This document shows positions 1 to 46,969 of a DNA stretch of 46,969 nt, one piece after another; positions within the stretch are counted from its first letter, which is position 1; every line of letters begins with the position of its first letter. Where the stretch lies: NCBI GenBank assembly GCA_008636105.1, contig VSDH01000023.1, positions 1 to 46,969 of the forward strand. The letters are read 5' to 3'. The notes under the pieces were generated by a model. It saw only the letters and a list, made by a program, of their open reading frames with translations, had not been told where the DNA came from and did no database searches. A program made the position numbers and the translations under genes. This stretch comes from Candidatus Scalindua sediminis (GTDB lineage Bacteria > Planctomycetota > Brocadiia > Brocadiales > Scalinduaceae).

Positions 1-17
1 TAACTGGAGGTCCTGGA

Positions 18-1190
18 TTGACAACACCAATTTTGCAATGGGTCACCCAAAAATTTCATGACTACATTACTGCCGAAGGCGCTGCCGATGCCTATTTACG
101 GGGGCTTCACTACTTCATTGTCTCTCAGCTGGTTGCGCTACGTCAAATGCCCTGTCAAGCCAAGAAAAAACGACCCGGATGGTGTGTGGACGGGCGGCGC
201 ACCTATGAAAATACGGCTCAGGAATACAAGAATCTGTCTCGCACGGTTGGCGATGCCCGCTTAAAAGGGCTCATTCCGTTTGATGCCTTAGAGGATCGGA
301 AAAATGATGCTTTAAGTATAGGGGTCGAAGAACGCTTAGAACCTGTGATTGAGAATGTCGAGGTCAGCACCGGCTTTTCCTATTATCAAAATTTTATTCC
401 CCCGAAGACCTTTGACGCTTTTACCCAACAAATAGCCTTAGAAATCCAACCGGCGCATTTTTATTCGCAAACGCATCGGCTGGTGTTATTGATTGAAAAG
501 TCTAAGGCTAAATCATCCATTCATGAAATGGCGACCCGCTATGGCGCCGATTTTATTCAATTTAGTGGCCAAGCCTCCCTGACCCGCTTGTTTGAAATTT
601 GTCAACTAGCTAGAAAAGAAGCTAAACCGCTGAAGATTTTTTATATTTCGGATCTTGATGTGGCCGGCTGGTTTATGCCTGAGTCTGTTTTGAAACGGAT
701 TCAGCAAATTTATCCGAATGAAGAGCATGAGTTATTCCGGGTTGCCTTATCCCTTCAACAATGTGAAGCCTTGGCTTTACCTGTCTCATTTGAACCTGAT
801 ATGAAAAAATATCCCCCCGGGCAAATTGATCGCTTTATTCGGGAATCGGGGAGTGAAAGTTGTATTGAAGTCGATGCTGTCCCCCGACTGGAGCTGTTAA
901 ACATGATTCATGAACAGTTAGAGGCCCATGCTTTACTGGATGAGGACAAAGAATTGACACAGGTCTTTACCGAAGAAAAAGAAGACCAACTCAAGGAAGT
1001 GGATTTTGCAGAATTTCAAGAGGAGTATGAAAAATTAGATGGGCAAATCTTTGTCCAGCAGGAACGACTGAATACAATGACACCGATTGTCGATGACATC
1101 AACGCCTTAAGATCCGATATTTGGGCTTTAGAAGAACGTATCAAAGCGCATGTCAAAAGTAAATTGGAATTGGAGCTAGATGAAGAATGA
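18..1190 (+). CDS. Spo11/TopoVIA-like Toprim protein
   Basis: A 390-residue protein that resembles the stand-alone TopoVI-A/Spo11-like (mini-A-type) proteins of mobile elements. The N-terminal third (about residues 20-100) has the winged-helix-like pattern of that group, ending AR-x-KGLIPFDALEDR. A Toprim core follows: a hydrophobic strand ending in LIEKSKAK (Glu near residue 159) and then FYISDLDVAGW with the D-x-D metal pair near residues 211-213. The last ~100 residues are a charged coiled coil. No TopoVI-B subunit is seen. Family members nick or cleave DNA through a tyrosine, which I could not place with confidence. Start: TTG after GGAGGT at 6-11. However, the frame is open upstream to base 1 and joins the reading frame that runs off the other end of the window, so the true protein may be longer (see findings). 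The stop overlaps the next gene. Confidence 0.65.
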   Translation: MTTPILQWVTQKFHDYITAEGAADAYLRGLHYFIVSQLVALRQMPCQAKKKRPGWCVDGRRTYENTAQEYKNLSRTVGDARLKGLIPFDALEDRKNDALSIGVEERLEPVIENVEVSTGFSYYQNFIPPKTFDAFTQQIALEIQPAHFYSQTHRLVLLIEKSKAKSSIHEMATRYGADFIQFSGQASLTRLFEICQLARKEAKPLKIFYISDLDVAGWFMPESVLKRIQQIYPNEEHELFRVALSLQQCEALALPVSFEPDMKKYPPGQIDRFIRESGSESCIEVDAVPRLELLNMIHEQLEAHALLDEDKELTQVFTEEKEDQLKEVDFAEFQEEYEKLDGQIFVQQERLNTMTPIVDDINALRSDIWALEERIKAHVKSKLELELDEE

Positions 1191-1393
1191 TGAGTAGAGC
1201 GGATCATGAGGATGGTTTGGAACGATTAGATCGGTATTTTCAATACCAAATTCAAATTTTGTTCAATTATATTGAAGACCGGGATAAAACGATTGAACAA
1301 TCGAATGTTAAAATTAAGATTTTAGAGAATCAAATTTGGGTTTTGAAAGAACGCTTAGGGGAATGTGAGGCACGAAGTCAGGAGGATCATTGA
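1187..1393 (+). CDS. small coiled-coil protein
   Basis: A 68-residue acidic protein, mostly one predicted coiled coil with a heptad-like pattern in the stretch YIEDRDKTIEQSN to LKERLGECEA. It starts inside the stop of the Toprim gene (ATGATG, either Met possible) and ends over the start of the following zinc-finger gene, so the three are probably co-translated. The function is unknown. It may be a dimerisation partner of the neighbouring Toprim or zinc-finger proteins (inference from coupling). Confidence 0.6.
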   Translation: MMSRADHEDGLERLDRYFQYQIQILFNYIEDRDKTIEQSNVKIKILENQIWVLKERLGECEARSQEDH

Positions 1394-2184
1394 TGAGCTT
1401 TGAATTAGATCAATTAGTGAACGAAATTAAATTACAGGTGAACAAACAGCAAGAATGGTGCCCGTATTGCAAACAGTTTTTTCTAGCGGATCAGCCTGTT
1501 TGTTCATGCGAGGATGAAATGCTGGGTGTGGTGAAGCAGTTTGCCCAAGTCGAAGTCATGCGACGGATGCTGGTGCAACGGTTTACCGATTTTAATGCGA
1601 AATTACCAAAAATGAAACATGCCAATTTTATTTACGAAGAGAACGGGAAAAAATGGCTTATTCAGCATGATCCAAATCGTGTGCGTATTTTAGGGACGCA
1701 TCAGAACCCGGCAAGGGAAAAGTTTGATCAATATCACTTATGTTATACGCACGAGGGGCTGGTCTTTTTAGATAAAGATCAGGGGTTTGTTTATTCGGAT
1801 AAAGAACGTTTTGAAAGTTTTTTGGTGGAAAATCAGCGGAATATTCTGGAAAAAATTCCCTTGTTTTTAGTACAAATTAAGAAAAAGATGGAAATTCACG
1901 CCATTCATTATTTCCAGTCGCTGAAAAATCTTCAGGGTGTGTCCACTAAATTATCGGCTCAATTACTGCAATTAGAGAGTCTGGAGACCCTTTTAGCGGA
2001 ATTAGAATTGAAGAAGATGTATGGGAACGAAGACGATGACAAGGTTGAATGGACGTTCTTTGGTAAACTTAGACGCTTTTTTAGACTTCGACCCGTGAGT
2101 AACAGGAGTGCCCGCAAAAAACGATCTAAGAAGAAACAACCTGTTGAAGAAGAAGAACTGTCCTTAGATAGCTTATTTGGTTGA
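1390..2184 (+). CDS. zinc-finger protein with basic region and C-terminal PIP-like tail
   Basis: A 264-residue protein with an N-terminal zinc site (CPYC then CSC, residues ~24-41), a mixed middle domain that I do not recognise, a coiled-coil segment, and a lysine/arginine-rich stretch near residue 235-250. The extreme C-terminus is EEELSLDSLFG. That tail resembles archaeal PCNA-interacting peptides of the QxxLxxFF/TLDSFF type, with Glu for Gln and Leu for the first aromatic. A similar LSMQDIFG segment lies near the N-terminus of the DNA polymerase encoded at 10.6-15.9 kb. A replication-accessory role is an inference from this tail and from the operon. Starts ATGATG overlapping the previous stop. 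Confidence 0.6.
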   Translation: MMSFELDQLVNEIKLQVNKQQEWCPYCKQFFLADQPVCSCEDEMLGVVKQFAQVEVMRRMLVQRFTDFNAKLPKMKHANFIYEENGKKWLIQHDPNRVRILGTHQNPAREKFDQYHLCYTHEGLVFLDKDQGFVYSDKERFESFLVENQRNILEKIPLFLVQIKKKMEIHAIHYFQSLKNLQGVSTKLSAQLLQLESLETLLAELELKKMYGNEDDDKVEWTFFGKLRRFFRLRPVSNRSARKKRSKKKQPVEEEELSLDSLFG

Positions 2185-2200
2185 GAGGGTGAATGTAACA

Positions 2201-2449
2201 ATGGACACGAATATACTGCGAATGCATCAGAAACAATCTAATCAAACGAAAATCCTTCAATCCTTAAAGAAGCATTATCCACTACCCGTGCGAGCCCCGG
2301 TGGTGCAGATAGAATCCGGTTTGCGGTATAAATTAGTGCTTCAGTATTTAGGCCAGTTGGTGAAAGCTGGCCGGGCGCATAAAGAAAGAAACGGCCATCG
2401 GGACGTGAAATATGTTTATGTGCCTGCTAAGACGGAATTGGGAGGCTAA
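2201..2449 (+). CDS. winged-helix DNA-binding protein
   Basis: An 82-residue protein with a helix-turn-helix pattern (TKILQSLKKHYPLPVRAPVV..LVLQYLGQLVKAGRAHKE) followed by a wing-like strand pair ending in KYVYVPAK. This is typical of small winged-helix regulators or replication initiator accessory domains. I chose ATG 2201 because GAGGGTG at 2185-2191 is a good ribosome binding site. An upstream in-frame TTG at 2177 would lie inside the preceding gene. It sits in the same operon between the zinc-finger and HNH genes. Confidence 0.6.
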   Translation: MDTNILRMHQKQSNQTKILQSLKKHYPLPVRAPVVQIESGLRYKLVLQYLGQLVKAGRAHKERNGHRDVKYVYVPAKTELGG

Positions 2450-2454
2450 TCAGA

Positions 2455-2808
2455 ATGGTGCGTGTTTCGACCCGATATATGGGCTTTCGATCAGATAAGC
2501 AATTCCTCAATTTTCGGGCCATGATCCTCTTTTGGCAGGATTTTTCTTGCAAGGCGTGTCACTGTTTTTTTCCGACAGCGGGCAATGGGGATTATCATCT
2601 CCATCATCGCAACGGTAATCCCAAGGATAATTGGGTGGGGAATGTGGAAGTGTTGTGTCTGCCCTGTCATCAGTTGAAACATCCTGAGAAACAGTTACTG
2701 GAAATGGCTGAAGCGAGTTTTACAGGACAGGCTTTACCGGATGATGAGCATTATGTGTCCGGGCGGGATCGAGTCATCCGGCATTTCGATCAGCAAATTT
2801 GGAAGTGA
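2455..2808 (+). CDS. HNH endonuclease-like protein
   Basis: A 117-residue protein with a clear HNH (treble-clef) signature: CKACHCFF, then YHLHHRNGNPKDNWVGNVEVLC and LPCHQLKH. The two CxxC pairs would bind structural zinc, while the HH pair, the Asn and the last His form the metal-binding nuclease site. This is the domain of free-standing HNH enzymes that nick or cut DNA. GGGAGG lies about 10 bases before the ATG. In a viral operon it may act in genome processing, packaging or homing; the sequence does not say which. Confidence 0.75.
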   Translation: MVRVSTRYMGFRSDKQFLNFRAMILFWQDFSCKACHCFFPTAGNGDYHLHHRNGNPKDNWVGNVEVLCLPCHQLKHPEKQLLEMAEASFTGQALPDDEHYVSGRDRVIRHFDQQIWK

Positions 2809-3146
2809 TTATCGTGGGTTATTATACCTTTTACATGACGGAAATTGTGAATTATTATACCAAAAGTTTACTGGTCTATTTTGGCTATGTTAACAACCGA
2901 GGGCAGATTAAACAATCGGCCGGGTCTTTTGTGCCGAAAAAATTAGTCCAACAAATCAATTTTCAAGCTAAAACCATTACCATTGCGGGCTGGTGGTATG
3001 CGAGGAATGGTCACTTGTGGCGCTATCGGGTGGACAAATGTCAGGGCCATGCCGTTGACCAATTAGAGGTCAAAAATTTTGTGGGGGATTCGATTAACAA
3101 TTTTACTATTCCTGGAATGTTAGATATCATTAGTGCCAGTAAGTGA
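2799..3146 (+). CDS. hypothetical protein
   Basis: A 115-residue protein that I do not recognise, rich in aromatic and beta-strand-forming residues (GYYTFYMTEIVNYY, ITIAGWWYARNGHLWRYRV). It overlaps the end of the HNH gene if the TTG at 2799 is used; GTG at 2814 is an equally possible start. The overlap suggests co-translation with the HNH nuclease. Confidence 0.5.
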   Translation: MEVIIVGYYTFYMTEIVNYYTKSLLVYFGYVNNRGQIKQSAGSFVPKKLVQQINFQAKTITIAGWWYARNGHLWRYRVDKCQGHAVDQLEVKNFVGDSINNFTIPGMLDIISASK

Positions 3147-3163
3147 GTGAGCGTGAACCAAGG

Positions 3164-3292
3164 ATGATATTATCTAGAAAACGCCAGCAGGCCTTGAACC
3201 AACATTTTACGGAATTACAGGCATTACGTATGCCTTTGAAAGATCCTGTTTTAATTGATTTACATCAGGATTTGCAGGAGCGATTACAATGA
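3164..3292 (+). CDS. small hypothetical protein (42 aa)
   Basis: A short reading frame starting MILSRKRQQALNQHF. It is preceded by the recurring leader GAGCGTGAACCAAGG and overlaps the next start by ATGA at 3289-3292. The leader and the coupling support translation. Amphipathic and helix-rich; no function is apparent. Confidence 0.45.
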   Translation: MILSRKRQQALNQHFTELQALRMPLKDPVLIDLHQDLQERLQ

Positions 3293-3528
3293 CATCGATT
3301 ATTGATATTGAACAATTGATCACTAAATTACAACCTGCCAAATGTGATTATTGGGTAAAAAACGAAAATAAAAAGTCTTTTGGTTTAACGATTACCCAAA
3401 CCCTTGAACTGGTCTTGCAATCTGTGAGTGAATCCGAAGAAGGTTGGGGAGAGGCACAGCAACCCCATTTTGAGCAATTAGTGAACCGATTACAATACAT
3501 TGAATCGCAACGATTGAGGCGAGGGTGA
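3289..3528 (+). CDS. hypothetical protein (79 aa)
   Basis: A 79-residue acidic, mostly helical protein that I do not recognise. It starts at an ATGA overlap with the 42-residue gene and ends eight bases before the next zinc-ribbon gene, so it belongs to the same transcript. Confidence 0.5.
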   Translation: MTSIIDIEQLITKLQPAKCDYWVKNENKKSFGLTITQTLELVLQSVSESEEGWGEAQQPHFEQLVNRLQYIESQRLRRG

Positions 3529-3535
3529 TTCTAAG

Positions 3536-3853
3536 ATGACCGAAAAAGTAGCTAAACCGTGGTGTGTGTTGTGTGGCCGACATCCGAGTTTACAAGGCAA
3601 TGAACCCATGTATTTAATCCCCACCCGGATTTTGGATCTGGAACAAGAAACTGATTGGAAACAGACAGAGAAACAATGTGTGCTCTATTGCGGGAAACAT
3701 TTTGGGGAGTTAGTCAAACTAGGTCGGGTCTATATTGCACCGGGAACCGATTGGATGAATTTGTTTACTATGACGGAAGTGCGAATGGTGTTGAACGATC
3801 CAACTCATTCACGGACAGCTTATATTTTGGTAAACCCGGAAATTAGAACGTAA
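3536..3853 (+). CDS. zinc-finger protein (105 aa)
   Basis: A 105-residue protein with CVLCGRH near the N-terminus and CVLYCGKH about 40 residues later, probably one zinc site with Cys and His ligands. GGGTGAT about 10 bases upstream is a strong archaeal ribosome binding site. The family is unknown. Confidence 0.55.
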   Translation: MTEKVAKPWCVLCGRHPSLQGNEPMYLIPTRILDLEQETDWKQTEKQCVLYCGKHFGELVKLGRVYIAPGTDWMNLFTMTEVRMVLNDPTHSRTAYILVNPEIRT

Positions 3854-3911
3854 TGGAGTAAATCTGAAAGACGAAAAAAACTTGGCGAAAAAAACTGGAG
3901 AACTGAACGAA

Positions 3912-4247
3912 ATGAAACAAAGAATCTATTTATGGGATGTAAGACAACAAAAACGAATTTTAAAGGATTCATTAGTATTTTTAATGATGATTTTTGTATA
4001 TTTCGACTTTACAATGCTATTTAACATCTTTAATTGGATGCCCCACGAATTACGCTCTGATAGTCAAATAATTAGTCTTATTTTTGCTCCTATTAACACC
4101 TATTACTGGTTATTTGATTGGGATAATGGCTCTATTGCTATTCTATTGACACTAGGTATATTAATTCTTTTAGGCGCAGCAATATGGATAGTTGTCTCCG
4201 ATTATCTTAAATATCTTGAGATGCGGGATGAATACGAACATAATTAA
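3912..4247 (+). CDS. small membrane protein, 2-3 TM
   Basis: A protein of about 111 residues with hydrophobic segments at SLVFLMMIFVYFDFTML, around LIFAPINTYYWLF, and IAILLTLGILILLGAAIWIVV, then a charged C-terminal tail. I chose ATG 3912 because GGAG and the CTGAAC element precede it in the same arrangement as at neighbouring genes. The upstream in-frame TTG at 3882 has no good ribosome binding site. It is the only multi-pass membrane protein in the left-hand operon. Function unknown. Confidence 0.5.
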   Translation: MKQRIYLWDVRQQKRILKDSLVFLMMIFVYFDFTMLFNIFNWMPHELRSDSQIISLIFAPINTYYWLFDWDNGSIAILLTLGILILLGAAIWIVVSDYLKYLEMRDEYEHN

Positions 4248-4269
4248 AAATTATAGAGAGTGAACAAGT

Positions 4270-4794
4270 ATGTATCGAAAAGATATTTTGAGAAAAATGG
4301 CTGAAATTAAAGAATATGACTATATTCAAGGTTTTTATAAAGAAATTGCCTTTAAAGAAAGCCCAGATTATATTTATTGGAAGATTGAACGTAATCGAAG
4401 AGATCGTGATTCTGAAAGAGTAATTAAAAAGACCTATGAGGTGATCTTTGCCAAAAATATTAGATACAAAGGCTATTGGAATTCGGGAAAAGCTGGTTTA
4501 GTAGATAACCTTGAAAGTGAACATTGGACTAGATCAACTTACTACACCTCTAATGAAAAGGAGCCGAAATTCATCGGTATCTATAATGAAGGATTTGACT
4601 CAGCCTATCGATCTATTTTTAAAACAAATGAATGTTCACACGAAGAAACGAAAATCGCTGAGGAAATTTGTGATTTTTGTGAACAAAAACATAACATTTG
4701 TATTTTTTTATTGTGTCAAAAAGATCTAAGTCATCGAGCCCATGAATTCAAGCGAAAAAAATTAGAATTAGAAAAACAGGAACAAACTGAATAG
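4270..4794 (+). CDS. hypothetical protein with C-terminal Cys/His cluster
   Basis: A 174-residue charged protein that I do not recognise. The C-terminal part has CSHEETKIAEEICDFC, further Cys residues and HRAHEF, which could form a zinc site. The last 25 residues are a charged helix. It is led by GAGAGTGAACAAGT, the recurring translation leader of this operon. Base composition is more AT-rich than in the genes at 1-3.8 kb. Confidence 0.5.
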   Translation: MYRKDILRKMAEIKEYDYIQGFYKEIAFKESPDYIYWKIERNRRDRDSERVIKKTYEVIFAKNIRYKGYWNSGKAGLVDNLESEHWTRSTYYTSNEKEPKFIGIYNEGFDSAYRSIFKTNECSHEETKIAEEICDFCEQKHNICIFLLCQKDLSHRAHEFKRKKLELEKQEQTE

Positions 4795-4806
4795 AGAGTG
4801 AACTAG

Positions 4807-5025
4807 TTGGCAATGCTGAAGGTTAAACCAATTGGCAAAAGACATGATCCAAGTGATGGACCATGCGTTGTCTGTAATAATATTTCCTGGAAAACAATTG
4901 GAAAAAAAAATCAGGGAGTAAATCCAGGTGAGTATTTTCAAAATTATACTTGCAAAGCCTGTGGCATGGAAATTAGAACAATACTTTGGAAATTAAACCA
5001 ATTAGATAATTTTCTTTCAAAATGA
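4807..5025 (+). CDS. zinc-ribbon protein (72 aa)
   Basis: A 72-residue protein with two CxxC knuckles, CVVC and CKAC, about 33 residues apart, typical of a zinc ribbon. TTG 4807 follows GAGAGTGAACTAG at the same distance as in the gene at 5575, which favours TTG over the in-frame ATG at 4813. Function unknown; small zinc ribbons are abundant throughout this element. Confidence 0.55.
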   Translation: MAMLKVKPIGKRHDPSDGPCVVCNNISWKTIGKKNQGVNPGEYFQNYTCKACGMEIRTILWKLNQLDNFLSK

Positions 5026-5044
5026 GCAAGGAATGAACCAAACT

Positions 5045-5536
5045 ATGACAATTAAGACTAAACCAACCCCATTAAAAAGACGCATTCGTAATTGGTTAGA
5101 TCAAGAATCTAAAGAATCTGTGGATATTACACAAAAAGAGACTGATATTTTTCGATTGCGAGTAAATTACAGAACCACCCCCTTATTGATCATCCAACCA
5201 AAAGGGAAACAATCGATAGTTATTGCTGCGCTAATTAGGCTCACTCCAGAACATCTGGAGATAATCAGAAGTTCTCCAAAGGAAGATCGACTCCGAGTTA
5301 TAAAGAATTTAGGAAATTATATTCATGAGCGCCAGTTATACTGTATTTTTCAGTTTGAAAATGAAAAAGAAGTCATTTTTCAACATCTTGTTATAGAAAG
5401 CTCAAATCTCTTTAAAGAGGATCTGACAAAAACGTTATTTTTTCGATATCTTGATTTTGTTCGCTTCGGCCATGTCCTAGTAATAGAAAAGTTTAGATCT
5501 CTGATTGGGGCAGATATTCAAGTTCTGAGTAAGTAG
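5045..5536 (+). CDS. DUF2299-like protein (tentative)
   Basis: A protein of about 163 residues with a first helix RRIRNWLDQE, then beta-strands LRVNYRTTPLLIIQPKGK, IVIAALIRLTPEHLEII and a C-terminal strand HVLVIEKF. This layout reminds me of the archaeal DUF2299 family (about 150 residues, secretion-chaperone-like fold), recognised from the strand pattern only. ATG 5045 fits the AAGGAATGAACCA leader; ATG 5033 lies inside that leader. Confidence 0.45.
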   Translation: MTIKTKPTPLKRRIRNWLDQESKESVDITQKETDIFRLRVNYRTTPLLIIQPKGKQSIVIAALIRLTPEHLEIIRSSPKEDRLRVIKNLGNYIHERQLYCIFQFENEKEVIFQHLVIESSNLFKEDLTKTLFFRYLDFVRFGHVLVIEKFRSLIGADIQVLSK

Positions 5537-5574
5537 AAGAGGAACCCAAACAAAATTGCAAGGAAGTGAACCAG

Positions 5575-5712
5575 TTGGAAGAACAAACAAAACAAGATGA
5601 ATTAACTGAGGATCAAAAGAATATCATGAAATTGGCCGTCATGCAAGGATTTGCTTATTTTCTGATAATTGTACTATTTGGGCTTGTAATTAACCTATAT
5701 CTGAACCAATAA
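5575..5712 (+). CDS. small single-pass membrane protein (45 aa)
   Basis: A 45-residue protein with a hydrophilic N-terminus (MEEQTKQDELTEDQKN) and one transmembrane helix near FAYFLIIVLFGLVINLYL. It is preceded by AAGGAAGTGAACCAG then TTG, the same leader and spacing as the gene at 4807, which is the main evidence that it is expressed. Confidence 0.5.
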   Translation: MEEQTKQDELTEDQKNIMKLAVMQGFAYFLIIVLFGLVINLYLNQ

Positions 5713-5730
5713 GAGCAAGGAGCGAACTAA

Positions 5731-5848
5731 ATGATTAGCGGATTGTGTAAAGTGTGGAGCTAAGAAACTATGGGCTAAATTAGTTTGTGGTAATTGCTGG
5801 GATTTTTTATTTAAGGAAAAAATGAGAAGAAATAGACTAACATTGTAA
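5731..5848 (+). pseudogene. frameshifted zinc-ribbon gene (~39 aa)
   Basis: ATG 5731 follows the operon leader AAGGAGCGAACTAA but reads only ten codons. In the +1 frame, from base 5741, it encodes DCVKCGAKKLWAKLVCGNC and continues to a TAA at 5848: a clean CxxC-x11-CxxC zinc ribbon with no start codon of its own. One extra base among the first four codons (for example in CGG at 5739-5742) explains this. It may be a broken gene, an assembly indel or a +1 recoding site. Confidence 0.45.
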
Positions 5849-5889
5849 GTTGCACAGTATTATAGTTATAACTTAAGGAGTTTTGAATA

Positions 5890-6156
5890 ATGGATGCAGG
5901 CGAGTTTACATGGGATATTCAAGGATGGGCACAGGATGGATTTCATAATTCAGCTCATTCATGGGAATATATGCAACAATTGTTAGAAATTTGTAATCAT
6001 ACAGATGTTTGTTCGGCCTGTAAAGACAATCTCCAAGAGCAACTTCAAAACTATTCCGAAGTCTCTGATATTTTAGAGGATGTCGATTTTTCTAAGAAAG
6101 CTGACTGGATGTGTTTTCAAAAACGTAATAAATCATTGAGTAATTATTTTAAGTAA
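5890..6156 (+). CDS. hypothetical protein with Cys/His motif (88 aa)
   Basis: An 88-residue acidic protein that I do not recognise. The middle has CNHTDVCSACKDNL, a possible zinc-binding Cys/His cluster. AAGGAG precedes the ATG by about 11 bases. It ends just before the promoter of the RAMP operon. Confidence 0.55.
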   Translation: MDAGEFTWDIQGWAQDGFHNSAHSWEYMQQLLEICNHTDVCSACKDNLQEQLQNYSEVSDILEDVDFSKKADWMCFQKRNKSLSNYFK

Positions 6157-6168
6157 TTCGACAAAATC

Positions 6169-6178
6169 TTTATAAATT
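6169..6178 (+). promoter_or_regulatory. TATA box of the RAMP operon
   Basis: TTTATAAATT lies about 41 bases before ATG 6219, the right distance for an archaeal promoter with a short leader. A second AT-rich element (TTTTATAATAA) follows near 6190-6200. Confidence 0.55.
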
Positions 6179-6218
6179 CTTTATACAAATTTTATAATAA
6201 GTCAATGGTGTTTTTATA

Positions 6219-6401
6219 ATGGCATTAAAACAAGAACGGACAACACTAGGGATTACACGACATCAACGAGAAGTATTTGAAAAGCTGAAAGGTATAATGA
6301 TGGAAAAAGAACCGTTAGGTTTTGAACCAGATGCCATTCAAGTCTTTGATATACTATTAAAAAGCTATTTAAAATTAAAAACTGGAAAAGAGACGATTTA
6401 G
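6219..6401 (+). CDS. small helical protein, possible regulator of the RAMP operon
   Basis: A 60-residue protein beginning MALKQERTTLGITRHQRE, with two amphipathic helices (REVFEKLKGIMMEKE and IQVFDILLKSYLKLK). The layout, a short strand then two helices, resembles compact RHH or plasmid-copy-control proteins, but the fit is weak. It is the first gene behind a clear TATA box and is separated from the Cas7-like gene by a 46-base hairpin, so it is probably in the same transcript. Confidence 0.5.
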   Translation: MALKQERTTLGITRHQREVFEKLKGIMMEKEPLGFEPDAIQVFDILLKSYLKLKTGKETI

Positions 6402-6414
6402 AAAAGAACCAATA

Positions 6415-6460
6415 CGAAAAGCACCTAGTTCGGCCACTAACCAAGGCTAGCTGCTTTTCG
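6415..6460 (+). ncRNA. intergenic hairpin upstream of the RAMP pair
   Basis: Arms CGAAAAGCACCTAG (6415-6428) and CTAGCTGCTTTTCG (6447-6460) pair over 13 of 14 positions around an 18-base loop (6429-6446). It fills the gap between the 60-residue gene and the Cas7-like gene. It could be an RNA processing site, an attenuator or a protein-binding site. The following U-run is too weak for an obvious terminator. The RNA call is an inference from pairing. Confidence 0.5.
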
Positions 6461-6476
6461 ACAGGCAGGTAAAAAT

Positions 6477-7319
6477 ATGTCAAGTAAGCATAAAAATCTA
6501 TCGAGTCAAAGAATCATATTAAAAGTCAAGTGTTATACCCCCATTTCTAAACCTTTGAATGGGTCACTTCCACGAAGTAATAATTCACACATGCTACGTT
6601 TATATCCCATCAAATACCAGTATGGGACTGGGAAGGAGAAAAAAGAAGCTGAAACTCAAATTTATTTGATCAAAGGTCTACGAGGGGCAGTTAGACATGC
6701 GGTGATGTGGGTCTGTAAGACCTATGGCATGGAGGTCTGCCATACCACTGATAAACAGGAAGATAAATCGGGTAATAAACTCTTACCGGCAGGCTTTCAT
6801 CTGTTAGCGGCCTGTGCCAAAGAACAAAGCTGTATTGTCCATGAGATCTTTGGTTCCAAAGGAAAAGAAAGTTTGATCGCAGTCTTTGCTGATCCCATCA
6901 CGTCTGTCAACCATAAGACAGCCCAATTTGATCAACAGATTCAAAATGTTCATATTGCAACGGAAAACCGGGTGAATAAAACCTATGACGGCAAAACAGT
7001 GCAAGATTTTGGGGAGCGATATTTTTCCGGGCATTTCAGCTTTGAAATTAATGTCACGCGATGTTCTTCCACTCAAATCGGCTTGCTTATCGAAGCTATT
7101 ATGAATATTGAGAAAATGGGTCGCGGCTACAACTCTGGATATGGGCATGTCTTAGTGGAAGCCTTTCAATTACTGAATCGCACCATCGAACGAAAACCCA
7201 TCTTTGAAACAGATTCAGGGGAGTTTAAAATTCAACAAATAATTGACAATCAACCCCTAAAACAAGAGGTCAAGGATGCCATGAAAGGCTGGGAGAAATA
7301 CCGGGAGCTAGTTGCATGA
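6477..7319 (+). CDS. Cas7-like RAMP protein
   Basis: A 280-residue protein with RAMP (repeat-associated mysterious protein) features closest to Cas7 subunits of the Csf2/Csc2 type. Near the N-terminus comes IYLIKGLRGAVRHAVMW, matching the 'GLRG.lR.a' segment of those families. Then come CHTT and AACAKEQSC cysteine-containing segments in the insertion region, SLIAVFADPI, ENRVNKTYDG, and near the C-terminus MGRGYNSGYGHV, a glycine-rich RAMP loop. Cas7 proteins coat guide RNA in effector complexes. The gene overlaps the next RAMP-like gene by four bases (ATGA). No Cas1, Cas2, Cas3, large subunit or array is nearby. Assignment is by motif; the subtype is uncertain. Confidence 0.6.
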   Translation: MSSKHKNLSSQRIILKVKCYTPISKPLNGSLPRSNNSHMLRLYPIKYQYGTGKEKKEAETQIYLIKGLRGAVRHAVMWVCKTYGMEVCHTTDKQEDKSGNKLLPAGFHLLAACAKEQSCIVHEIFGSKGKESLIAVFADPITSVNHKTAQFDQQIQNVHIATENRVNKTYDGKTVQDFGERYFSGHFSFEINVTRCSSTQIGLLIEAIMNIEKMGRGYNSGYGHVLVEAFQLLNRTIERKPIFETDSGEFKIQQIIDNQPLKQEVKDAMKGWEKYRELVA

Positions 7320-8161
7320 ATTTAACGTTAGAAGGCCAAATCCTCACTCCGATTGTCAGAAAGCGGCCTGAATTTCGGCTCTTTGGGTGTCAAATTCGGA
7401 TTACCAAGATCCGCAGGCGATATTTTACGAAGATTACGGCAAGTAAGCCGATGTATCCCTATGCCTATATTTGTTATTTAGGAAAGATCATAATAAGCTA
7501 TGTCTGCAAGACCGAAACGCAAGCCATGCGGAAATTACAAACTTTAATGGAAATTGAGGCGATAGGTCGATTCCAGTCAGAAGGGATGGGATACATCCAA
7601 TGGCTCAAGGGGTCATTAAAAGCGACTTTTTCGAATGGGTCAGACACTCCAGGGAATACCCAACGCACCTATCGCAAGGTGAAAATTCGGCAGGGATTAC
7701 CGCATAATTTAAGTCCGGCAGTGGAAGAGGTGATACAGCTAGGGATCTTACATGATTTCTTTCAAACGAGCAAACACCGCTCTAAAATTTATGTAGAACC
7801 GCCAATCACGGATCAAATCTTAAGAGAGCGATGTCAACAACATCATGACCACACGGACGACCCGGTGATTGAGAAATTTCGGAAGTATGATCATTTATCG
7901 GCATTAATAACCCGAAAACACCGATCACCCAGATTATCCCGGTATAACTGGAAATCCAGCCGGAAGATTAATTTTAAACAATTAGCGCAAGAAATCGCAG
8001 AGGTATCCACTAGTGTTTACAAACTGTATCGGTATATTTATGAATCCAAAGACTTAGAATTACTTAATGAAAGTTTAGAATTTGGTCATTCGTCATTACG
8101 CCAACATTTATTGATTCTAATCAATTTAATAGTAAATGATTATCAGAAGGAGGTGTTTTAA
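7316..8161 (+). CDS. RAMP-like protein, possibly Cas6- or Cas5-like
   Basis: A 281-residue protein translated from an ATGA overlap with the Cas7-like gene. The first ~110 residues have beta-strand-rich RAMP character, ending IEAIGRFQSEGMGYIQWL, which has the position and shape of the glycine-rich loop of Cas6/Cas5-type RAMPs. The C-terminal ~150 residues are different: helical and His-rich (LGILHDFFQTSKHRSKIY, RCQQHHDHTDDPVI), and I do not recognise them. The histidines could serve catalysis or metal binding. Pairing with a Cas7-like protein suggests a two-component RNA-binding complex; whether it processes RNA cannot be told from the sequence. Confidence 0.5.
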   Translation: MNLTLEGQILTPIVRKRPEFRLFGCQIRITKIRRRYFTKITASKPMYPYAYICYLGKIIISYVCKTETQAMRKLQTLMEIEAIGRFQSEGMGYIQWLKGSLKATFSNGSDTPGNTQRTYRKVKIRQGLPHNLSPAVEEVIQLGILHDFFQTSKHRSKIYVEPPITDQILRERCQQHHDHTDDPVIEKFRKYDHLSALITRKHRSPRLSRYNWKSSRKINFKQLAQEIAEVSTSVYKLYRYIYESKDLELLNESLEFGHSSLRQHLLILINLIVNDYQKEVF

Positions 8162-8415
8162 TGAGCCAAACATTAGATGAGGTTTTTTCATGTGATTGTG
8201 GGCAGAAATTTTGTTATTTTAGACAAACCGGAAAATGTCACTATTTTTTTTGTCCTAATCCTGAATGTCGGAATTGTTTTTATTTGTTTAATGATCAGAT
8301 TGATGATAAAATATCGGATCAACATACCGTTAGGTTCGGAACGGGAAAACTGTCAAATTTTCAACATAAAAAAGCATTAAAACGTGTGGGGAGAACTAAA
8401 GGTGAATTAAAATGA
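8161..8415 (+). CDS. zinc-ribbon protein (84 aa)
   Basis: An 84-residue protein with CDCGQKFCYF near the N-terminus and CPNPECRNCFYLF later, enough cysteines for one or two zinc sites. GGAGGTG precedes it and its ATG overlaps the last base of the RAMP stop codon, so it is likely a third member of the RAMP operon. The C-terminus is basic (HKKALKRVGRTKGELK). Confidence 0.55.
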   Translation: MSQTLDEVFSCDCGQKFCYFRQTGKCHYFFCPNPECRNCFYLFNDQIDDKISDQHTVRFGTGKLSNFQHKKALKRVGRTKGELK

Positions 8416-8672
8416 CCCAAACGGATATTTTAATCTTAGAAACGATAAATGAAATGACAAAAACCGGGAACCTAGAAATAGTGGCTGAAATATACTATTT
8501 AGCTACAACAGAATCGCTTATAACTTTCTACTTCAATGACACATTCACTGAAATGACTGTAACAATCGCTAGGAGAAGGGCTTTAGATATTTCAAATGAA
8601 GTAACATTTAAAATAGTGGGTTCAGTAAAATGCTATAATTTCATCCACTTCATGAAACGAGAGCTGATTTAA
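8412..8672 (+). CDS. hypothetical protein (86 aa)
   Basis: An 86-residue protein, mostly alternating strands and helices, that I do not recognise. It starts at an ATGA overlap with the zinc-ribbon gene and so probably belongs to the same operon. Confidence 0.5.
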   Translation: MTQTDILILETINEMTKTGNLEIVAEIYYLATTESLITFYFNDTFTEMTVTIARRRALDISNEVTFKIVGSVKCYNFIHFMKRELI

Positions 8673-8724
8673 CGGATCGGGTAACAGAAGAATTAATGTT
8701 TTAAAGAGGAAACTGTGGATAATT

Positions 8725-9186
8725 TTGAAAAGTGATGAAAAAATAATAATTGATTCCTTAATAAAAGAAGGATTTGACGTTACTTGGTGTAAGGAATCAT
8801 ATTTAGTTTCTACACCAAATTATCTAGACATTATTTGTGATTTGAAAATAACTGAGAATAAAATTATGTTATCTGATATTAATCGTCTTTCTTTTCCTAG
8901 AATACACAAAATTCTCTCCCAATTTAATGTTACTCTAAAGAAAAATAACGATGCTGCTTCTATTAAAGAAACGAAAGAGTTAAATTATCTTTTACCTATA
9001 ATAATGAACAGCCTTACCTTAGAAGAACGTGATTTTATCGATATTCAAGAATTTAGTAGTAAAAGGATAGATCGAATAAGCAGGGGAACAGGAATCTCTT
9101 CTTTCAGAGTTAAGGAAACACTGGGATTATTAATACTTGTGAATCAAAGAAAATCAAAGATTATCTATTATTTTCAAGAAATATGA
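8725..9186 (+). CDS. hypothetical protein with probable HTH C-terminus
   Basis: A 153-residue protein. The C-terminal part (FSSKRIDRISRGTGISSFRVKETLG) has a helix-turn-helix-like pattern (RISRGTGISSFRVKETL), so DNA binding is possible. Starts at TTG with AGAGGA 16-20 bases upstream, so the start is uncertain. The stop overlaps the next ATG by ATGA. Confidence 0.45.
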   Translation: MKSDEKIIIDSLIKEGFDVTWCKESYLVSTPNYLDIICDLKITENKIMLSDINRLSFPRIHKILSQFNVTLKKNNDAASIKETKELNYLLPIIMNSLTLEERDFIDIQEFSSKRIDRISRGTGISSFRVKETLGLLILVNQRKSKIIYYFQEI

Positions 9187-9698
9187 CTACTTCGGTGAAT
9201 GAATTGCCTGAAATATTAGACGATGATTCTGAAAAATGTTCATACTGCAAAGCAATCAAGAAAATTAATGAAGTGTGTCAAAATTGTTCAGAATTTAAAG
9301 CCGAAATATTACAAATGGATAATATCAGGTTAGCGCTGGAAAATCAGCAACTTAAGGCACAGATTAAGGCACAGAATACAAAATTAAACAAGCAATTAAT
9401 TGATAACCAGGAACAGCAATCAGTTTTGACAACCCCACTACGAGATTTAATAAGGAACGAAGCAAGAGAAGCACGCATTATAGCAATGAGACAATGTTTC
9501 ATCGACTTTTCAGAAGAGTTTGAGATTGTGAAAGCTCTATTAGCCATGAATTGTCGTCCGAAAGAGATAGGCGATTTGTATAATCATTATCTTAGTCGTT
9601 TCATAGAACAGGGTGTCAAAACGAAATTAACAGCTAAAAGAATTAATACAATTAAGATTGAGATTCTGAAACAGCAATACCAACGAAAAGTCGAGTGA
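9183..9698 (+). CDS. zinc-knuckle and coiled-coil protein (171 aa)
   Basis: A 171-residue protein. The N-terminal zinc site (CSYC and CQNC, 12 residues apart) is followed by a long coiled coil rich in Gln, Leu and Lys (LENQQLKAQIKAQNTKL). A C-terminal helical region (MNCRPKEIGDLYNHYLS) has an HTH-like look. It starts on an ATGA overlap. Function unknown. Confidence 0.55.
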   Translation: MTTSVNELPEILDDDSEKCSYCKAIKKINEVCQNCSEFKAEILQMDNIRLALENQQLKAQIKAQNTKLNKQLIDNQEQQSVLTTPLRDLIRNEAREARIIAMRQCFIDFSEEFEIVKALLAMNCRPKEIGDLYNHYLSRFIEQGVKTKLTAKRINTIKIEILKQQYQRKVE

Positions 9699-9702
9699 TA
9701 AA

Positions 9703-10011
9703 ATGCAAGAAGAACGAAAATTCTGCCTGTATTGTAAACAAGCGTTGAATTTGGATGGAAACGACTTTCATGCAGAATGTGAAAAGGAGATTCAAGAATA
9801 TCAATCAACCCTTTTAATGAAAGGAATTCCTTTTGATCTTAATGATTTTACGAAATTTTTAGTTACTAGGGATACCAATCAACGTCCACAAGTTTTAATG
9901 GTAACGGGTGTTTCTGGAATGGGGAAGTCAGCCGTAAATTTTATGTTGATAAGTAATTACTTAAAAGAAAAAGGTTTTACACTTAATCAAATCAAAGAGA
10001 TGTATAAATAA
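9703..10011 (+). CDS. small zinc-finger protein with a stand-alone P-loop-like motif
   Basis: A 102-residue protein: FCLYCKQALNLDGNDFHAEC is a Cys/His zinc finger, and about 60 residues later comes VTGVSGMGKSAV, an exact Walker A pattern (GxxGxGKS). Only about 35 residues follow, so there is no Walker B, sensor or fold large enough for a normal P-loop ATPase. Either the protein is truncated or the motif is part of something else. GAGTGAT precedes the ATG. Confidence 0.5.
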   Translation: MQEERKFCLYCKQALNLDGNDFHAECEKEIQEYQSTLLMKGIPFDLNDFTKFLVTRDTNQRPQVLMVTGVSGMGKSAVNFMLISNYLKEKGFTLNQIKEMYK

Positions 10012-10012
10012 G

Positions 10013-10213
10013 ATGTCAACAGAATTCTTAAGAGAATTAGTGGAAAAACGCTATAAAATTAGAAATAATTTAGACAATGCAAGAATTAAATTAAACGAAG
10101 GCATTCCTGCGTTGTATGAGGTGAATAAACAATTACGAAAGATCCTAAACGATGAAAAAGAAAAATTAGAAGGCAGTTATGAAAAATACTTACCTTCTAA
10201 TCTAAAAGAATAG
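10013..10213 (+). CDS. small coiled-coil protein (66 aa)
   Basis: A 66-residue helical, lysine-rich protein starting one base after the previous stop. It is the last gene of the left-hand + strand operons, and the structured intergenic region follows. Function unknown. Confidence 0.5.
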   Translation: MSTEFLRELVEKRYKIRNNLDNARIKLNEGIPALYEVNKQLRKILNDEKEKLEGSYEKYLPSNLKE

Positions 10214-10337
10214 TGCTATAATTTATTAACTAGAGGTTAATAGGATATTAATTGCACTACAAAAAGTGATGTGATTCCGTTGTTTTCTAAGTGTAGCTAT
10301 AAAGGGCTGATAGATAACGTAATAGGTTCACACGCTA

Positions 10338-10435
10338 GCCCCCCGTCCAGCGCATTACAAGGCATGTATCTTGGAGTTGCCTTGTCGGGGCAACTTTAAG
10401 ATACATATATAAGATAATGCGCTGAGTCGGGGGGC
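10338..10435. other. 98-nt nested hairpin between convergent genes
   Basis: The outer stem is GCCCCCCG (10338-10345) with CGGGGGGC (10428-10435), continued after a small internal loop by CAGCGCATTA (10348-10357) with TAATGCGCTG (10415-10424). The inner stem is ATGTATCTT (10364-10372) with AAGATACAT (10398-10406), then AGTTGCC (10375-10381) with GGCAACT (10389-10395) and a 7-base loop. That is 34 perfect pairs in 98 bases. An alternative pairing of CAAGGCA (10358-10364) with TGCCTTG (10378-10384) competes with the inner stem. The 387-base region (10214-10600) has no gene. Candidates are a replication origin or cruciform, a stable RNA, or a bidirectional terminator. Confidence 0.6.
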
Positions 10436-10529
10436 ATGCAATAAAACTGTTTCGGGCACGAAAATAGACCTCCAAAATTATGTATAACTTATGGTTATTT
10501 AGGGAAAAGAGGGGTTAGAAAGTAGGAAA

Positions 10530-10562
10530 AGGGAGAGACTCAAGTGCAGAGGAAAAAAAAGG
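10530..10562 (-). terminator. T-rich terminator region of the polymerase gene
   Basis: On the minus strand, downstream of the polymerase stop, the sequence reads T8 followed by CCTC and AGTCTCTCCC. A similar T-tract with AGTCTCTCC occurs downstream of the gene ending at 16371. Archaeal termination commonly uses such T-tracts. Confidence 0.35.
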
Positions 10563-10600
10563 AAGCCAAATTTCTGCCGAAATTTATGTAAAAAAGAGGA

Positions 10601-13600
10601 TTAGGGAATAATATACGGTGGGGGGTGGTCCTTCATAAATAGTTCTTGCTCTAAACTGGAGGGATCTAGAAATAACATTTCCGGGTTAGGTATTTCAAGC
10701 CATTTATCGAGAATTTGTTCTAATATTGGGGTAAATTTGTTTTTAAATTCCTTAAAAGGCTTGATAGCTTTTTTCATTTCTTCAGTATTGAAATCGTTAA
10801 TACAATCATGAATAAATTCGGTATAAAGATCTAATAGATCATAATAATCTTTGAGTAGAATTTTAGAGAAACTAAACATAGTAATTTCTACTCTAAGAAT
10901 GGTTTCATCGAATTCAATGGATTTACTCCGATCAATACCTTTGATAAGATTGGCTTTATCATTTTTGGTAAATCGGGCGAGTTTGTTGATAAATTGGCGT
11001 TGATTTTTGATGTAAGTATGGATTGCGCTTTTGTTGGCTAAATTCTTGAAAGTAAAACCCTCTGATTCCGAATGTTTGTTTAATTTGAGAGAGCGAATGA
11101 GTTCTGCAATCTGGTTGGAATTTTGGGATTCAAAGGTCTTATTATTCCGTAATTGATCGGTGATCTGGAAGACTTGATTTTCTAATATCTTTAAGGTGTC
11201 GGGTGTTAAATTGGTGTGGATATTGTTTGTGATAGCGAGCGTTCGGAGGTTATAGCGTAAATGTTCAAGCGATTTTTTGAGACTGGTATAACACAGAATC
11301 ATATAAGTTGATTCCAAAGCATAATCTTTGGCTTGTTTTTCTTTAATATCCTTTACAGTGAGTGAGGCTTTATTGGTAAAGAATTTAAGAATTTGGTCTT
11401 TATGGGAGGAATAATAATTAATGGCTTTTAAAATGAGTTCTTTAATGATCCATGTATCTTTGTTAATCTCATTAATGGTGGTGTTGAAGAGATCAAGGTT
11501 GTATAATCCTCTGGACGTGGGATTGACCCGAATTTCTGCATTAAAGGAGAAATTTTCCAGTTGTCGAATGAGGTTGGATTCGCCAACCATGACTTTAATG
11601 CGGAGCGTGGCATTGATATTAGCGGGATCTTTTTGTTTAGAGACTAGTTCAAAGCAAAATTCTCGATTCATCCATTTGCCTGTCCAAAAACCTTTGGCTT
11701 TAATGAGTTTCATTTTATACAGGAATTTTTCAGGATTTTTGACCAGATAACCTTTAATCTGTGATTGATAGGTTTCTTCCAAGTGTTTTTTGCTTACTTG
11801 ATAGTCAATTTCTTTTTTGGTCAGGCTCATCAATAGTTCGGATTCGGGGATAAATTGATCATAGGCGATGGATGACCAATATTGCCGAATGCGAAAAGGC
11901 ACAACAATATCCCGGCCTTCTTTCCCAATTGGATATTCTTCAGATTTTTTGGTTAATAGGTCTTCCACCTTTTCTTTGCGTTTTAAATAATTATTTTTAT
12001 GGCGGGTTTCGTAATAAATACGGCTGTAAATATACGCAAACATTTGAATGGATTGGGAATAAAAGTAAGTTTGTCGGGCTTGCAGGTGTGTGGTGAAATC
12101 AAGCCGGGGAAGAATGCAGGTCGCTCCAATGTTCCAGCCATCCACATTGATTTGACGATTAAAATCTACTCGTAAATCAATAGATTTGTCATGAATGACC
12201 TTTTTTAATTTAATTGGTTCCATAATGAGATATTCAGTTTGAGTGCGAAGAGATTTGGCGGATTTTTTGACATCTAAGGAAAAATATTTGTTGTCATATT
12301 GACAGAGTTGAAGAATTCGTTTTCTAACTTCAGGCAGTTCTTCTAATAAGGTTAAATATTCGGAGGATTCAATCCGTTCATATTCCTGTTCTATGAGGTT
12401 TTTATCATAAATTTCGGACAGACCTTTTTTCCACCATTTAACCCCCCGTTGGAGAGGCATTTTTTGATCTAAATAGGTTAGAAAATCTGTGTAAGTGGTT
12501 AATTCTTGAAAATAAATTTCATCCCAAAGATATTCGTAAAAGTGTTCAACATTAATGGGGGTCTTGACGTTGAATACTTTGGCTATTAATTTAAGAAATT
12601 GCACACGCATTTTATTTGCCAAGGAGACATTATTGGCATACGTTTGATAGAGTTCACCGAAAGCAGAAAATTCAATTTCTTGCTCTGATTCATCATAACG
12701 AGCGAATACCTCTTCAAACCCTTCTAAAAAATCTAGCCACATTTGCTGAGTTTTGTTTGTTTTGATTGGTTTCACCATAAAAGGTAGAATTCGATCTTTT
12801 GACATCTGAGCGATTAAATCATCTGCTAATTCATGGAAACGCCCTTTAATATCGGCACAAATCCAAAAAACCACGTTTTGAAAAATAAAGTAATCCCCAA
12901 AAGTGCCTTTGGTGATGGTGTCGACATTGGTGAGCAGGAAACGGCGTGGGATTAATTTGGTTTTGTATTCAGCTTCACAACAGGGGGTGATTTGTTTGTG
13001 TTTTTTCCGATAAATTTTCTTTTTACCATTAGCCGAATGAATGTCAAGAACGGTGCGAAGATATTTTTTTAATACAATGGTTTTTAGTTTCGGATGTTCT
13101 TTATCACATGTTTGACAAATAAAAATCTTTGTTTTGGGTTGTTCATAGATAAGGATCTCTAAGTCGTTCCAATGATAGGAGCCGCGATATAATTCGGGTC
13201 TTTTGAGGGCTTTGATGCCCCGAATACGGCCATCTTTATCTTTTTTATAGGTTAATTGACTCCAATATTTAAAATCCGGGAGTAAATGAGACACAATTTC
13301 GGAAGGGCTTTTCTTTTGGAACAGGAGAGAATACATTCCTTGAAAAAAGGGATCAATATCCCCTGCATGAGATCCAATACCGTGTTTTTTGGCATAAATT
13401 TGATATTTTGCACCATTCCAGTATTTGAGGCCGTATTTCTTTTTGCCTAAATAATAACCGTCCGGAATATATTGAATGTTAACCCCATCAATCCGATCAA
13501 AGGCTACGTCTTCCTCATATTCTAAAGGCATGATGTCATCAAAAATGGTGCGGATTTTTTCATGTGTTTCAATGGTGGTAAGAGCTTGAAATCCATCGGT

Positions 13601-15904
13601 ATCATTATTAAGATTTAAAGCTCCGTGATGTTTATACATGAGTTTAGCATATTTGGTGAGAAAGCGAGAGACCCCGGTGATGGAAGAGGAAACACAGTAA
13701 AGTTGGAAAACGCCTTCATAATCTTTGGAATTACCTTCTGCTGTAATCCCAAAGGCAGTGTTTCCAATAAATTTACAGAGTTGAGGTTTCGAGTGATGTT
13801 TCCCATACTTGCGTTCAAATTTCATCCGAATATTAAATAATTTGGTGAAAAATTCGGAACCCCGTTCCCCTACTTCCGGCAGATCCATGCATTCGGCTTT
13901 TAGAAATTTAATCTTGTGTTTAATCTTTTGACCGGGATGGGTAAATAAATATTGTAAAACTGAGATCGCTAAATCAGTTAAATGGCAGGTAATAGTGGAA
14001 CTGCCTTTGATAATCACTTCAGTTTTTTTGGTGTTATGAGTGCGTCTAAACTGTAAATCTAAGGAGGGATCAATCTCAACAGTGGCATTCCCATCTAAAG
14101 GTTGAAAAAAATTTTTGTCAAAGAGTTCTAAGGGTTGTTTTAAGCGCTGAATGATGGTCCTCCAGAAATTAGACCGGATTTGATCTACATCATTATTCAA
14201 ATAATTTTGGAGTTTACCCTGGGCTGCTAATTGTAATTTGAGTTCTGCATGAATAAGCCATGCCGCATGCGGATATTGGTTTCGAAAGTCTAAATAGGCA
14301 ATCAGTTTTTTGTGTAAGGCAAAATCGTTTAAAATGCCTTCTTTCAGCCATAAGGTGTATGACTCAATGAGTTCCTCAATGGTAAAGTCATCACTTTCAA
14401 CATGCTTAGCCACTTCACAATCAGCGGCTCCTCCCATAAAGGTTGTTCGAAAGTTTTTGAAATGTTCTCGTGAGCGTTTCAGGTTATCGATGATTTCTTT
14501 TTCTGATAAGCCGAGTTTATGGCTCAGATCAGCTAAAATGAGTTTTTTGGGAAACGAACTGGACGAATAAATTTTGGTTGCAAAGGGAACATTAGTATTA
14601 GTAAACAGGGGGATTTGGAGTTCTTGGGCAATTTCAGAGATGTCTAGATGATCGGTAAGCATGGCATACACTGAGAGGGTGGCCATACAATCCATGATGT
14701 TATAGCGCCATTTGTCCGAGATCTGGTTACCATTCACGAGTTGCATATCTTCGGGGGTGAAATTTTTTTCCTCGTCCAGTTGAATTTTTGGATAGGGCAG
14801 ATCCTTGGACAGGGCTTCTAAGCTGAGTTTTTTAAAACGTCCTGCTTCGGCTAAAATGAGGGTGTCTACCCCATAAACATTACTAAAGCTGCTGGCTTGA
14901 TAGGGGGCCAGTGTGATATAGGGCATGCCTTTCCAATTAAATCGGGTATTGGAATTGGCGGCAAACCGAAAACCAGCTTTGGTATTGCCACATTTGAGTT
15001 TATAACCTTCAAACTGGTTTTTCTTAATCTCAATAAATTCCAGTTCAAAGTCTTTAACGACTCCAAAAGGCGTGCGTTGACCTCGTTTGGGTTTGTGAAG
15101 GGCATTGAGCTTGGGAATGTCATACCCGTTGTTATGGCAAATCCACAATGATTTGCGAATGTTGAGGAGAATATCAATTAATAAATCCCGGTTGAGGGGA
15201 ATTTTAACCGCGGCGACTTGATTGTAAATGGAGATTAGATCTTCATGACCTTGCATCAGAGCCGATATCATGATCGTGCCCAGAGTGTTTTCATAATCGG
15301 CTACTAGATTTGCGCCCCAGAGGTTTTGATTTCGGAGACGAATGACATGCCAATTCTCTTTGGTTTTCCAGATTGTGTATGAGAGATTTGGGTCATTAGG
15401 ATCGTAATAAGCGGATACAATGCGTTTGGCTTCGTAATTAATGGCTGTGTTGAGAACCGTTTGACTTTTGGTATTGGCTTCGGTGTCAAAGGCAACATGA
15501 TTGTAATCAAATTTACCTTCTAAAGTAGAGTTAAAGGTTAGGGACGCTTTTAAGGAAAAACCGATATCAATAAGTTCAAGGAATTCTTTAATGCGGGTGT
15601 TGTTTTCCTGAATAAGGGCTAGCAGGTTGTCAATTTGCTGAAGCGCACTATTAGACCTGACCACCCCTTTGATCTCCTGATTCATCATTTTAGGAAGTGT
15701 AAATTTTTCTTTTAGGCGATGCTCACCCGATAATAGGACTTTTTTGAGGGATTCTTTGGTGTCATGGTTAGCTCCTTGTAATAATTGGGCAAAACCCCGT
15801 TCTTCTAGAAATTCCTCGGTGCTAGTGTCATCGCCAAATATATCTTGCATTGATAGGTCTTTATTGTTGCTAGATTCCGTGCCAAAAAGAGTTTTTTCGT
15901 CCAT
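10601..15904 (-). CDS. giant family B DNA polymerase
   Basis: A 1767-residue replicative-type DNA polymerase. All exonuclease and polymerase motifs are visible: Exo I FDTEA (D140, E142), Exo II HNNGYD (~260), Exo III YNIMD (~402), motif A DFRNQYP (~543), motif B KFIGNTAFG (~716), motif C NDTDG (~770) and KKKYG (~822). The style of motifs A and C recalls the protein-primed subfamily of archaeal viruses, but the length is about twice that of most members. The ~900-residue C-terminal extension starts with a possible zinc site (CQTC, then PCC) and is otherwise unrecognised. The N-terminus has MDEKTLFG and KDLSMQDIFGDD, similar to PCNA-binding peptides. ATG 15904 follows AAGGTATTGATTAAAC. A terminal-protein function inside the extension is possible but not shown. 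Confidence 0.85.
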   Translation of the reverse strand: MDEKTLFGTESSNNKDLSMQDIFGDDTSTEEFLEERGFAQLLQGANHDTKESLKKVLLSGEHRLKEKFTLPKMMNQEIKGVVRSNSALQQIDNLLALIQENNTRIKEFLELIDIGFSLKASLTFNSTLEGKFDYNHVAFDTEANTKSQTVLNTAINYEAKRIVSAYYDPNDPNLSYTIWKTKENWHVIRLRNQNLWGANLVADYENTLGTIMISALMQGHEDLISIYNQVAAVKIPLNRDLLIDILLNIRKSLWICHNNGYDIPKLNALHKPKRGQRTPFGVVKDFELEFIEIKKNQFEGYKLKCGNTKAGFRFAANSNTRFNWKGMPYITLAPYQASSFSNVYGVDTLILAEAGRFKKLSLEALSKDLPYPKIQLDEEKNFTPEDMQLVNGNQISDKWRYNIMDCMATLSVYAMLTDHLDISEIAQELQIPLFTNTNVPFATKIYSSSSFPKKLILADLSHKLGLSEKEIIDNLKRSREHFKNFRTTFMGGAADCEVAKHVESDDFTIEELIESYTLWLKEGILNDFALHKKLIAYLDFRNQYPHAAWLIHAELKLQLAAQGKLQNYLNNDVDQIRSNFWRTIIQRLKQPLELFDKNFFQPLDGNATVEIDPSLDLQFRRTHNTKKTEVIIKGSSTITCHLTDLAISVLQYLFTHPGQKIKHKIKFLKAECMDLPEVGERGSEFFTKLFNIRMKFERKYGKHHSKPQLCKFIGNTAFGITAEGNSKDYEGVFQLYCVSSSITGVSRFLTKYAKLMYKHHGALNLNNDTDGFQALTTIETHEKIRTIFDDIMPLEYEEDVAFDRIDGVNIQYIPDGYYLGKKKYGLKYWNGAKYQIYAKKHGIGSHAGDIDPFFQGMYSLLFQKKSPSEIVSHLLPDFKYWSQLTYKKDKDGRIRGIKALKRPELYRGSYHWNDLEILIYEQPKTKIFICQTCDKEHPKLKTIVLKKYLRTVLDIHSANGKKKIYRKKHKQITPCCEAEYKTKLIPRRFLLTNVDTITKGTFGDYFIFQNVVFWICADIKGRFHELADDLIAQMSKDRILPFMVKPIKTNKTQQMWLDFLEGFEEVFARYDESEQEIEFSAFGELYQTYANNVSLANKMRVQFLKLIAKVFNVKTPINVEHFYEYLWDEIYFQELTTYTDFLTYLDQKMPLQRGVKWWKKGLSEIYDKNLIEQEYERIESSEYLTLLEELPEVRKRILQLCQYDNKYFSLDVKKSAKSLRTQTEYLIMEPIKLKKVIHDKSIDLRVDFNRQINVDGWNIGATCILPRLDFTTHLQARQTYFYSQSIQMFAYIYSRIYYETRHKNNYLKRKEKVEDLLTKKSEEYPIGKEGRDIVVPFRIRQYWSSIAYDQFIPESELLMSLTKKEIDYQVSKKHLEETYQSQIKGYLVKNPEKFLYKMKLIKAKGFWTGKWMNREFCFELVSKQKDPANINATLRIKVMVGESNLIRQLENFSFNAEIRVNPTSRGLYNLDLFNTTINEINKDTWIIKELILKAINYYSSHKDQILKFFTNKASLTVKDIKEKQAKDYALESTYMILCYTSLKKSLEHLRYNLRTLAITNNIHTNLTPDTLKILENQVFQITDQLRNNKTFESQNSNQIAELIRSLKLNKHSESEGFTFKNLANKSAIHTYIKNQRQFINKLARFTKNDKANLIKGIDRSKSIEFDETILRVEITMFSFSKILLKDYYDLLDLYTEFIHDCINDFNTEEMKKAIKPFKEFKNKFTPILEQILDKWLEIPNPEMLFLDPSSLEQELFMKDHPPPYIIP

Positions 15905-15920
15905 GTTTAATCAATACCTT
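15895..15920 (-). repeat. 26-bp start-region repeat, copy 1
   Basis: The 26 bases around the polymerase start (leader AAGGTATTGATTAAAC, ATG and the first codons) are identical to bases 16254-16279 around the start of the 76-residue gene upstream. Both proteins therefore begin Met-Asp-Glu. Confidence 0.7.
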
Positions 15921-15990
15921 TGAAAGTTGAAATGATTGAGTTGTAGTTTTGTTTTCTTTTGATAATATGTAGAATATTAGATTGGAGGTG

Positions 15991-16000
15991 TCTATTTATA
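15991..16000 (-). promoter_or_regulatory. TATA box upstream of the polymerase gene
   Basis: On the minus strand the sequence reads ACTATAAATAGA, a good archaeal TATA box about 90 bases before ATG 15904. It sits just upstream of or inside the 3' end of the 76-residue gene, so the polymerase may have its own promoter. Confidence 0.45.
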
Positions 16001-16032
16001 GTGGGTTTAGGAGTTGTATTGTGTTTGGAAGT

Positions 16033-16263
16033 TTATTTTAATCTAATTGATCTGGTAACCCAGCGTGTTAATGTCTTTTTACAATTTGGGCAGTCTGGAA
16101 GTTTGTTTGTAAGATAATGTTTTTTATAGCTGGGTTTGAATATTGTGGTGCAATGAGAACAGATAATGTCAGTTATTTGCCAGTATAAATCCCACACTGT
16201 TTTAGAGATGTGTGGAAGTTTGTTTGTTGGTCTATTGTTGTTAAAAGGGGTAGTTTCGTCCAT
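16033..16263 (-). CDS. zinc-ribbon protein (76 aa)
   Basis: A 76-residue protein with CSHC and CPNC about 20 residues apart, a small zinc ribbon. The start region is a 26-base duplicate of the polymerase start region, so both are probably translated with similar efficiency. It is the gene immediately upstream of the polymerase; function unknown. Confidence 0.55.
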   Translation of the reverse strand: MDETTPFNNNRPTNKLPHISKTVWDLYWQITDIICSHCTTIFKPSYKKHYLTNKLPDCPNCKKTLTRWVTRSIRLK

Positions 16264-16279
16264 GTTTAATCAATACCTT
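16254..16279 (-). repeat. 26-bp start-region repeat, copy 2
   Basis: Identical to 15895-15920 (leader, ATG and first codons). It suggests a local duplication or gene conversion of the translation start. Confidence 0.7.
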
Positions 16280-16290
16280 AGAAATTAATA

Positions 16291-16345
16291 AGAAAGGGAA
16301 AAAAAGGTAAGAAAATAGAAAAAAAAAGAAAAAGTGGAGAGACTT
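16291..16345 (-). terminator. T-rich terminator region
   Basis: Downstream of the gene ending at 16371, the minus strand reads AGTCTCTCCAC, then a tract of T with few interruptions for about 40 bases. It resembles the tract after the polymerase gene. Confidence 0.4.
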
Positions 16346-16370
16346 GTGAAATGACAAACCTTATTAATTC

Positions 16371-16658
16371 TTAATACATATTGATCCATGTAATCGATTT
16401 GTCAAGCTGTGGTTCCGTAACCATAATGATAATATCACCGGACTCATCCTTTTCGGCAGATTTAAGGATTTTATCTTTGATACTATCGGTTATGATCCCA
16501 TAGCGATGTTTTAATCCAACATGCGGCTCATCTAAAATTTCGACTTCTAGAATGGGTCGCTTTTCTCCATTGTCAAACGTCCCTAAAGACGCTTTCAGGC
16601 GTTTTGCTTTATACTTCTTAGTTCCAAGAAGATCTTCTTCAGATACTTTTTTAGACAT
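16371..16658 (-). CDS. hypothetical protein (95 aa), possible OB-like fold
   Basis: A 95-residue protein with alternating strands (RLKASLGTFDNGEKRPILEV, HVGLKHRYGIITDSI, IIIMVTEPQLDKSITWI). The strand-rich layout could be a small beta-barrel, but I do not recognise a family. The inner ATG at 16658 follows AGGTGT. An extension to 16745 would lack a ribosome binding site and has an unrelated hydrophobic start. Confidence 0.5.
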   Translation of the reverse strand: MSKKVSEEDLLGTKKYKAKRLKASLGTFDNGEKRPILEVEILDEPHVGLKHRYGIITDSIKDKILKSAEKDESGDIIIMVTEPQLDKSITWINMY

Positions 16659-16777
16659 GGTATTTACACCTATGAGGGTTTTTGGTAGCGCAGTTAGAAT
16701 CTGCGGGACAACTATCGGTATTGTTTTGGATAATTCCGTTCTCATTAAGATTTACGCATAAATTTCACGTGAGGGAA

Positions 16778-17065
16778 TTACTCAAAGAGTGAATTAGGAT
16801 TATAACCAAATTGTTTTTCAAATTTTTTTTCTAATGTGCTGAGTTTTTTTCCAAACCAGAACTGTAAGACCTTTTTTGTTGGAATGTCGTCATCGCGTAC
16901 AATATCATTTTCTGTTAACCAAATCTTACAGACAGTGCAATAATGAGGCTTGGGTTTCTGAGGGAGATCTCCATTGATTAGAACGAAATTGTTACAATCA
17001 ATGTGTTTCCAAGCTAATGAAGGTTTCAAATATTTGTCAGATGGATGATTTTTTGGAATATTCAC
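16778..17065 (-). CDS. zinc-finger protein (95 aa)
   Basis: A 95-residue protein with HIDCNNF and HYCTVCKIW, a likely Cys/His zinc site, then a basic and aromatic C-terminus. Starts at GTG with AGGTTAGAT upstream. It is in a chain of small minus-strand genes upstream of the polymerase. Confidence 0.5.
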   Translation of the reverse strand: MNIPKNHPSDKYLKPSLAWKHIDCNNFVLINGDLPQKPKPHYCTVCKIWLTENDIVRDDDIPTKKVLQFWFGKKLSTLEKKFEKQFGYNPNSLFE

Positions 17066-17083
17066 GATGATCTAACCTGCTGG

Positions 17084-17329
17084 CTATATACCTTGAGGTT
17101 TCATGTCCGTAGCGACTGCATTAAAGAAAACTTTGGGTCGTCCTCTATTAGATGTTTTCTTAGAATGTTTCCCGACTTTCCCTTTCAGATCCAACCTCAC
17201 AAGTGCATCATAAATCGTTGAACGCTTGTTTTTGGTTATTTTAACTAGTTGATTTCGGGTTTGAGGGCCTTTAACAACCAGAATATCATATAATTTTTCG
17301 TCTAAACTGATTAAACTTGTAGAATTCAT
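17084..17329 (-). CDS. winged-helix regulator
   Basis: An 81-residue protein with a MarR/TrmB-type winged helix: LDEKLYDILVVKG, RNQLVKITKNKRSTIYDALVRL (recognition helix) and a basic wing (KHSKKTSNRGRPKVFF). A perfect GGTGA lies 7 bases before the ATG. Probably a transcription regulator of this early or replication region. Confidence 0.7.
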   Translation of the reverse strand: MNSTSLISLDEKLYDILVVKGPQTRNQLVKITKNKRSTIYDALVRLDLKGKVGKHSKKTSNRGRPKVFFNAVATDMKPQGI

Positions 17330-17351
17330 TAATTATTCACCTTTAGTAAAA

Positions 17352-17501
17352 TTAAAAGGGTTTGTAAGGCATTTTTTGCTTGTGTTTCTTCCAGCATGGC
17401 GGATGATAGCTTAATCCTTTCTCCCAAAGGGCTTTGGCACAATAATTGCAAAAATTCAATGCTTGTTCTTCTGACGAATCACGAAGAATGATATGAGCCA
17501 T
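17352..17501 (-). CDS. small Cys/His protein (49 aa)
   Basis: A 49-residue frame beginning MAHIILRDSSEE with CNYC and a later CWKKH, so a possible single zinc knuckle. Its ATG overlaps the TAA of the upstream minus-strand gene (TAATG), a typical coupling signal. Too short to assign. Confidence 0.45.
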   Translation of the reverse strand: MAHIILRDSSEEQALNFCNYCAKALWEKGLSYHPPCWKKHKQKMPYKPF

Positions 17502-17725
17502 TATTCAGTAACTACCATGTTTTCAAAGATTAAATTGTTAAGTCTGAGAGGTGAAAATTGCTTGGGTTCGCTGAGTAAAAATTTCCGGGCGAGATTATGC
17601 AATGTTTCGGTATCAAGCTGTTGAATGAGAACATCTGCAATTTCGTCTGTTGAATAACCATTGAGGCTGGCACGGAAGCTATTTTTAATTAGTTTAATGC
17701 GGTGAGGGCTGAAAAGTTTGGACAT
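17501..17725 (-). CDS. small helical protein, paralogue of the 18.3 kb gene
   Basis: A 74-residue protein with the pattern YSTDEIADVLIQQLDTETL, matching FTPNEISSILIEHLDKKSI in the gene at 18289-18495. Both lie on the minus strand and both have about 20 residues before and after the conserved part. The shared motif (aromatic-[ST]-x2-E-I-x3-L-I-x2-L-D) has the look of a small helical protein-interaction or regulator domain. Family unknown to me. Confidence 0.5.
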   Translation of the reverse strand: MSKLFSPHRIKLIKNSFRASLNGYSTDEIADVLIQQLDTETLHNLARKFLLSEPKQFSPLRLNNLIFENMVVTE

Positions 17726-17739
17726 TTTGTGGGATACCT

Positions 17740-17910
17740 TTAGTTTTTGTTTGTAGGGTATAAATTCTTTTGAGTGAAATAGTATTTGAAAATAGCGTCT
17801 ATAATGGTTTGGTGTTTAGGTTTAAGCCCAGTATTTTTTTCAATTTCAATCTTGTAGTTATTGTAGGCTTGTTCCAGTTCATTTTTTAATCGAAAAGTTA
17901 ATTGAATCAT
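17740..17910 (-). CDS. ribbon-helix-helix-like protein (56 aa)
   Basis: A 56-residue protein beginning MIQLTFRLKNELEQAYNNY: a short strand, then two helices, as in CopG/RHH repressors. It is divergent from the frameshifted RHH gene at 18041, with a symmetric operator-like region between them. Probably an autoregulated repressor (inference). Confidence 0.5.
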   Translation of the reverse strand: MIQLTFRLKNELEQAYNNYKIEIEKNTGLKPKHQTIIDAIFKYYFTQKNLYPTNKN

Positions 17911-17943
17911 TTGAGAGGTTTAATGCAATGCTAGTTTAATAAC

Positions 17944-17998
17944 ATTACTCTAAAATCACTTTGATCTTTATAAAGTAGTGAAGTCAATTTAGAGTAAT
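17944..17998. promoter_or_regulatory. symmetric divergent promoter/operator
   Basis: Inverted repeats ATTACTCTAAA (17944-17954) and TTTAGAGTAAT (17988-17998) flank a perfect 10-base palindrome, CTTTATAAAG (17966-17975), which reads as a TATA box on both strands. A further TAGAGTGAAGTAA copy lies near 18009-18021. It sits between divergent RHH genes, and RHH proteins bind such inverted repeats. Confidence 0.6.
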
Positions 17999-18040
17999 AT
18001 TCTTAATATAGAGTGAAGTAACTTTATCATTTGATTTAAA

Positions 18041-18287
18041 ATGCCATCTAAAGGAAAAAACAACAGTTACTTTTTCTAATGTAATTTTAGAGGAAGTTGA
18101 TCGTTATATTAGAAAACATCCAGAGTTGGAATATCAGTCTAGAGCAGAGTTTATTCGAGAATCAATTAGAGAAAAATTTCATCGAATAGAAAAACATGAG
18201 CTAAAGAAAATAGAACTGATAAGAGATTATGAAGAGTATAAGACACGAAGAGCCGATTCTATTCGGGATTTGGATGGCTTAGAGTAA
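18041..18287 (+). pseudogene. frameshifted ribbon-helix-helix gene
   Basis: ATG 18041 reads MPSKG and then stops in frame. If one A is dropped from the A6 run at 18055-18060, the frame continues as a full RHH protein (TTVTFSNVILEEVDRYI..EYQSRAEFIRESIREKF) to TAA 18287. It closely matches the intact 80-residue RHH protein encoded at 45015-45257 on the opposite strand, which begins MPSKGRTTVT. It is therefore either a decayed paralogue or an indel in a homopolymer. Confidence 0.7.
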
Positions 18288-18288
18288 A

Positions 18289-18495
18289 TTATTGTTTATT
18301 GAAAGAAAGGTATTTTTTTGGGGTAGTGTCCAAGCATTTTTTTATAATTTTAAGGATGCTTTTCTTGTCTAAGTGTTCAATTAGAATACTGGAGATTTCA
18401 TTTGGTGTAAAATCGTTAAGAATAATTGGGAAGTTTAATAAAATCTTTTTTTGAAGTTTTTGATTTTTTTCTTTAAGATTTGTGTTTTCGGTCAT
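18289..18495 (-). CDS. small helical protein, paralogue of the 17.6 kb gene
   Basis: A 68-residue lysine-rich protein with FTPNEISSILIEHLDKKSI, paralogous to the gene at 17501-17725. ATG 18495 is chosen because GGGCGTGAAC lies just upstream, the same leader element as in the left operon. An earlier in-frame start at 18519 would remove this site. Confidence 0.5.
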   Translation of the reverse strand: MTENTNLKEKNQKLQKKILLNFPIILNDFTPNEISSILIEHLDKKSILKIIKKCLDTTPKKYLSFNKQ

Positions 18496-18519
18496 GTGTT
18501 CACGCCCATTTTTAATCAT

Positions 18520-18777
18520 TGTTTCTTAAGTTCAAAAAGTTTTTTCCCCGATTGAAGGTGAGGAGCTTATAAACTCTGGATTATTTATTTTCAAGGGAGA
18601 TAGTGCATTGAAAGTGATTTATAAACACCCTACTTGGGTTTAGGATATCTTTTTGATTTGCTAACAAATGTTGGCTATTGCTAGCATTTATTAATATTGT
18701 CAACAATAGCATACATAGAAATACATTTAACCGCCTTTATTGTCAAATGTATACAATCGTATTAGGAGATAATTCGA
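18520..18777. promoter_or_regulatory. regulatory region upstream of the AbrB gene
   Basis: 258 bases without a gene. ATTGTCAAATGTATACAAT (18739-18757) has inverted ATTGT/ACAAT arms, and several CAATAGCAT/GCTATTG elements lie at 18660-18715. AbrB-type proteins bind such AT-rich sites, so autoregulation is likely. AGGAGAT is the ribosome binding site for the 18778 start. Confidence 0.4.
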
Positions 18778-18978
18778 ATGCCGAGACTTCAATCAAGAAA
18801 AATTGGTCATTATAAAGCTGATAAGGATGGAAGTGGAATCAGAACTGAAAGTTTTAGATATACAATAAGTCTACCTAAAAAAATTGTTGAAGAGCTTAAA
18901 TGGGTAGGTAGCGATGATATAACTGTAATTAAAACTGAACGTGGTATGGAATTAGTAAGAACACAGGATTTGGTATGA
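18778..18978 (+). CDS. AbrB/SpoVT-type DNA-binding protein
   Basis: A 66-residue protein with an AbrB swapped-hairpin domain: RYTISLPKKIVEELKWVGSD then ITVIKTERGMELVR. It starts MPRLQSRK, like the second AbrB protein of this window (MPKLQER, 43590-43778). AGGAGAT precedes the ATG. The surface-protein gene follows at once. Probably a dimeric repressor of its own and nearby genes. Confidence 0.75.
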   Translation: MPRLQSRKIGHYKADKDGSGIRTESFRYTISLPKKIVEELKWVGSDDITVIKTERGMELVRTQDLV

Positions 18979-19044
18979 AAGAGAAGCGATTTAAGGTTGA
19001 GTGTTAAAAATACCCTTTTTCTAGTATTCACAGAAGTGAGAGAC

Positions 19045-19920
19045 ATGAAACAAGTAATCATTTTATTGATAATGATTTTGGCATTCTCAACCATAAGTGT
19101 AAAGAGTTCTTCAGACGTTTCCTTGGATTCCGCGCGGGTGGTTCAGGATTCGGTAAAGCAATATTCTTTTTTAGTGGATATAGATGATCGAGAAACTGAA
19201 GTAACTATTTATTTGAATGATCCCCTAGTAGCAAAACGTCCTGTAATATTGAATATTACAGGTTTAACAGAATGGGGTGGGGTGTTGAAAGATGTGGATG
19301 TTTATGCGTTTTTTAGTAATCATACAGAAGCGTTTGAATTTTCGAATCTTGTTTATTTGAGTTGGCAATTTCGATCATTGCAGTTCGGACTTGATCGTTT
19401 TAGTGTGGGTGGGGATTATTATTTGTTTATAGAATTACGGGAAACGGTGTTCTTTAGTGTAAAGATCATTGGAAATTATACAACGCCCGTGTTTCAGGTT
19501 CAGGATCGGGAAAAAGTAGAATATCAATTTGATATTGAGTCGCAAATAGAACAGGGAACAAAGTATGCGTTTTATTTAAGTGCTTCAGATCCTTATGGGG
19601 AACAATTCGTTGTATCACAATTCCAATTTCAGAAAACGGATTCAAATATTCAGCAATTTTTGGATTTTGAAGAGCTAAATGCCTCTAGTTGGCGGCTTGA
19701 TTTTGAAACCAAGGATTTAGCTGTTGGAAAGTATAATTATTCATTTGTTCTTCGGACAATAGATGCATGGTTATATTTTTGGGTGGAATATTTGACAATT
19801 ACAGGGGAGTTTGTGGTTCAAGAACCGCTGTTAGGCACAGGGTTTGAATTAGGGATTGTATTAGTTGGATTGATGGTGCTTATGATAAAGCGATGTAAAA
19901 GGGAAAAAGCAAGGAAATAA
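19045..19920 (+). CDS. secreted, membrane-anchored surface protein (copy 1)
   Basis: A 291-residue protein with a signal peptide (MKQVIILLIMILAFSTISV), an ectodomain rich in beta-strands and N-glycosylation sites (NIT, NHT, NYT, NAS), and a C-terminal helix GFELGIVLVGLMVLMI followed by a basic tail. It is paralogous along its length to the protein encoded at 39939-40832 on the other strand; for example both contain VQDSVKQYSFLV and SDPYGEQFVVSQFQFQKTDS. The layout is that of archaeal surface or virion-envelope proteins. ATG 19045 has AAGTGAGAGA upstream. Function unknown; host attachment or exclusion are options. Confidence 0.65.
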   Translation: MKQVIILLIMILAFSTISVKSSSDVSLDSARVVQDSVKQYSFLVDIDDRETEVTIYLNDPLVAKRPVILNITGLTEWGGVLKDVDVYAFFSNHTEAFEFSNLVYLSWQFRSLQFGLDRFSVGGDYYLFIELRETVFFSVKIIGNYTTPVFQVQDREKVEYQFDIESQIEQGTKYAFYLSASDPYGEQFVVSQFQFQKTDSNIQQFLDFEELNASSWRLDFETKDLAVGKYNYSFVLRTIDAWLYFWVEYLTITGEFVVQEPLLGTGFELGIVLVGLMVLMIKRCKREKARK

Positions 19921-19921
19921 T

Positions 19922-20266
19922 TTATTGCCACGCTTGCTCGTCTTGGGGAAGATCTAATTGGGATTCCAGTAGTTTCATTTCGAATTTAGTTTTTAATTCT
20001 TGAATGTCTGTTTCTAATTTCTGGAAACGATTTTCTAATTCGAAAAAATAACTCTTCTTGAAAGGTTTGTTTCCGGTTCGCTTTTGGGGTTTGGTATTTG
20101 TTGTGTCAAGCGTAGAAGGCGTTTGTGAATCAAGTTTTTCTATATTTCTAGAAAGATATCTTGACAAAATCACAGATAAAATAATGATCAAAATCAGTAA
20201 GATTAGAAGAGTTAATTGTGCTGATTCTTGTATCTGTTGAAGGGCTGCTATATCTACGTCACCCAT
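19922..20266 (-). CDS. membrane-anchored coiled-coil protein (114 aa)
   Basis: A 114-residue protein with one strong N-terminal transmembrane helix (LTLLILLILIIILSVIL) and then a charged coiled coil (FELENRFQKLETDIQELKTK). Convergent with the surface-protein gene. It may pair with the neighbouring 125-residue protein, which has the same membrane-plus-coiled-coil plan. Confidence 0.55.
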   Translation of the reverse strand: MGDVDIAALQQIQESAQLTLLILLILIIILSVILSRYLSRNIEKLDSQTPSTLDTTNTKPQKRTGNKPFKKSYFFELENRFQKLETDIQELKTKFEMKLLESQLDLPQDEQAWQ

Positions 20267-20319
20267 TTCTATCGTTATAATAGATGTTTTTTCTGAATTA
20301 TAAAGATTCCTATTTTTTC

Positions 20320-20697
20320 TTATTCCTGTTTTTGATATTTTTGAAAGATTTGAGTTTGTTTAATGCTTTCTAATTCACTTTCTAATGTTTTAAATTTCTC
20401 TTCCCAAGCTTTTACAAACTGTAAAATGCGATTATAGACAATCGAGTAGACGAAAATTAAAAATAATAAATACAATCCAATTAATATAGACAATAAACCT
20501 ATTCCTAGGTATAATTGATCGAACAAGGAATGGTATAACGCTTCATTCGCTAAACCTGTGCTAGTAAAATAAAGTTTGAAAAGGTTAAACTTGTTAACCA
20601 AAAAGACAGGAACCAGAACAAGCAGAACAAGCGCTATGAACAAAGTTAGTAGGTCAAAAATTCTTAAAAAAAGTTTACTTTTTCTTATTAAATCCAA
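20320..20697 (-). CDS. membrane protein with C-terminal coiled coil (125 aa)
   Basis: A 125-residue protein with two transmembrane helices (LLTLFIALVLLVLVPVFLV and IGLLSILIGLYLLFLIFVY) and a C-terminal coiled coil (KAWEEKFKTLESELESIK). Upstream of its start lie two direct 24-base repeats. Function unknown. Confidence 0.55.
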   Translation of the reverse strand: MDLIRKSKLFLRIFDLLTLFIALVLLVLVPVFLVNKFNLFKLYFTSTGLANEALYHSLFDQLYLGIGLLSILIGLYLLFLIFVYSIVYNRILQFVKAWEEKFKTLESELESIKQTQIFQKYQKQE

Positions 20698-20775
20698 AAA
20701 AGAACCCCCTGCTCTAGAAAAAGAACAGATGCGGCAGCAAAGACAAAAAAAACCTATAAAAAAGTTTCGGTGGAG

Positions 20776-20827
20776 AGATTTGATATCAATTCATCCAGTT
20801 TGAAGATTTGATATCAATTCATCCAGT
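20776..20827. repeat. two direct 24-bp repeats (28-bp period)
   Basis: AGATTTGATATCAATTCATC followed by CAGT occurs at 20776-20799 and again, exactly, at 20804-20827. Each copy contains the palindrome TTGATATCAA. The repeats lie upstream of the 20697 minus-strand gene and downstream of the 20870 gene. Tandem regulator sites are the simplest reading; a recombination site is an alternative. Confidence 0.65.
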
Positions 20828-20869
20828 AAAAATAAAATAAAAAATACTGTGTAATGTGGTCAAAACAAG

Positions 20870-21544
20870 TTAATATTGTTGAAGAGTGGTTTTTATTGTT
20901 TGGGTGATTAATTCGTCTGTTTTCCAATCAAAGGTTTCAATTTGGTTGGTAATCCATTCATTACTAAAAGCATCTTTGGTTTGACAGTTGACATTGATTA
21001 CGGCTGAGGCAGTTTTTTTGTCTTCGTCTTTGTCAAAGAAATTGGCATGGATACGAGCGAAATTATATTGGAACGATGCAGGAATACTGGAAATAGAGTT
21101 TGAGAGGATAAACAACCCTGTTAGGCCTTTTTTCCATAACAAATGTAAGACGGAGGGAAGTTTGATTTGATCATGTAGGGAGGAGGATCTACTGAAAAAA
21201 GACTCGGCATGGTAAATAATTAGGATGTCGCCTTGAGTCAACGTTTCAAGAAATGAGGAGTTATAAAAATCGTGGGCGTTTTTAGTTGTTAAGAGGACTT
21301 TGTTAAGCCGGTCTTCTTTAGGTTCCTTAGGCTTTAATTCGTGCATTAATTGTTTCCAGAGATGAAATACGGTTTCATGATGACGACTATCGATACTACC
21401 TGTAAAAAGGGCAATAGTCAAATAATTTTGCTGATAGGCATCACAAATTCCGTTAAATAAGGTTTTATTGAGAAAGATATTGGATAATTTATCATATTCC
21501 TTGTGTGAGTTGGCTGGTGTTATATTATTTGTGGTTTGGTTCAT
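20870..21544 (-). CDS. hypothetical protein, possible degenerate P-loop NTPase
   Basis: A protein of about 224 residues. The segment LTIALFTGSIDSRHHET sits where a Walker A strand and loop would be but lacks the GK[ST]. About 70 residues on, GDILIIYHAESFF mimics a Walker B strand (compare GDLLFIDEIQHF in the ATPase at 27.7 kb), and LTGLFILSNSISSIPASF could be a sensor strand. This could be a catalytically dead relative of that ATPase; the evidence is weak. GTGAATCTT precedes the ATG at 21544. Confidence 0.45.
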   Translation of the reverse strand: MNQTTNNITPANSHKEYDKLSNIFLNKTLFNGICDAYQQNYLTIALFTGSIDSRHHETVFHLWKQLMHELKPKEPKEDRLNKVLLTTKNAHDFYNSSFLETLTQGDILIIYHAESFFSRSSSLHDQIKLPSVLHLLWKKGLTGLFILSNSISSIPASFQYNFARIHANFFDKDEDKKTASAVINVNCQTKDAFSNEWITNQIETFDWKTDELITQTIKTTLQQY

Positions 21545-21580
21545 AAGATTCACTTTAATCCTTAAATTGCTGGGGGGTTG

Positions 21581-21796
21581 TTATTTTTCTTCGATTGTAA
21601 TGGTTACATTGCTATTTACGTAACATTTTAGATAAAATTTGAGTGCATCACGGATAAATTCAGACCGATCTTTACAACCAATGGTTTTAATCCCATCATC
21701 AATCATTTGGCGTAATAAGGGGTTAATTCGTGTCCACATGGTAATATTTTCAGTGGGAGAAGAGGCATAATTGGGGGCTGTGCTGGTTTCACTCAT
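21581..21796 (-). CDS. ribbon-helix-helix regulator (71 aa)
   Basis: A protein with a clear CopG-type domain in its C-terminal half: ITMWTRINPLLRQMIDDGI, then CKDRSEFIRDALKFYL. It begins with a flexible Ser/Thr-rich stretch. It is divergent from the large virion-protein gene at 22007 across ~200 bases, so it may repress the structural operon. AGTGAGTG is upstream of ATG 21796. Confidence 0.65.
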   Translation of the reverse strand: MSETSTAPNYASSPTENITMWTRINPLLRQMIDDGIKTIGCKDRSEFIRDALKFYLKCYVNSNVTITIEEK

Positions 21797-21898
21797 GGAT
21801 ATTGACACTCACTAGACAATGACAAAAGAATTGTTATAAATGTTTACGACCATCAATAAGCGTCTAATTGTTGTCAATTTCACCTAATGAGAGCAAAA

Positions 21899-21909
21899 CT
21901 ATAAATATT
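21899..21909 (+). promoter_or_regulatory. TATA box of the structural operon
   Basis: CTATAAATATT lies about 100 bases before the GTG start at 22007. The intergenic region (21809-22006) also has repeated AATTGTT elements near 21831-21874 that could bind the divergent RHH protein. Confidence 0.4.
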
Positions 21910-22006
21910 AGAAGATTGAAAATAAATTTAAAGATTTTAGAGTAATTCTTGACCGACTTATTGAGTTGGTGGGATTTGGTCTGAATTTTGAAATTGGTGT
22001 ACAACA

Positions 22007-23803
22007 GTGAAACTTAGATTTTCTAGATTTTCTAAAAAACAAATATTAGCGTTGGCCATGGCCGGAATTTTTTTGATCGGCATTGGGTCAGCACAGGATG
22101 CTTCGGCAGATATAACAGGAACAGTAGCAATTCAGGGAGTGATGAGTAATGCTATGCCGATTAACACGGAATATTCCGTTAGTTTAAACGCTTTTACTCC
22201 TTTTGATATTGCTTATAACCCAAATGATAATTTATTGGAGGCTAAGAATCTTGATTTGACGCAAATGCCTACTGGATTTAAATTAAACAAAGAAAAGACG
22301 AATTTAGATCTGAATAGTATTACGGCAATATCTGATAGTTCTTATTTTATATTTAATGGGGTGAATATTTCCAAAGATTATTCTGGCACTTTTTTCAATG
22401 ATACGGTTAATGCTGTGGTTGAAACAGAAGCGGTTGCAGGTGCGGGGACGGAAGTTACCGCCATTGCGGGTGGCTCTGCTGGCACTGCAATAACTGGTGC
22501 ATATCATGGGAATGGATCACTTGTTACTGCTACTTATACCAGTGATTTAGGAGGAGATCTGAATCAGGACGGTGATTTTGTTGACTCCGGGGATCGTACA
22601 TATTTCCCAATTTCGGGAAATAATTTCTACATGCTGATCCAAATTTTAGCCGACCAAAATGCCACTAGTACGACCGACTATGCAAGCATTAAAGCAACCT
22701 TTAGCACAGCGGGGTCGGATTTCTCAGTTGAAATTCGCTCATTTATGGGCTCCGGGGACTCGGGTTGGGTCTTCACAACCACAACTGCTATTTATTCGGC
22801 TTATGATGCAGATAATACTGGTATTTCAGTCATTATTCCCTTTGCTGAAATTGTAAGTGATGCTTCTGCATCCGTCAATATGAAAGGACTGGACAAGATT
22901 GATTATATTTTCAATATCGATGAAGCAGGCAACCAGATTACCTTAACGAGTCATAATGTGGCGATTTTTAGCGACTGGCCTAGCTATAGTGATGCTGTGG
23001 ATGATGACGAAGACCGGGATTTCAATGATGCAGGTAATGTTTTCGCCAATCCTTGGGATGACAATGACCTGCTCCAGACCTCGGTCGTGGAAGCAGGCAC
23101 TGAGACATGGGATAATACTCTCCCGCTTTTAGTGGATCAATCCGGGTTAGTAACATTGTCTCATGAATTCAAATATCTTGATTTTTCAGGAGTGGTGTCA
23201 ATTGACCCAACAACCGGTTCAACAGTCGTTTCTTCAGCAGTGAGTGGGGTAGCGAATAAATATCTTACCACTGAAACTCTTTATTTTGATACGACAGCTA
23301 TTGAGCCCTTGAAAACTCCAGGGAATGTTTGGACTTACACCAATGTTCAGCTCAATGTTACGATTGATGATCAGGTCCTCTACGACAGTGTCGACTATGA
23401 AGAAAATCTGGTGGAATTTATTGATACTAATGGAATCAGCCAGAAAAATGTTTTCAAATCGGCATGGTCTGCTACTACAGTAACCGATGACAGTGAAATC
23501 CAGTATGATCAATCGGATTTTTCGAGCACTACAGGGGCTCTAGAAGATTATGTCTTGCAGTATTATACCAGAGGGCCGTATGCGACTGTTGTAGTGGCGG
23601 CTACTACTACTACTGCGACTTCAACAACAGTTGATGGTGTGGTGGTGGTGGCAGGCTCCAGTGATGAGGGCCTTTGGGATAAAGCTCAAAACTGGTGGGA
23701 TGGTCTTATAACGGGCGATGTGTCGTCATGGAGCCAATTGCTTGGTGTTATCGCTGTCCTTTTAGCCTTTTTTGGACTAGTTCGATTCGCCCGAAGGAAG
23801 TAA
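22007..23803 (+). CDS. large secreted, C-terminally anchored virion/surface protein
   Basis: A 598-residue protein with a signal peptide (KKQILALAMAGIFLIGIGSA), a long Thr/Ser/Asp-rich beta-type ectodomain with acidic, Ca-binding-like stretches (LNQDGDFVDSGD, DAVDDDEDRDFND), a Thr-rich linker (TTTTATSTT) and a C-terminal helix LLGVIAVLLAFFGLVRFARRK. The plan fits the major spike or envelope protein of enveloped archaeal viruses (pleolipovirus VP4-like in layout) or an S-layer-type protein; no homology is claimed. GTG start with GGTG 11 bases upstream. First gene of the presumed virion module. Confidence 0.6.
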   Translation: MKLRFSRFSKKQILALAMAGIFLIGIGSAQDASADITGTVAIQGVMSNAMPINTEYSVSLNAFTPFDIAYNPNDNLLEAKNLDLTQMPTGFKLNKEKTNLDLNSITAISDSSYFIFNGVNISKDYSGTFFNDTVNAVVETEAVAGAGTEVTAIAGGSAGTAITGAYHGNGSLVTATYTSDLGGDLNQDGDFVDSGDRTYFPISGNNFYMLIQILADQNATSTTDYASIKATFSTAGSDFSVEIRSFMGSGDSGWVFTTTTAIYSAYDADNTGISVIIPFAEIVSDASASVNMKGLDKIDYIFNIDEAGNQITLTSHNVAIFSDWPSYSDAVDDDEDRDFNDAGNVFANPWDDNDLLQTSVVEAGTETWDNTLPLLVDQSGLVTLSHEFKYLDFSGVVSIDPTTGSTVVSSAVSGVANKYLTTETLYFDTTAIEPLKTPGNVWTYTNVQLNVTIDDQVLYDSVDYEENLVEFIDTNGISQKNVFKSAWSATTVTDDSEIQYDQSDFSSTTGALEDYVLQYYTRGPYATVVVAATTTTATSTTVDGVVVVAGSSDEGLWDKAQNWWDGLITGDVSSWSQLLGVIAVLLAFFGLVRFARRK

Positions 23804-23847
23804 TAGGCTAGTTCTTTGTAGAATTAGTCTAAGAGGTGATTCTTGAA

Positions 23848-24369
23848 ATGGGCATGTTTGGCTTACCGGGAAAAATGGATATTCTTTTTGCGATGGGTAT
23901 TGCAGTAGTCGTAGTCTTTCTTACTGCTGTAATGACTCGACTCTTTCCCGGTCTAGTGTTCACTGAGTTATTTGCGGCTACAACTAGTCTTTTTTTGATT
24001 ATAGTGTCGCTTTCTGCTATTTTCGGGTTTATTGCGTTTCAAGAGTTTTGGAATTTGCTCATTGGCCCGTTATGGGCTCTCTTGCTTAATAATGTTGTAT
24101 CCCCGTTGTTACACTGGGTTATGACTGCGTTAGTCGGCGGGGCCAATTTTTTCACGTTGCAACAAATTGGCTTTCAACGACCGACCCAGTATGTCTTTGA
24201 ATTGAAACCTACGAATTTGTTACCCGTGGCTGAATTTTTTGCCCGCTTTTTCATCGATATTACGGGTGTGACTAATACAACCAGTGGGGAATTGTTGCTT
24301 GGTGGGGCTTTGACAGGCGCTGGGTCAGGCATTCTGGGTGGATTGGGGTCTGGTAGCACTGATGGTTAA
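23848..24369 (+). CDS. multi-pass membrane protein (173 aa)
   Basis: A protein of about 173 residues with three or more hydrophobic segments (FAMGIAVVVVFLTAVMTRLF, LFAATTSLFLIIVSLSAIFGF, LLIGPLWALLLNNVVSPLL) and a glycine-rich C-terminus. GAGGTGAT is 7 bases before ATG 23848, a near-perfect archaeal ribosome binding site, so the upstream GTG is not used. Probably a virion membrane protein. Confidence 0.6.
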   Translation: MGMFGLPGKMDILFAMGIAVVVVFLTAVMTRLFPGLVFTELFAATTSLFLIIVSLSAIFGFIAFQEFWNLLIGPLWALLLNNVVSPLLHWVMTALVGGANFFTLQQIGFQRPTQYVFELKPTNLLPVAEFFARFFIDITGVTNTTSGELLLGGALTGAGSGILGGLGSGSTDG

Positions 24370-24380
24370 CGGGTTTTGGT

Positions 24381-25085
24381 ATGGGCTTTTTCAAAACTTT
24401 CTTTTTCTTATTTGTTGCATTATTAAGTGTAATTTCGGCTTATCTAGATTTAAGATATCCTGGAGCGCAGGTGCAGAACTTTATCGTCAATGTAATGGCC
24501 TGGATCTTTGGGATGCTGTTATTAGTGGGCCATTTTTTTTTTACATGGATTATTAATTCGATCCTCGATGTGATGAAGTTACCGACCATTGGACCACGCT
24601 TTAATTTAGACGATCAAGGCTTTTTGATGTTTGAGGGCTTAGTTTCAGGCTTATTGGTTTTTCGGAAAACGATTGAAGATGCATTAACCATAATTCCGCA
24701 ATTTGGGGTTAATTTTTTGGTTGTTATTCCGATTAATGCTATTTTTGACTATTTCCAAGGCAAAGAGGTCTTTAATACGAAGCTTATAGGTCTTTGGGAA
24801 ATATGGGATGGGACGGATCAAATTCCATTGCCTGATTTGATGCCTGATTTGAAATTTGTTGTGCCGGGCTTACGGGATATTCTAGGCTTACCGGATAAAT
24901 CAGACCATTTAGTGCTTCAAATAGGTGTTACATTGTTTGATTTAGATTTAAATCTTTGGAGCTTTTTAAGCGGTTTGTATGAGTTATTTTTTGAGGCGTT
25001 AGGATTTTCCGCCGATGATACCCTGTATAATGCAGGTGTTTTGTTCTTTTTTGAGGTGTTAGCACTTTATGGTCTTGTCTTCTAA
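24381..25085 (+). CDS. membrane protein (234 aa)
   Basis: A 234-residue protein. Hydrophobic N-terminal helices (TFFFLFVALLSVISAYL, VMAWIFGMLLLVGHFFFTWI), an amphipathic middle and a hydrophobic C-terminus (LFFFEVLALYGLVF). The tightly packed position among other membrane proteins supports a role in envelope assembly. Not recognised. Confidence 0.55.
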   Translation: MGFFKTFFFLFVALLSVISAYLDLRYPGAQVQNFIVNVMAWIFGMLLLVGHFFFTWIINSILDVMKLPTIGPRFNLDDQGFLMFEGLVSGLLVFRKTIEDALTIIPQFGVNFLVVIPINAIFDYFQGKEVFNTKLIGLWEIWDGTDQIPLPDLMPDLKFVVPGLRDILGLPDKSDHLVLQIGVTLFDLDLNLWSFLSGLYELFFEALGFSADDTLYNAGVLFFFEVLALYGLVF

Positions 25086-25305
25086 TATGAAAAATGGTTC
25101 ACTTATGGTGATTGTCTTGATTATTGGCTTTATTGATACGCTGATTCCGATTTTTGTGGATTTGTTTGGAGTGATCACGGTAGCGATAGGCATTGCTGAA
25201 ATTAAGGGGTTGAACTTGGAGGAATTGAAGATCGGTTTATTTCTGTTATTTATCGTGGCTTATCTGTATGGCTTTTTGTTTTTGAGGAACAAGGAAGACG
25301 ACTGA
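25069..25305 (+). CDS. small membrane protein (up to 78 aa)
   Basis: Two transmembrane helices (LMVIVLIIGFIDTLIPIFV and LFLLFIVAYLYGFLFL). ATG 25069 overlaps the previous gene; ATG 25087, just after its stop, is an equally good start. The stop overlaps the next ATG. Confidence 0.5.
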   Translation: MVLSSNMKNGSLMVIVLIIGFIDTLIPIFVDLFGVITVAIGIAEIKGLNLEELKIGLFLLFIVAYLYGFLFLRNKEDD

Positions 25306-25583
25306 TGGTTAATCTGGATTTTGCTTTGCAAATCGTCTTAGGCGGATTCGCAGGCGGAATTGGCATTTGGTTTGTAACTTCATTTGTCCGTCAAATAGGC
25401 ACTTTTGTTTCGGCACATTCGGCCAAATTAGGGGTTTTATTGTTAATATTTGTCTTATTTTGGTTGCTTCTTATTGCATTAGAAGTCAATTGGCTTCAGA
25501 TAGGAGAATTAATGGCGTATTTGGGTATTATATTGTTACTGTTATATTGGATGAGGCGGTTATACAAAAATGATGAAGACTAA
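25305..25583 (+). CDS. small membrane protein (92 aa)
   Basis: A 92-residue protein with three hydrophobic helices (IVLGGFAGGIGIWFVTSF, LGVLLLIFVLFWLLLIAL, ELMAYLGIILLLLYWM) and a charged C-terminus. It overlaps the genes on both sides, so it is translated within the virion operon. Confidence 0.55.
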   Translation: MVNLDFALQIVLGGFAGGIGIWFVTSFVRQIGTFVSAHSAKLGVLLLIFVLFWLLLIALEVNWLQIGELMAYLGIILLLLYWMRRLYKNDED

Positions 25584-27174
25584 ATGGTTAATCGGTTTCA
25601 TGGTGGGAATCTTAGTGGTGAGTTTTTTTACGACTACTATTCCTAGTCGTTCCGATAAGATTAAGGGCTTTTTCTTTGAGGAAGAGGGCTTTATGACTTT
25701 TATGATTATTTATGAGCCGGGGCAAGATGGCTCGCTGGATATTCAAACTGCCCTGGGTATTGATGAGGCGACTTTGCGCTCAGATACCTTTCGGCTTTTT
25801 ATTTCTGGAGGTACCAATGAGCCCAAAAATATCACGGTGAGCATGTATGAAGCGACGGGGTTTCATAATGCTAGTCGCACGCTAAAATATGCCCTTGAGC
25901 CTGTCGCAAGGCAAAAGGGGGTGAATGAACAGGGTAATCAATATTATTATGATGCGGAATTTCAGTTACGTTTGTCTAATCAAACCGAAATTGTTGAAGT
26001 GGAATATGCGAACCGCACTTTTTGGTTTGAACACCGCACGGTAGAATTTTTGTTGCCTCAGACCTTAACCACCGGGGCGATCTTAAGCCAATTGTTGATT
26101 GTGTTTGTGATCGGTATTGTTGTGGCCATTGTGGCTTTTTTTGCTTCCATTGGGCTGTGGTTAAAATATGGCTATGTTCCCTTTCTTCCGTTTTCAGCGA
26201 TTGCGTTGCTTATTATTTTTTCCTTAGCTTCGTTTCTAGGTTTTCTGATTTTTGACTTGAGTTTGGATTTTGACGTAGTGGCCTTTGCGATCCTTCGGAA
26301 TCTGGCGTTTTTTATTGTCATCCCGTTATTTATCATCCTGACCTTTGGCTTTGGCAATGTTATTTCCCTCAAAAGTGGTATGATCAAGAATAAATTGATT
26401 TTTGCCTTGAAATTGGATGACAAGACGAAAGAAATTCGGAAATTACTGAAGAAAGACAAGGTGTTGGAAATAAACGATAATTTGTATCATGTCCATGCCA
26501 AAAATGATTGGCAAGCCTTAAAAGAGTTTGTGCTGGCGTTATTTGGCTATCGTGAGCGGTATTATGGTTGGGAATCCATTGATATACCCGATATGGCGGG
26601 CTATAAATCCGATTTTGAGTTAATATTGAGTTCGGATTATCAGAAACATACAGGGGAATTTTTACCCTTGAAAAAAGTGGGCTGGAAATTATATTTGTTT
26701 CCGCTGTTTGGCTTGATCGGCCTCACTTTGACGGTAATTCTCGATATTAATTTGATTTTGGATGATATTCGGACTTTTTTCTATGCTATCTTTTCGTTTG
26801 TCTTTCTGGCAGGAATAGTGTTAGCGATTAATGATGCGAAAACACAGACCAGCTCGCCGTTTATTAAACTTGATCCGATAGTCGATGAAGAAATACTGGA
26901 ACTGTTACTTAAAATTGATGTAGTGAAACGACTTAAGAAAGAAAAGCGTGAATTACGCTCATCGCTCATGGTAAGCGGCTTAACCGGGAGTCTTGAAGAA
27001 TTAGCCGATATTCAAGCCATCATTTCCGGGGATGACCCGGAGGATATTTTGGCTTGGTTAGTCGATCTGGAAGATCAAAAGGATCAATATTCGGTATCAT
27101 TAGAAGAGATCGATCAAGCAGTGCTTGATAAGAAAAAAGAGCGTACACCGGCTCCTGATAAAACGATTGGGTGA
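25570..27174 (+). CDS. large membrane protein with secreted and cytoplasmic domains (534 aa)
   Basis: Signal-like N-terminus (WLIGFMVGILVVSFFTT), an ~150-residue ectodomain with NIT and NQT glycosylation sites, then about three closely spaced helices from ~170 to 270, a soluble basic domain with a tryptophan-rich stretch, and two more helices (PLFGLIGLTLTVILDINLI, FFYAIFSFVFLAGIVLAI). It ends in a charged helical tail. The ectodomain-membrane-cytosol plan would suit linking the envelope to internal proteins. Not recognised. Confidence 0.55.
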   Translation: MMKTKWLIGFMVGILVVSFFTTTIPSRSDKIKGFFFEEEGFMTFMIIYEPGQDGSLDIQTALGIDEATLRSDTFRLFISGGTNEPKNITVSMYEATGFHNASRTLKYALEPVARQKGVNEQGNQYYYDAEFQLRLSNQTEIVEVEYANRTFWFEHRTVEFLLPQTLTTGAILSQLLIVFVIGIVVAIVAFFASIGLWLKYGYVPFLPFSAIALLIIFSLASFLGFLIFDLSLDFDVVAFAILRNLAFFIVIPLFIILTFGFGNVISLKSGMIKNKLIFALKLDDKTKEIRKLLKKDKVLEINDNLYHVHAKNDWQALKEFVLALFGYRERYYGWESIDIPDMAGYKSDFELILSSDYQKHTGEFLPLKKVGWKLYLFPLFGLIGLTLTVILDINLILDDIRTFFYAIFSFVFLAGIVLAINDAKTQTSSPFIKLDPIVDEEILELLLKIDVVKRLKKEKRELRSSLMVSGLTGSLEELADIQAIISGDDPEDILAWLVDLEDQKDQYSVSLEEIDQAVLDKKKERTPAPDKTIG

Positions 27175-27181
27175 TTGTGAA

Positions 27182-27709
27182 ATGACGAAACAAAGTAATG
27201 TAGAGTTTTTGTCCACGAAAGGGTTTGTCAAGCAATATCCGATGGGTAAGTTGGTAAAAGCGCCGGAAACAGCTCTTTTTATTCATAAATTGCGAGCTAT
27301 TGCATCAATCGTTAAACTTCTGGTGTATAATAAACAAACCAAGCAGACTGAGCGAAAACCCATTAATTATGATAAGTTGCAGCGGATGAAGGCTTGTGTG
27401 ATTATTATGGTGAACATGACGGATCGGGGAGTGCTTAAGTATGGGGCCCGATCATGGGGTGCGGTGCAAACTATTGCGGCCATGGGAGCCGATGAAGCCA
27501 GTGAATTTGATGCCATGAAAGATATAACCGATGAAAAAATTAGCGTTGAGGAATCCCCAACGGAGTCTCAGAACGAAAAGGAAAAGAAGGAAGAAAAGGA
27601 ATCAGAACTTGAACCCGAGTCCGAATCCGAATCTTCAACAGAAGAGGCCACAGAGGAACCTCAATTAGAAACTTCGACTGAAGAGGCAACAGCCGAAAAT
27701 ACGGATTAA
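27182..27709 (+). CDS. protein with acidic low-complexity tail (175 aa)
   Basis: The first ~110 residues form a basic, folded-looking domain (LVKAPETALFIHKLRAIASI, MKACVIIMVNMTDRGVLKYG). The last ~60 residues are almost only Glu, Ser, Thr and Pro (SELEPESESESSTEEATEE). GGGTGATTGTGAA precedes ATG 27182. It overlaps the leader of the ATPase gene. Acidic tails of this kind can chaperone basic DNA-binding proteins, four of which follow downstream (inference). Confidence 0.5.
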   Translation: MTKQSNVEFLSTKGFVKQYPMGKLVKAPETALFIHKLRAIASIVKLLVYNKQTKQTERKPINYDKLQRMKACVIIMVNMTDRGVLKYGARSWGAVQTIAAMGADEASEFDAMKDITDEKISVEESPTESQNEKEKKEEKESELEPESESESSTEEATEEPQLETSTEEATAENTD

Positions 27710-27720
27710 TGGGTGAAAGT

Positions 27721-28785
27721 ATGTCTAAGAGTGTGCAAACCAGTCTAACTTTTGAGGAACGAAATGCTTTTGCTAGTTCTCTTCCGGTGACTGTTGAAAA
27801 TGATGTAAGTTGGTTGTTTTATCAGCTGAAACAGCATGATTTGCCCGATGCATTACAAACCAAACGGATTAATTTACGCTCTTCTAAATATGATCAGTTA
27901 CCGACCTATTATTTGCGCTATCCGCTGAAACGGGCCTTGATCGAAGTCAAAAAAGCCGGATTTTTGCCTGTTATCCTTTTGACCGGGTTTCCGAATACCG
28001 GGAAAACGAGTGTAGGGTTGGGCTTAGCCGACTGGTTTTCGAAAGCGATGGGCTATAGGTTTGATTTAAGCCGATGCTTTTTAATTGGTCGAAATGAAAG
28101 TTTGGTCATTGAAGAGATTAAGAAACGCTTTAAACCGGGTGATTTACTCTTTATTGATGAAATTCAGCATTTTATTCACGGCTATCGGACAACTGCGGAT
28201 GTGAATGTGGAGTTTGGGAAATTCATTGATGCCTGTCGGAAATATGGTATATTAGCCGTTATGGGCACAGCGCCTCGTTTCGATTCGGTGGATCGACCAT
28301 TTGCACAGGAACAGGTGCAAGTCTGGTTGCATGTGAATTGGAAAGGTAATGGCATGAGTCGCTGTTATATTAATGTGAACACTCAGACGGTTACAGGCCG
28401 AGAATTGAAATATACGTCTACGAAGAATGTTTGGTTTAAATGGGCTCCAGACGCTTTGTATGATTATTCCTTGGAAGCCGGGGACACAGAAATTTATGAG
28501 GGGAAATCATTAGGCCGGGAAAATGTCCTTGAGAAGAAGAAGCGGATGAAAAAGGAAGAAAAGAAGAAAGAGTTCTTAAAACGGATTAATATAGTGTTGA
28601 AGGACAAAGACAAGACCGGCTATCAAAAAATTATGACTTTATTACGAATGGGCCTGAATATGAAAAAGACTACGGGCTACCTGCGTCGAACGGGTTATGA
28701 TGTGGATTATGAGTATGTCCAAAGTGTGCGGGATGATTTGGACATGGAAATGATGAAAGAACAGGATGAAGAGACAGAGAATTGA
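27721..28785 (+). CDS. P-loop ATPase, probable virion assembly/packaging NTPase
   Basis: A 354-residue protein. Walker A TGFPNTGKTS at ~90-99, Walker B DLLFIDEIQHF at ~142-152, and a sensor-like strand ending LAVMGTAPRFD. The C-terminal ~90 residues are basic and helical (KKKRMKKEEKKKEFLKR). The position inside the membrane-protein cluster matches the single conserved ATPase of pleomorphic and spindle-shaped archaeal viruses, often of the Zot/AAA type. GGGTGA 7 bases upstream selects ATG 27721. Confidence 0.7.
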   Translation: MSKSVQTSLTFEERNAFASSLPVTVENDVSWLFYQLKQHDLPDALQTKRINLRSSKYDQLPTYYLRYPLKRALIEVKKAGFLPVILLTGFPNTGKTSVGLGLADWFSKAMGYRFDLSRCFLIGRNESLVIEEIKKRFKPGDLLFIDEIQHFIHGYRTTADVNVEFGKFIDACRKYGILAVMGTAPRFDSVDRPFAQEQVQVWLHVNWKGNGMSRCYINVNTQTVTGRELKYTSTKNVWFKWAPDALYDYSLEAGDTEIYEGKSLGRENVLEKKKRMKKEEKKKEFLKRINIVLKDKDKTGYQKIMTLLRMGLNMKKTTGYLRRTGYDVDYEYVQSVRDDLDMEMMKEQDEETEN

Positions 28786-28814
28786 AGAAAAAAAAAAAAA
28801 AAAATTTAGCGGGT

Positions 28815-28985
28815 ATGAATTATATGACTAGTGGCTCAGGGGAAAAGTTGGCAGATAGGCTAGGGTGGGATATGTCCCTAAATGTTAAACAAGTCGCTCT
28901 TCAAGTGAATGACGTTTCATTTGATGCGATTTCGGTGTATTTTGTTTTTAATAGGATTATTTTCCAAGAGTTGAGTAAATCATGA
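28815..28985 (+). CDS. small hypothetical protein (56 aa)
   Basis: A 56-residue frame (MNYMTSGSGEKLADRL) between the ATPase and the spike gene, whose ATG overlaps its stop. A run of 17 A precedes it and makes the upstream part of the frame meaningless lysines. Weak evidence; it may only carry the spike's ribosome binding region. Confidence 0.3.
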   Translation: MNYMTSGSGEKLADRLGWDMSLNVKQVALQVNDVSFDAISVYFVFNRIIFQELSKS

Positions 28986-31900
28986 GAAAAATCGCTTTAA
29001 TTATAATTATCGTTTTAGGAATTTCAATAATTTCAAATTTAAGTTTAGATCAAGATCAAGATCAAGATCAAGATCAAGATCAAGATCAAGATCAAGATCA
29101 AGATGAAAATATTAAGACAGATCATAGTGAAGTGATAGAACCGGATGAATTTGTCCCAGAACCGGAGGTAATACAATCTGTGGTAGAACCAAAAGCTGTA
29201 TCATCTTTTTGGGAATCCCGTGAAAATGTTAGAGTAGATTATGCTAGTCAAAATAAAACGACTAAACAGCTTGATATTGTTGAATCCGATCTTGCATATC
29301 AATCGGTATTTGATGCTACTAGTGATGGGGCTGATGACATTTATGGTATTTATGTCGACAAGGGAAGGAACATCTGGTTGGCAGATACTTATAGTGGTAA
29401 TGGCTGGATTATGCAATATGATAGCTCAGGCACTTTTATCCAAAAATGGGGTGTAGGGAATACTCAACCTGTTGGGCTATTTGTAGATCGATCTGATTAT
29501 GTGTATGTCGCTGAGGTTGCTAATGATTCTGTAGCAAAATATTCTTATGCAGGAGTATTACAATTATCTATTGTTGGCTTAGCTGATCCTTTCGATGTGG
29601 TAGTAGATTCTTCTGGAAATATTTTTATTGCCGAAGATGGCGTAGGTCATAAACATATTCATAAGTATGATTCTACGGGAACATTGGTTACTACTTTTGG
29701 AGGTGGTTCTTATAATAGAGCCTTATGTTTTGATAGAGATGAAATAATCTATGCGATAGATGCAGGAGGTTCATGGGAAATAGAAATGTGGACAACGGCC
29801 GGTGCTTCAGCTGGAACATTGGCAAGTTTCTCAGATAGTGGGGAATATAATTTAGGCCAATTTCCTAGTTCTTGTGCAGTAGATGCTAAAGGTAATGTTT
29901 ATATCGGTTCTTATTCTGCTGCAACGGGAATCCAAGTAGTAGATAAAGATGGGAATTGGGTGACAAGGATTGATGATTATCTAAATGCTACCGGTCATCC
30001 TATTAATTTCGGCGATGCATTAACGGTTGGTGCATCAGCAGATGGTAAAATAATTATAGCTAATGTTTATAGTGAAGAATTGGCTATATTTGAAACTATA
30101 CCTATACATTCTAATTATGCAGGAGAATTACCATTAATTGACGATGGGGAAGATGTAGTTTTTACTATAGATACAGGCATAGAGATACCTGTAATATCTA
30201 GAGAATACAAATTCACGATGTTTGATACTCCTGATCCAGCGTCAGGAGGAATAAAATTTTCTTGGTATGGGGCTGGTTCTGGTCTCTATGACCAAATTAT
30301 AGATTCAACCTTAGAATTGACAAGTATTCCTGCTAATTATGGTGGATCAGAATTAATTTTAACTTTGACACTAAGAGCTACCCGAGCTGGTTTAGTTTCT
30401 GAATTAAAACTATTCGATACACTAAATAATGTTTATTTAACCGATACGGATACAAGTGCTATTGCTTGGAATGCCGCTTATTCCTTTTATTTCGTATTTG
30501 TAGATTTTGTTTGGGTAGAATCTACAGAATATACCAGTCAAATTAAATCTGAACAGCGTTATAAAGATTTTGGAATATTTGAACATAAAATAGAATTTTT
30601 TGTGCCGGATTATAGAACAGAAGTAACTATTTATGCCCCTTTGTCATGGAATTATACTAGTATAGAACCTAGTGCTACTGTAGCACTTACTAGTAATAAT
30701 TATGTTGTAACTAATACATTACCTGTTATTTATACCGTTAGATTTGCAAGTGGTGTTGGTTTTGGTCGGGATTATACCAGACAAAAACAAATTCTCGCTA
30801 TTGATGATAAATCAGAAGACTATCTTTCAAATATAGGATTTGAAACCGGGTGGCAGGAGGATTGGGGAGTAGTAAATCATGATTATTGGAGTAAAAGTTT
30901 GAATTCATCTATTGTTCATTCTGGTATTAATTCATTAAGGTTAGAAAGTGCTTCAAGTCTTCCGGGTGGTGAGGCTGATCTTGATAATTCTCCAAATAGT
31001 TTGCCAAACGGAGAATATTATGTATCATTCGATTTTTATCGTGAGACTTCAGGTTGGATTTCTTTTTATAATTGGAATGGTGCATGGTCTAATGATCCTT
31101 TAGATACAACAATTGGTCGTTGGATACATTATAGTGCTTTTATAGAAATTGATGGAACATCAGCAGGACAAAATGTTATTATTTTAACTACTGCAACAGA
31201 TCAAGTAATTTTTATTGATAATTATAAAATATTTAAAGCCAATCCAGAAATTAAGACAACTAGTAGTAGTGAAAGCACTATTACTGCTCAGTTCAATTAT
31301 TGGACATCTTATGGGCTTTTTCCAGCCAATAATGAGAATGCCACTTTGCAGATTAGAGATAGGACAGCTAATACTTTAGTGGATTCTTATTCTGTGGATA
31401 CTGATGTTAATGGTGAAATTACTTGGATTTGGAAGGGTGTTTTACAAGAAAAAGAATATGAATTGAGGGCTACTGCTTGGGATTCATATTGGAATAGCAT
31501 TTCACAATCTTCAGAAGTATTTGATGAATTAAGTGAATTTTCTTGTGGTGGTTCGTGTGCAGCGTATGCAGAAGCTATTGAAACGTCTAATGTCAAAACT
31601 GGAGATGATGCTGTTCACGTTTATGATTGGACAGAAGATGTTAGATATATTAATATCAATCCAGCTGAAATTGGAGATTTTGACTTAACAAAAGCTGATT
31701 ATTTTTATTTTGATCTATATTCACCAGAGGATACTGGTTATATTACTCAATTCTTATTTCGTGATGGTGGTGGTGATTATTTTGCTTGGCAACCAGATAC
31801 AAGTTATGAAATAGGCTGGAATACAATTACTTTATCAACAGATACCAGTTTAGTTTGGATAGAAGTTGGCACTGCGGTAGGTGAAACGAATAATTTCTAT

Positions 31901-34699
31901 ATTTATTTTGGAGGTGGTGTTTTTGCAAGAGATTTTATTATTGATTCTATGCGGTTTATTCAGAGTCAAAAATCTTATATTACACCGGCATCAGTGGCAG
32001 AAACGGATTATGCTACAACTGAGCTTTTAAATGCTTGGGATTATTCAGAGGGTGCAGATGGTTGGGACAGTGCCTCTTGTTCTGGATGTTCTTTAGAGTG
32101 GAATGATGCTGGTTATCTAAACATAAGTGTTACTTGGACATCTGGATCTTACATAGCAGTTACTCTTAGTGGTTTAAGTATAGATGCTAATTATTATAAT
32201 ACCTTCGCTTTACGTGTTAAATCTAATGATGCTAATTGGTTTGTTATTTATGATTCAAGTGCTACACAAGTAGTTTCAGAAGTTCTGATTTTTTCTACTG
32301 ATTGGAGTATGGGTGAATTACAAGCTGATTCTGATTGGGCTGGTATTGAAACTTCTTTAAGATTAAATTTTCATGAAAAAATAGGAGAAGGCAATTTTGA
32401 TGCAGATGAATGGTTTTTTGTGGATTTCGTAAAGGTTACTCACAAAGATTCTTCTTTAAACAAGGGTTATGCGTGGGAATTTGAAGAAGATCAAGTTGGT
32501 ATTCCAAGATTTACTGAAAGTATGAATGATGTGAATGGCTGGTATTTTGATGATGATGATGCTCCAGATGTTGATGGTTTTATTGCTAATGGTATATTTA
32601 CGATAACAGCCGATCAATATAGAGGTATCGGATATACTATATTCTCAGATGATTTTAATAATTTCGATTATTTGATATTTGAAGCGAAAGCTGATATTTC
32701 GATGGCAATTTGGCTTTATGAAGCTGGAGTTGGTTTAATAGATTCAGCAGTTACTTTAACAACTGATTGGGAAATATACACTATTGATTTATCTGGTGCA
32801 ACATTACTTGCTGGAGATCTATTAAATTTAGAAAAGCAAAGTGTTGGTGGGGATGAAACTTTTTTTCTGAAATATATTCGTCTGTTTCAAGATTCATCAT
32901 CTAATTTGATTGAATCATCTTCTGCTATTATTCTTAATAATGAGCAAGAATTACAATATAATATTTGGGTTGATAATCAATTTTTAGGAGTAACAAATAG
33001 TTTTCAGAATATTCCTAAGAATTTAACAACAGGATCTCATACTATTAATTATCAAGCCTTTCAGAATCCGAATACCGCGGGAATTTATCTTCCATCGGCT
33101 GTTTATTCGTTTTCTTATACTATTTATGAAACTTATACGCCGAATGTAAATACTTTTATTTTATCATCCGATTTTGTGAGTATTTATTTTACAGCTAACA
33201 AAGCCACCAGTTATACGGTCTATGAAAATGATTCCAGTATCACTTCTGGTTCTTCCGATGGTTCCGGCTTGACGGTTGACTGGAGTCGCAATGTCGATGC
33301 CAACCTGGTCATGGTGGGGGTGAAAATGGAAGTCACCACGAATGCGAGTGAATTTCGTTGGTTCAATACCTCCTATGGCAATGCCTTGATTATTACCATT
33401 ACGCAATTTTTGACTTATACTAACTCTAGCCATGTTTTATTTGAATATACCAGTTTACAAACCGGGCTTACGGTCAATGCCACGGAAGACGGGCAAGCCA
33501 AAGGCACGTTTGCGACTACCAGCTTTGCCTATACGAAGAATAGTAATGTGGGAGAGCATTTGGTGGCCGTCCAATTTACCAAGACCAACTATCAAGGGGT
33601 GAGTTTTTTGTTTAGTTATACCGTGGCGCAATTTTCGGTGGCTAATTCGGTTTTTTATACCAATAGCTCCCATGTCATCTTTTCTTTTGAAACCTCTGTG
33701 ACGGGGGTGACGGCTTATCTATCCGAAGGGAATACCTTGAAGATTTCCGGCGGGGTTAGCACCGAATTAGCCTTTACCATGAATGTGGCAGTGGGCACGT
33801 ATTTTGTCAGTGCGGTCTTTGTCTTAACTGGCCATAATAATGTGAGCAGTCATTTTTCCTATCTGGTGGAACAATTTGCGATTAATAATCGCTTATTTTA
33901 TCCGAATACGACCCATTATTTGATTTCGTTTGAGACAGCGGCATCGGATGTCCGCTTAGAGGTCTATGAGGACGGCACGTTACAAAGCAATTCTACGACT
34001 ACAAGTGCGGTGATAGCGAAAGCCGATAGTCAAGGGGATCATTTTGTGCAATTGCAATGGAAAAAAACGGGTCATGCCGATATAGCAGGCTTAGAAACCT
34101 ATCAGGTGGATGGCATTGAACTGACGGATTTTAATTATGTCATTAATTCAACAACCATTCAATTATTGTTTAATACGTCCTTGAATGTGACCTTGAATGT
34201 CTATCATGATTTTTCCCTTGAGAATACCTTCAATTATACCGTGGGGGAGACGGTCTATTTAGATAAAATTGCAGTAGAGGGTGATCATGCCATAATCTTG
34301 TGGTTTAATCGCACCGGCTATGATCCCGTCATTCGCACGGTGCAGTATTTTTTGGATACCGCCGATGTGCTGAATTTGGCCAGTATTAATTCTCAGAATG
34401 TCATCGTAACGCAACAAACCGTGAGTATCAATACCCAAGAAATTATAGCATCGCAAGCCGTGAATGATTTGGGCATTATCGGGGTGTTATTGATCGTAGT
34501 GATTGGGGTGGCGGTGGTCGGGGCGTTAGCCTTGAATCGCTATAAAGAGGAAATTATTCTGGCGATTCAATCGGTGAAAGAAATCACGGTGGTAGCGGCC
34601 ACGTCGTCTCAAGGTTCAGCCGAACAGAAACGGCGACCAAAATCAAAAACGATTAAACGGGTAGGGGCATTTAACAACAAAAGAAATAGAAAGCAATAG
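28982..34699 (+). CDS. giant anchored spike/adhesin with NHL propeller and Ig-like repeats
   Basis: A 1905-residue protein. Signal peptide (ALIIIIVLGISIISNLSL), nine Asp-Gln repeats, then about five NHL blades (residues ~100-370; for example GLFVDRSDYVYVAEVAN, VVVDSSGNIFIAEDG). A long region of carbohydrate-binding-like jelly-roll domains follows (~600-1350, recurrent D-x-FFVDFVKV/FIDNYKI ends). Four ~73-residue Ig-like repeats come next (YTNSSHVIFSFETSVTG type, ~1370-1790). It ends in a helix (IIGVLLIVVIGVAVVGALAL) and a basic tail. It is the natural candidate for receptor binding. Codon use changes near 33.07 kb: the 5' four kilobases avoid CG and are more AT-rich than the 3' part, so the gene is mosaic. 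Confidence 0.7.
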   Translation: MRKIALIIIIVLGISIISNLSLDQDQDQDQDQDQDQDQDQDENIKTDHSEVIEPDEFVPEPEVIQSVVEPKAVSSFWESRENVRVDYASQNKTTKQLDIVESDLAYQSVFDATSDGADDIYGIYVDKGRNIWLADTYSGNGWIMQYDSSGTFIQKWGVGNTQPVGLFVDRSDYVYVAEVANDSVAKYSYAGVLQLSIVGLADPFDVVVDSSGNIFIAEDGVGHKHIHKYDSTGTLVTTFGGGSYNRALCFDRDEIIYAIDAGGSWEIEMWTTAGASAGTLASFSDSGEYNLGQFPSSCAVDAKGNVYIGSYSAATGIQVVDKDGNWVTRIDDYLNATGHPINFGDALTVGASADGKIIIANVYSEELAIFETIPIHSNYAGELPLIDDGEDVVFTIDTGIEIPVISREYKFTMFDTPDPASGGIKFSWYGAGSGLYDQIIDSTLELTSIPANYGGSELILTLTLRATRAGLVSELKLFDTLNNVYLTDTDTSAIAWNAAYSFYFVFVDFVWVESTEYTSQIKSEQRYKDFGIFEHKIEFFVPDYRTEVTIYAPLSWNYTSIEPSATVALTSNNYVVTNTLPVIYTVRFASGVGFGRDYTRQKQILAIDDKSEDYLSNIGFETGWQEDWGVVNHDYWSKSLNSSIVHSGINSLRLESASSLPGGEADLDNSPNSLPNGEYYVSFDFYRETSGWISFYNWNGAWSNDPLDTTIGRWIHYSAFIEIDGTSAGQNVIILTTATDQVIFIDNYKIFKANPEIKTTSSSESTITAQFNYWTSYGLFPANNENATLQIRDRTANTLVDSYSVDTDVNGEITWIWKGVLQEKEYELRATAWDSYWNSISQSSEVFDELSEFSCGGSCAAYAEAIETSNVKTGDDAVHVYDWTEDVRYININPAEIGDFDLTKADYFYFDLYSPEDTGYITQFLFRDGGGDYFAWQPDTSYEIGWNTITLSTDTSLVWIEVGTAVGETNNFYIYFGGGVFARDFIIDSMRFIQSQKSYITPASVAETDYATTELLNAWDYSEGADGWDSASCSGCSLEWNDAGYLNISVTWTSGSYIAVTLSGLSIDANYYNTFALRVKSNDANWFVIYDSSATQVVSEVLIFSTDWSMGELQADSDWAGIETSLRLNFHEKIGEGNFDADEWFFVDFVKVTHKDSSLNKGYAWEFEEDQVGIPRFTESMNDVNGWYFDDDDAPDVDGFIANGIFTITADQYRGIGYTIFSDDFNNFDYLIFEAKADISMAIWLYEAGVGLIDSAVTLTTDWEIYTIDLSGATLLAGDLLNLEKQSVGGDETFFLKYIRLFQDSSSNLIESSSAIILNNEQELQYNIWVDNQFLGVTNSFQNIPKNLTTGSHTINYQAFQNPNTAGIYLPSAVYSFSYTIYETYTPNVNTFILSSDFVSIYFTANKATSYTVYENDSSITSGSSDGSGLTVDWSRNVDANLVMVGVKMEVTTNASEFRWFNTSYGNALIITITQFLTYTNSSHVLFEYTSLQTGLTVNATEDGQAKGTFATTSFAYTKNSNVGEHLVAVQFTKTNYQGVSFLFSYTVAQFSVANSVFYTNSSHVIFSFETSVTGVTAYLSEGNTLKISGGVSTELAFTMNVAVGTYFVSAVFVLTGHNNVSSHFSYLVEQFAINNRLFYPNTTHYLISFETAASDVRLEVYEDGTLQSNSTTTSAVIAKADSQGDHFVQLQWKKTGHADIAGLETYQVDGIELTDFNYVINSTTIQLLFNTSLNVTLNVYHDFSLENTFNYTVGETVYLDKIAVEGDHAIILWFNRTGYDPVIRTVQYFLDTADVLNLASINSQNVIVTQQTVSINTQEIIASQAVNDLGIIGVLLIVVIGVAVVGALALNRYKEEIILAIQSVKEITVVAATSSQGSAEQKRRPKSKTIKRVGAFNNKRNRKQ
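29048..29101 (+). repeat. hexanucleotide repeat, 9 x GATCAA
   Basis: Nine exact GATCAA units encode (Asp-Gln)9 just after the signal peptide of the spike gene. Slippage here would change length in frame by two residues per unit. Confidence 0.85.
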
Positions 34700-34710
34700 G
34701 TGACTAGAAG

Positions 34711-34947
34711 ATGGCAAACAAGAATAAAACAAAAAGCAAGAACAAGAAAACAGTAGCGTTTAAAACGAAGAAAGGGCAAAAAGTGAATTTTAAAGCGAAA
34801 ACGAAACAACCCAAGCATCAATTCCCGAAAGAACCGAAAAAGGGTCAGAAAAAAGTCGTTAAAACCAAGCATGGGAAAACGACCTTTGAGGCAACGGGCA
34901 AAAAAGGCTTTGGGCAATGGAAAATCGTTGGGAATAAGAAAAAATAA
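34711..34947 (+). CDS. very basic small protein, probable DNA-condensing protein
   Basis: A 78-residue protein with roughly 40% Lys and almost no acidic residues (KNKTKSKNKKTVAFKTKKG). Histone-tail-like composition and its position right after the spike suggest a genome-condensing virion protein (inference). No family recognised. Confidence 0.55.
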   Translation: MANKNKTKSKNKKTVAFKTKKGQKVNFKAKTKQPKHQFPKEPKKGQKKVVKTKHGKTTFEATGKKGFGQWKIVGNKKK

Positions 34948-34966
34948 GTGTCAGGTGTCATAAGGT

Positions 34967-36163
34967 TTGGGTCGAAAAGTAGGCGGTAAAAAACGGGTTG
35001 GTGGGCGGAAATCTGCACAACGTCCATTAAAAAAAGGGCGAGTACGCGTGAAGTATCAAAATAAAACAACAGGTGAGATTATTGAAACAACGGTGCGCCA
35101 GAAGAAACAAACAGCCAGAGGGAAAAAGCAAGATTTGCACCGGACAAGTCAACGAATTCGACTCACCGACTTACCGGGAATCCAGCATGCCAGGGATAGT
35201 CGCCAAGAAATTCAAATGGCTCAAGCCTTTAAGAAATTACCAAAAACAAGGCAACAAGAGGGCTTTTTAGAAACAAAATTTGTCTCACCCGGTAAACCCG
35301 GTAAAGTGAAGGCCCAAGTAAAAACCGTGAAATTATCGGTGGAAGAAAAAGCTGTTAGACACAAAAAGGAAGAGCAAAAAGAACAGCGCAAAGAAAAACA
35401 AGAACGTGTTGACCTCATCTTTCTTCGAGCGGGCATTACCGAAAAACAAATTAACGCCAGTCAAATGGATCGAGCCCAAATCAAGCGCTTACTTAAACGA
35501 GCCACAGACAATGGTGCTGAGGCCGGCGATGTCACGGATTTAATCGATTTTGAATCGCCTTTCGAAGACAATGTGCGAGCGAACCCGCTCTTTGTCAAAA
35601 ATCTCGAAGAGAAATCGGCACAGAAACAAGGCTTAAGTGACGGAGATCGCCAGTGGGCCGAGAATCATTTTATTCAAAAAGCCAATGATTCCAATCAGCC
35701 TGAGAAATATCAGCTAGACGCTCAGACAGAAACAGAACCTGTGCGTGATCAAATCACGACAGCATGGGTAAAGAATCCGACTTCAAAGAAAGGTGGAGAT
35801 GTGGACGGGGTGGATGATGGGAATCGGAAGCTGAATTTGAAGAAGTTTACCGAAGCCTTTAATCGAGAAGACAAAGATATTTTACAAGTCTTTAAAGAAA
35901 CTAATCGGGAAGAATCCTTTCAACAAACCCAACAACGAGTGCATTCGGATATAGCAAATATTCCTTATCCCCAAGAGCGCAAACAAAAAGCGCAGGAATT
36001 TGATCGCTTTTTAAAACAATTAGACAAAAAAGATCCCGGTAAAGCGCAACGCCAACAGGATGAAGAACGAGCTATCCAACGGGTGAAGGATGTCACCCGG
36101 CGACAGGCGGAACGGAAACGTAAACGGGAACAACGAAAACGACTGAAGAATAAAAAAACATGA
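34967..36163 (+). CDS. basic protein with GRKVGGKK N-terminal tail (398 aa)
   Basis: A 398-residue, charged, mostly helical protein. Residues 2-15 are GRKVGGKKRVGGRK, the motif shared with the genes at 36176 and 37505. The C-terminal 40 residues are Arg/Lys-rich (RRQAERKRKREQRKRLK). The TTG start is supported because 16 bases beginning at the TTG are identical to those at the TTG start of the next gene. Probably a nucleoprotein or scaffold of the virion; function unknown. Confidence 0.6.
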   Translation: MGRKVGGKKRVGGRKSAQRPLKKGRVRVKYQNKTTGEIIETTVRQKKQTARGKKQDLHRTSQRIRLTDLPGIQHARDSRQEIQMAQAFKKLPKTRQQEGFLETKFVSPGKPGKVKAQVKTVKLSVEEKAVRHKKEEQKEQRKEKQERVDLIFLRAGITEKQINASQMDRAQIKRLLKRATDNGAEAGDVTDLIDFESPFEDNVRANPLFVKNLEEKSAQKQGLSDGDRQWAENHFIQKANDSNQPEKYQLDAQTETEPVRDQITTAWVKNPTSKKGGDVDGVDDGNRKLNLKKFTEAFNREDKDILQVFKETNREESFQQTQQRVHSDIANIPYPQERKQKAQEFDRFLKQLDKKDPGKAQRQQDEERAIQRVKDVTRRQAERKRKREQRKRLKNKKT

Positions 36164-36175
36164 GTGTGGTAGAAA

Positions 36176-36781
36176 TTGGGTCGAAAAGTAGCGAAAAAAA
36201 AGACGGTTGGCGGAAAAAAACAACCCCGCTCAAAGAAAGCCTTTAAACGGGTGGATCGGTTTGAGCGGAAGATTATGGGAGCCAGTGATCTCGAACATGG
36301 CTATGTCGGGGCTTCATTGTTAACACAAGACGAAGGCCAGAAATTTCAGCATAATGTGTTAGTGATCGAGGATAAGGACAATGACTTGCTTTTGACGATT
36401 CAGGATCGGCAGCGCACCGGGAAGTATAACCCGAACGCTAAATTTATTGTCATGGATGATTACGAAGGACAAACCCGTGTGCGGGAGTATGATCGGAATA
36501 AACAGTTGTTAGCGGAGTTATTGGTTCAGGTCAATCAAACCGGGGCGATAAATACCGGAAAAAAAGATTTTGTGGTCCTATCCCCCCAGGGTTTTGAATT
36601 GTTAGAGCGCTTTGATCAGGTGCAAACGCAATCGGCCAGCATTATTAAGAAACAATTTTCTCTGTCTGAACTCCGGGTGCTGGGAGAGGCTTTTGATCTT
36701 AAATCCAGTCGCAAGAAGGATGAAAAATTGGATTTGATCAGGCAAATTCGGAAAAAACGGCGGAAACTCCATGAATCTTAG
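36176..36781 (+). CDS. SAP-domain protein with GRKV..VGGKK tail (201 aa)
   Basis: A 201-residue protein. N-terminal basic motif GRKVAKKKTVGGKK (2-15), a folded middle, and a C-terminal SAP-like helix-extended-helix (FSLSELRVLGEAFDLKSSRK, then KLDLIRQIRKKRRKL). SAP domains bind AT-rich DNA. TTG start with the same 16 bases as the preceding gene. A virion DNA-binding protein is the best guess. Confidence 0.6.
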   Translation: MGRKVAKKKTVGGKKQPRSKKAFKRVDRFERKIMGASDLEHGYVGASLLTQDEGQKFQHNVLVIEDKDNDLLLTIQDRQRTGKYNPNAKFIVMDDYEGQTRVREYDRNKQLLAELLVQVNQTGAINTGKKDFVVLSPQGFELLERFDQVQTQSASIIKKQFSLSELRVLGEAFDLKSSRKKDEKLDLIRQIRKKRRKLHES

Positions 36782-36908
36782 TCTTAGTCCAAAAGTGGTA
36801 ATCAAGTCGCTATCATTATTTTTAGATCAAAAATATGTCAAAAGTGAGTTAGATGAGGAAGTCATCGATGTGTTAGAAGTGTTAGAGGAATTAGAGGAGG
36901 GAAAGTAA
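36771..36908 (+). CDS. small acidic protein (45 aa)
   Basis: A 45-residue protein starting MNLSLSPKVVIKSLSLFL and ending in an acidic helix (LEVLEELEEGK). Overlaps the end of the SAP-protein gene and is followed two bases later by the next ATG. Function unknown. Confidence 0.45.
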   Translation: MNLSLSPKVVIKSLSLFLDQKYVKSELDEEVIDVLEVLEELEEGK

Positions 36909-36910
36909 TA

Positions 36911-37132
36911 ATGAAATTAACAAACGGCTCTGAGATACGAAATACCGATGATTTAAATCGGTTAAAAAAACGGTTAGAGGCCCATTATAACCATTTCCTT
37001 GAAATCTTTAACGATGCATCCAGAGATGTAACCAATGAGGAGATTCAAAGCTATTATGTTGCAATTAATTATACTATCACGTTATGTTACGATAACGGAG
37101 AGGAAGAGGAAGATGAAAAGGAATTAGACTAA
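36911..37132 (+). CDS. small acidic helical protein (73 aa)
   Basis: A 73-residue helical protein with an acidic C-terminus (EEEEDEKELD). GAGGAGGGAAAG is a strong ribosome binding site. It ends over the next ATG (TAATG). Not recognised. Confidence 0.5.
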   Translation: MKLTNGSEIRNTDDLNRLKKRLEAHYNHFLEIFNDASRDVTNEEIQSYYVAINYTITLCYDNGEEEEDEKELD

Positions 37133-37503
37133 TGACAAACGATAATTTGAGCAAGAGTAAGCATAACAGCATGTTAAGTAAGGAGCAAATTCAAGCGGAA
37201 ACACCGTTAGAATTAATTGAGTGTGTCGATCATTTCACCCGTGAAATACATTTTGATTGGCAGGTGAAGGTTGAACCTGTAACAATTACGAGTATCGGTT
37301 ATATTATTGCGGAATATGAGTGTTTAGGCATTCCAATGCTGGTCATGTTAACCGAAATTACAGGAGCCCCATGGGAACAAGTCTATGAAGGACGGGTGAT
37401 TTATATTATCAAGCAGGCGATTATTCGGCGGGAGATCTTAGAGGTTAAAACGAATGTTGTGGTTGCACCAGTGACAATAGTGGAACAAGACAAAGGTGAG
37501 TAA
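37132..37503 (+). CDS. hypothetical protein (123 aa)
   Basis: A 123-residue protein with a likely alpha/beta fold (VTITSIGYIIAEYECLGIPM, GRVIYIIKQAIIRREI). Not recognised. Its last codons contain the ribosome binding site of the topoisomerase-like gene. Confidence 0.5.
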   Translation: MTNDNLSKSKHNSMLSKEQIQAETPLELIECVDHFTREIHFDWQVKVEPVTITSIGYIIAEYECLGIPMLVMLTEITGAPWEQVYEGRVIYIIKQAIIRREILEVKTNVVVAPVTIVEQDKGE

Positions 37504-37504
37504 G

Positions 37505-39484
37505 ATGGGACGAACAGTCGGTGGTAAAAAGAAGGTCGGGGGTAAAAAAGGTCTGAAAGGTAAAACCATTCGGTCACGCGGCAACGTGTCAACTCGTCCC
37601 GGAGTGGGTGAAGGTGGTCCCGAAGGTCAGGATCAAGGTGTGGATGTATCTCATGCCCCGATGACCTTGACACAAATCGCCAAATCCAACTTTGAATTAC
37701 CCAAAAAAAGGCGAAAAACCAAGTTTGGCGTGAGCTATGGCCGGGAATATACGGTAGCGGTTGATCAAACCCAAATACCCATTCTGTCGCAGGCCCAGAT
37801 TAATTATTCCAAATCGCTGGTGAAACTTGCGAAACAATGGGAAGACAACACCAACGGCCAGCAATTATTTCACCGATTAGGCGAAAAGGAATTTCATCGC
37901 CGGGCGAATCAGTCGAAAGTCGAGCGCCTGCAATTAGCCAAAACCGAGCGGGTAGCGAAATATTGGGTTACTACGAAAGACAGTTATGATCGGCTAGAAG
38001 AACAGGAACGGTTACGAGAAATTTACCAGCAAAAACACTTAATTCCGATGTATGAACCCATCAAAGCGCCGGCAGGGGTGAGAGCGAGTAGTAATTTGAT
38101 TGATCCGGCATTATTTCAACCTCAAAATTTAGAAAAATTTGACATTGTGGTGGAAAAGCCCTCCGAAATACCGAAAGACAAGAAAAAGAATTTAAAGGTC
38201 TTATCCTTAGGCGGGCAAAATCTCCAGGCCAGCATTGATGATAATCTCCGTTTTAAAGGCTTTTATTTTCAGGATGGAAGTCAAACCGATCCTCTCCCGC
38301 ATTTTGGGGATTATGACACTATTCAGTTGCAAAACGATTCAGATCCAGCTGGTCATTACAGCAGTTATATCCTCAATTATTACGTAAAGGGCGACCCCAA
38401 ACTCAAAAATGTCGATTTCGGGCGGGGGAAATTAGAAATGGCCAATGAGTTTAAAGCTATGAGATTTTTAGCCCAGCAAATTGTGACTTCTTCAGCATTT
38501 CGCAGAAATAAAGCTATTGACGATGTGATTGTTTTTAACATGGATTCGTCATTAAAATATCGCAATTCCTCAGGGCAGGACGTAAATCTGGCTGTGACAG
38601 ATGAAAAATTGGCCATTACGAACTATTTATTTGAAGATGAAACAAAATTACATGTTAAGACCCCGGATCAAACGTTAATATTCGATTTCAAAGCTAAGGA
38701 TCTACCGGAAAACGTGAAACCCCGTTTAGAATTTGAGTGGAACAACAAAAGCTTTCAACCACTAGATTCCGATACATTATTGCAAACACTAGTAGATCGA
38801 GAAGGTATGGAGCCGGGATCAGTTCAGGCCATTTTAGAATCGCTTCACGCATCGGGATGGATTAATTATCCCCGAGCGGATGTTGAAAAGGCTTTAGATG
38901 ATCCAATTTTTGTTACAAAACCTTTTGAAATGTTTAAAGGAACCAAACAAGAAAAAGATATTTTAATGTTGATTTTAAACGCCGAAGGGGAAAATTACAT
39001 AAAAGATGGCTTTTGGAGGCTTTATTATGGGAATGATGTTATTGCTAAGGTGGAAGGGCGTGTATTTGGAAAGAATTCGTTTATCTATTCGGATGATCAA
39101 TTAGATATCGATGTAAAAAAGCAGGGTAAAACACCTCAAGAACTAACTGAATTTGTCATTAAGAATAATATTAATACACCGGCAACTAGAACTCTTCAGT
39201 TGGCAGAGTTAAAACAGAGTGGGGTGGTTTCTTTAGTTAACGGTGTTTATCAGTTAGATAAACGTGGGATAACAATGAAAGCGGCCCATACTTGGAATGG
39301 AAAAAATTCGTTTGATGGAATTAAATTGAAACAAAAAATACGAAAGGCAAAATCTGTTGATGAATTAACAAAAATTATAAGCGGCATTCAACCTATTGAT
39401 CGAGGCATTGCTATAGATGAAATTTCGATAATTGCACAAGATTTAATAGAGGCCCAAGATGATTTATCAGACTTAGAGGCTTAA
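37505..39484 (+). CDS. divergent type IA topoisomerase-like protein with basic N-terminal tail
   Basis: A 659-residue protein. Residues 2-15 are GRTVGGKKKVGGKK, shared with the two basic proteins upstream. From ~225 the order of type IA topoisomerases appears: a first Toprim strand (LKVLSLGG, where the usual catalytic Glu is not seen), the acidic Toprim motif NDSDPAG (D278, D280), the segment FQPLDSDTLLQTL leading to the active-site region INYPRAD (candidate Tyr455, Arg457), and NTPATRTLQLAELKQSG (559-562), matching the family's GTPATR. C-terminal zinc fingers are absent. Members relax DNA through a Tyr link. Here it may be active or only structural. ATG 37505 has AGGTGAG upstream. Confidence 0.6.
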   Translation: MGRTVGGKKKVGGKKGLKGKTIRSRGNVSTRPGVGEGGPEGQDQGVDVSHAPMTLTQIAKSNFELPKKRRKTKFGVSYGREYTVAVDQTQIPILSQAQINYSKSLVKLAKQWEDNTNGQQLFHRLGEKEFHRRANQSKVERLQLAKTERVAKYWVTTKDSYDRLEEQERLREIYQQKHLIPMYEPIKAPAGVRASSNLIDPALFQPQNLEKFDIVVEKPSEIPKDKKKNLKVLSLGGQNLQASIDDNLRFKGFYFQDGSQTDPLPHFGDYDTIQLQNDSDPAGHYSSYILNYYVKGDPKLKNVDFGRGKLEMANEFKAMRFLAQQIVTSSAFRRNKAIDDVIVFNMDSSLKYRNSSGQDVNLAVTDEKLAITNYLFEDETKLHVKTPDQTLIFDFKAKDLPENVKPRLEFEWNNKSFQPLDSDTLLQTLVDREGMEPGSVQAILESLHASGWINYPRADVEKALDDPIFVTKPFEMFKGTKQEKDILMLILNAEGENYIKDGFWRLYYGNDVIAKVEGRVFGKNSFIYSDDQLDIDVKKQGKTPQELTEFVIKNNINTPATRTLQLAELKQSGVVSLVNGVYQLDKRGITMKAAHTWNGKNSFDGIKLKQKIRKAKSVDELTKIISGIQPIDRGIAIDEISIIAQDLIEAQDDLSDLEA

Positions 39485-39487
39485 ATT

Positions 39488-39676
39488 TTGGTAAGTAGTT
39501 TATCGTTAAAAGATCATAATGATTTAGTACAACAGGGTTATCAACAAATTAAAATTGTTAAATGTTCACATTGCGGGATTTGGTTTGATCGCTGGGGTCG
39601 GGATTGTCCGAATTGCTTGGTAAACTCAAAAGAAGAGGAGGGGTTTGAGCAGGCGGAGTTTTGGCAACGAAAATGA
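39488..39676 (+). CDS. zinc-ribbon protein (62 aa)
   Basis: CSHCGIWFDRWGRDCPNC is a compact zinc ribbon in a 62-residue protein. It follows the topoisomerase-like gene by 3 bases and could supply its missing zinc domain in trans (speculative). TTG start. Confidence 0.55.
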   Translation: MVSSLSLKDHNDLVQQGYQQIKIVKCSHCGIWFDRWGRDCPNCLVNSKEEEGFEQAEFWQRK

Positions 39677-39933
39677 TTGAGGTTCATAACGCCACTAGCT
39701 GCTGTGTCTATTGTAAGCGGATCTTTTTTGAGCTTGATTTGATCGATCAAACCTGTGGGGAATGTCAAGAAGCCATTGACCTAGGGTTATTTGCTAGGTC
39801 CTCTATTGATGGTTGGTCGTTTCAACTTCCTGCTGATTTTGATTTATCGAAATTAGACTTTTCTAGTGAATTAGATTGGGATGATTCGGATATTTACTCG
39901 AATTTTATAGATATTGCTAGATTGTTTGAATGA
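39673..39933 (+). CDS. zinc-finger protein with acidic tail (86 aa)
   Basis: ATGA overlap with the preceding zinc-ribbon gene. CVYCKRIFFELDLIDQTCGEC gives two CxxC-type pairs. The last 40 residues are acidic and aromatic (DFDLSKLDFSSELDWDDSD). Last gene of the structural operon. Confidence 0.55.
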   Translation: MIEVHNATSCCVYCKRIFFELDLIDQTCGECQEAIDLGLFARSSIDGWSFQLPADFDLSKLDFSSELDWDDSDIYSNFIDIARLFE

Positions 39934-39938
39934 AATAG

Positions 39939-40832
39939 CTAGTCTTGTAATAGGCGATGTTTGGGATACCAAATAACTAATACCATTAATCCAATTAATA
40001 AAATCTCCAATTCAAACCCTGTACTTAACAACGGTGTTTGAACCTCAAACACCCCTGTGATTGTCAAATGTTCAGCCCAACTCCAATATGACCATGTATC
40101 GATAGTATTAATCACGAAGGAATAGTTATACTCTCCCACAGCTAAATCCGCAGTGTCAAAATTTAACACCCAACTAGATCCATTGACATTAACATCGTTA
40201 AAATCTAAAGATTGTTGAATATTTGAATCGGTTTTCTGAAATTGGAATTGTGATACAACGAATTGTTCCCCATAAGGATCTGAAGTATTTAAATAAAACG
40301 CATAATTTGCTCCCTGTTCTATTTGCGACTCCATATCAAATTGATAGTCTGCTTTGGCCCGATCCTGAACCTGAAACACAGGCGTGGTATAATTCCCAAT
40401 CATCTCATGTCCTCCGAAAAATCCATATTCAATCAATTCCACAAACAAGTAATACTCACCTGCAACCCTAAAACGATCAGAACCATAATAATCTGGTTGA
40501 AATTGTCGATAATAATAATCAACGTCAAAATCAAACGCTTCGGTATGATTACTAAAATATACGCCCACATGAACGACCCTGAATGATTGAAGCATCCCTA
40601 CCCAATCGGCTAATCCTGTAATATTTAATGAAATAGGACGTCTAGCTATTAATGGATCATTTATACGAATTATTACTTCAGTTTCTTGTTCATCTATCTC
40701 CACTAAAAAAGAATATTGTTTGACCGAATCCTGAACCAAGTGCACTGAATCCCACGAAATGTCCGAAGAACTTTTTGCACCCGCGGTTGAGAATAGCAAT
40801 AACATTACCAATAAAATGAATGATCGTTTCAT
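39939..40832 (-). CDS. secreted, membrane-anchored surface protein (copy 2)
   Basis: A 297-residue paralogue of the protein at 19045-19920, in opposite orientation. Signal peptide (FILLVMLLLFSTAGAKSSS), N-glycosylation sites and C-terminal anchor GFELEILLIGLMVLVIW. DNA similarity is still visible, for example in the stretch coding YQFDMESQIEQG (YQFDIESQIEQG in copy 1). Copy 2 has small insertions around residues 85-120. GGTGAGTAAG precedes the ATG. Confidence 0.65.
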   Translation of the reverse strand: MKRSFILLVMLLLFSTAGAKSSSDISWDSVHLVQDSVKQYSFLVEIDEQETEVIIRINDPLIARRPISLNITGLADWVGMLQSFRVVHVGVYFSNHTEAFDFDVDYYYRQFQPDYYGSDRFRVAGEYYLFVELIEYGFFGGHEMIGNYTTPVFQVQDRAKADYQFDMESQIEQGANYAFYLNTSDPYGEQFVVSQFQFQKTDSNIQQSLDFNDVNVNGSSWVLNFDTADLAVGEYNYSFVINTIDTWSYWSWAEHLTITGVFEVQTPLLSTGFELEILLIGLMVLVIWYPKHRLLQD

Positions 40833-40900
40833 GTTTCTTACTCACCAGGGTTTGATTTAGACTCATCACTCGTATCAAAGCAATAAATTTTTGTTGAAAA

Positions 40901-41161
40901 CTATTCGTTTGAGGAATATGCCACAATTCCAGTTAAAATTAGTACGATTCCATCAAGAATGATTGCTGCATTAATTCGATCCTGAGCTGAGGAAATGATC
41001 TCAAAAGTCTCAGATATAAAGAGAATTACTTCTTTAACAATTGGAAAATTTAGTCCCAACTCAGGTAAAATCGGAATGCTAAACGTTAAAATCATTAGGA
41101 GTAAATCTGCTAAAAAAACAATAAACGCTATTGCAGAGCCAATAAATTTGAAATTTGCCAT
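40901..41161 (-). CDS. small membrane protein (86 aa)
   Basis: Two or three hydrophobic helices (FIGSAIAFIVFLADLLLMI, INAAIILDGIVLILTGIVA). It lies directly upstream of surface protein copy 2 and may be in one transcript. ATG 41161 is chosen over an upstream GTG because AAAGTGG precedes it. Confidence 0.5.
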   Translation of the reverse strand: MANFKFIGSAIAFIVFLADLLLMILTFSIPILPELGLNFPIVKEVILFISETFEIISSAQDRINAAIILDGIVLILTGIVAYSSNE

Positions 41162-41400
41162 TAAAACCACTTTTGGAAGGTAATTGACGAAATTAGGTTA
41201 GCTTTACACATATTGTTTAAAGGTCTATATTTAACTATTCAAAATCTTTTAGTTTTGAATTAACCTAAAAATTTAATTTTTTTTTCCTCTTTTATTCTGT
41301 TTTTAGTCAGCAGATTTCTCAGATTATGTATTGGCTTAACGAAAAATAGGTAATTTTTTAAAGTAAAAGAAGAGAAGAAGGTTAATGATGAGGGTTAAAA

Positions 41401-41958
41401 ATGATTAATCGCAGGATTTACAACCGGATATTGTTTATGGGTTTGGTATTTATGATTCTAATCGTCCCAATCAACGGCTTTTCCCAAAACGATTCAAATA
41501 AGGTGTTTTCTGATGAGACATCCAAAACTTTTTTTAATTTTCGGGTTGACTTTGGATATGATGCTGTAATAAATGAGACATCCGATATTATTTTTATATG
41601 CTGGGCCATTTTACGAGATCAGGGAGAGTCTAATGTAACCTGGAATAGCGTTAGGGTTGATTCCATAATCAATGAAAACAACGAAAAAATCCCTAAATCT
41701 GAGCAAAATACGACTCAAGTCGAGCTAGAAAAAAATTATAGAATTAAAAAAACCTTAGTTATTCTTACCCCTGTAGAAGATTTAACCAACGGTAAATTAG
41801 AGGTAAACATGACATTCTCGTTTACGGAAGTTGGAGTTGGGGATCAGGACATTACGCTAACAAGTAATCCCACAAATACAGATGCGCCGTTTGTTGGGCT
41901 GATTATTCTTGGTTTGATTGTATTAGGCATTAGGCGTAATTCAAAAAACAAAAAATAA
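41401..41958 (+). CDS. secreted, anchored protein (185 aa)
   Basis: Signal peptide (ILFMGLVFMILIVPINGFS), a short beta-type ectodomain with NET, NVT and NTT glycosylation sites, and a C-terminal helix PFVGLIILGLIVLGIRRNSK, the arrangement of archaeal C-terminally anchored surface proteins. 230 bases (41171-41400) without a gene precede it and presumably hold divergent promoters. GAGGGTTAAAA precedes the ATG. Confidence 0.6.
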   Translation: MINRRIYNRILFMGLVFMILIVPINGFSQNDSNKVFSDETSKTFFNFRVDFGYDAVINETSDIIFICWAILRDQGESNVTWNSVRVDSIINENNEKIPKSEQNTTQVELEKNYRIKKTLVILTPVEDLTNGKLEVNMTFSFTEVGVGDQDITLTSNPTNTDAPFVGLIILGLIVLGIRRNSKNKK

Positions 41959-41967
41959 GTGATTAAT

Positions 41968-42279
41968 ATGGTTGATCCAATTGGAACAAAAAAGCTAGCT
42001 GATACAATTAAAGAGATTAATGATTCTCTTCCAAAAACAATAGATGATATTCATGAGAAGATAGTATTACCTTTTGCGATACCTCTTGAAAAAATATCTA
42101 CGTTAATAGACAAGTTAATAGATTTTTTTGACAAAGTCGGAACAAAAATAATCAATATTGATTGGGAAAAAACAATGCTATCCATGGGTGGTTTTGTTAT
42201 TGTTGTGATACTTGCGATTAAAGCTCCTGAAATTATTGAAGCGTTTGGTTCTTTAACTAGGGCCGCATTAGTGATTTAA
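41968..42279 (+). CDS. tail-anchored membrane protein (103 aa)
   Basis: Amphipathic helices (LADTIKEINDSLPKTIDDI) and one C-terminal transmembrane helix (LSMGGFVIVVILAIKAPEII). AAGTGAT selects ATG 41968. Follows the anchored surface-protein gene by nine bases, so the two may work together. Confidence 0.5.
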   Translation: MVDPIGTKKLADTIKEINDSLPKTIDDIHEKIVLPFAIPLEKISTLIDKLIDFFDKVGTKIINIDWEKTMLSMGGFVIVVILAIKAPEIIEAFGSLTRAALVI

Positions 42280-42321
42280 TATGGTTTCAACTATTGGTTA
42301 AAGCTATGATCTAAATCCAGT

Positions 42322-43434
42322 CTATTTCTCATAAGCTAAAAGCATATTGATCACAGAAATCAAAAATGTGAAAGTAGTAGCTACATCTGCTTCTTTTGCT
42401 TTAATTCCGGGACTTCCTTTCCCATGTGCAAAGTTATTGGTTATTCCTGCAAAAATTTGACCAATGCTCTGATTGAAGCGATCATACCCTTCCACAACGG
42501 TATTCTCCTTAAAATAAGCAGGAAATTTAAAGATTGTGCTGGAATTATCACGTAACACTTGCACTAATTCACCTAGCACCGCATCTTTAACATCTTTTGA
42601 CCTACTTCTGGATGTAAATGACGTTATGCTATGTCTCTTAAGGAAATCTTTGAGAAAATCTTCCACTGCAACTCGACATTGCCAAAGAGCCTTATTATAC
42701 TCGCCTTTCAGTTTGCTTACTCGAATATCATTGATACTGTTTGTTACACTGGGCATTTTCCGTTTAGTAAGTGCACGAATAGCAACATGTTCTTGATGAG
42801 ATTCTTCAGAAGCATCCGCATACCCAAGTGTCCCATCAGGAAATAAATGCAAAATGTTTGCACCATAGAACATAACTAAGATGTCATTAAAATCGTGTAC
42901 AAATTCATCTGCGGTATAAATAAATTCCGGTTCAATTCGTACTTGAAATAGTCTTATGAAGTCATTTTTCAATTGTTCATCGGAGAAAGCAACTTTCCAT
43001 CCGCCTTGATCATCAAGAGTGGATACCAACGTATACAGGTTCGATAATAAATAAGACAATGCCTTGAAATTAGTCCCGACAAGGAAAGAACCTTTCTTAT
43101 TAGGGATTTGAGGTAACTCAGTTAAAATTTTCATTATGTTATTTGTGAAGTCAGTTGCGATGGAGTTACAGGTAAATTTAGCGCTATATCTATATTTTCC
43201 TCCAGTTTCATGCATTACAAAAAATTTTCTATACCCCTGTAATTCAATACTACTAGTAATCGTTTGCCAGAAAGAAATCATTCGATGTTCATTATTAAAT
43301 TGTTCTTCTAAGCCATGAGCATCTATTCTAAGGAGTTGAGTGAAGTTAAAGGGAAAATAGTAAAGTGTGTTAAATAATAACTCACCTGCTCGACCCGGTT
43401 CTTTTTTTTCGAAGATCATTTTTTTTTTAGACAT
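42322..43434 (-). CDS. abortive-infection-like protein (370 aa)
   Basis: A 370-residue protein. The C-terminal ~130 residues resemble the abortive-infection C-terminal/HEPN-type helical domain: NKALWQCRVAVEDFLKDFLK, then FNQSIGQIFAGITNNFAHGK and a final helix TTFTFLISVINML. The N-terminal 220 residues are not recognised. Such genes on viruses or plasmids act in superinfection exclusion or host defence. It is transcribed alone, convergent with the membrane-protein gene, and lies between the inverted paralogue blocks as cargo. Motif-level evidence only. Confidence 0.45.
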   Translation of the reverse strand: MSKKKMIFEKKEPGRAGELLFNTLYYFPFNFTQLLRIDAHGLEEQFNNEHRMISFWQTITSSIELQGYRKFFVMHETGGKYRYSAKFTCNSIATDFTNNIMKILTELPQIPNKKGSFLVGTNFKALSYLLSNLYTLVSTLDDQGGWKVAFSDEQLKNDFIRLFQVRIEPEFIYTADEFVHDFNDILVMFYGANILHLFPDGTLGYADASEESHQEHVAIRALTKRKMPSVTNSINDIRVSKLKGEYNKALWQCRVAVEDFLKDFLKRHSITSFTSRSRSKDVKDAVLGELVQVLRDNSSTIFKFPAYFKENTVVEGYDRFNQSIGQIFAGITNNFAHGKGSPGIKAKEADVATTFTFLISVINMLLAYEK

Positions 43435-43589
43435 TTTAACCCAATCTCATTATTTAATTGTTCAATATAATATGAAGTCCATAAATACCACTTCTTGATA
43501 AAAACTGCCTGAATTGTTCAATAGATTGCCAAGAAAAAAAATTAATATTGTCTTGGAGAAAATATTTGAGATTTGTCATTATAAATCTG

Positions 43590-43778
43590 TTATTCCTCAA
43601 GACTTTCGGTGGAATAGGATTTAATTAATTTTAATCCCCCTTCGATAGGTGTAACTCCTATCTCATCTCCTCTTTTCCAACCTTTCATTTTAATAAGTTC
43701 ATGTGGAATATTAAGTGAAAAAGTATTTGTAATCTTCCCACCTTTTCTTTGATGTAATCGCTCTTGTAATTTAGGCAT
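43590..43778 (-). CDS. AbrB/SpoVT-type DNA-binding protein (copy 2)
   Basis: A 62-residue AbrB-type swapped hairpin: TFSLNIPHELIKMKGWKRGD then IGVTPIEGGLKLIK. N-terminus MPKLQER as in the copy at 18778. GCAGTGATT precedes ATG 43778. Divergent from the gene at 43941 across a palindrome-rich region, so autoregulation is likely. Confidence 0.7.
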   Translation of the reverse strand: MPKLQERLHQRKGGKITNTFSLNIPHELIKMKGWKRGDEIGVTPIEGGLKLIKSYSTESLEE

Positions 43779-43837
43779 AATAATCACTGCTTCTTTTTAC
43801 ATTATGTTCGTTAAAAAACATTTCTATTGCATATTAT

Positions 43838-43914
43838 CAATTACAATCGCTTTATATACAGTGATAATATGTAGTATACTGTAAACAGTTGTATTATACT
43901 GGCAGCTATTGTTT
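43838..43914. promoter_or_regulatory. palindrome-rich operator region
   Basis: Repeated TATACAGT/ACTGTA half-sites: TATACAGT (43855-43862), AGTATACT (43873-43880, perfect palindrome), ACTGTAAACAGT (43878-43889) and TTATACTG after it. It lies between divergent genes and probably binds the AbrB protein next to it. Confidence 0.5.
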
Positions 43915-43940
43915 TGATTAAAATTAATTTGGGAACAAAA

Positions 43941-44427
43941 ATGGCAAGTTCAGAACCAAAAATGATTACAGAAATTTTAAAAAACGATTAATAACTGTAT
44001 TAACGAACATAATGCAGAAATTTTATTTGGAAAAGAGTTTTTACAATCCATTATTGAGTATTTAGCCGATGAATGCAATTTAGTACGGTGGTTGATTCAG
44101 GACTTTGACATCCGCATTGATGATATTGTGCGGGACGAACACACAAAATCCGTGGATGTCGTGATCTGTTTTCATCTGATCCGAACATCCAATTATATGA
44201 CAGGGTTACATTCGGTGGTGATTGGGGTGAATGCGCATAACTTGATGCTTCTCTCCCCTGATCGTTTCTTGTTAACCATGATCAATCGCATGACCACTGA
44301 AATGAATTTACACTCTTGGAATATTCAGGATTATCATGTGGGGCTAATCTCACAGGATGCAGAAGCTAATCATTTGAATTTTGATTGTGCCATTCGGTTT
44401 GAGTTAAATAAAGTTGAGATTAAGTAA
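43941..44427 (+). pseudogene. frameshifted gene, ~160-aa hypothetical protein
   Basis: ATG 43941 encodes MASSEPKMITEILKND and stops. Omitting one A of the A6 run (43979-43984) joins it to an open frame (TINNCINEHNAEILFGKEF..YLADECNLVRWLIQDFD) that continues without a stop to 44427. The last 111 residues can also be read from a TTG at 44092, but that cuts into a continuous domain. Function unknown. A homopolymer indel, decay or +1 recoding are the options. Confidence 0.5.
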
Positions 44428-44443
44428 ATAAGGATGAATTGAG

Positions 44444-45037
44444 ATGGATAACAAAGGTTTTTCTTTTAATGAGACAGAAATTAATAATTTAGATAAAATA
44501 TCGGGTATTTATATTATAAAAAATAGTAAATCGGGTAAGAGTTATGTTGGGGAATCAATCAATGTGAAGGAGAGACTGAAAACACATTTACTAGGATTAA
44601 ATGCGTTATATCATCCGAATAAAGATTTAAATAAAGATTATTTACGGGATGGTGGGAAATATTTTTTATTTGAATTAATAGAGACAATGAAACCAGTAAA
44701 AGATAGGACTTTATTGAAAGAAAAATTGAAGGAACGTGAACAATATTGGATTAATCAATTCCAGAAAGAAAAATTGTATAATCGTGAAACAGGAAAAATA
44801 GAAAACATTTTGAAAAATGGTTCTGGAATCGTTGTTATTCCGGCTAATATGTTTAAAGCTGTTAAAACTCTTTTGAAAAATCATCCAGAATTTATTTATA
44901 GCGGAATTAATGATTTGGTGAGGGATTTATTGTGTAATTGGATTATGAAAGTTGCTGAATATGACAATCTTGATATTAAAATGTTGCTTTTAAAAGATAA
45001 AGTGAAAAACAAATCTATTCTTCTGAAAGATCTTTAA
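44444..45037 (+). CDS. GIY-YIG endonuclease-like protein
   Basis: A 197-residue protein with an N-terminal GIY-YIG nuclease domain: SGIYIIKNSKSGKSYVGES (GIY and YVG), VKERLKTHL (the catalytic Arg), and REQYWINQF (the metal-binding Glu), ending YNRETG. The C-terminal ~80 residues (VVIPANMFKAVKTLLKNHPE) look like a small DNA-binding helical domain. Typical of homing or phage-type nucleases. It is convergent with, and overlaps by 23 bases, the RHH gene. Confidence 0.75.
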   Translation: MDNKGFSFNETEINNLDKISGIYIIKNSKSGKSYVGESINVKERLKTHLLGLNALYHPNKDLNKDYLRDGGKYFLFELIETMKPVKDRTLLKEKLKEREQYWINQFQKEKLYNRETGKIENILKNGSGIVVIPANMFKAVKTLLKNHPEFIYSGINDLVRDLLCNWIMKVAEYDNLDIKMLLLKDKVKNKSILLKDL

Positions 45038-45257
45038 GAAGTTGAGCTTTTTGTTTTTTATATTCACCGTATTCTATAAGAAATTCCACTTTTTTAATTT
45101 CAAGTTCATCAATTCGTTGAAATTTTTCACGGATTGCTTCACGAATAAATTCAACTTTTGATTGATATTCTAGTTCGGGATGGGTCTCAATGTATCGATC
45201 TATTTCATTTAACAGTTCTATTGATAATGTTACTGTTGTACGACCTTTAGATGGCAT
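45015..45257 (-). CDS. ribbon-helix-helix regulator (80 aa)
   Basis: A CopG/RHH protein: TTVTLSIELLNEIDRYIETH then YQSKVEFIREAIREKFQRI, with a C-terminal coiled coil. The intact paralogue of the frameshifted gene at 18041-18287. It probably represses its own promoter, divergent from the winged-helix gene at 45425. Confidence 0.7.
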   Translation of the reverse strand: MPSKGRTTVTLSIELLNEIDRYIETHPELEYQSKVEFIREAIREKFQRIDELEIKKVEFLIEYGEYKKQKAQLLKDLSEE

Positions 45258-45424
45258 TTTTTGTCAATTATCAGTATTTTTTCGGGGATATTAAGGGTTT
45301 GCCTCTAATCTGCTATGATAAAACAATAGCATCTGAAAGTAACCCATTTAAAGGGGTTAACTATCTAGGTGAACCTGAAGCTGAACTTGAATGTATCTTA
45401 GATCTTGGAGTGTTTTCTAATTTT

Positions 45425-46060
45425 ATGAGTGCAAAACAGCGGATTCTTGATTATTTGAAACAACACACTGGGGATGTTTTACAAGCTAACTTAATTCTTG
45501 AATTAAAGGTATCCAAATCATCAGTGTCGATGAATCTTAAAAAATTAGAAGAAGAAGGTTTGATTGTAAAATGGAGCAAGCGAGAGGGTCGTTCAACAAA
45601 AAATTATATTCGCATAACGAATCCAATTAGGAAAAAAGAACCTGAATCTGAACCTGAACTTGAACCCGAACTTGAACCTGAACTTGAACCTGAACTTGAA
45701 CCTGAACTTGAACTTGAATCAGAGGATTTGTTTGGAAATAATTCAGATTCCAATAAAAGACTGAATTATTCATCAACCGGATTAAGTAATGTAAATTTAC
45801 AGGTATTGAAAGAACAAATCTTGGATTTGTTAAGTCGGGATAAGTTTATTGCTGAGTTAGTGGCGATAGATACGGATTCAGCGAAAACCTTGAATAGAAA
45901 ATTGCATTATACGGGAAAAGTAGAGGGGAGAAAAGGAGAGAATTATAATAATTCAAATCGTTCTAAAGTCCAGAATAATATTCAAGAAACCTTAAATGTA
46001 ACAATCTATCAGATTGGTCGATTATTTACAGAATTAGGGGTTGTGGAGAAAGTCTTATGA
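45425..46060 (+). CDS. winged-helix protein with Glu-Pro-Glu-Leu repeats
   Basis: About 211 residues. N-terminal MarR-like winged helix (SAKQRILDYLKQHTG, KVSKSSVSMNLKKLEEEGLI), then an acidic linker of ~5 EPEL units, then SEDLFGNN, and a C-terminal helical domain. The start is uncertain: ATG 45425 or GTG 45410 with GGAGTG nearby. The frame is open back to 45251, but that would cover the divergent promoter. The DLFG segment recalls the C-terminus of the 1390 gene and the N-terminus of the polymerase. Possibly a replication initiator or regulator. Confidence 0.55.
   Translation: MSAKQRILDYLKQHTGDVLQANLILELKVSKSSVSMNLKKLEEEGLIVKWSKREGRSTKNYIRITNPIRKKEPESEPELEPELEPELEPELEPELELESEDLFGNNSDSNKRLNYSSTGLSNVNLQVLKEQILDLLSRDKFIAELVAIDTDSAKTLNRKLHYTGKVEGRKGENYNNSNRSKVQNNIQETLNVTIYQIGRLFTELGVVEKVL
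45638..45717 (+). repeat. 12-bp repeats encoding Glu-Pro-Glu-Leu
   Basis: Near-exact units of CCTGAACTTGAA, about five copies with a few variants, coding the acidic linker of the winged-helix protein. A degenerate relative lies at 45370-45390 upstream. Confidence 0.7.
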
Positions 46061-46575
46061 TGGGTAAGAGGAAAACCCTGGATTTTGAGCAACTTGAACA
46101 ATTGATTTTGGCCCGGTTTAAGACCCGGTTACGTAATCAGGGGCATTTATTGGCCGAGGTTGCCGTTGTAGTTATGAAGGATCTTGTCCGGGACGCTTTG
46201 CGTGATTATCGGACGAAAATTAGGGACCTGTTGTTGAATCGTCAGGATTGGTATTTAGGGTATTTTACCTTTTTGAAAAAAAAATATCACTGGAACTCGG
46301 CTCAGCGGATGGATTACAGGCACTTTTTCTCTAACTATTTAGACAAAACACTGGATTATGTGGACTTTTATCAATGTGGGGTTTGCACCTTTGTAGCCGA
46401 GCAACAAGAGGGGTTAAGGGGCCATTCGGATGTGTTGCGGAATCAAACCTGTGCTGGGGAATTGGTTGAGTACAAAAAGGTGTATTTGAATTTTTGGGAG
46501 ACCGATCAGCCTTTTTCGCCCAGTAAAATTAAGCCGGGCTGGTGGGCCTTAAACCGGGAAATTAGACAGTCATGA
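46057..46575 (+). CDS. zinc-finger protein (172 aa)
   Basis: A 172-residue protein. N-terminal helices (FEQLEQLILARFKTRLRNQG), aromatic middle, and a Cys/His zinc site CGVCTF, GHSDVLRNQTC. Its ATG overlaps the stop of the winged-helix gene (ATGATG). Not recognised. Confidence 0.55.
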   Translation: MMGKRKTLDFEQLEQLILARFKTRLRNQGHLLAEVAVVVMKDLVRDALRDYRTKIRDLLLNRQDWYLGYFTFLKKKYHWNSAQRMDYRHFFSNYLDKTLDYVDFYQCGVCTFVAEQQEGLRGHSDVLRNQTCAGELVEYKKVYLNFWETDQPFSPSKIKPGWWALNREIRQS

Positions 46576-46610
46576 TAGTGGAGAAATTGAGTTTTGAATG
46601 AGGTAATCTT

Positions 46611-46796
46611 ATGAGTCAAAATAACCGGTTTATCGTTTTCGTGCTCTTGTTGGGGCTCTTGAATGTTAATGCGCTTTTAATACTGCTGGATGTCTGGGAT
46701 TACTCCCACACAGTTGAGTTAGGCTTTGCAGTAATTATGTTTGATCTAATCATGTTAGGGATGTTACGCTATAGGACGGAATTACAAATTGAGTAA
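46611..46796 (+). CDS. small membrane protein (61 aa)
   Basis: Two transmembrane helices (FIVFVLLLGLLNVNALLILL and LGFAVIMFDLIMLGMLRY). GAGGTAATCTT precedes the ATG. Function unknown. Confidence 0.5.
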   Translation: MSQNNRFIVFVLLLGLLNVNALLILLDVWDYSHTVELGFAVIMFDLIMLGMLRYRTELQIE

Positions 46797-46969
46797 TGAA
46801 CAGCCGACTAACACCAATCGCTTTGGTAAATACATTGAGTGTGAGCATTTCCTGAAGGACAACCCTAATCCGAAATTGTGTCATTGTAAGCAAATGCCGC
46901 ATTACATTACCCAAAATGCACTTTACCGGGCTTATTGTCAATTTTTTGAACAAAAAGCGGCTGTTCAAC
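46789..46969 (+). CDS. partial zinc-finger protein, runs off the window end
   Basis: An open frame from TTG 46789 (overlapping the previous stop) to the last base. It encodes CEHFLKDNPNPKLCHC, a Cys/His zinc site, and an aromatic helix (LYRAYCQFFEQK). It has no stop. If base 46969 is joined to base 1, the frame continues as LTGGPG into the Toprim gene, giving one protein of about 456 residues (zinc finger plus TopoVIA-like). Confidence 0.5.
   Translation, partial: MSNEQPTNTNRFGKYIECEHFLKDNPNPKLCHCKQMPHYITQNALYRAYCQFFEQKAAVQ

Follow-up and report, generated by a model that had tools for sequence, protein, structure and literature searches.

A Cas7-like and predicted Cas5-HD gene pair of Asgard archaea and the conserved RNAs encoded with it

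The window analysed here, a contig of 46,969 nucleotides (VSDH01000023.1), carries two overlapping RAMP genes (denoted RAMP1 and RAMP2) whose family appears to be ARAMP (Asgard RAMP) as reviews describe it. Relatives of the pair form three sub-families, and in each a distinct RNA, conserved and covarying, lies at the 3' end of RAMP2 or overlaps it. With a probability of about one half, we read the ARAMP-type cassette as an RNA-guided, homing-type DNA nuclease whose guide would be the sequence just 3' of this RNA.

The gene pair, its relatives and its host

Direct reading of the window and its ORF list found both RAMP ORFs, with the motifs quoted in the original prediction, where that prediction had placed them; the two overlap by 4 nt (Table 1). 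The proposed composition, a Cas7-like protein plus a second RAMP, was borne out by profile scores and by predicted folds. RAMP1 matches the PADLOC Csm3 profile (E 1.3e-8) and, slightly short of that model's cut-off, Pfam RAMPs (E 2.7e-4). RAMP2 has no significant match in Pfam, PADLOC or NCBIfam, and a PDB sequence search returned chance matches only. Structure prediction, described as confident, gave a RAMP fold in both proteins: RAMP1 is predicted to be Cas7-like, with its nearest folds from types VII, IV and III, and residues 1-119 of RAMP2 (about 7316-7672) are predicted to form a Cas5-like RAMP domain. Residues 132-281 (about 7709-8158) are predicted to form a Cas10-type HD domain with Csm1/Cas10 as the nearest fold, so that RAMP2 as a whole is predicted to be a Cas5-like RAMP fused to an HD nuclease domain. 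The His-rich C-terminal half that the original prediction had pointed out is this HD-nuclease-like domain by predicted fold, an identity missed at the time. A Pfam HD match to the RAMP2 of one relative (E 0.013) fell below the cut-off and was excluded as proof. Both window ORFs are uninterrupted and can be aligned end to end with their relatives, including the putative HD residues. The GC content is 0.43 at 7001-8000, 0.30 in the kilobase after and 0.34 at 5001-6000.

Table 1. Features of the RAMP region in the window
Feature	Position	Strand	Basis
TATA-like box CTTTATAAATTC ahead of the 60-aa gene	6168-6179	+	consensus only
60-aa ORF (P60), possible small regulator	6219-6401	+	
Hairpin between the 60-aa ORF and RAMP1	6413-6458		folding
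RAMP1 (gene 1), Cas7-like backbone protein, 280 aa	6477-7319	+	
RAMP2 (gene 2), predicted Cas5-like RAMP domain and Cas10-type HD domain, 281 aa	7316-8161	+	
84-aa Cys-rich ORF, possible cargo	8161-8415	+	
Five more co-directional small ORFs (86, 153, 171, 102, 66 aa), possible cargo	8412-10213	+	
ARAMP ncRNA core, clade-1 type: P1 and P2 stems, CCGTTG and AAAGGGCTGA motifs	10267-10334	+	
Long second hairpin of the ncRNA, 98 nt	10338-10435	+	

Protein searches at E<=1e-3 gave 148 homologues for RAMP1 (120 listed) and 30 for RAMP2, and among the matches listed every one naming an organism is of an Asgard lineage. A scan of GTDB contigs supplied 15 loci (L002-L016). The search for the pair in related contigs showed RAMP2 beside RAMP1 in 37 of the 41 related loci holding RAMP1, with the pair 1.5 kb apart in L058; in three of the four loci where RAMP2 was not found beside it, RAMP1 lies less than 1 kb from the contig end on RAMP2's side. 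Judged by sequence comparison, the gene pair recurs beyond chance. By gene context the relatives fall into clade 1, the type of the window (Hodarchaeota, B3_Heim and one Borrarchaeum locus), clade 2 (Borrarchaeum) and clade 3 (eight genomes).

Of 227 genomes searched in the Asgard phylum, 14 contain RAMP1, one of them in as many as 10 copies, as against 392 genomes of the phylum to which the window's bin is assigned, among which it matches only the bin itself (G000). The bin appears not to be Asgard, and mis-binning of an Asgard element may account for the contig; its gene content, and its being one whole contig, lead us to infer that it is likely extrachromosomal. Searches of viral contigs with RAMP1, as a single sequence and as a 27-row alignment, returned no relatives.

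No CRISPR-like array was seen in the window, among the 20 largest repeat families listed and in further scans, nor in the 6-kb stretches of L003, L009 and L012. The one Cas1 that turned up in the bin lies on another contig, as does the one array of the bin that was examined; none of that array's 18 spacers matches the window by more than 14 nt, which is within chance. Host CRISPR guides for the window pair were set aside on these two grounds, the window having no array and the 18 spacers no match; the use of host crRNAs that had been suggested is accordingly unsupported, and so, in this analysis, is interference with host CRISPR. The earlier statement that the array and other cas genes are absent agrees with what was seen in the window, but some relatives do carry other cas parts. 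A gene of a helicase/Cas1 cluster lies nearby in 12 of 43 related loci, a count that omits L065, which is joined to the cluster via another helicase. In Borrarchaeum loci a DEAD helicase is fused to Cas1 (Pfam Cas1: E 3.9e-9 in L013, 1e-7 in L016, also detected in the L058 copy), and the gene is split or partial in L009 and L008. In clade 1 the link to Cas1 comes solely from a profile comparison, in which the C-terminus of a giant protein matches the Borrarchaeum Cas1 domain (95.6 %, E 1.2e-8); Pfam detected no Cas1 in the clade-1 giants tested (L002, L006, L010), and none in the latter half of the L009 gene that is split. A protein of ~530 aa, divergent from RAMP1, is present in 14 loci, all of clade 3, and the two compared with Pfam both match LAGLIDADG_3 at or marginally under the cut-off (E 1.4e-4 and 1.7e-4). 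No transposase recurs beside the pair.

Conserved RNAs beside the pair

In clade 2, the dispersed Borrarchaeum copies have in common an element of ~120 nt, often present twice per locus, between RAMP1 and RAMP2 and again after RAMP2. In the pairs of copies checked, DNA similarity ends within about 10 nt of the element end. The fold drawn from 22 copies has 26 pairs, of which 11 show two-sided changes. This RNA occurs 27 and 22 times in the two Borrarchaeum genomes, versus 10 and 4 RAMP1 genes; none was found in the seven other genomes searched, including the window's bin. A model of the clade-2 element (R1) detected no RNA either in the window or at the clade-1 loci. Its two weak matches in clade 3 (E 0.1 and 0.96) drew attention to the RAMP2 3' end.

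The clade-3 element is written differently and overlaps the 3' end of RAMP2, where identity at synonymous codons is 0.82-0.89 versus 0.515 overall and amino-acid identity goes down to 0.27-0.41. This synonymous constraint is clear in clade 3, and not clear at the RAMP2 3' end in clades 1 or 2. In an alignment of 14 copies, from which the structure itself was derived, two-sided changes occur at 6 of 20 pairs, pairing extends to 94.9 % of cells versus 89.2 % in shuffled alignments, and the covariation score is 0.20 versus 0.12, a value that 0 of 500 shuffles reach; when the partners are slid, pairing falls to 32-39 %. The tail of this RNA has what we take to be a likeness to a Shine-Dalgarno sequence, and it could alternatively serve the downstream gene as a ribosome-binding site.

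Clade 1 has a third form of RNA, located at most 30 nt past the RAMP2 stop in the five chromosomal loci holding it (L002-L006). A core model built from these five sequences, with the window left out (R2), and run with filters off detected an RNA core in the window at 26.7 bits (E 7e-4); the next match in the window scored 15.1 bits, and the best on 88 kb of other Asgard DNA, also with filters off, 18.1 bits. A regular-expression match at 8565 was discarded as the window RNA, being absent among the model's matches. Once the window sequence is included, two-sided changes occur at 11 of 15 pairs and 80 % of cells are paired, versus 65.9 % after shuffling. The covariation score is 0.50 versus 0.25, and 0 of 500 shuffles attained it. 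Every measure goes down when the partners are slid, and the alignment being fitted to the model, its counts lean towards the model. The long second hairpin occupies the position that the CCCC...GGGG hairpin has after the core in L002-L004, and 10262-10445 folds as a whole at -83.1 kcal/mol (z -9.0).

The window RNA sits 2.1 kb past RAMP2, with about 2 kb of other genes between. Because the core was found there, the window element comprises P60, RAMP1, RAMP2, six small ORFs and the RNA. The likely RNA partner of the window proteins is this conserved RNA. The original prediction had listed a non-CRISPR RNA among its options, and that part stands; as the partner, the conserved element downstream is likelier than the adjacent hairpin then suggested. 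No ORF of at least 50 aa starts on the + strand within 400 nt downstream of the window RNA, and the 20-mer 3' of it has no exact match in viral contigs.

Across 227 Asgard genomes R2 gave 14 matches in 8 genomes, namely the five training loci and nine others; a genome search of the bin with R2 gave nothing. The RNA is multicopy in relatives and sometimes present without the proteins: among the nine others, copies such as L124 and L128 have no RAMP match within about 1.5 kb. A comparison with Rfam covered the RNAs of the window and of three clade-2, two clade-1 and two clade-3 loci, and none of these RNAs matched. Two weak Rfam matches (E 0.44 and 0.19) lie elsewhere in those loci.

RNA ends, gene starts and a candidate mechanism

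The RNA of clades 1 and 3 often ends 0-8 nt before a gene start, the commonest spacing being 5 nt. With 3' boundaries set by motifs read from the alignments, the start codon of an ORF of at least 60 aa was found within 15 nt downstream of the RNA in 4 of 7 clade-1 loci and 11 of 21 clade-3 loci (7 of these at EF-2), against 1394 of 15200 random positions. The figure for clade 2 is 1 of 10, nine of the ten copies having no adjoining gene start. When the test was repeated from model ends at the 30 loci found with model R3, a set that shares sites with the first, 12 of the 28 long enough to score were positive versus 535 of 6000; L147 and L148, where the model stops some 11 nt before the RNA appears to end, were both scored as misses. 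Pfam analysis of 15 downstream proteins showed EF-2, S19e, replication factor C (RFC), RLI/ABCE1, Rpb7, Snf7, PfkB, M20 peptidase, an E2-like enzyme, DUF6320, HAD and PCC, with no Pfam match for the proteins at L150, L124 and L002. The S19e, RFC, Snf7 and DUF6320 genes are each targeted in two or three genomes, further copies being recognised by matching protein starts. Four RNA flanks look tRNA-like by eye (two 5' ends, and two 3' ends in antisense); three of the four sites lie in L067, L069 and L076, and ARAGORN reported no tRNA in any of these loci.

The Rpb7 (rpoE) site, which gave a match in seven of nine genomes searched, is found in different states. It is occupied by the RAMP pair and the RNA in G452 and G454; G449 has the RNA and a broken RAMP2 with no RAMP1 match; G448 and G456 have solo RNA without RAMP matches (in G456, 347 nt upstream were covered); and in G450 and G455 the site is empty and the start untouched. 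At the five RNA-bearing sites the start codon is displaced and the first codon is ATT, 5 nt past the RNA end. The first ten codons of Rpb7 are well conserved between RAMP-bearing and empty genomes and also between the two empty ones, and poorly conserved in the two solo ones. That the element itself brings about a special conservation of the putative guide is not supported, as the two empty genomes share it; because of this sharing and the poor conservation in the solo genomes, the codon test neither proves nor excludes guiding.

The predicted parts fit an RNA-guided nuclease, with a Cas7 filament, a Cas5-like protein to bind the RNA end and an HD nuclease. In crRNAs the parts follow in the order repeat hairpin, handle, guide. 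The RNAs described here would consist of a scaffold, a last hairpin, a short conserved tail and then variable sequence, an order that resembles that of crRNA, and the variable part often coincides with a host gene's start, as a homing guide would require. In the mechanism we propose, transcription of the RNA would continue past its 3' end into the adjoining DNA; the Cas5-like domain would grip the scaffold tail and Cas7-like subunits would coat the flank-derived guide. The HD domain would then cleave DNA matching the guide, either the empty allele or a rival element, and repair templated by the occupied allele would copy the cassette. The window cassette, rearranged so that the RNA stands apart from RAMP2 and has no such ORF close downstream, may serve competition between elements rather than homing. 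More tentatively, and at somewhat less than even odds, the cassette could be a class 1 counterpart of OMEGA systems, in which Cas7 and Cas5-HD, with a single terminal guide RNA in place of an array and a guide drawn from the 5' end of the adjoining host gene, would home into essential-gene starts and tRNA ends of Asgard archaea, one copy having been captured by an extrachromosomal element.

Three other explanations compete with RNA-guided homing. The cassette could be a module for defence or inter-element competition that uses its own RNA or short RNAs against viruses and plasmids, does not home and spreads by duplication of islands. The probable extrachromosomal location of the window copy agrees with this, as does the naming of HRAMP as a distinct defence system in passages of two reviews (PMC8730458, PMC12669027), but a defence island would not predict protein-less RNA copies or occupied and empty states at essential-gene starts, and we consider this explanation unlikely, at roughly one chance in four. 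We find it improbable that the RNA is a 5'-UTR riboregulator or leader, bound by the complex, that controls the host gene or its own expression (self-regulation or toxin-antitoxin-like addiction) and has no guide. The 0-8 nt spacing ahead of many start codons, the presumed Shine-Dalgarno likeness in clade 3 and the clade-2 copies between RAMP1 and RAMP2 are what such a leader would show; against it, the target genes are unrelated and differ from copy to copy, nine of ten clade-2 3' ends have no gene start, and four flanks are tRNA-like by eye, though ARAGORN was negative in three of the loci.

The last explanation concerns the window, where a captured cassette might be domesticated or decaying, with a relic RNA and proteins that act on unrelated RNA or are idle. 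The distance of about 2.1 kb between RNA and RAMP2, the score of only 26.7 bits and the fragmented RAMP2 of one relative (L113) would fit a remnant. Since both window ORFs are full-length with the putative HD residues kept, and the RNA retains P1, P2 and an unusually stable second hairpin, we regard decay as very doubtful.

Comparison with known systems and flanking features

ARAMP (Makarova et al. 2020, CRISPR J 3:156, as cited in PMC8730458, PMC12669027) is described in passages of these two reviews as array-less, with Cas5 and Cas7, a distinct Cas1 in most loci and a mechanism called "enigmatic". The family of the window pair appears to match this description: Cas7-type and Cas5-type RAMPs occur together in the Asgard relatives, no array stands beside the genes in the window or the three 6-kb stretches, and there are extra nucleases. 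Where those passages speak of a distinct Cas1 in most loci, a gene of the helicase/Cas1 cluster is near the pair here in 12 of 43 loci, the Cas1 domain itself being recognised by Pfam in L013, L016 and the L058 copy and by profile in the clade-1 giants; none is in the window. The same passages are silent on an RNA, a Cas5-HD fusion, gene-start insertion and a likely extrachromosomal copy, and no mention of an RNA encoded with ARAMP was seen in the literature searched. On that basis we regard as new the RNA with its insertion pattern, the Cas5-HD architecture and the presence of a copy on a likely extrachromosomal contig. Two RAMPs with no other cas genes are in themselves not new; the array-less pair of the original prediction is real, but apparently belongs to a known family.

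Among other systems, haloarchaeal HRAMP resembles the cassette in its array-less Cas5/Cas7 homologues with nucleases (PMC8730458) and differs in its host group, a likeness drawn from the review's description. Type IV-C, also compared by description, shares Cas7/Cas5 homologues, a C-terminal Cas10-related HD domain, predicted DNA cutting and a place on mobile elements (passages in PMC8730458, PMC12669027), but carries its HD on Csf1, together with Cas11 and arrays. In the window, the predicted HD is on a RAMP-fold protein, no array was found, and part of the window ORFs was scanned for Cas11. The effectors of types VII and III provide nearest folds for RAMP1 (types VII, IV and III) and for the HD domain (Csm1/Cas10); the pair differs from them in having no array and in that neither Cas14 nor a Cas10 polymerase domain was seen beside it. 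The window has no array that would supply guides as in class 1 CRISPR-Cas.

In OMEGA systems (TnpB/IscB with omegaRNA) an ncRNA lies at the 3' end of the gene for the nuclease or overlaps it, the RNA's own 3' end coincides with the element boundary, and solo RNAs occur. The relatives described here likewise place a structured ncRNA at the 3' end of the predicted nuclease gene, and it ends at the boundary of the element; in the window copy RNA and gene are 2.1 kb apart. The effector is a two-protein class 1 type with predicted RAMP and HD folds rather than a RuvC/HNH single protein. The enigma of ARAMP is the lack of a guide source; the co-encoded conserved RNA provides a concrete candidate guide and opens the mechanism to testing. 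Should the flanking gene prove to be the guide, there would be an OMEGA-like mobile relative of class 1 effectors, bearing on the origin of class 1 CRISPR, and possibly a compact two-protein DNA-targeting complex. Homing would also explain the insertions ahead of EF-2, Rpb7, RFC, S19e, ABCE1 and Snf7 in Asgard archaea, and the cassettes could resemble array-less ancestors of class 1 effectors with boundary guides, or a reversion to that lifestyle.

Around the pair, window reading, the ORF list and folding showed that the 60-residue gene, the TATA-like box, the hairpin and the Cys-rich gene named in the original prediction are all present. The hairpin folds at -19.5 kcal/mol (z -2.9 to -3.6) and is distinct from the conserved ncRNA, with no relation seen; it was rejected as the RNA partner, having by eye no counterpart upstream of RAMP1 in L002-L006. 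The 84-aa Cys-rich ORF has no homologue in L002-L016, and no sequence relation was found between the 60-aa ORF and the small divergent ORFs of related loci. These small ORFs, divergent from RAMP1 in many related loci, look regulator-like by eye.

Genes neighbouring the RAMP pair

At five clade-1 loci (L002, L004, L005, L006 and L010), those of the window type, two small genes lie upstream of RAMP1, the Cas7-like gene, encoding 146-247 and then 234-247 amino acids. By eye, the first looks like a nuclease of the VSR/DUF559 type; the one tested was without a Pfam match. Many clade-3 RAMP pairs (RAMP1 with RAMP2, the predicted Cas5-like and HD fusion gene) adjoin a divergently oriented protein of ~530 amino acids, seen at L062 and 13 other clade-3 loci, and a LAGLIDADG-like domain was found in it (two tested). 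ORFs resembling TnpB/OrfB occur some kb from the pair at two loci. In Borrarchaeum the pair is adjoined by giant DEAD/DEAH helicase fusions carrying a C-terminal Cas1 domain, and BLAST detected relatives in L007 and L056 as well.

Bin and other ORFs of the window

Bin G000, which holds the window, seems not to be a member of the Asgard phylum, whereas the RAMP relatives lie inside it; the contig is possibly mis-binned. The 1767-aa ORF of the window has no Pfam match, and a DTDG motif in it points to a divergent family B DNA polymerase. A secreted-looking gene of ~300 amino acids is present twice, in inverted orientation about 20 kb apart, and the copies are 75-94 % alike, in blocks. Near the start of the putative surface protein gene, an (AGATCA)n tract encodes a QD repeat. 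The GIY-YIG ORF is possibly a second homing-type nuclease on the contig.

Features of the window and of related loci
Feature	Location	Strand	Basis
TnpB/OrfB-like ORF	L003:3254-4447		by eye
TnpB/OrfB-like ORF	L012, about 2.4-0.8 kb before RAMP1		by eye
~530-aa protein	L062:9187-10800	divergent	
helicase-Cas1 fusion	L013:5569-9660		
helicase-Cas1 fusion	L016:5617-9627		
helicase-Cas1 fusion	L058 copy		
1767-aa ORF	window 10601-15904	-	
secreted-looking gene, copy one	window 18997-19920		
secreted-looking gene, copy two	window 39939-40832		
1905-aa putative surface protein	window 28982-34699		
GIY-YIG nuclease ORF	window 44444-45037		Pfam E 4.3e-12

Copies of the structured RNAs and their flanks

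In B. yapensis (L058:1299-3017), one RAMP2 gene is surrounded by four copies of the conserved clade-2 RNA, the largest cluster among the loci examined. In genome G450 (L149:816-1493), a gene resembling E2 ubiquitin-conjugating enzymes begins 7 nt after a clade-3 RNA, and RAMP matches are absent within 1.5 kb upstream of this RNA. A similar sequence (TCTCAGACTGGGACGGTGTC...CATCATTGA) follows the 3' side of the clade-1 RNA in both L006 and L128, and may represent another non-coding RNA gene.
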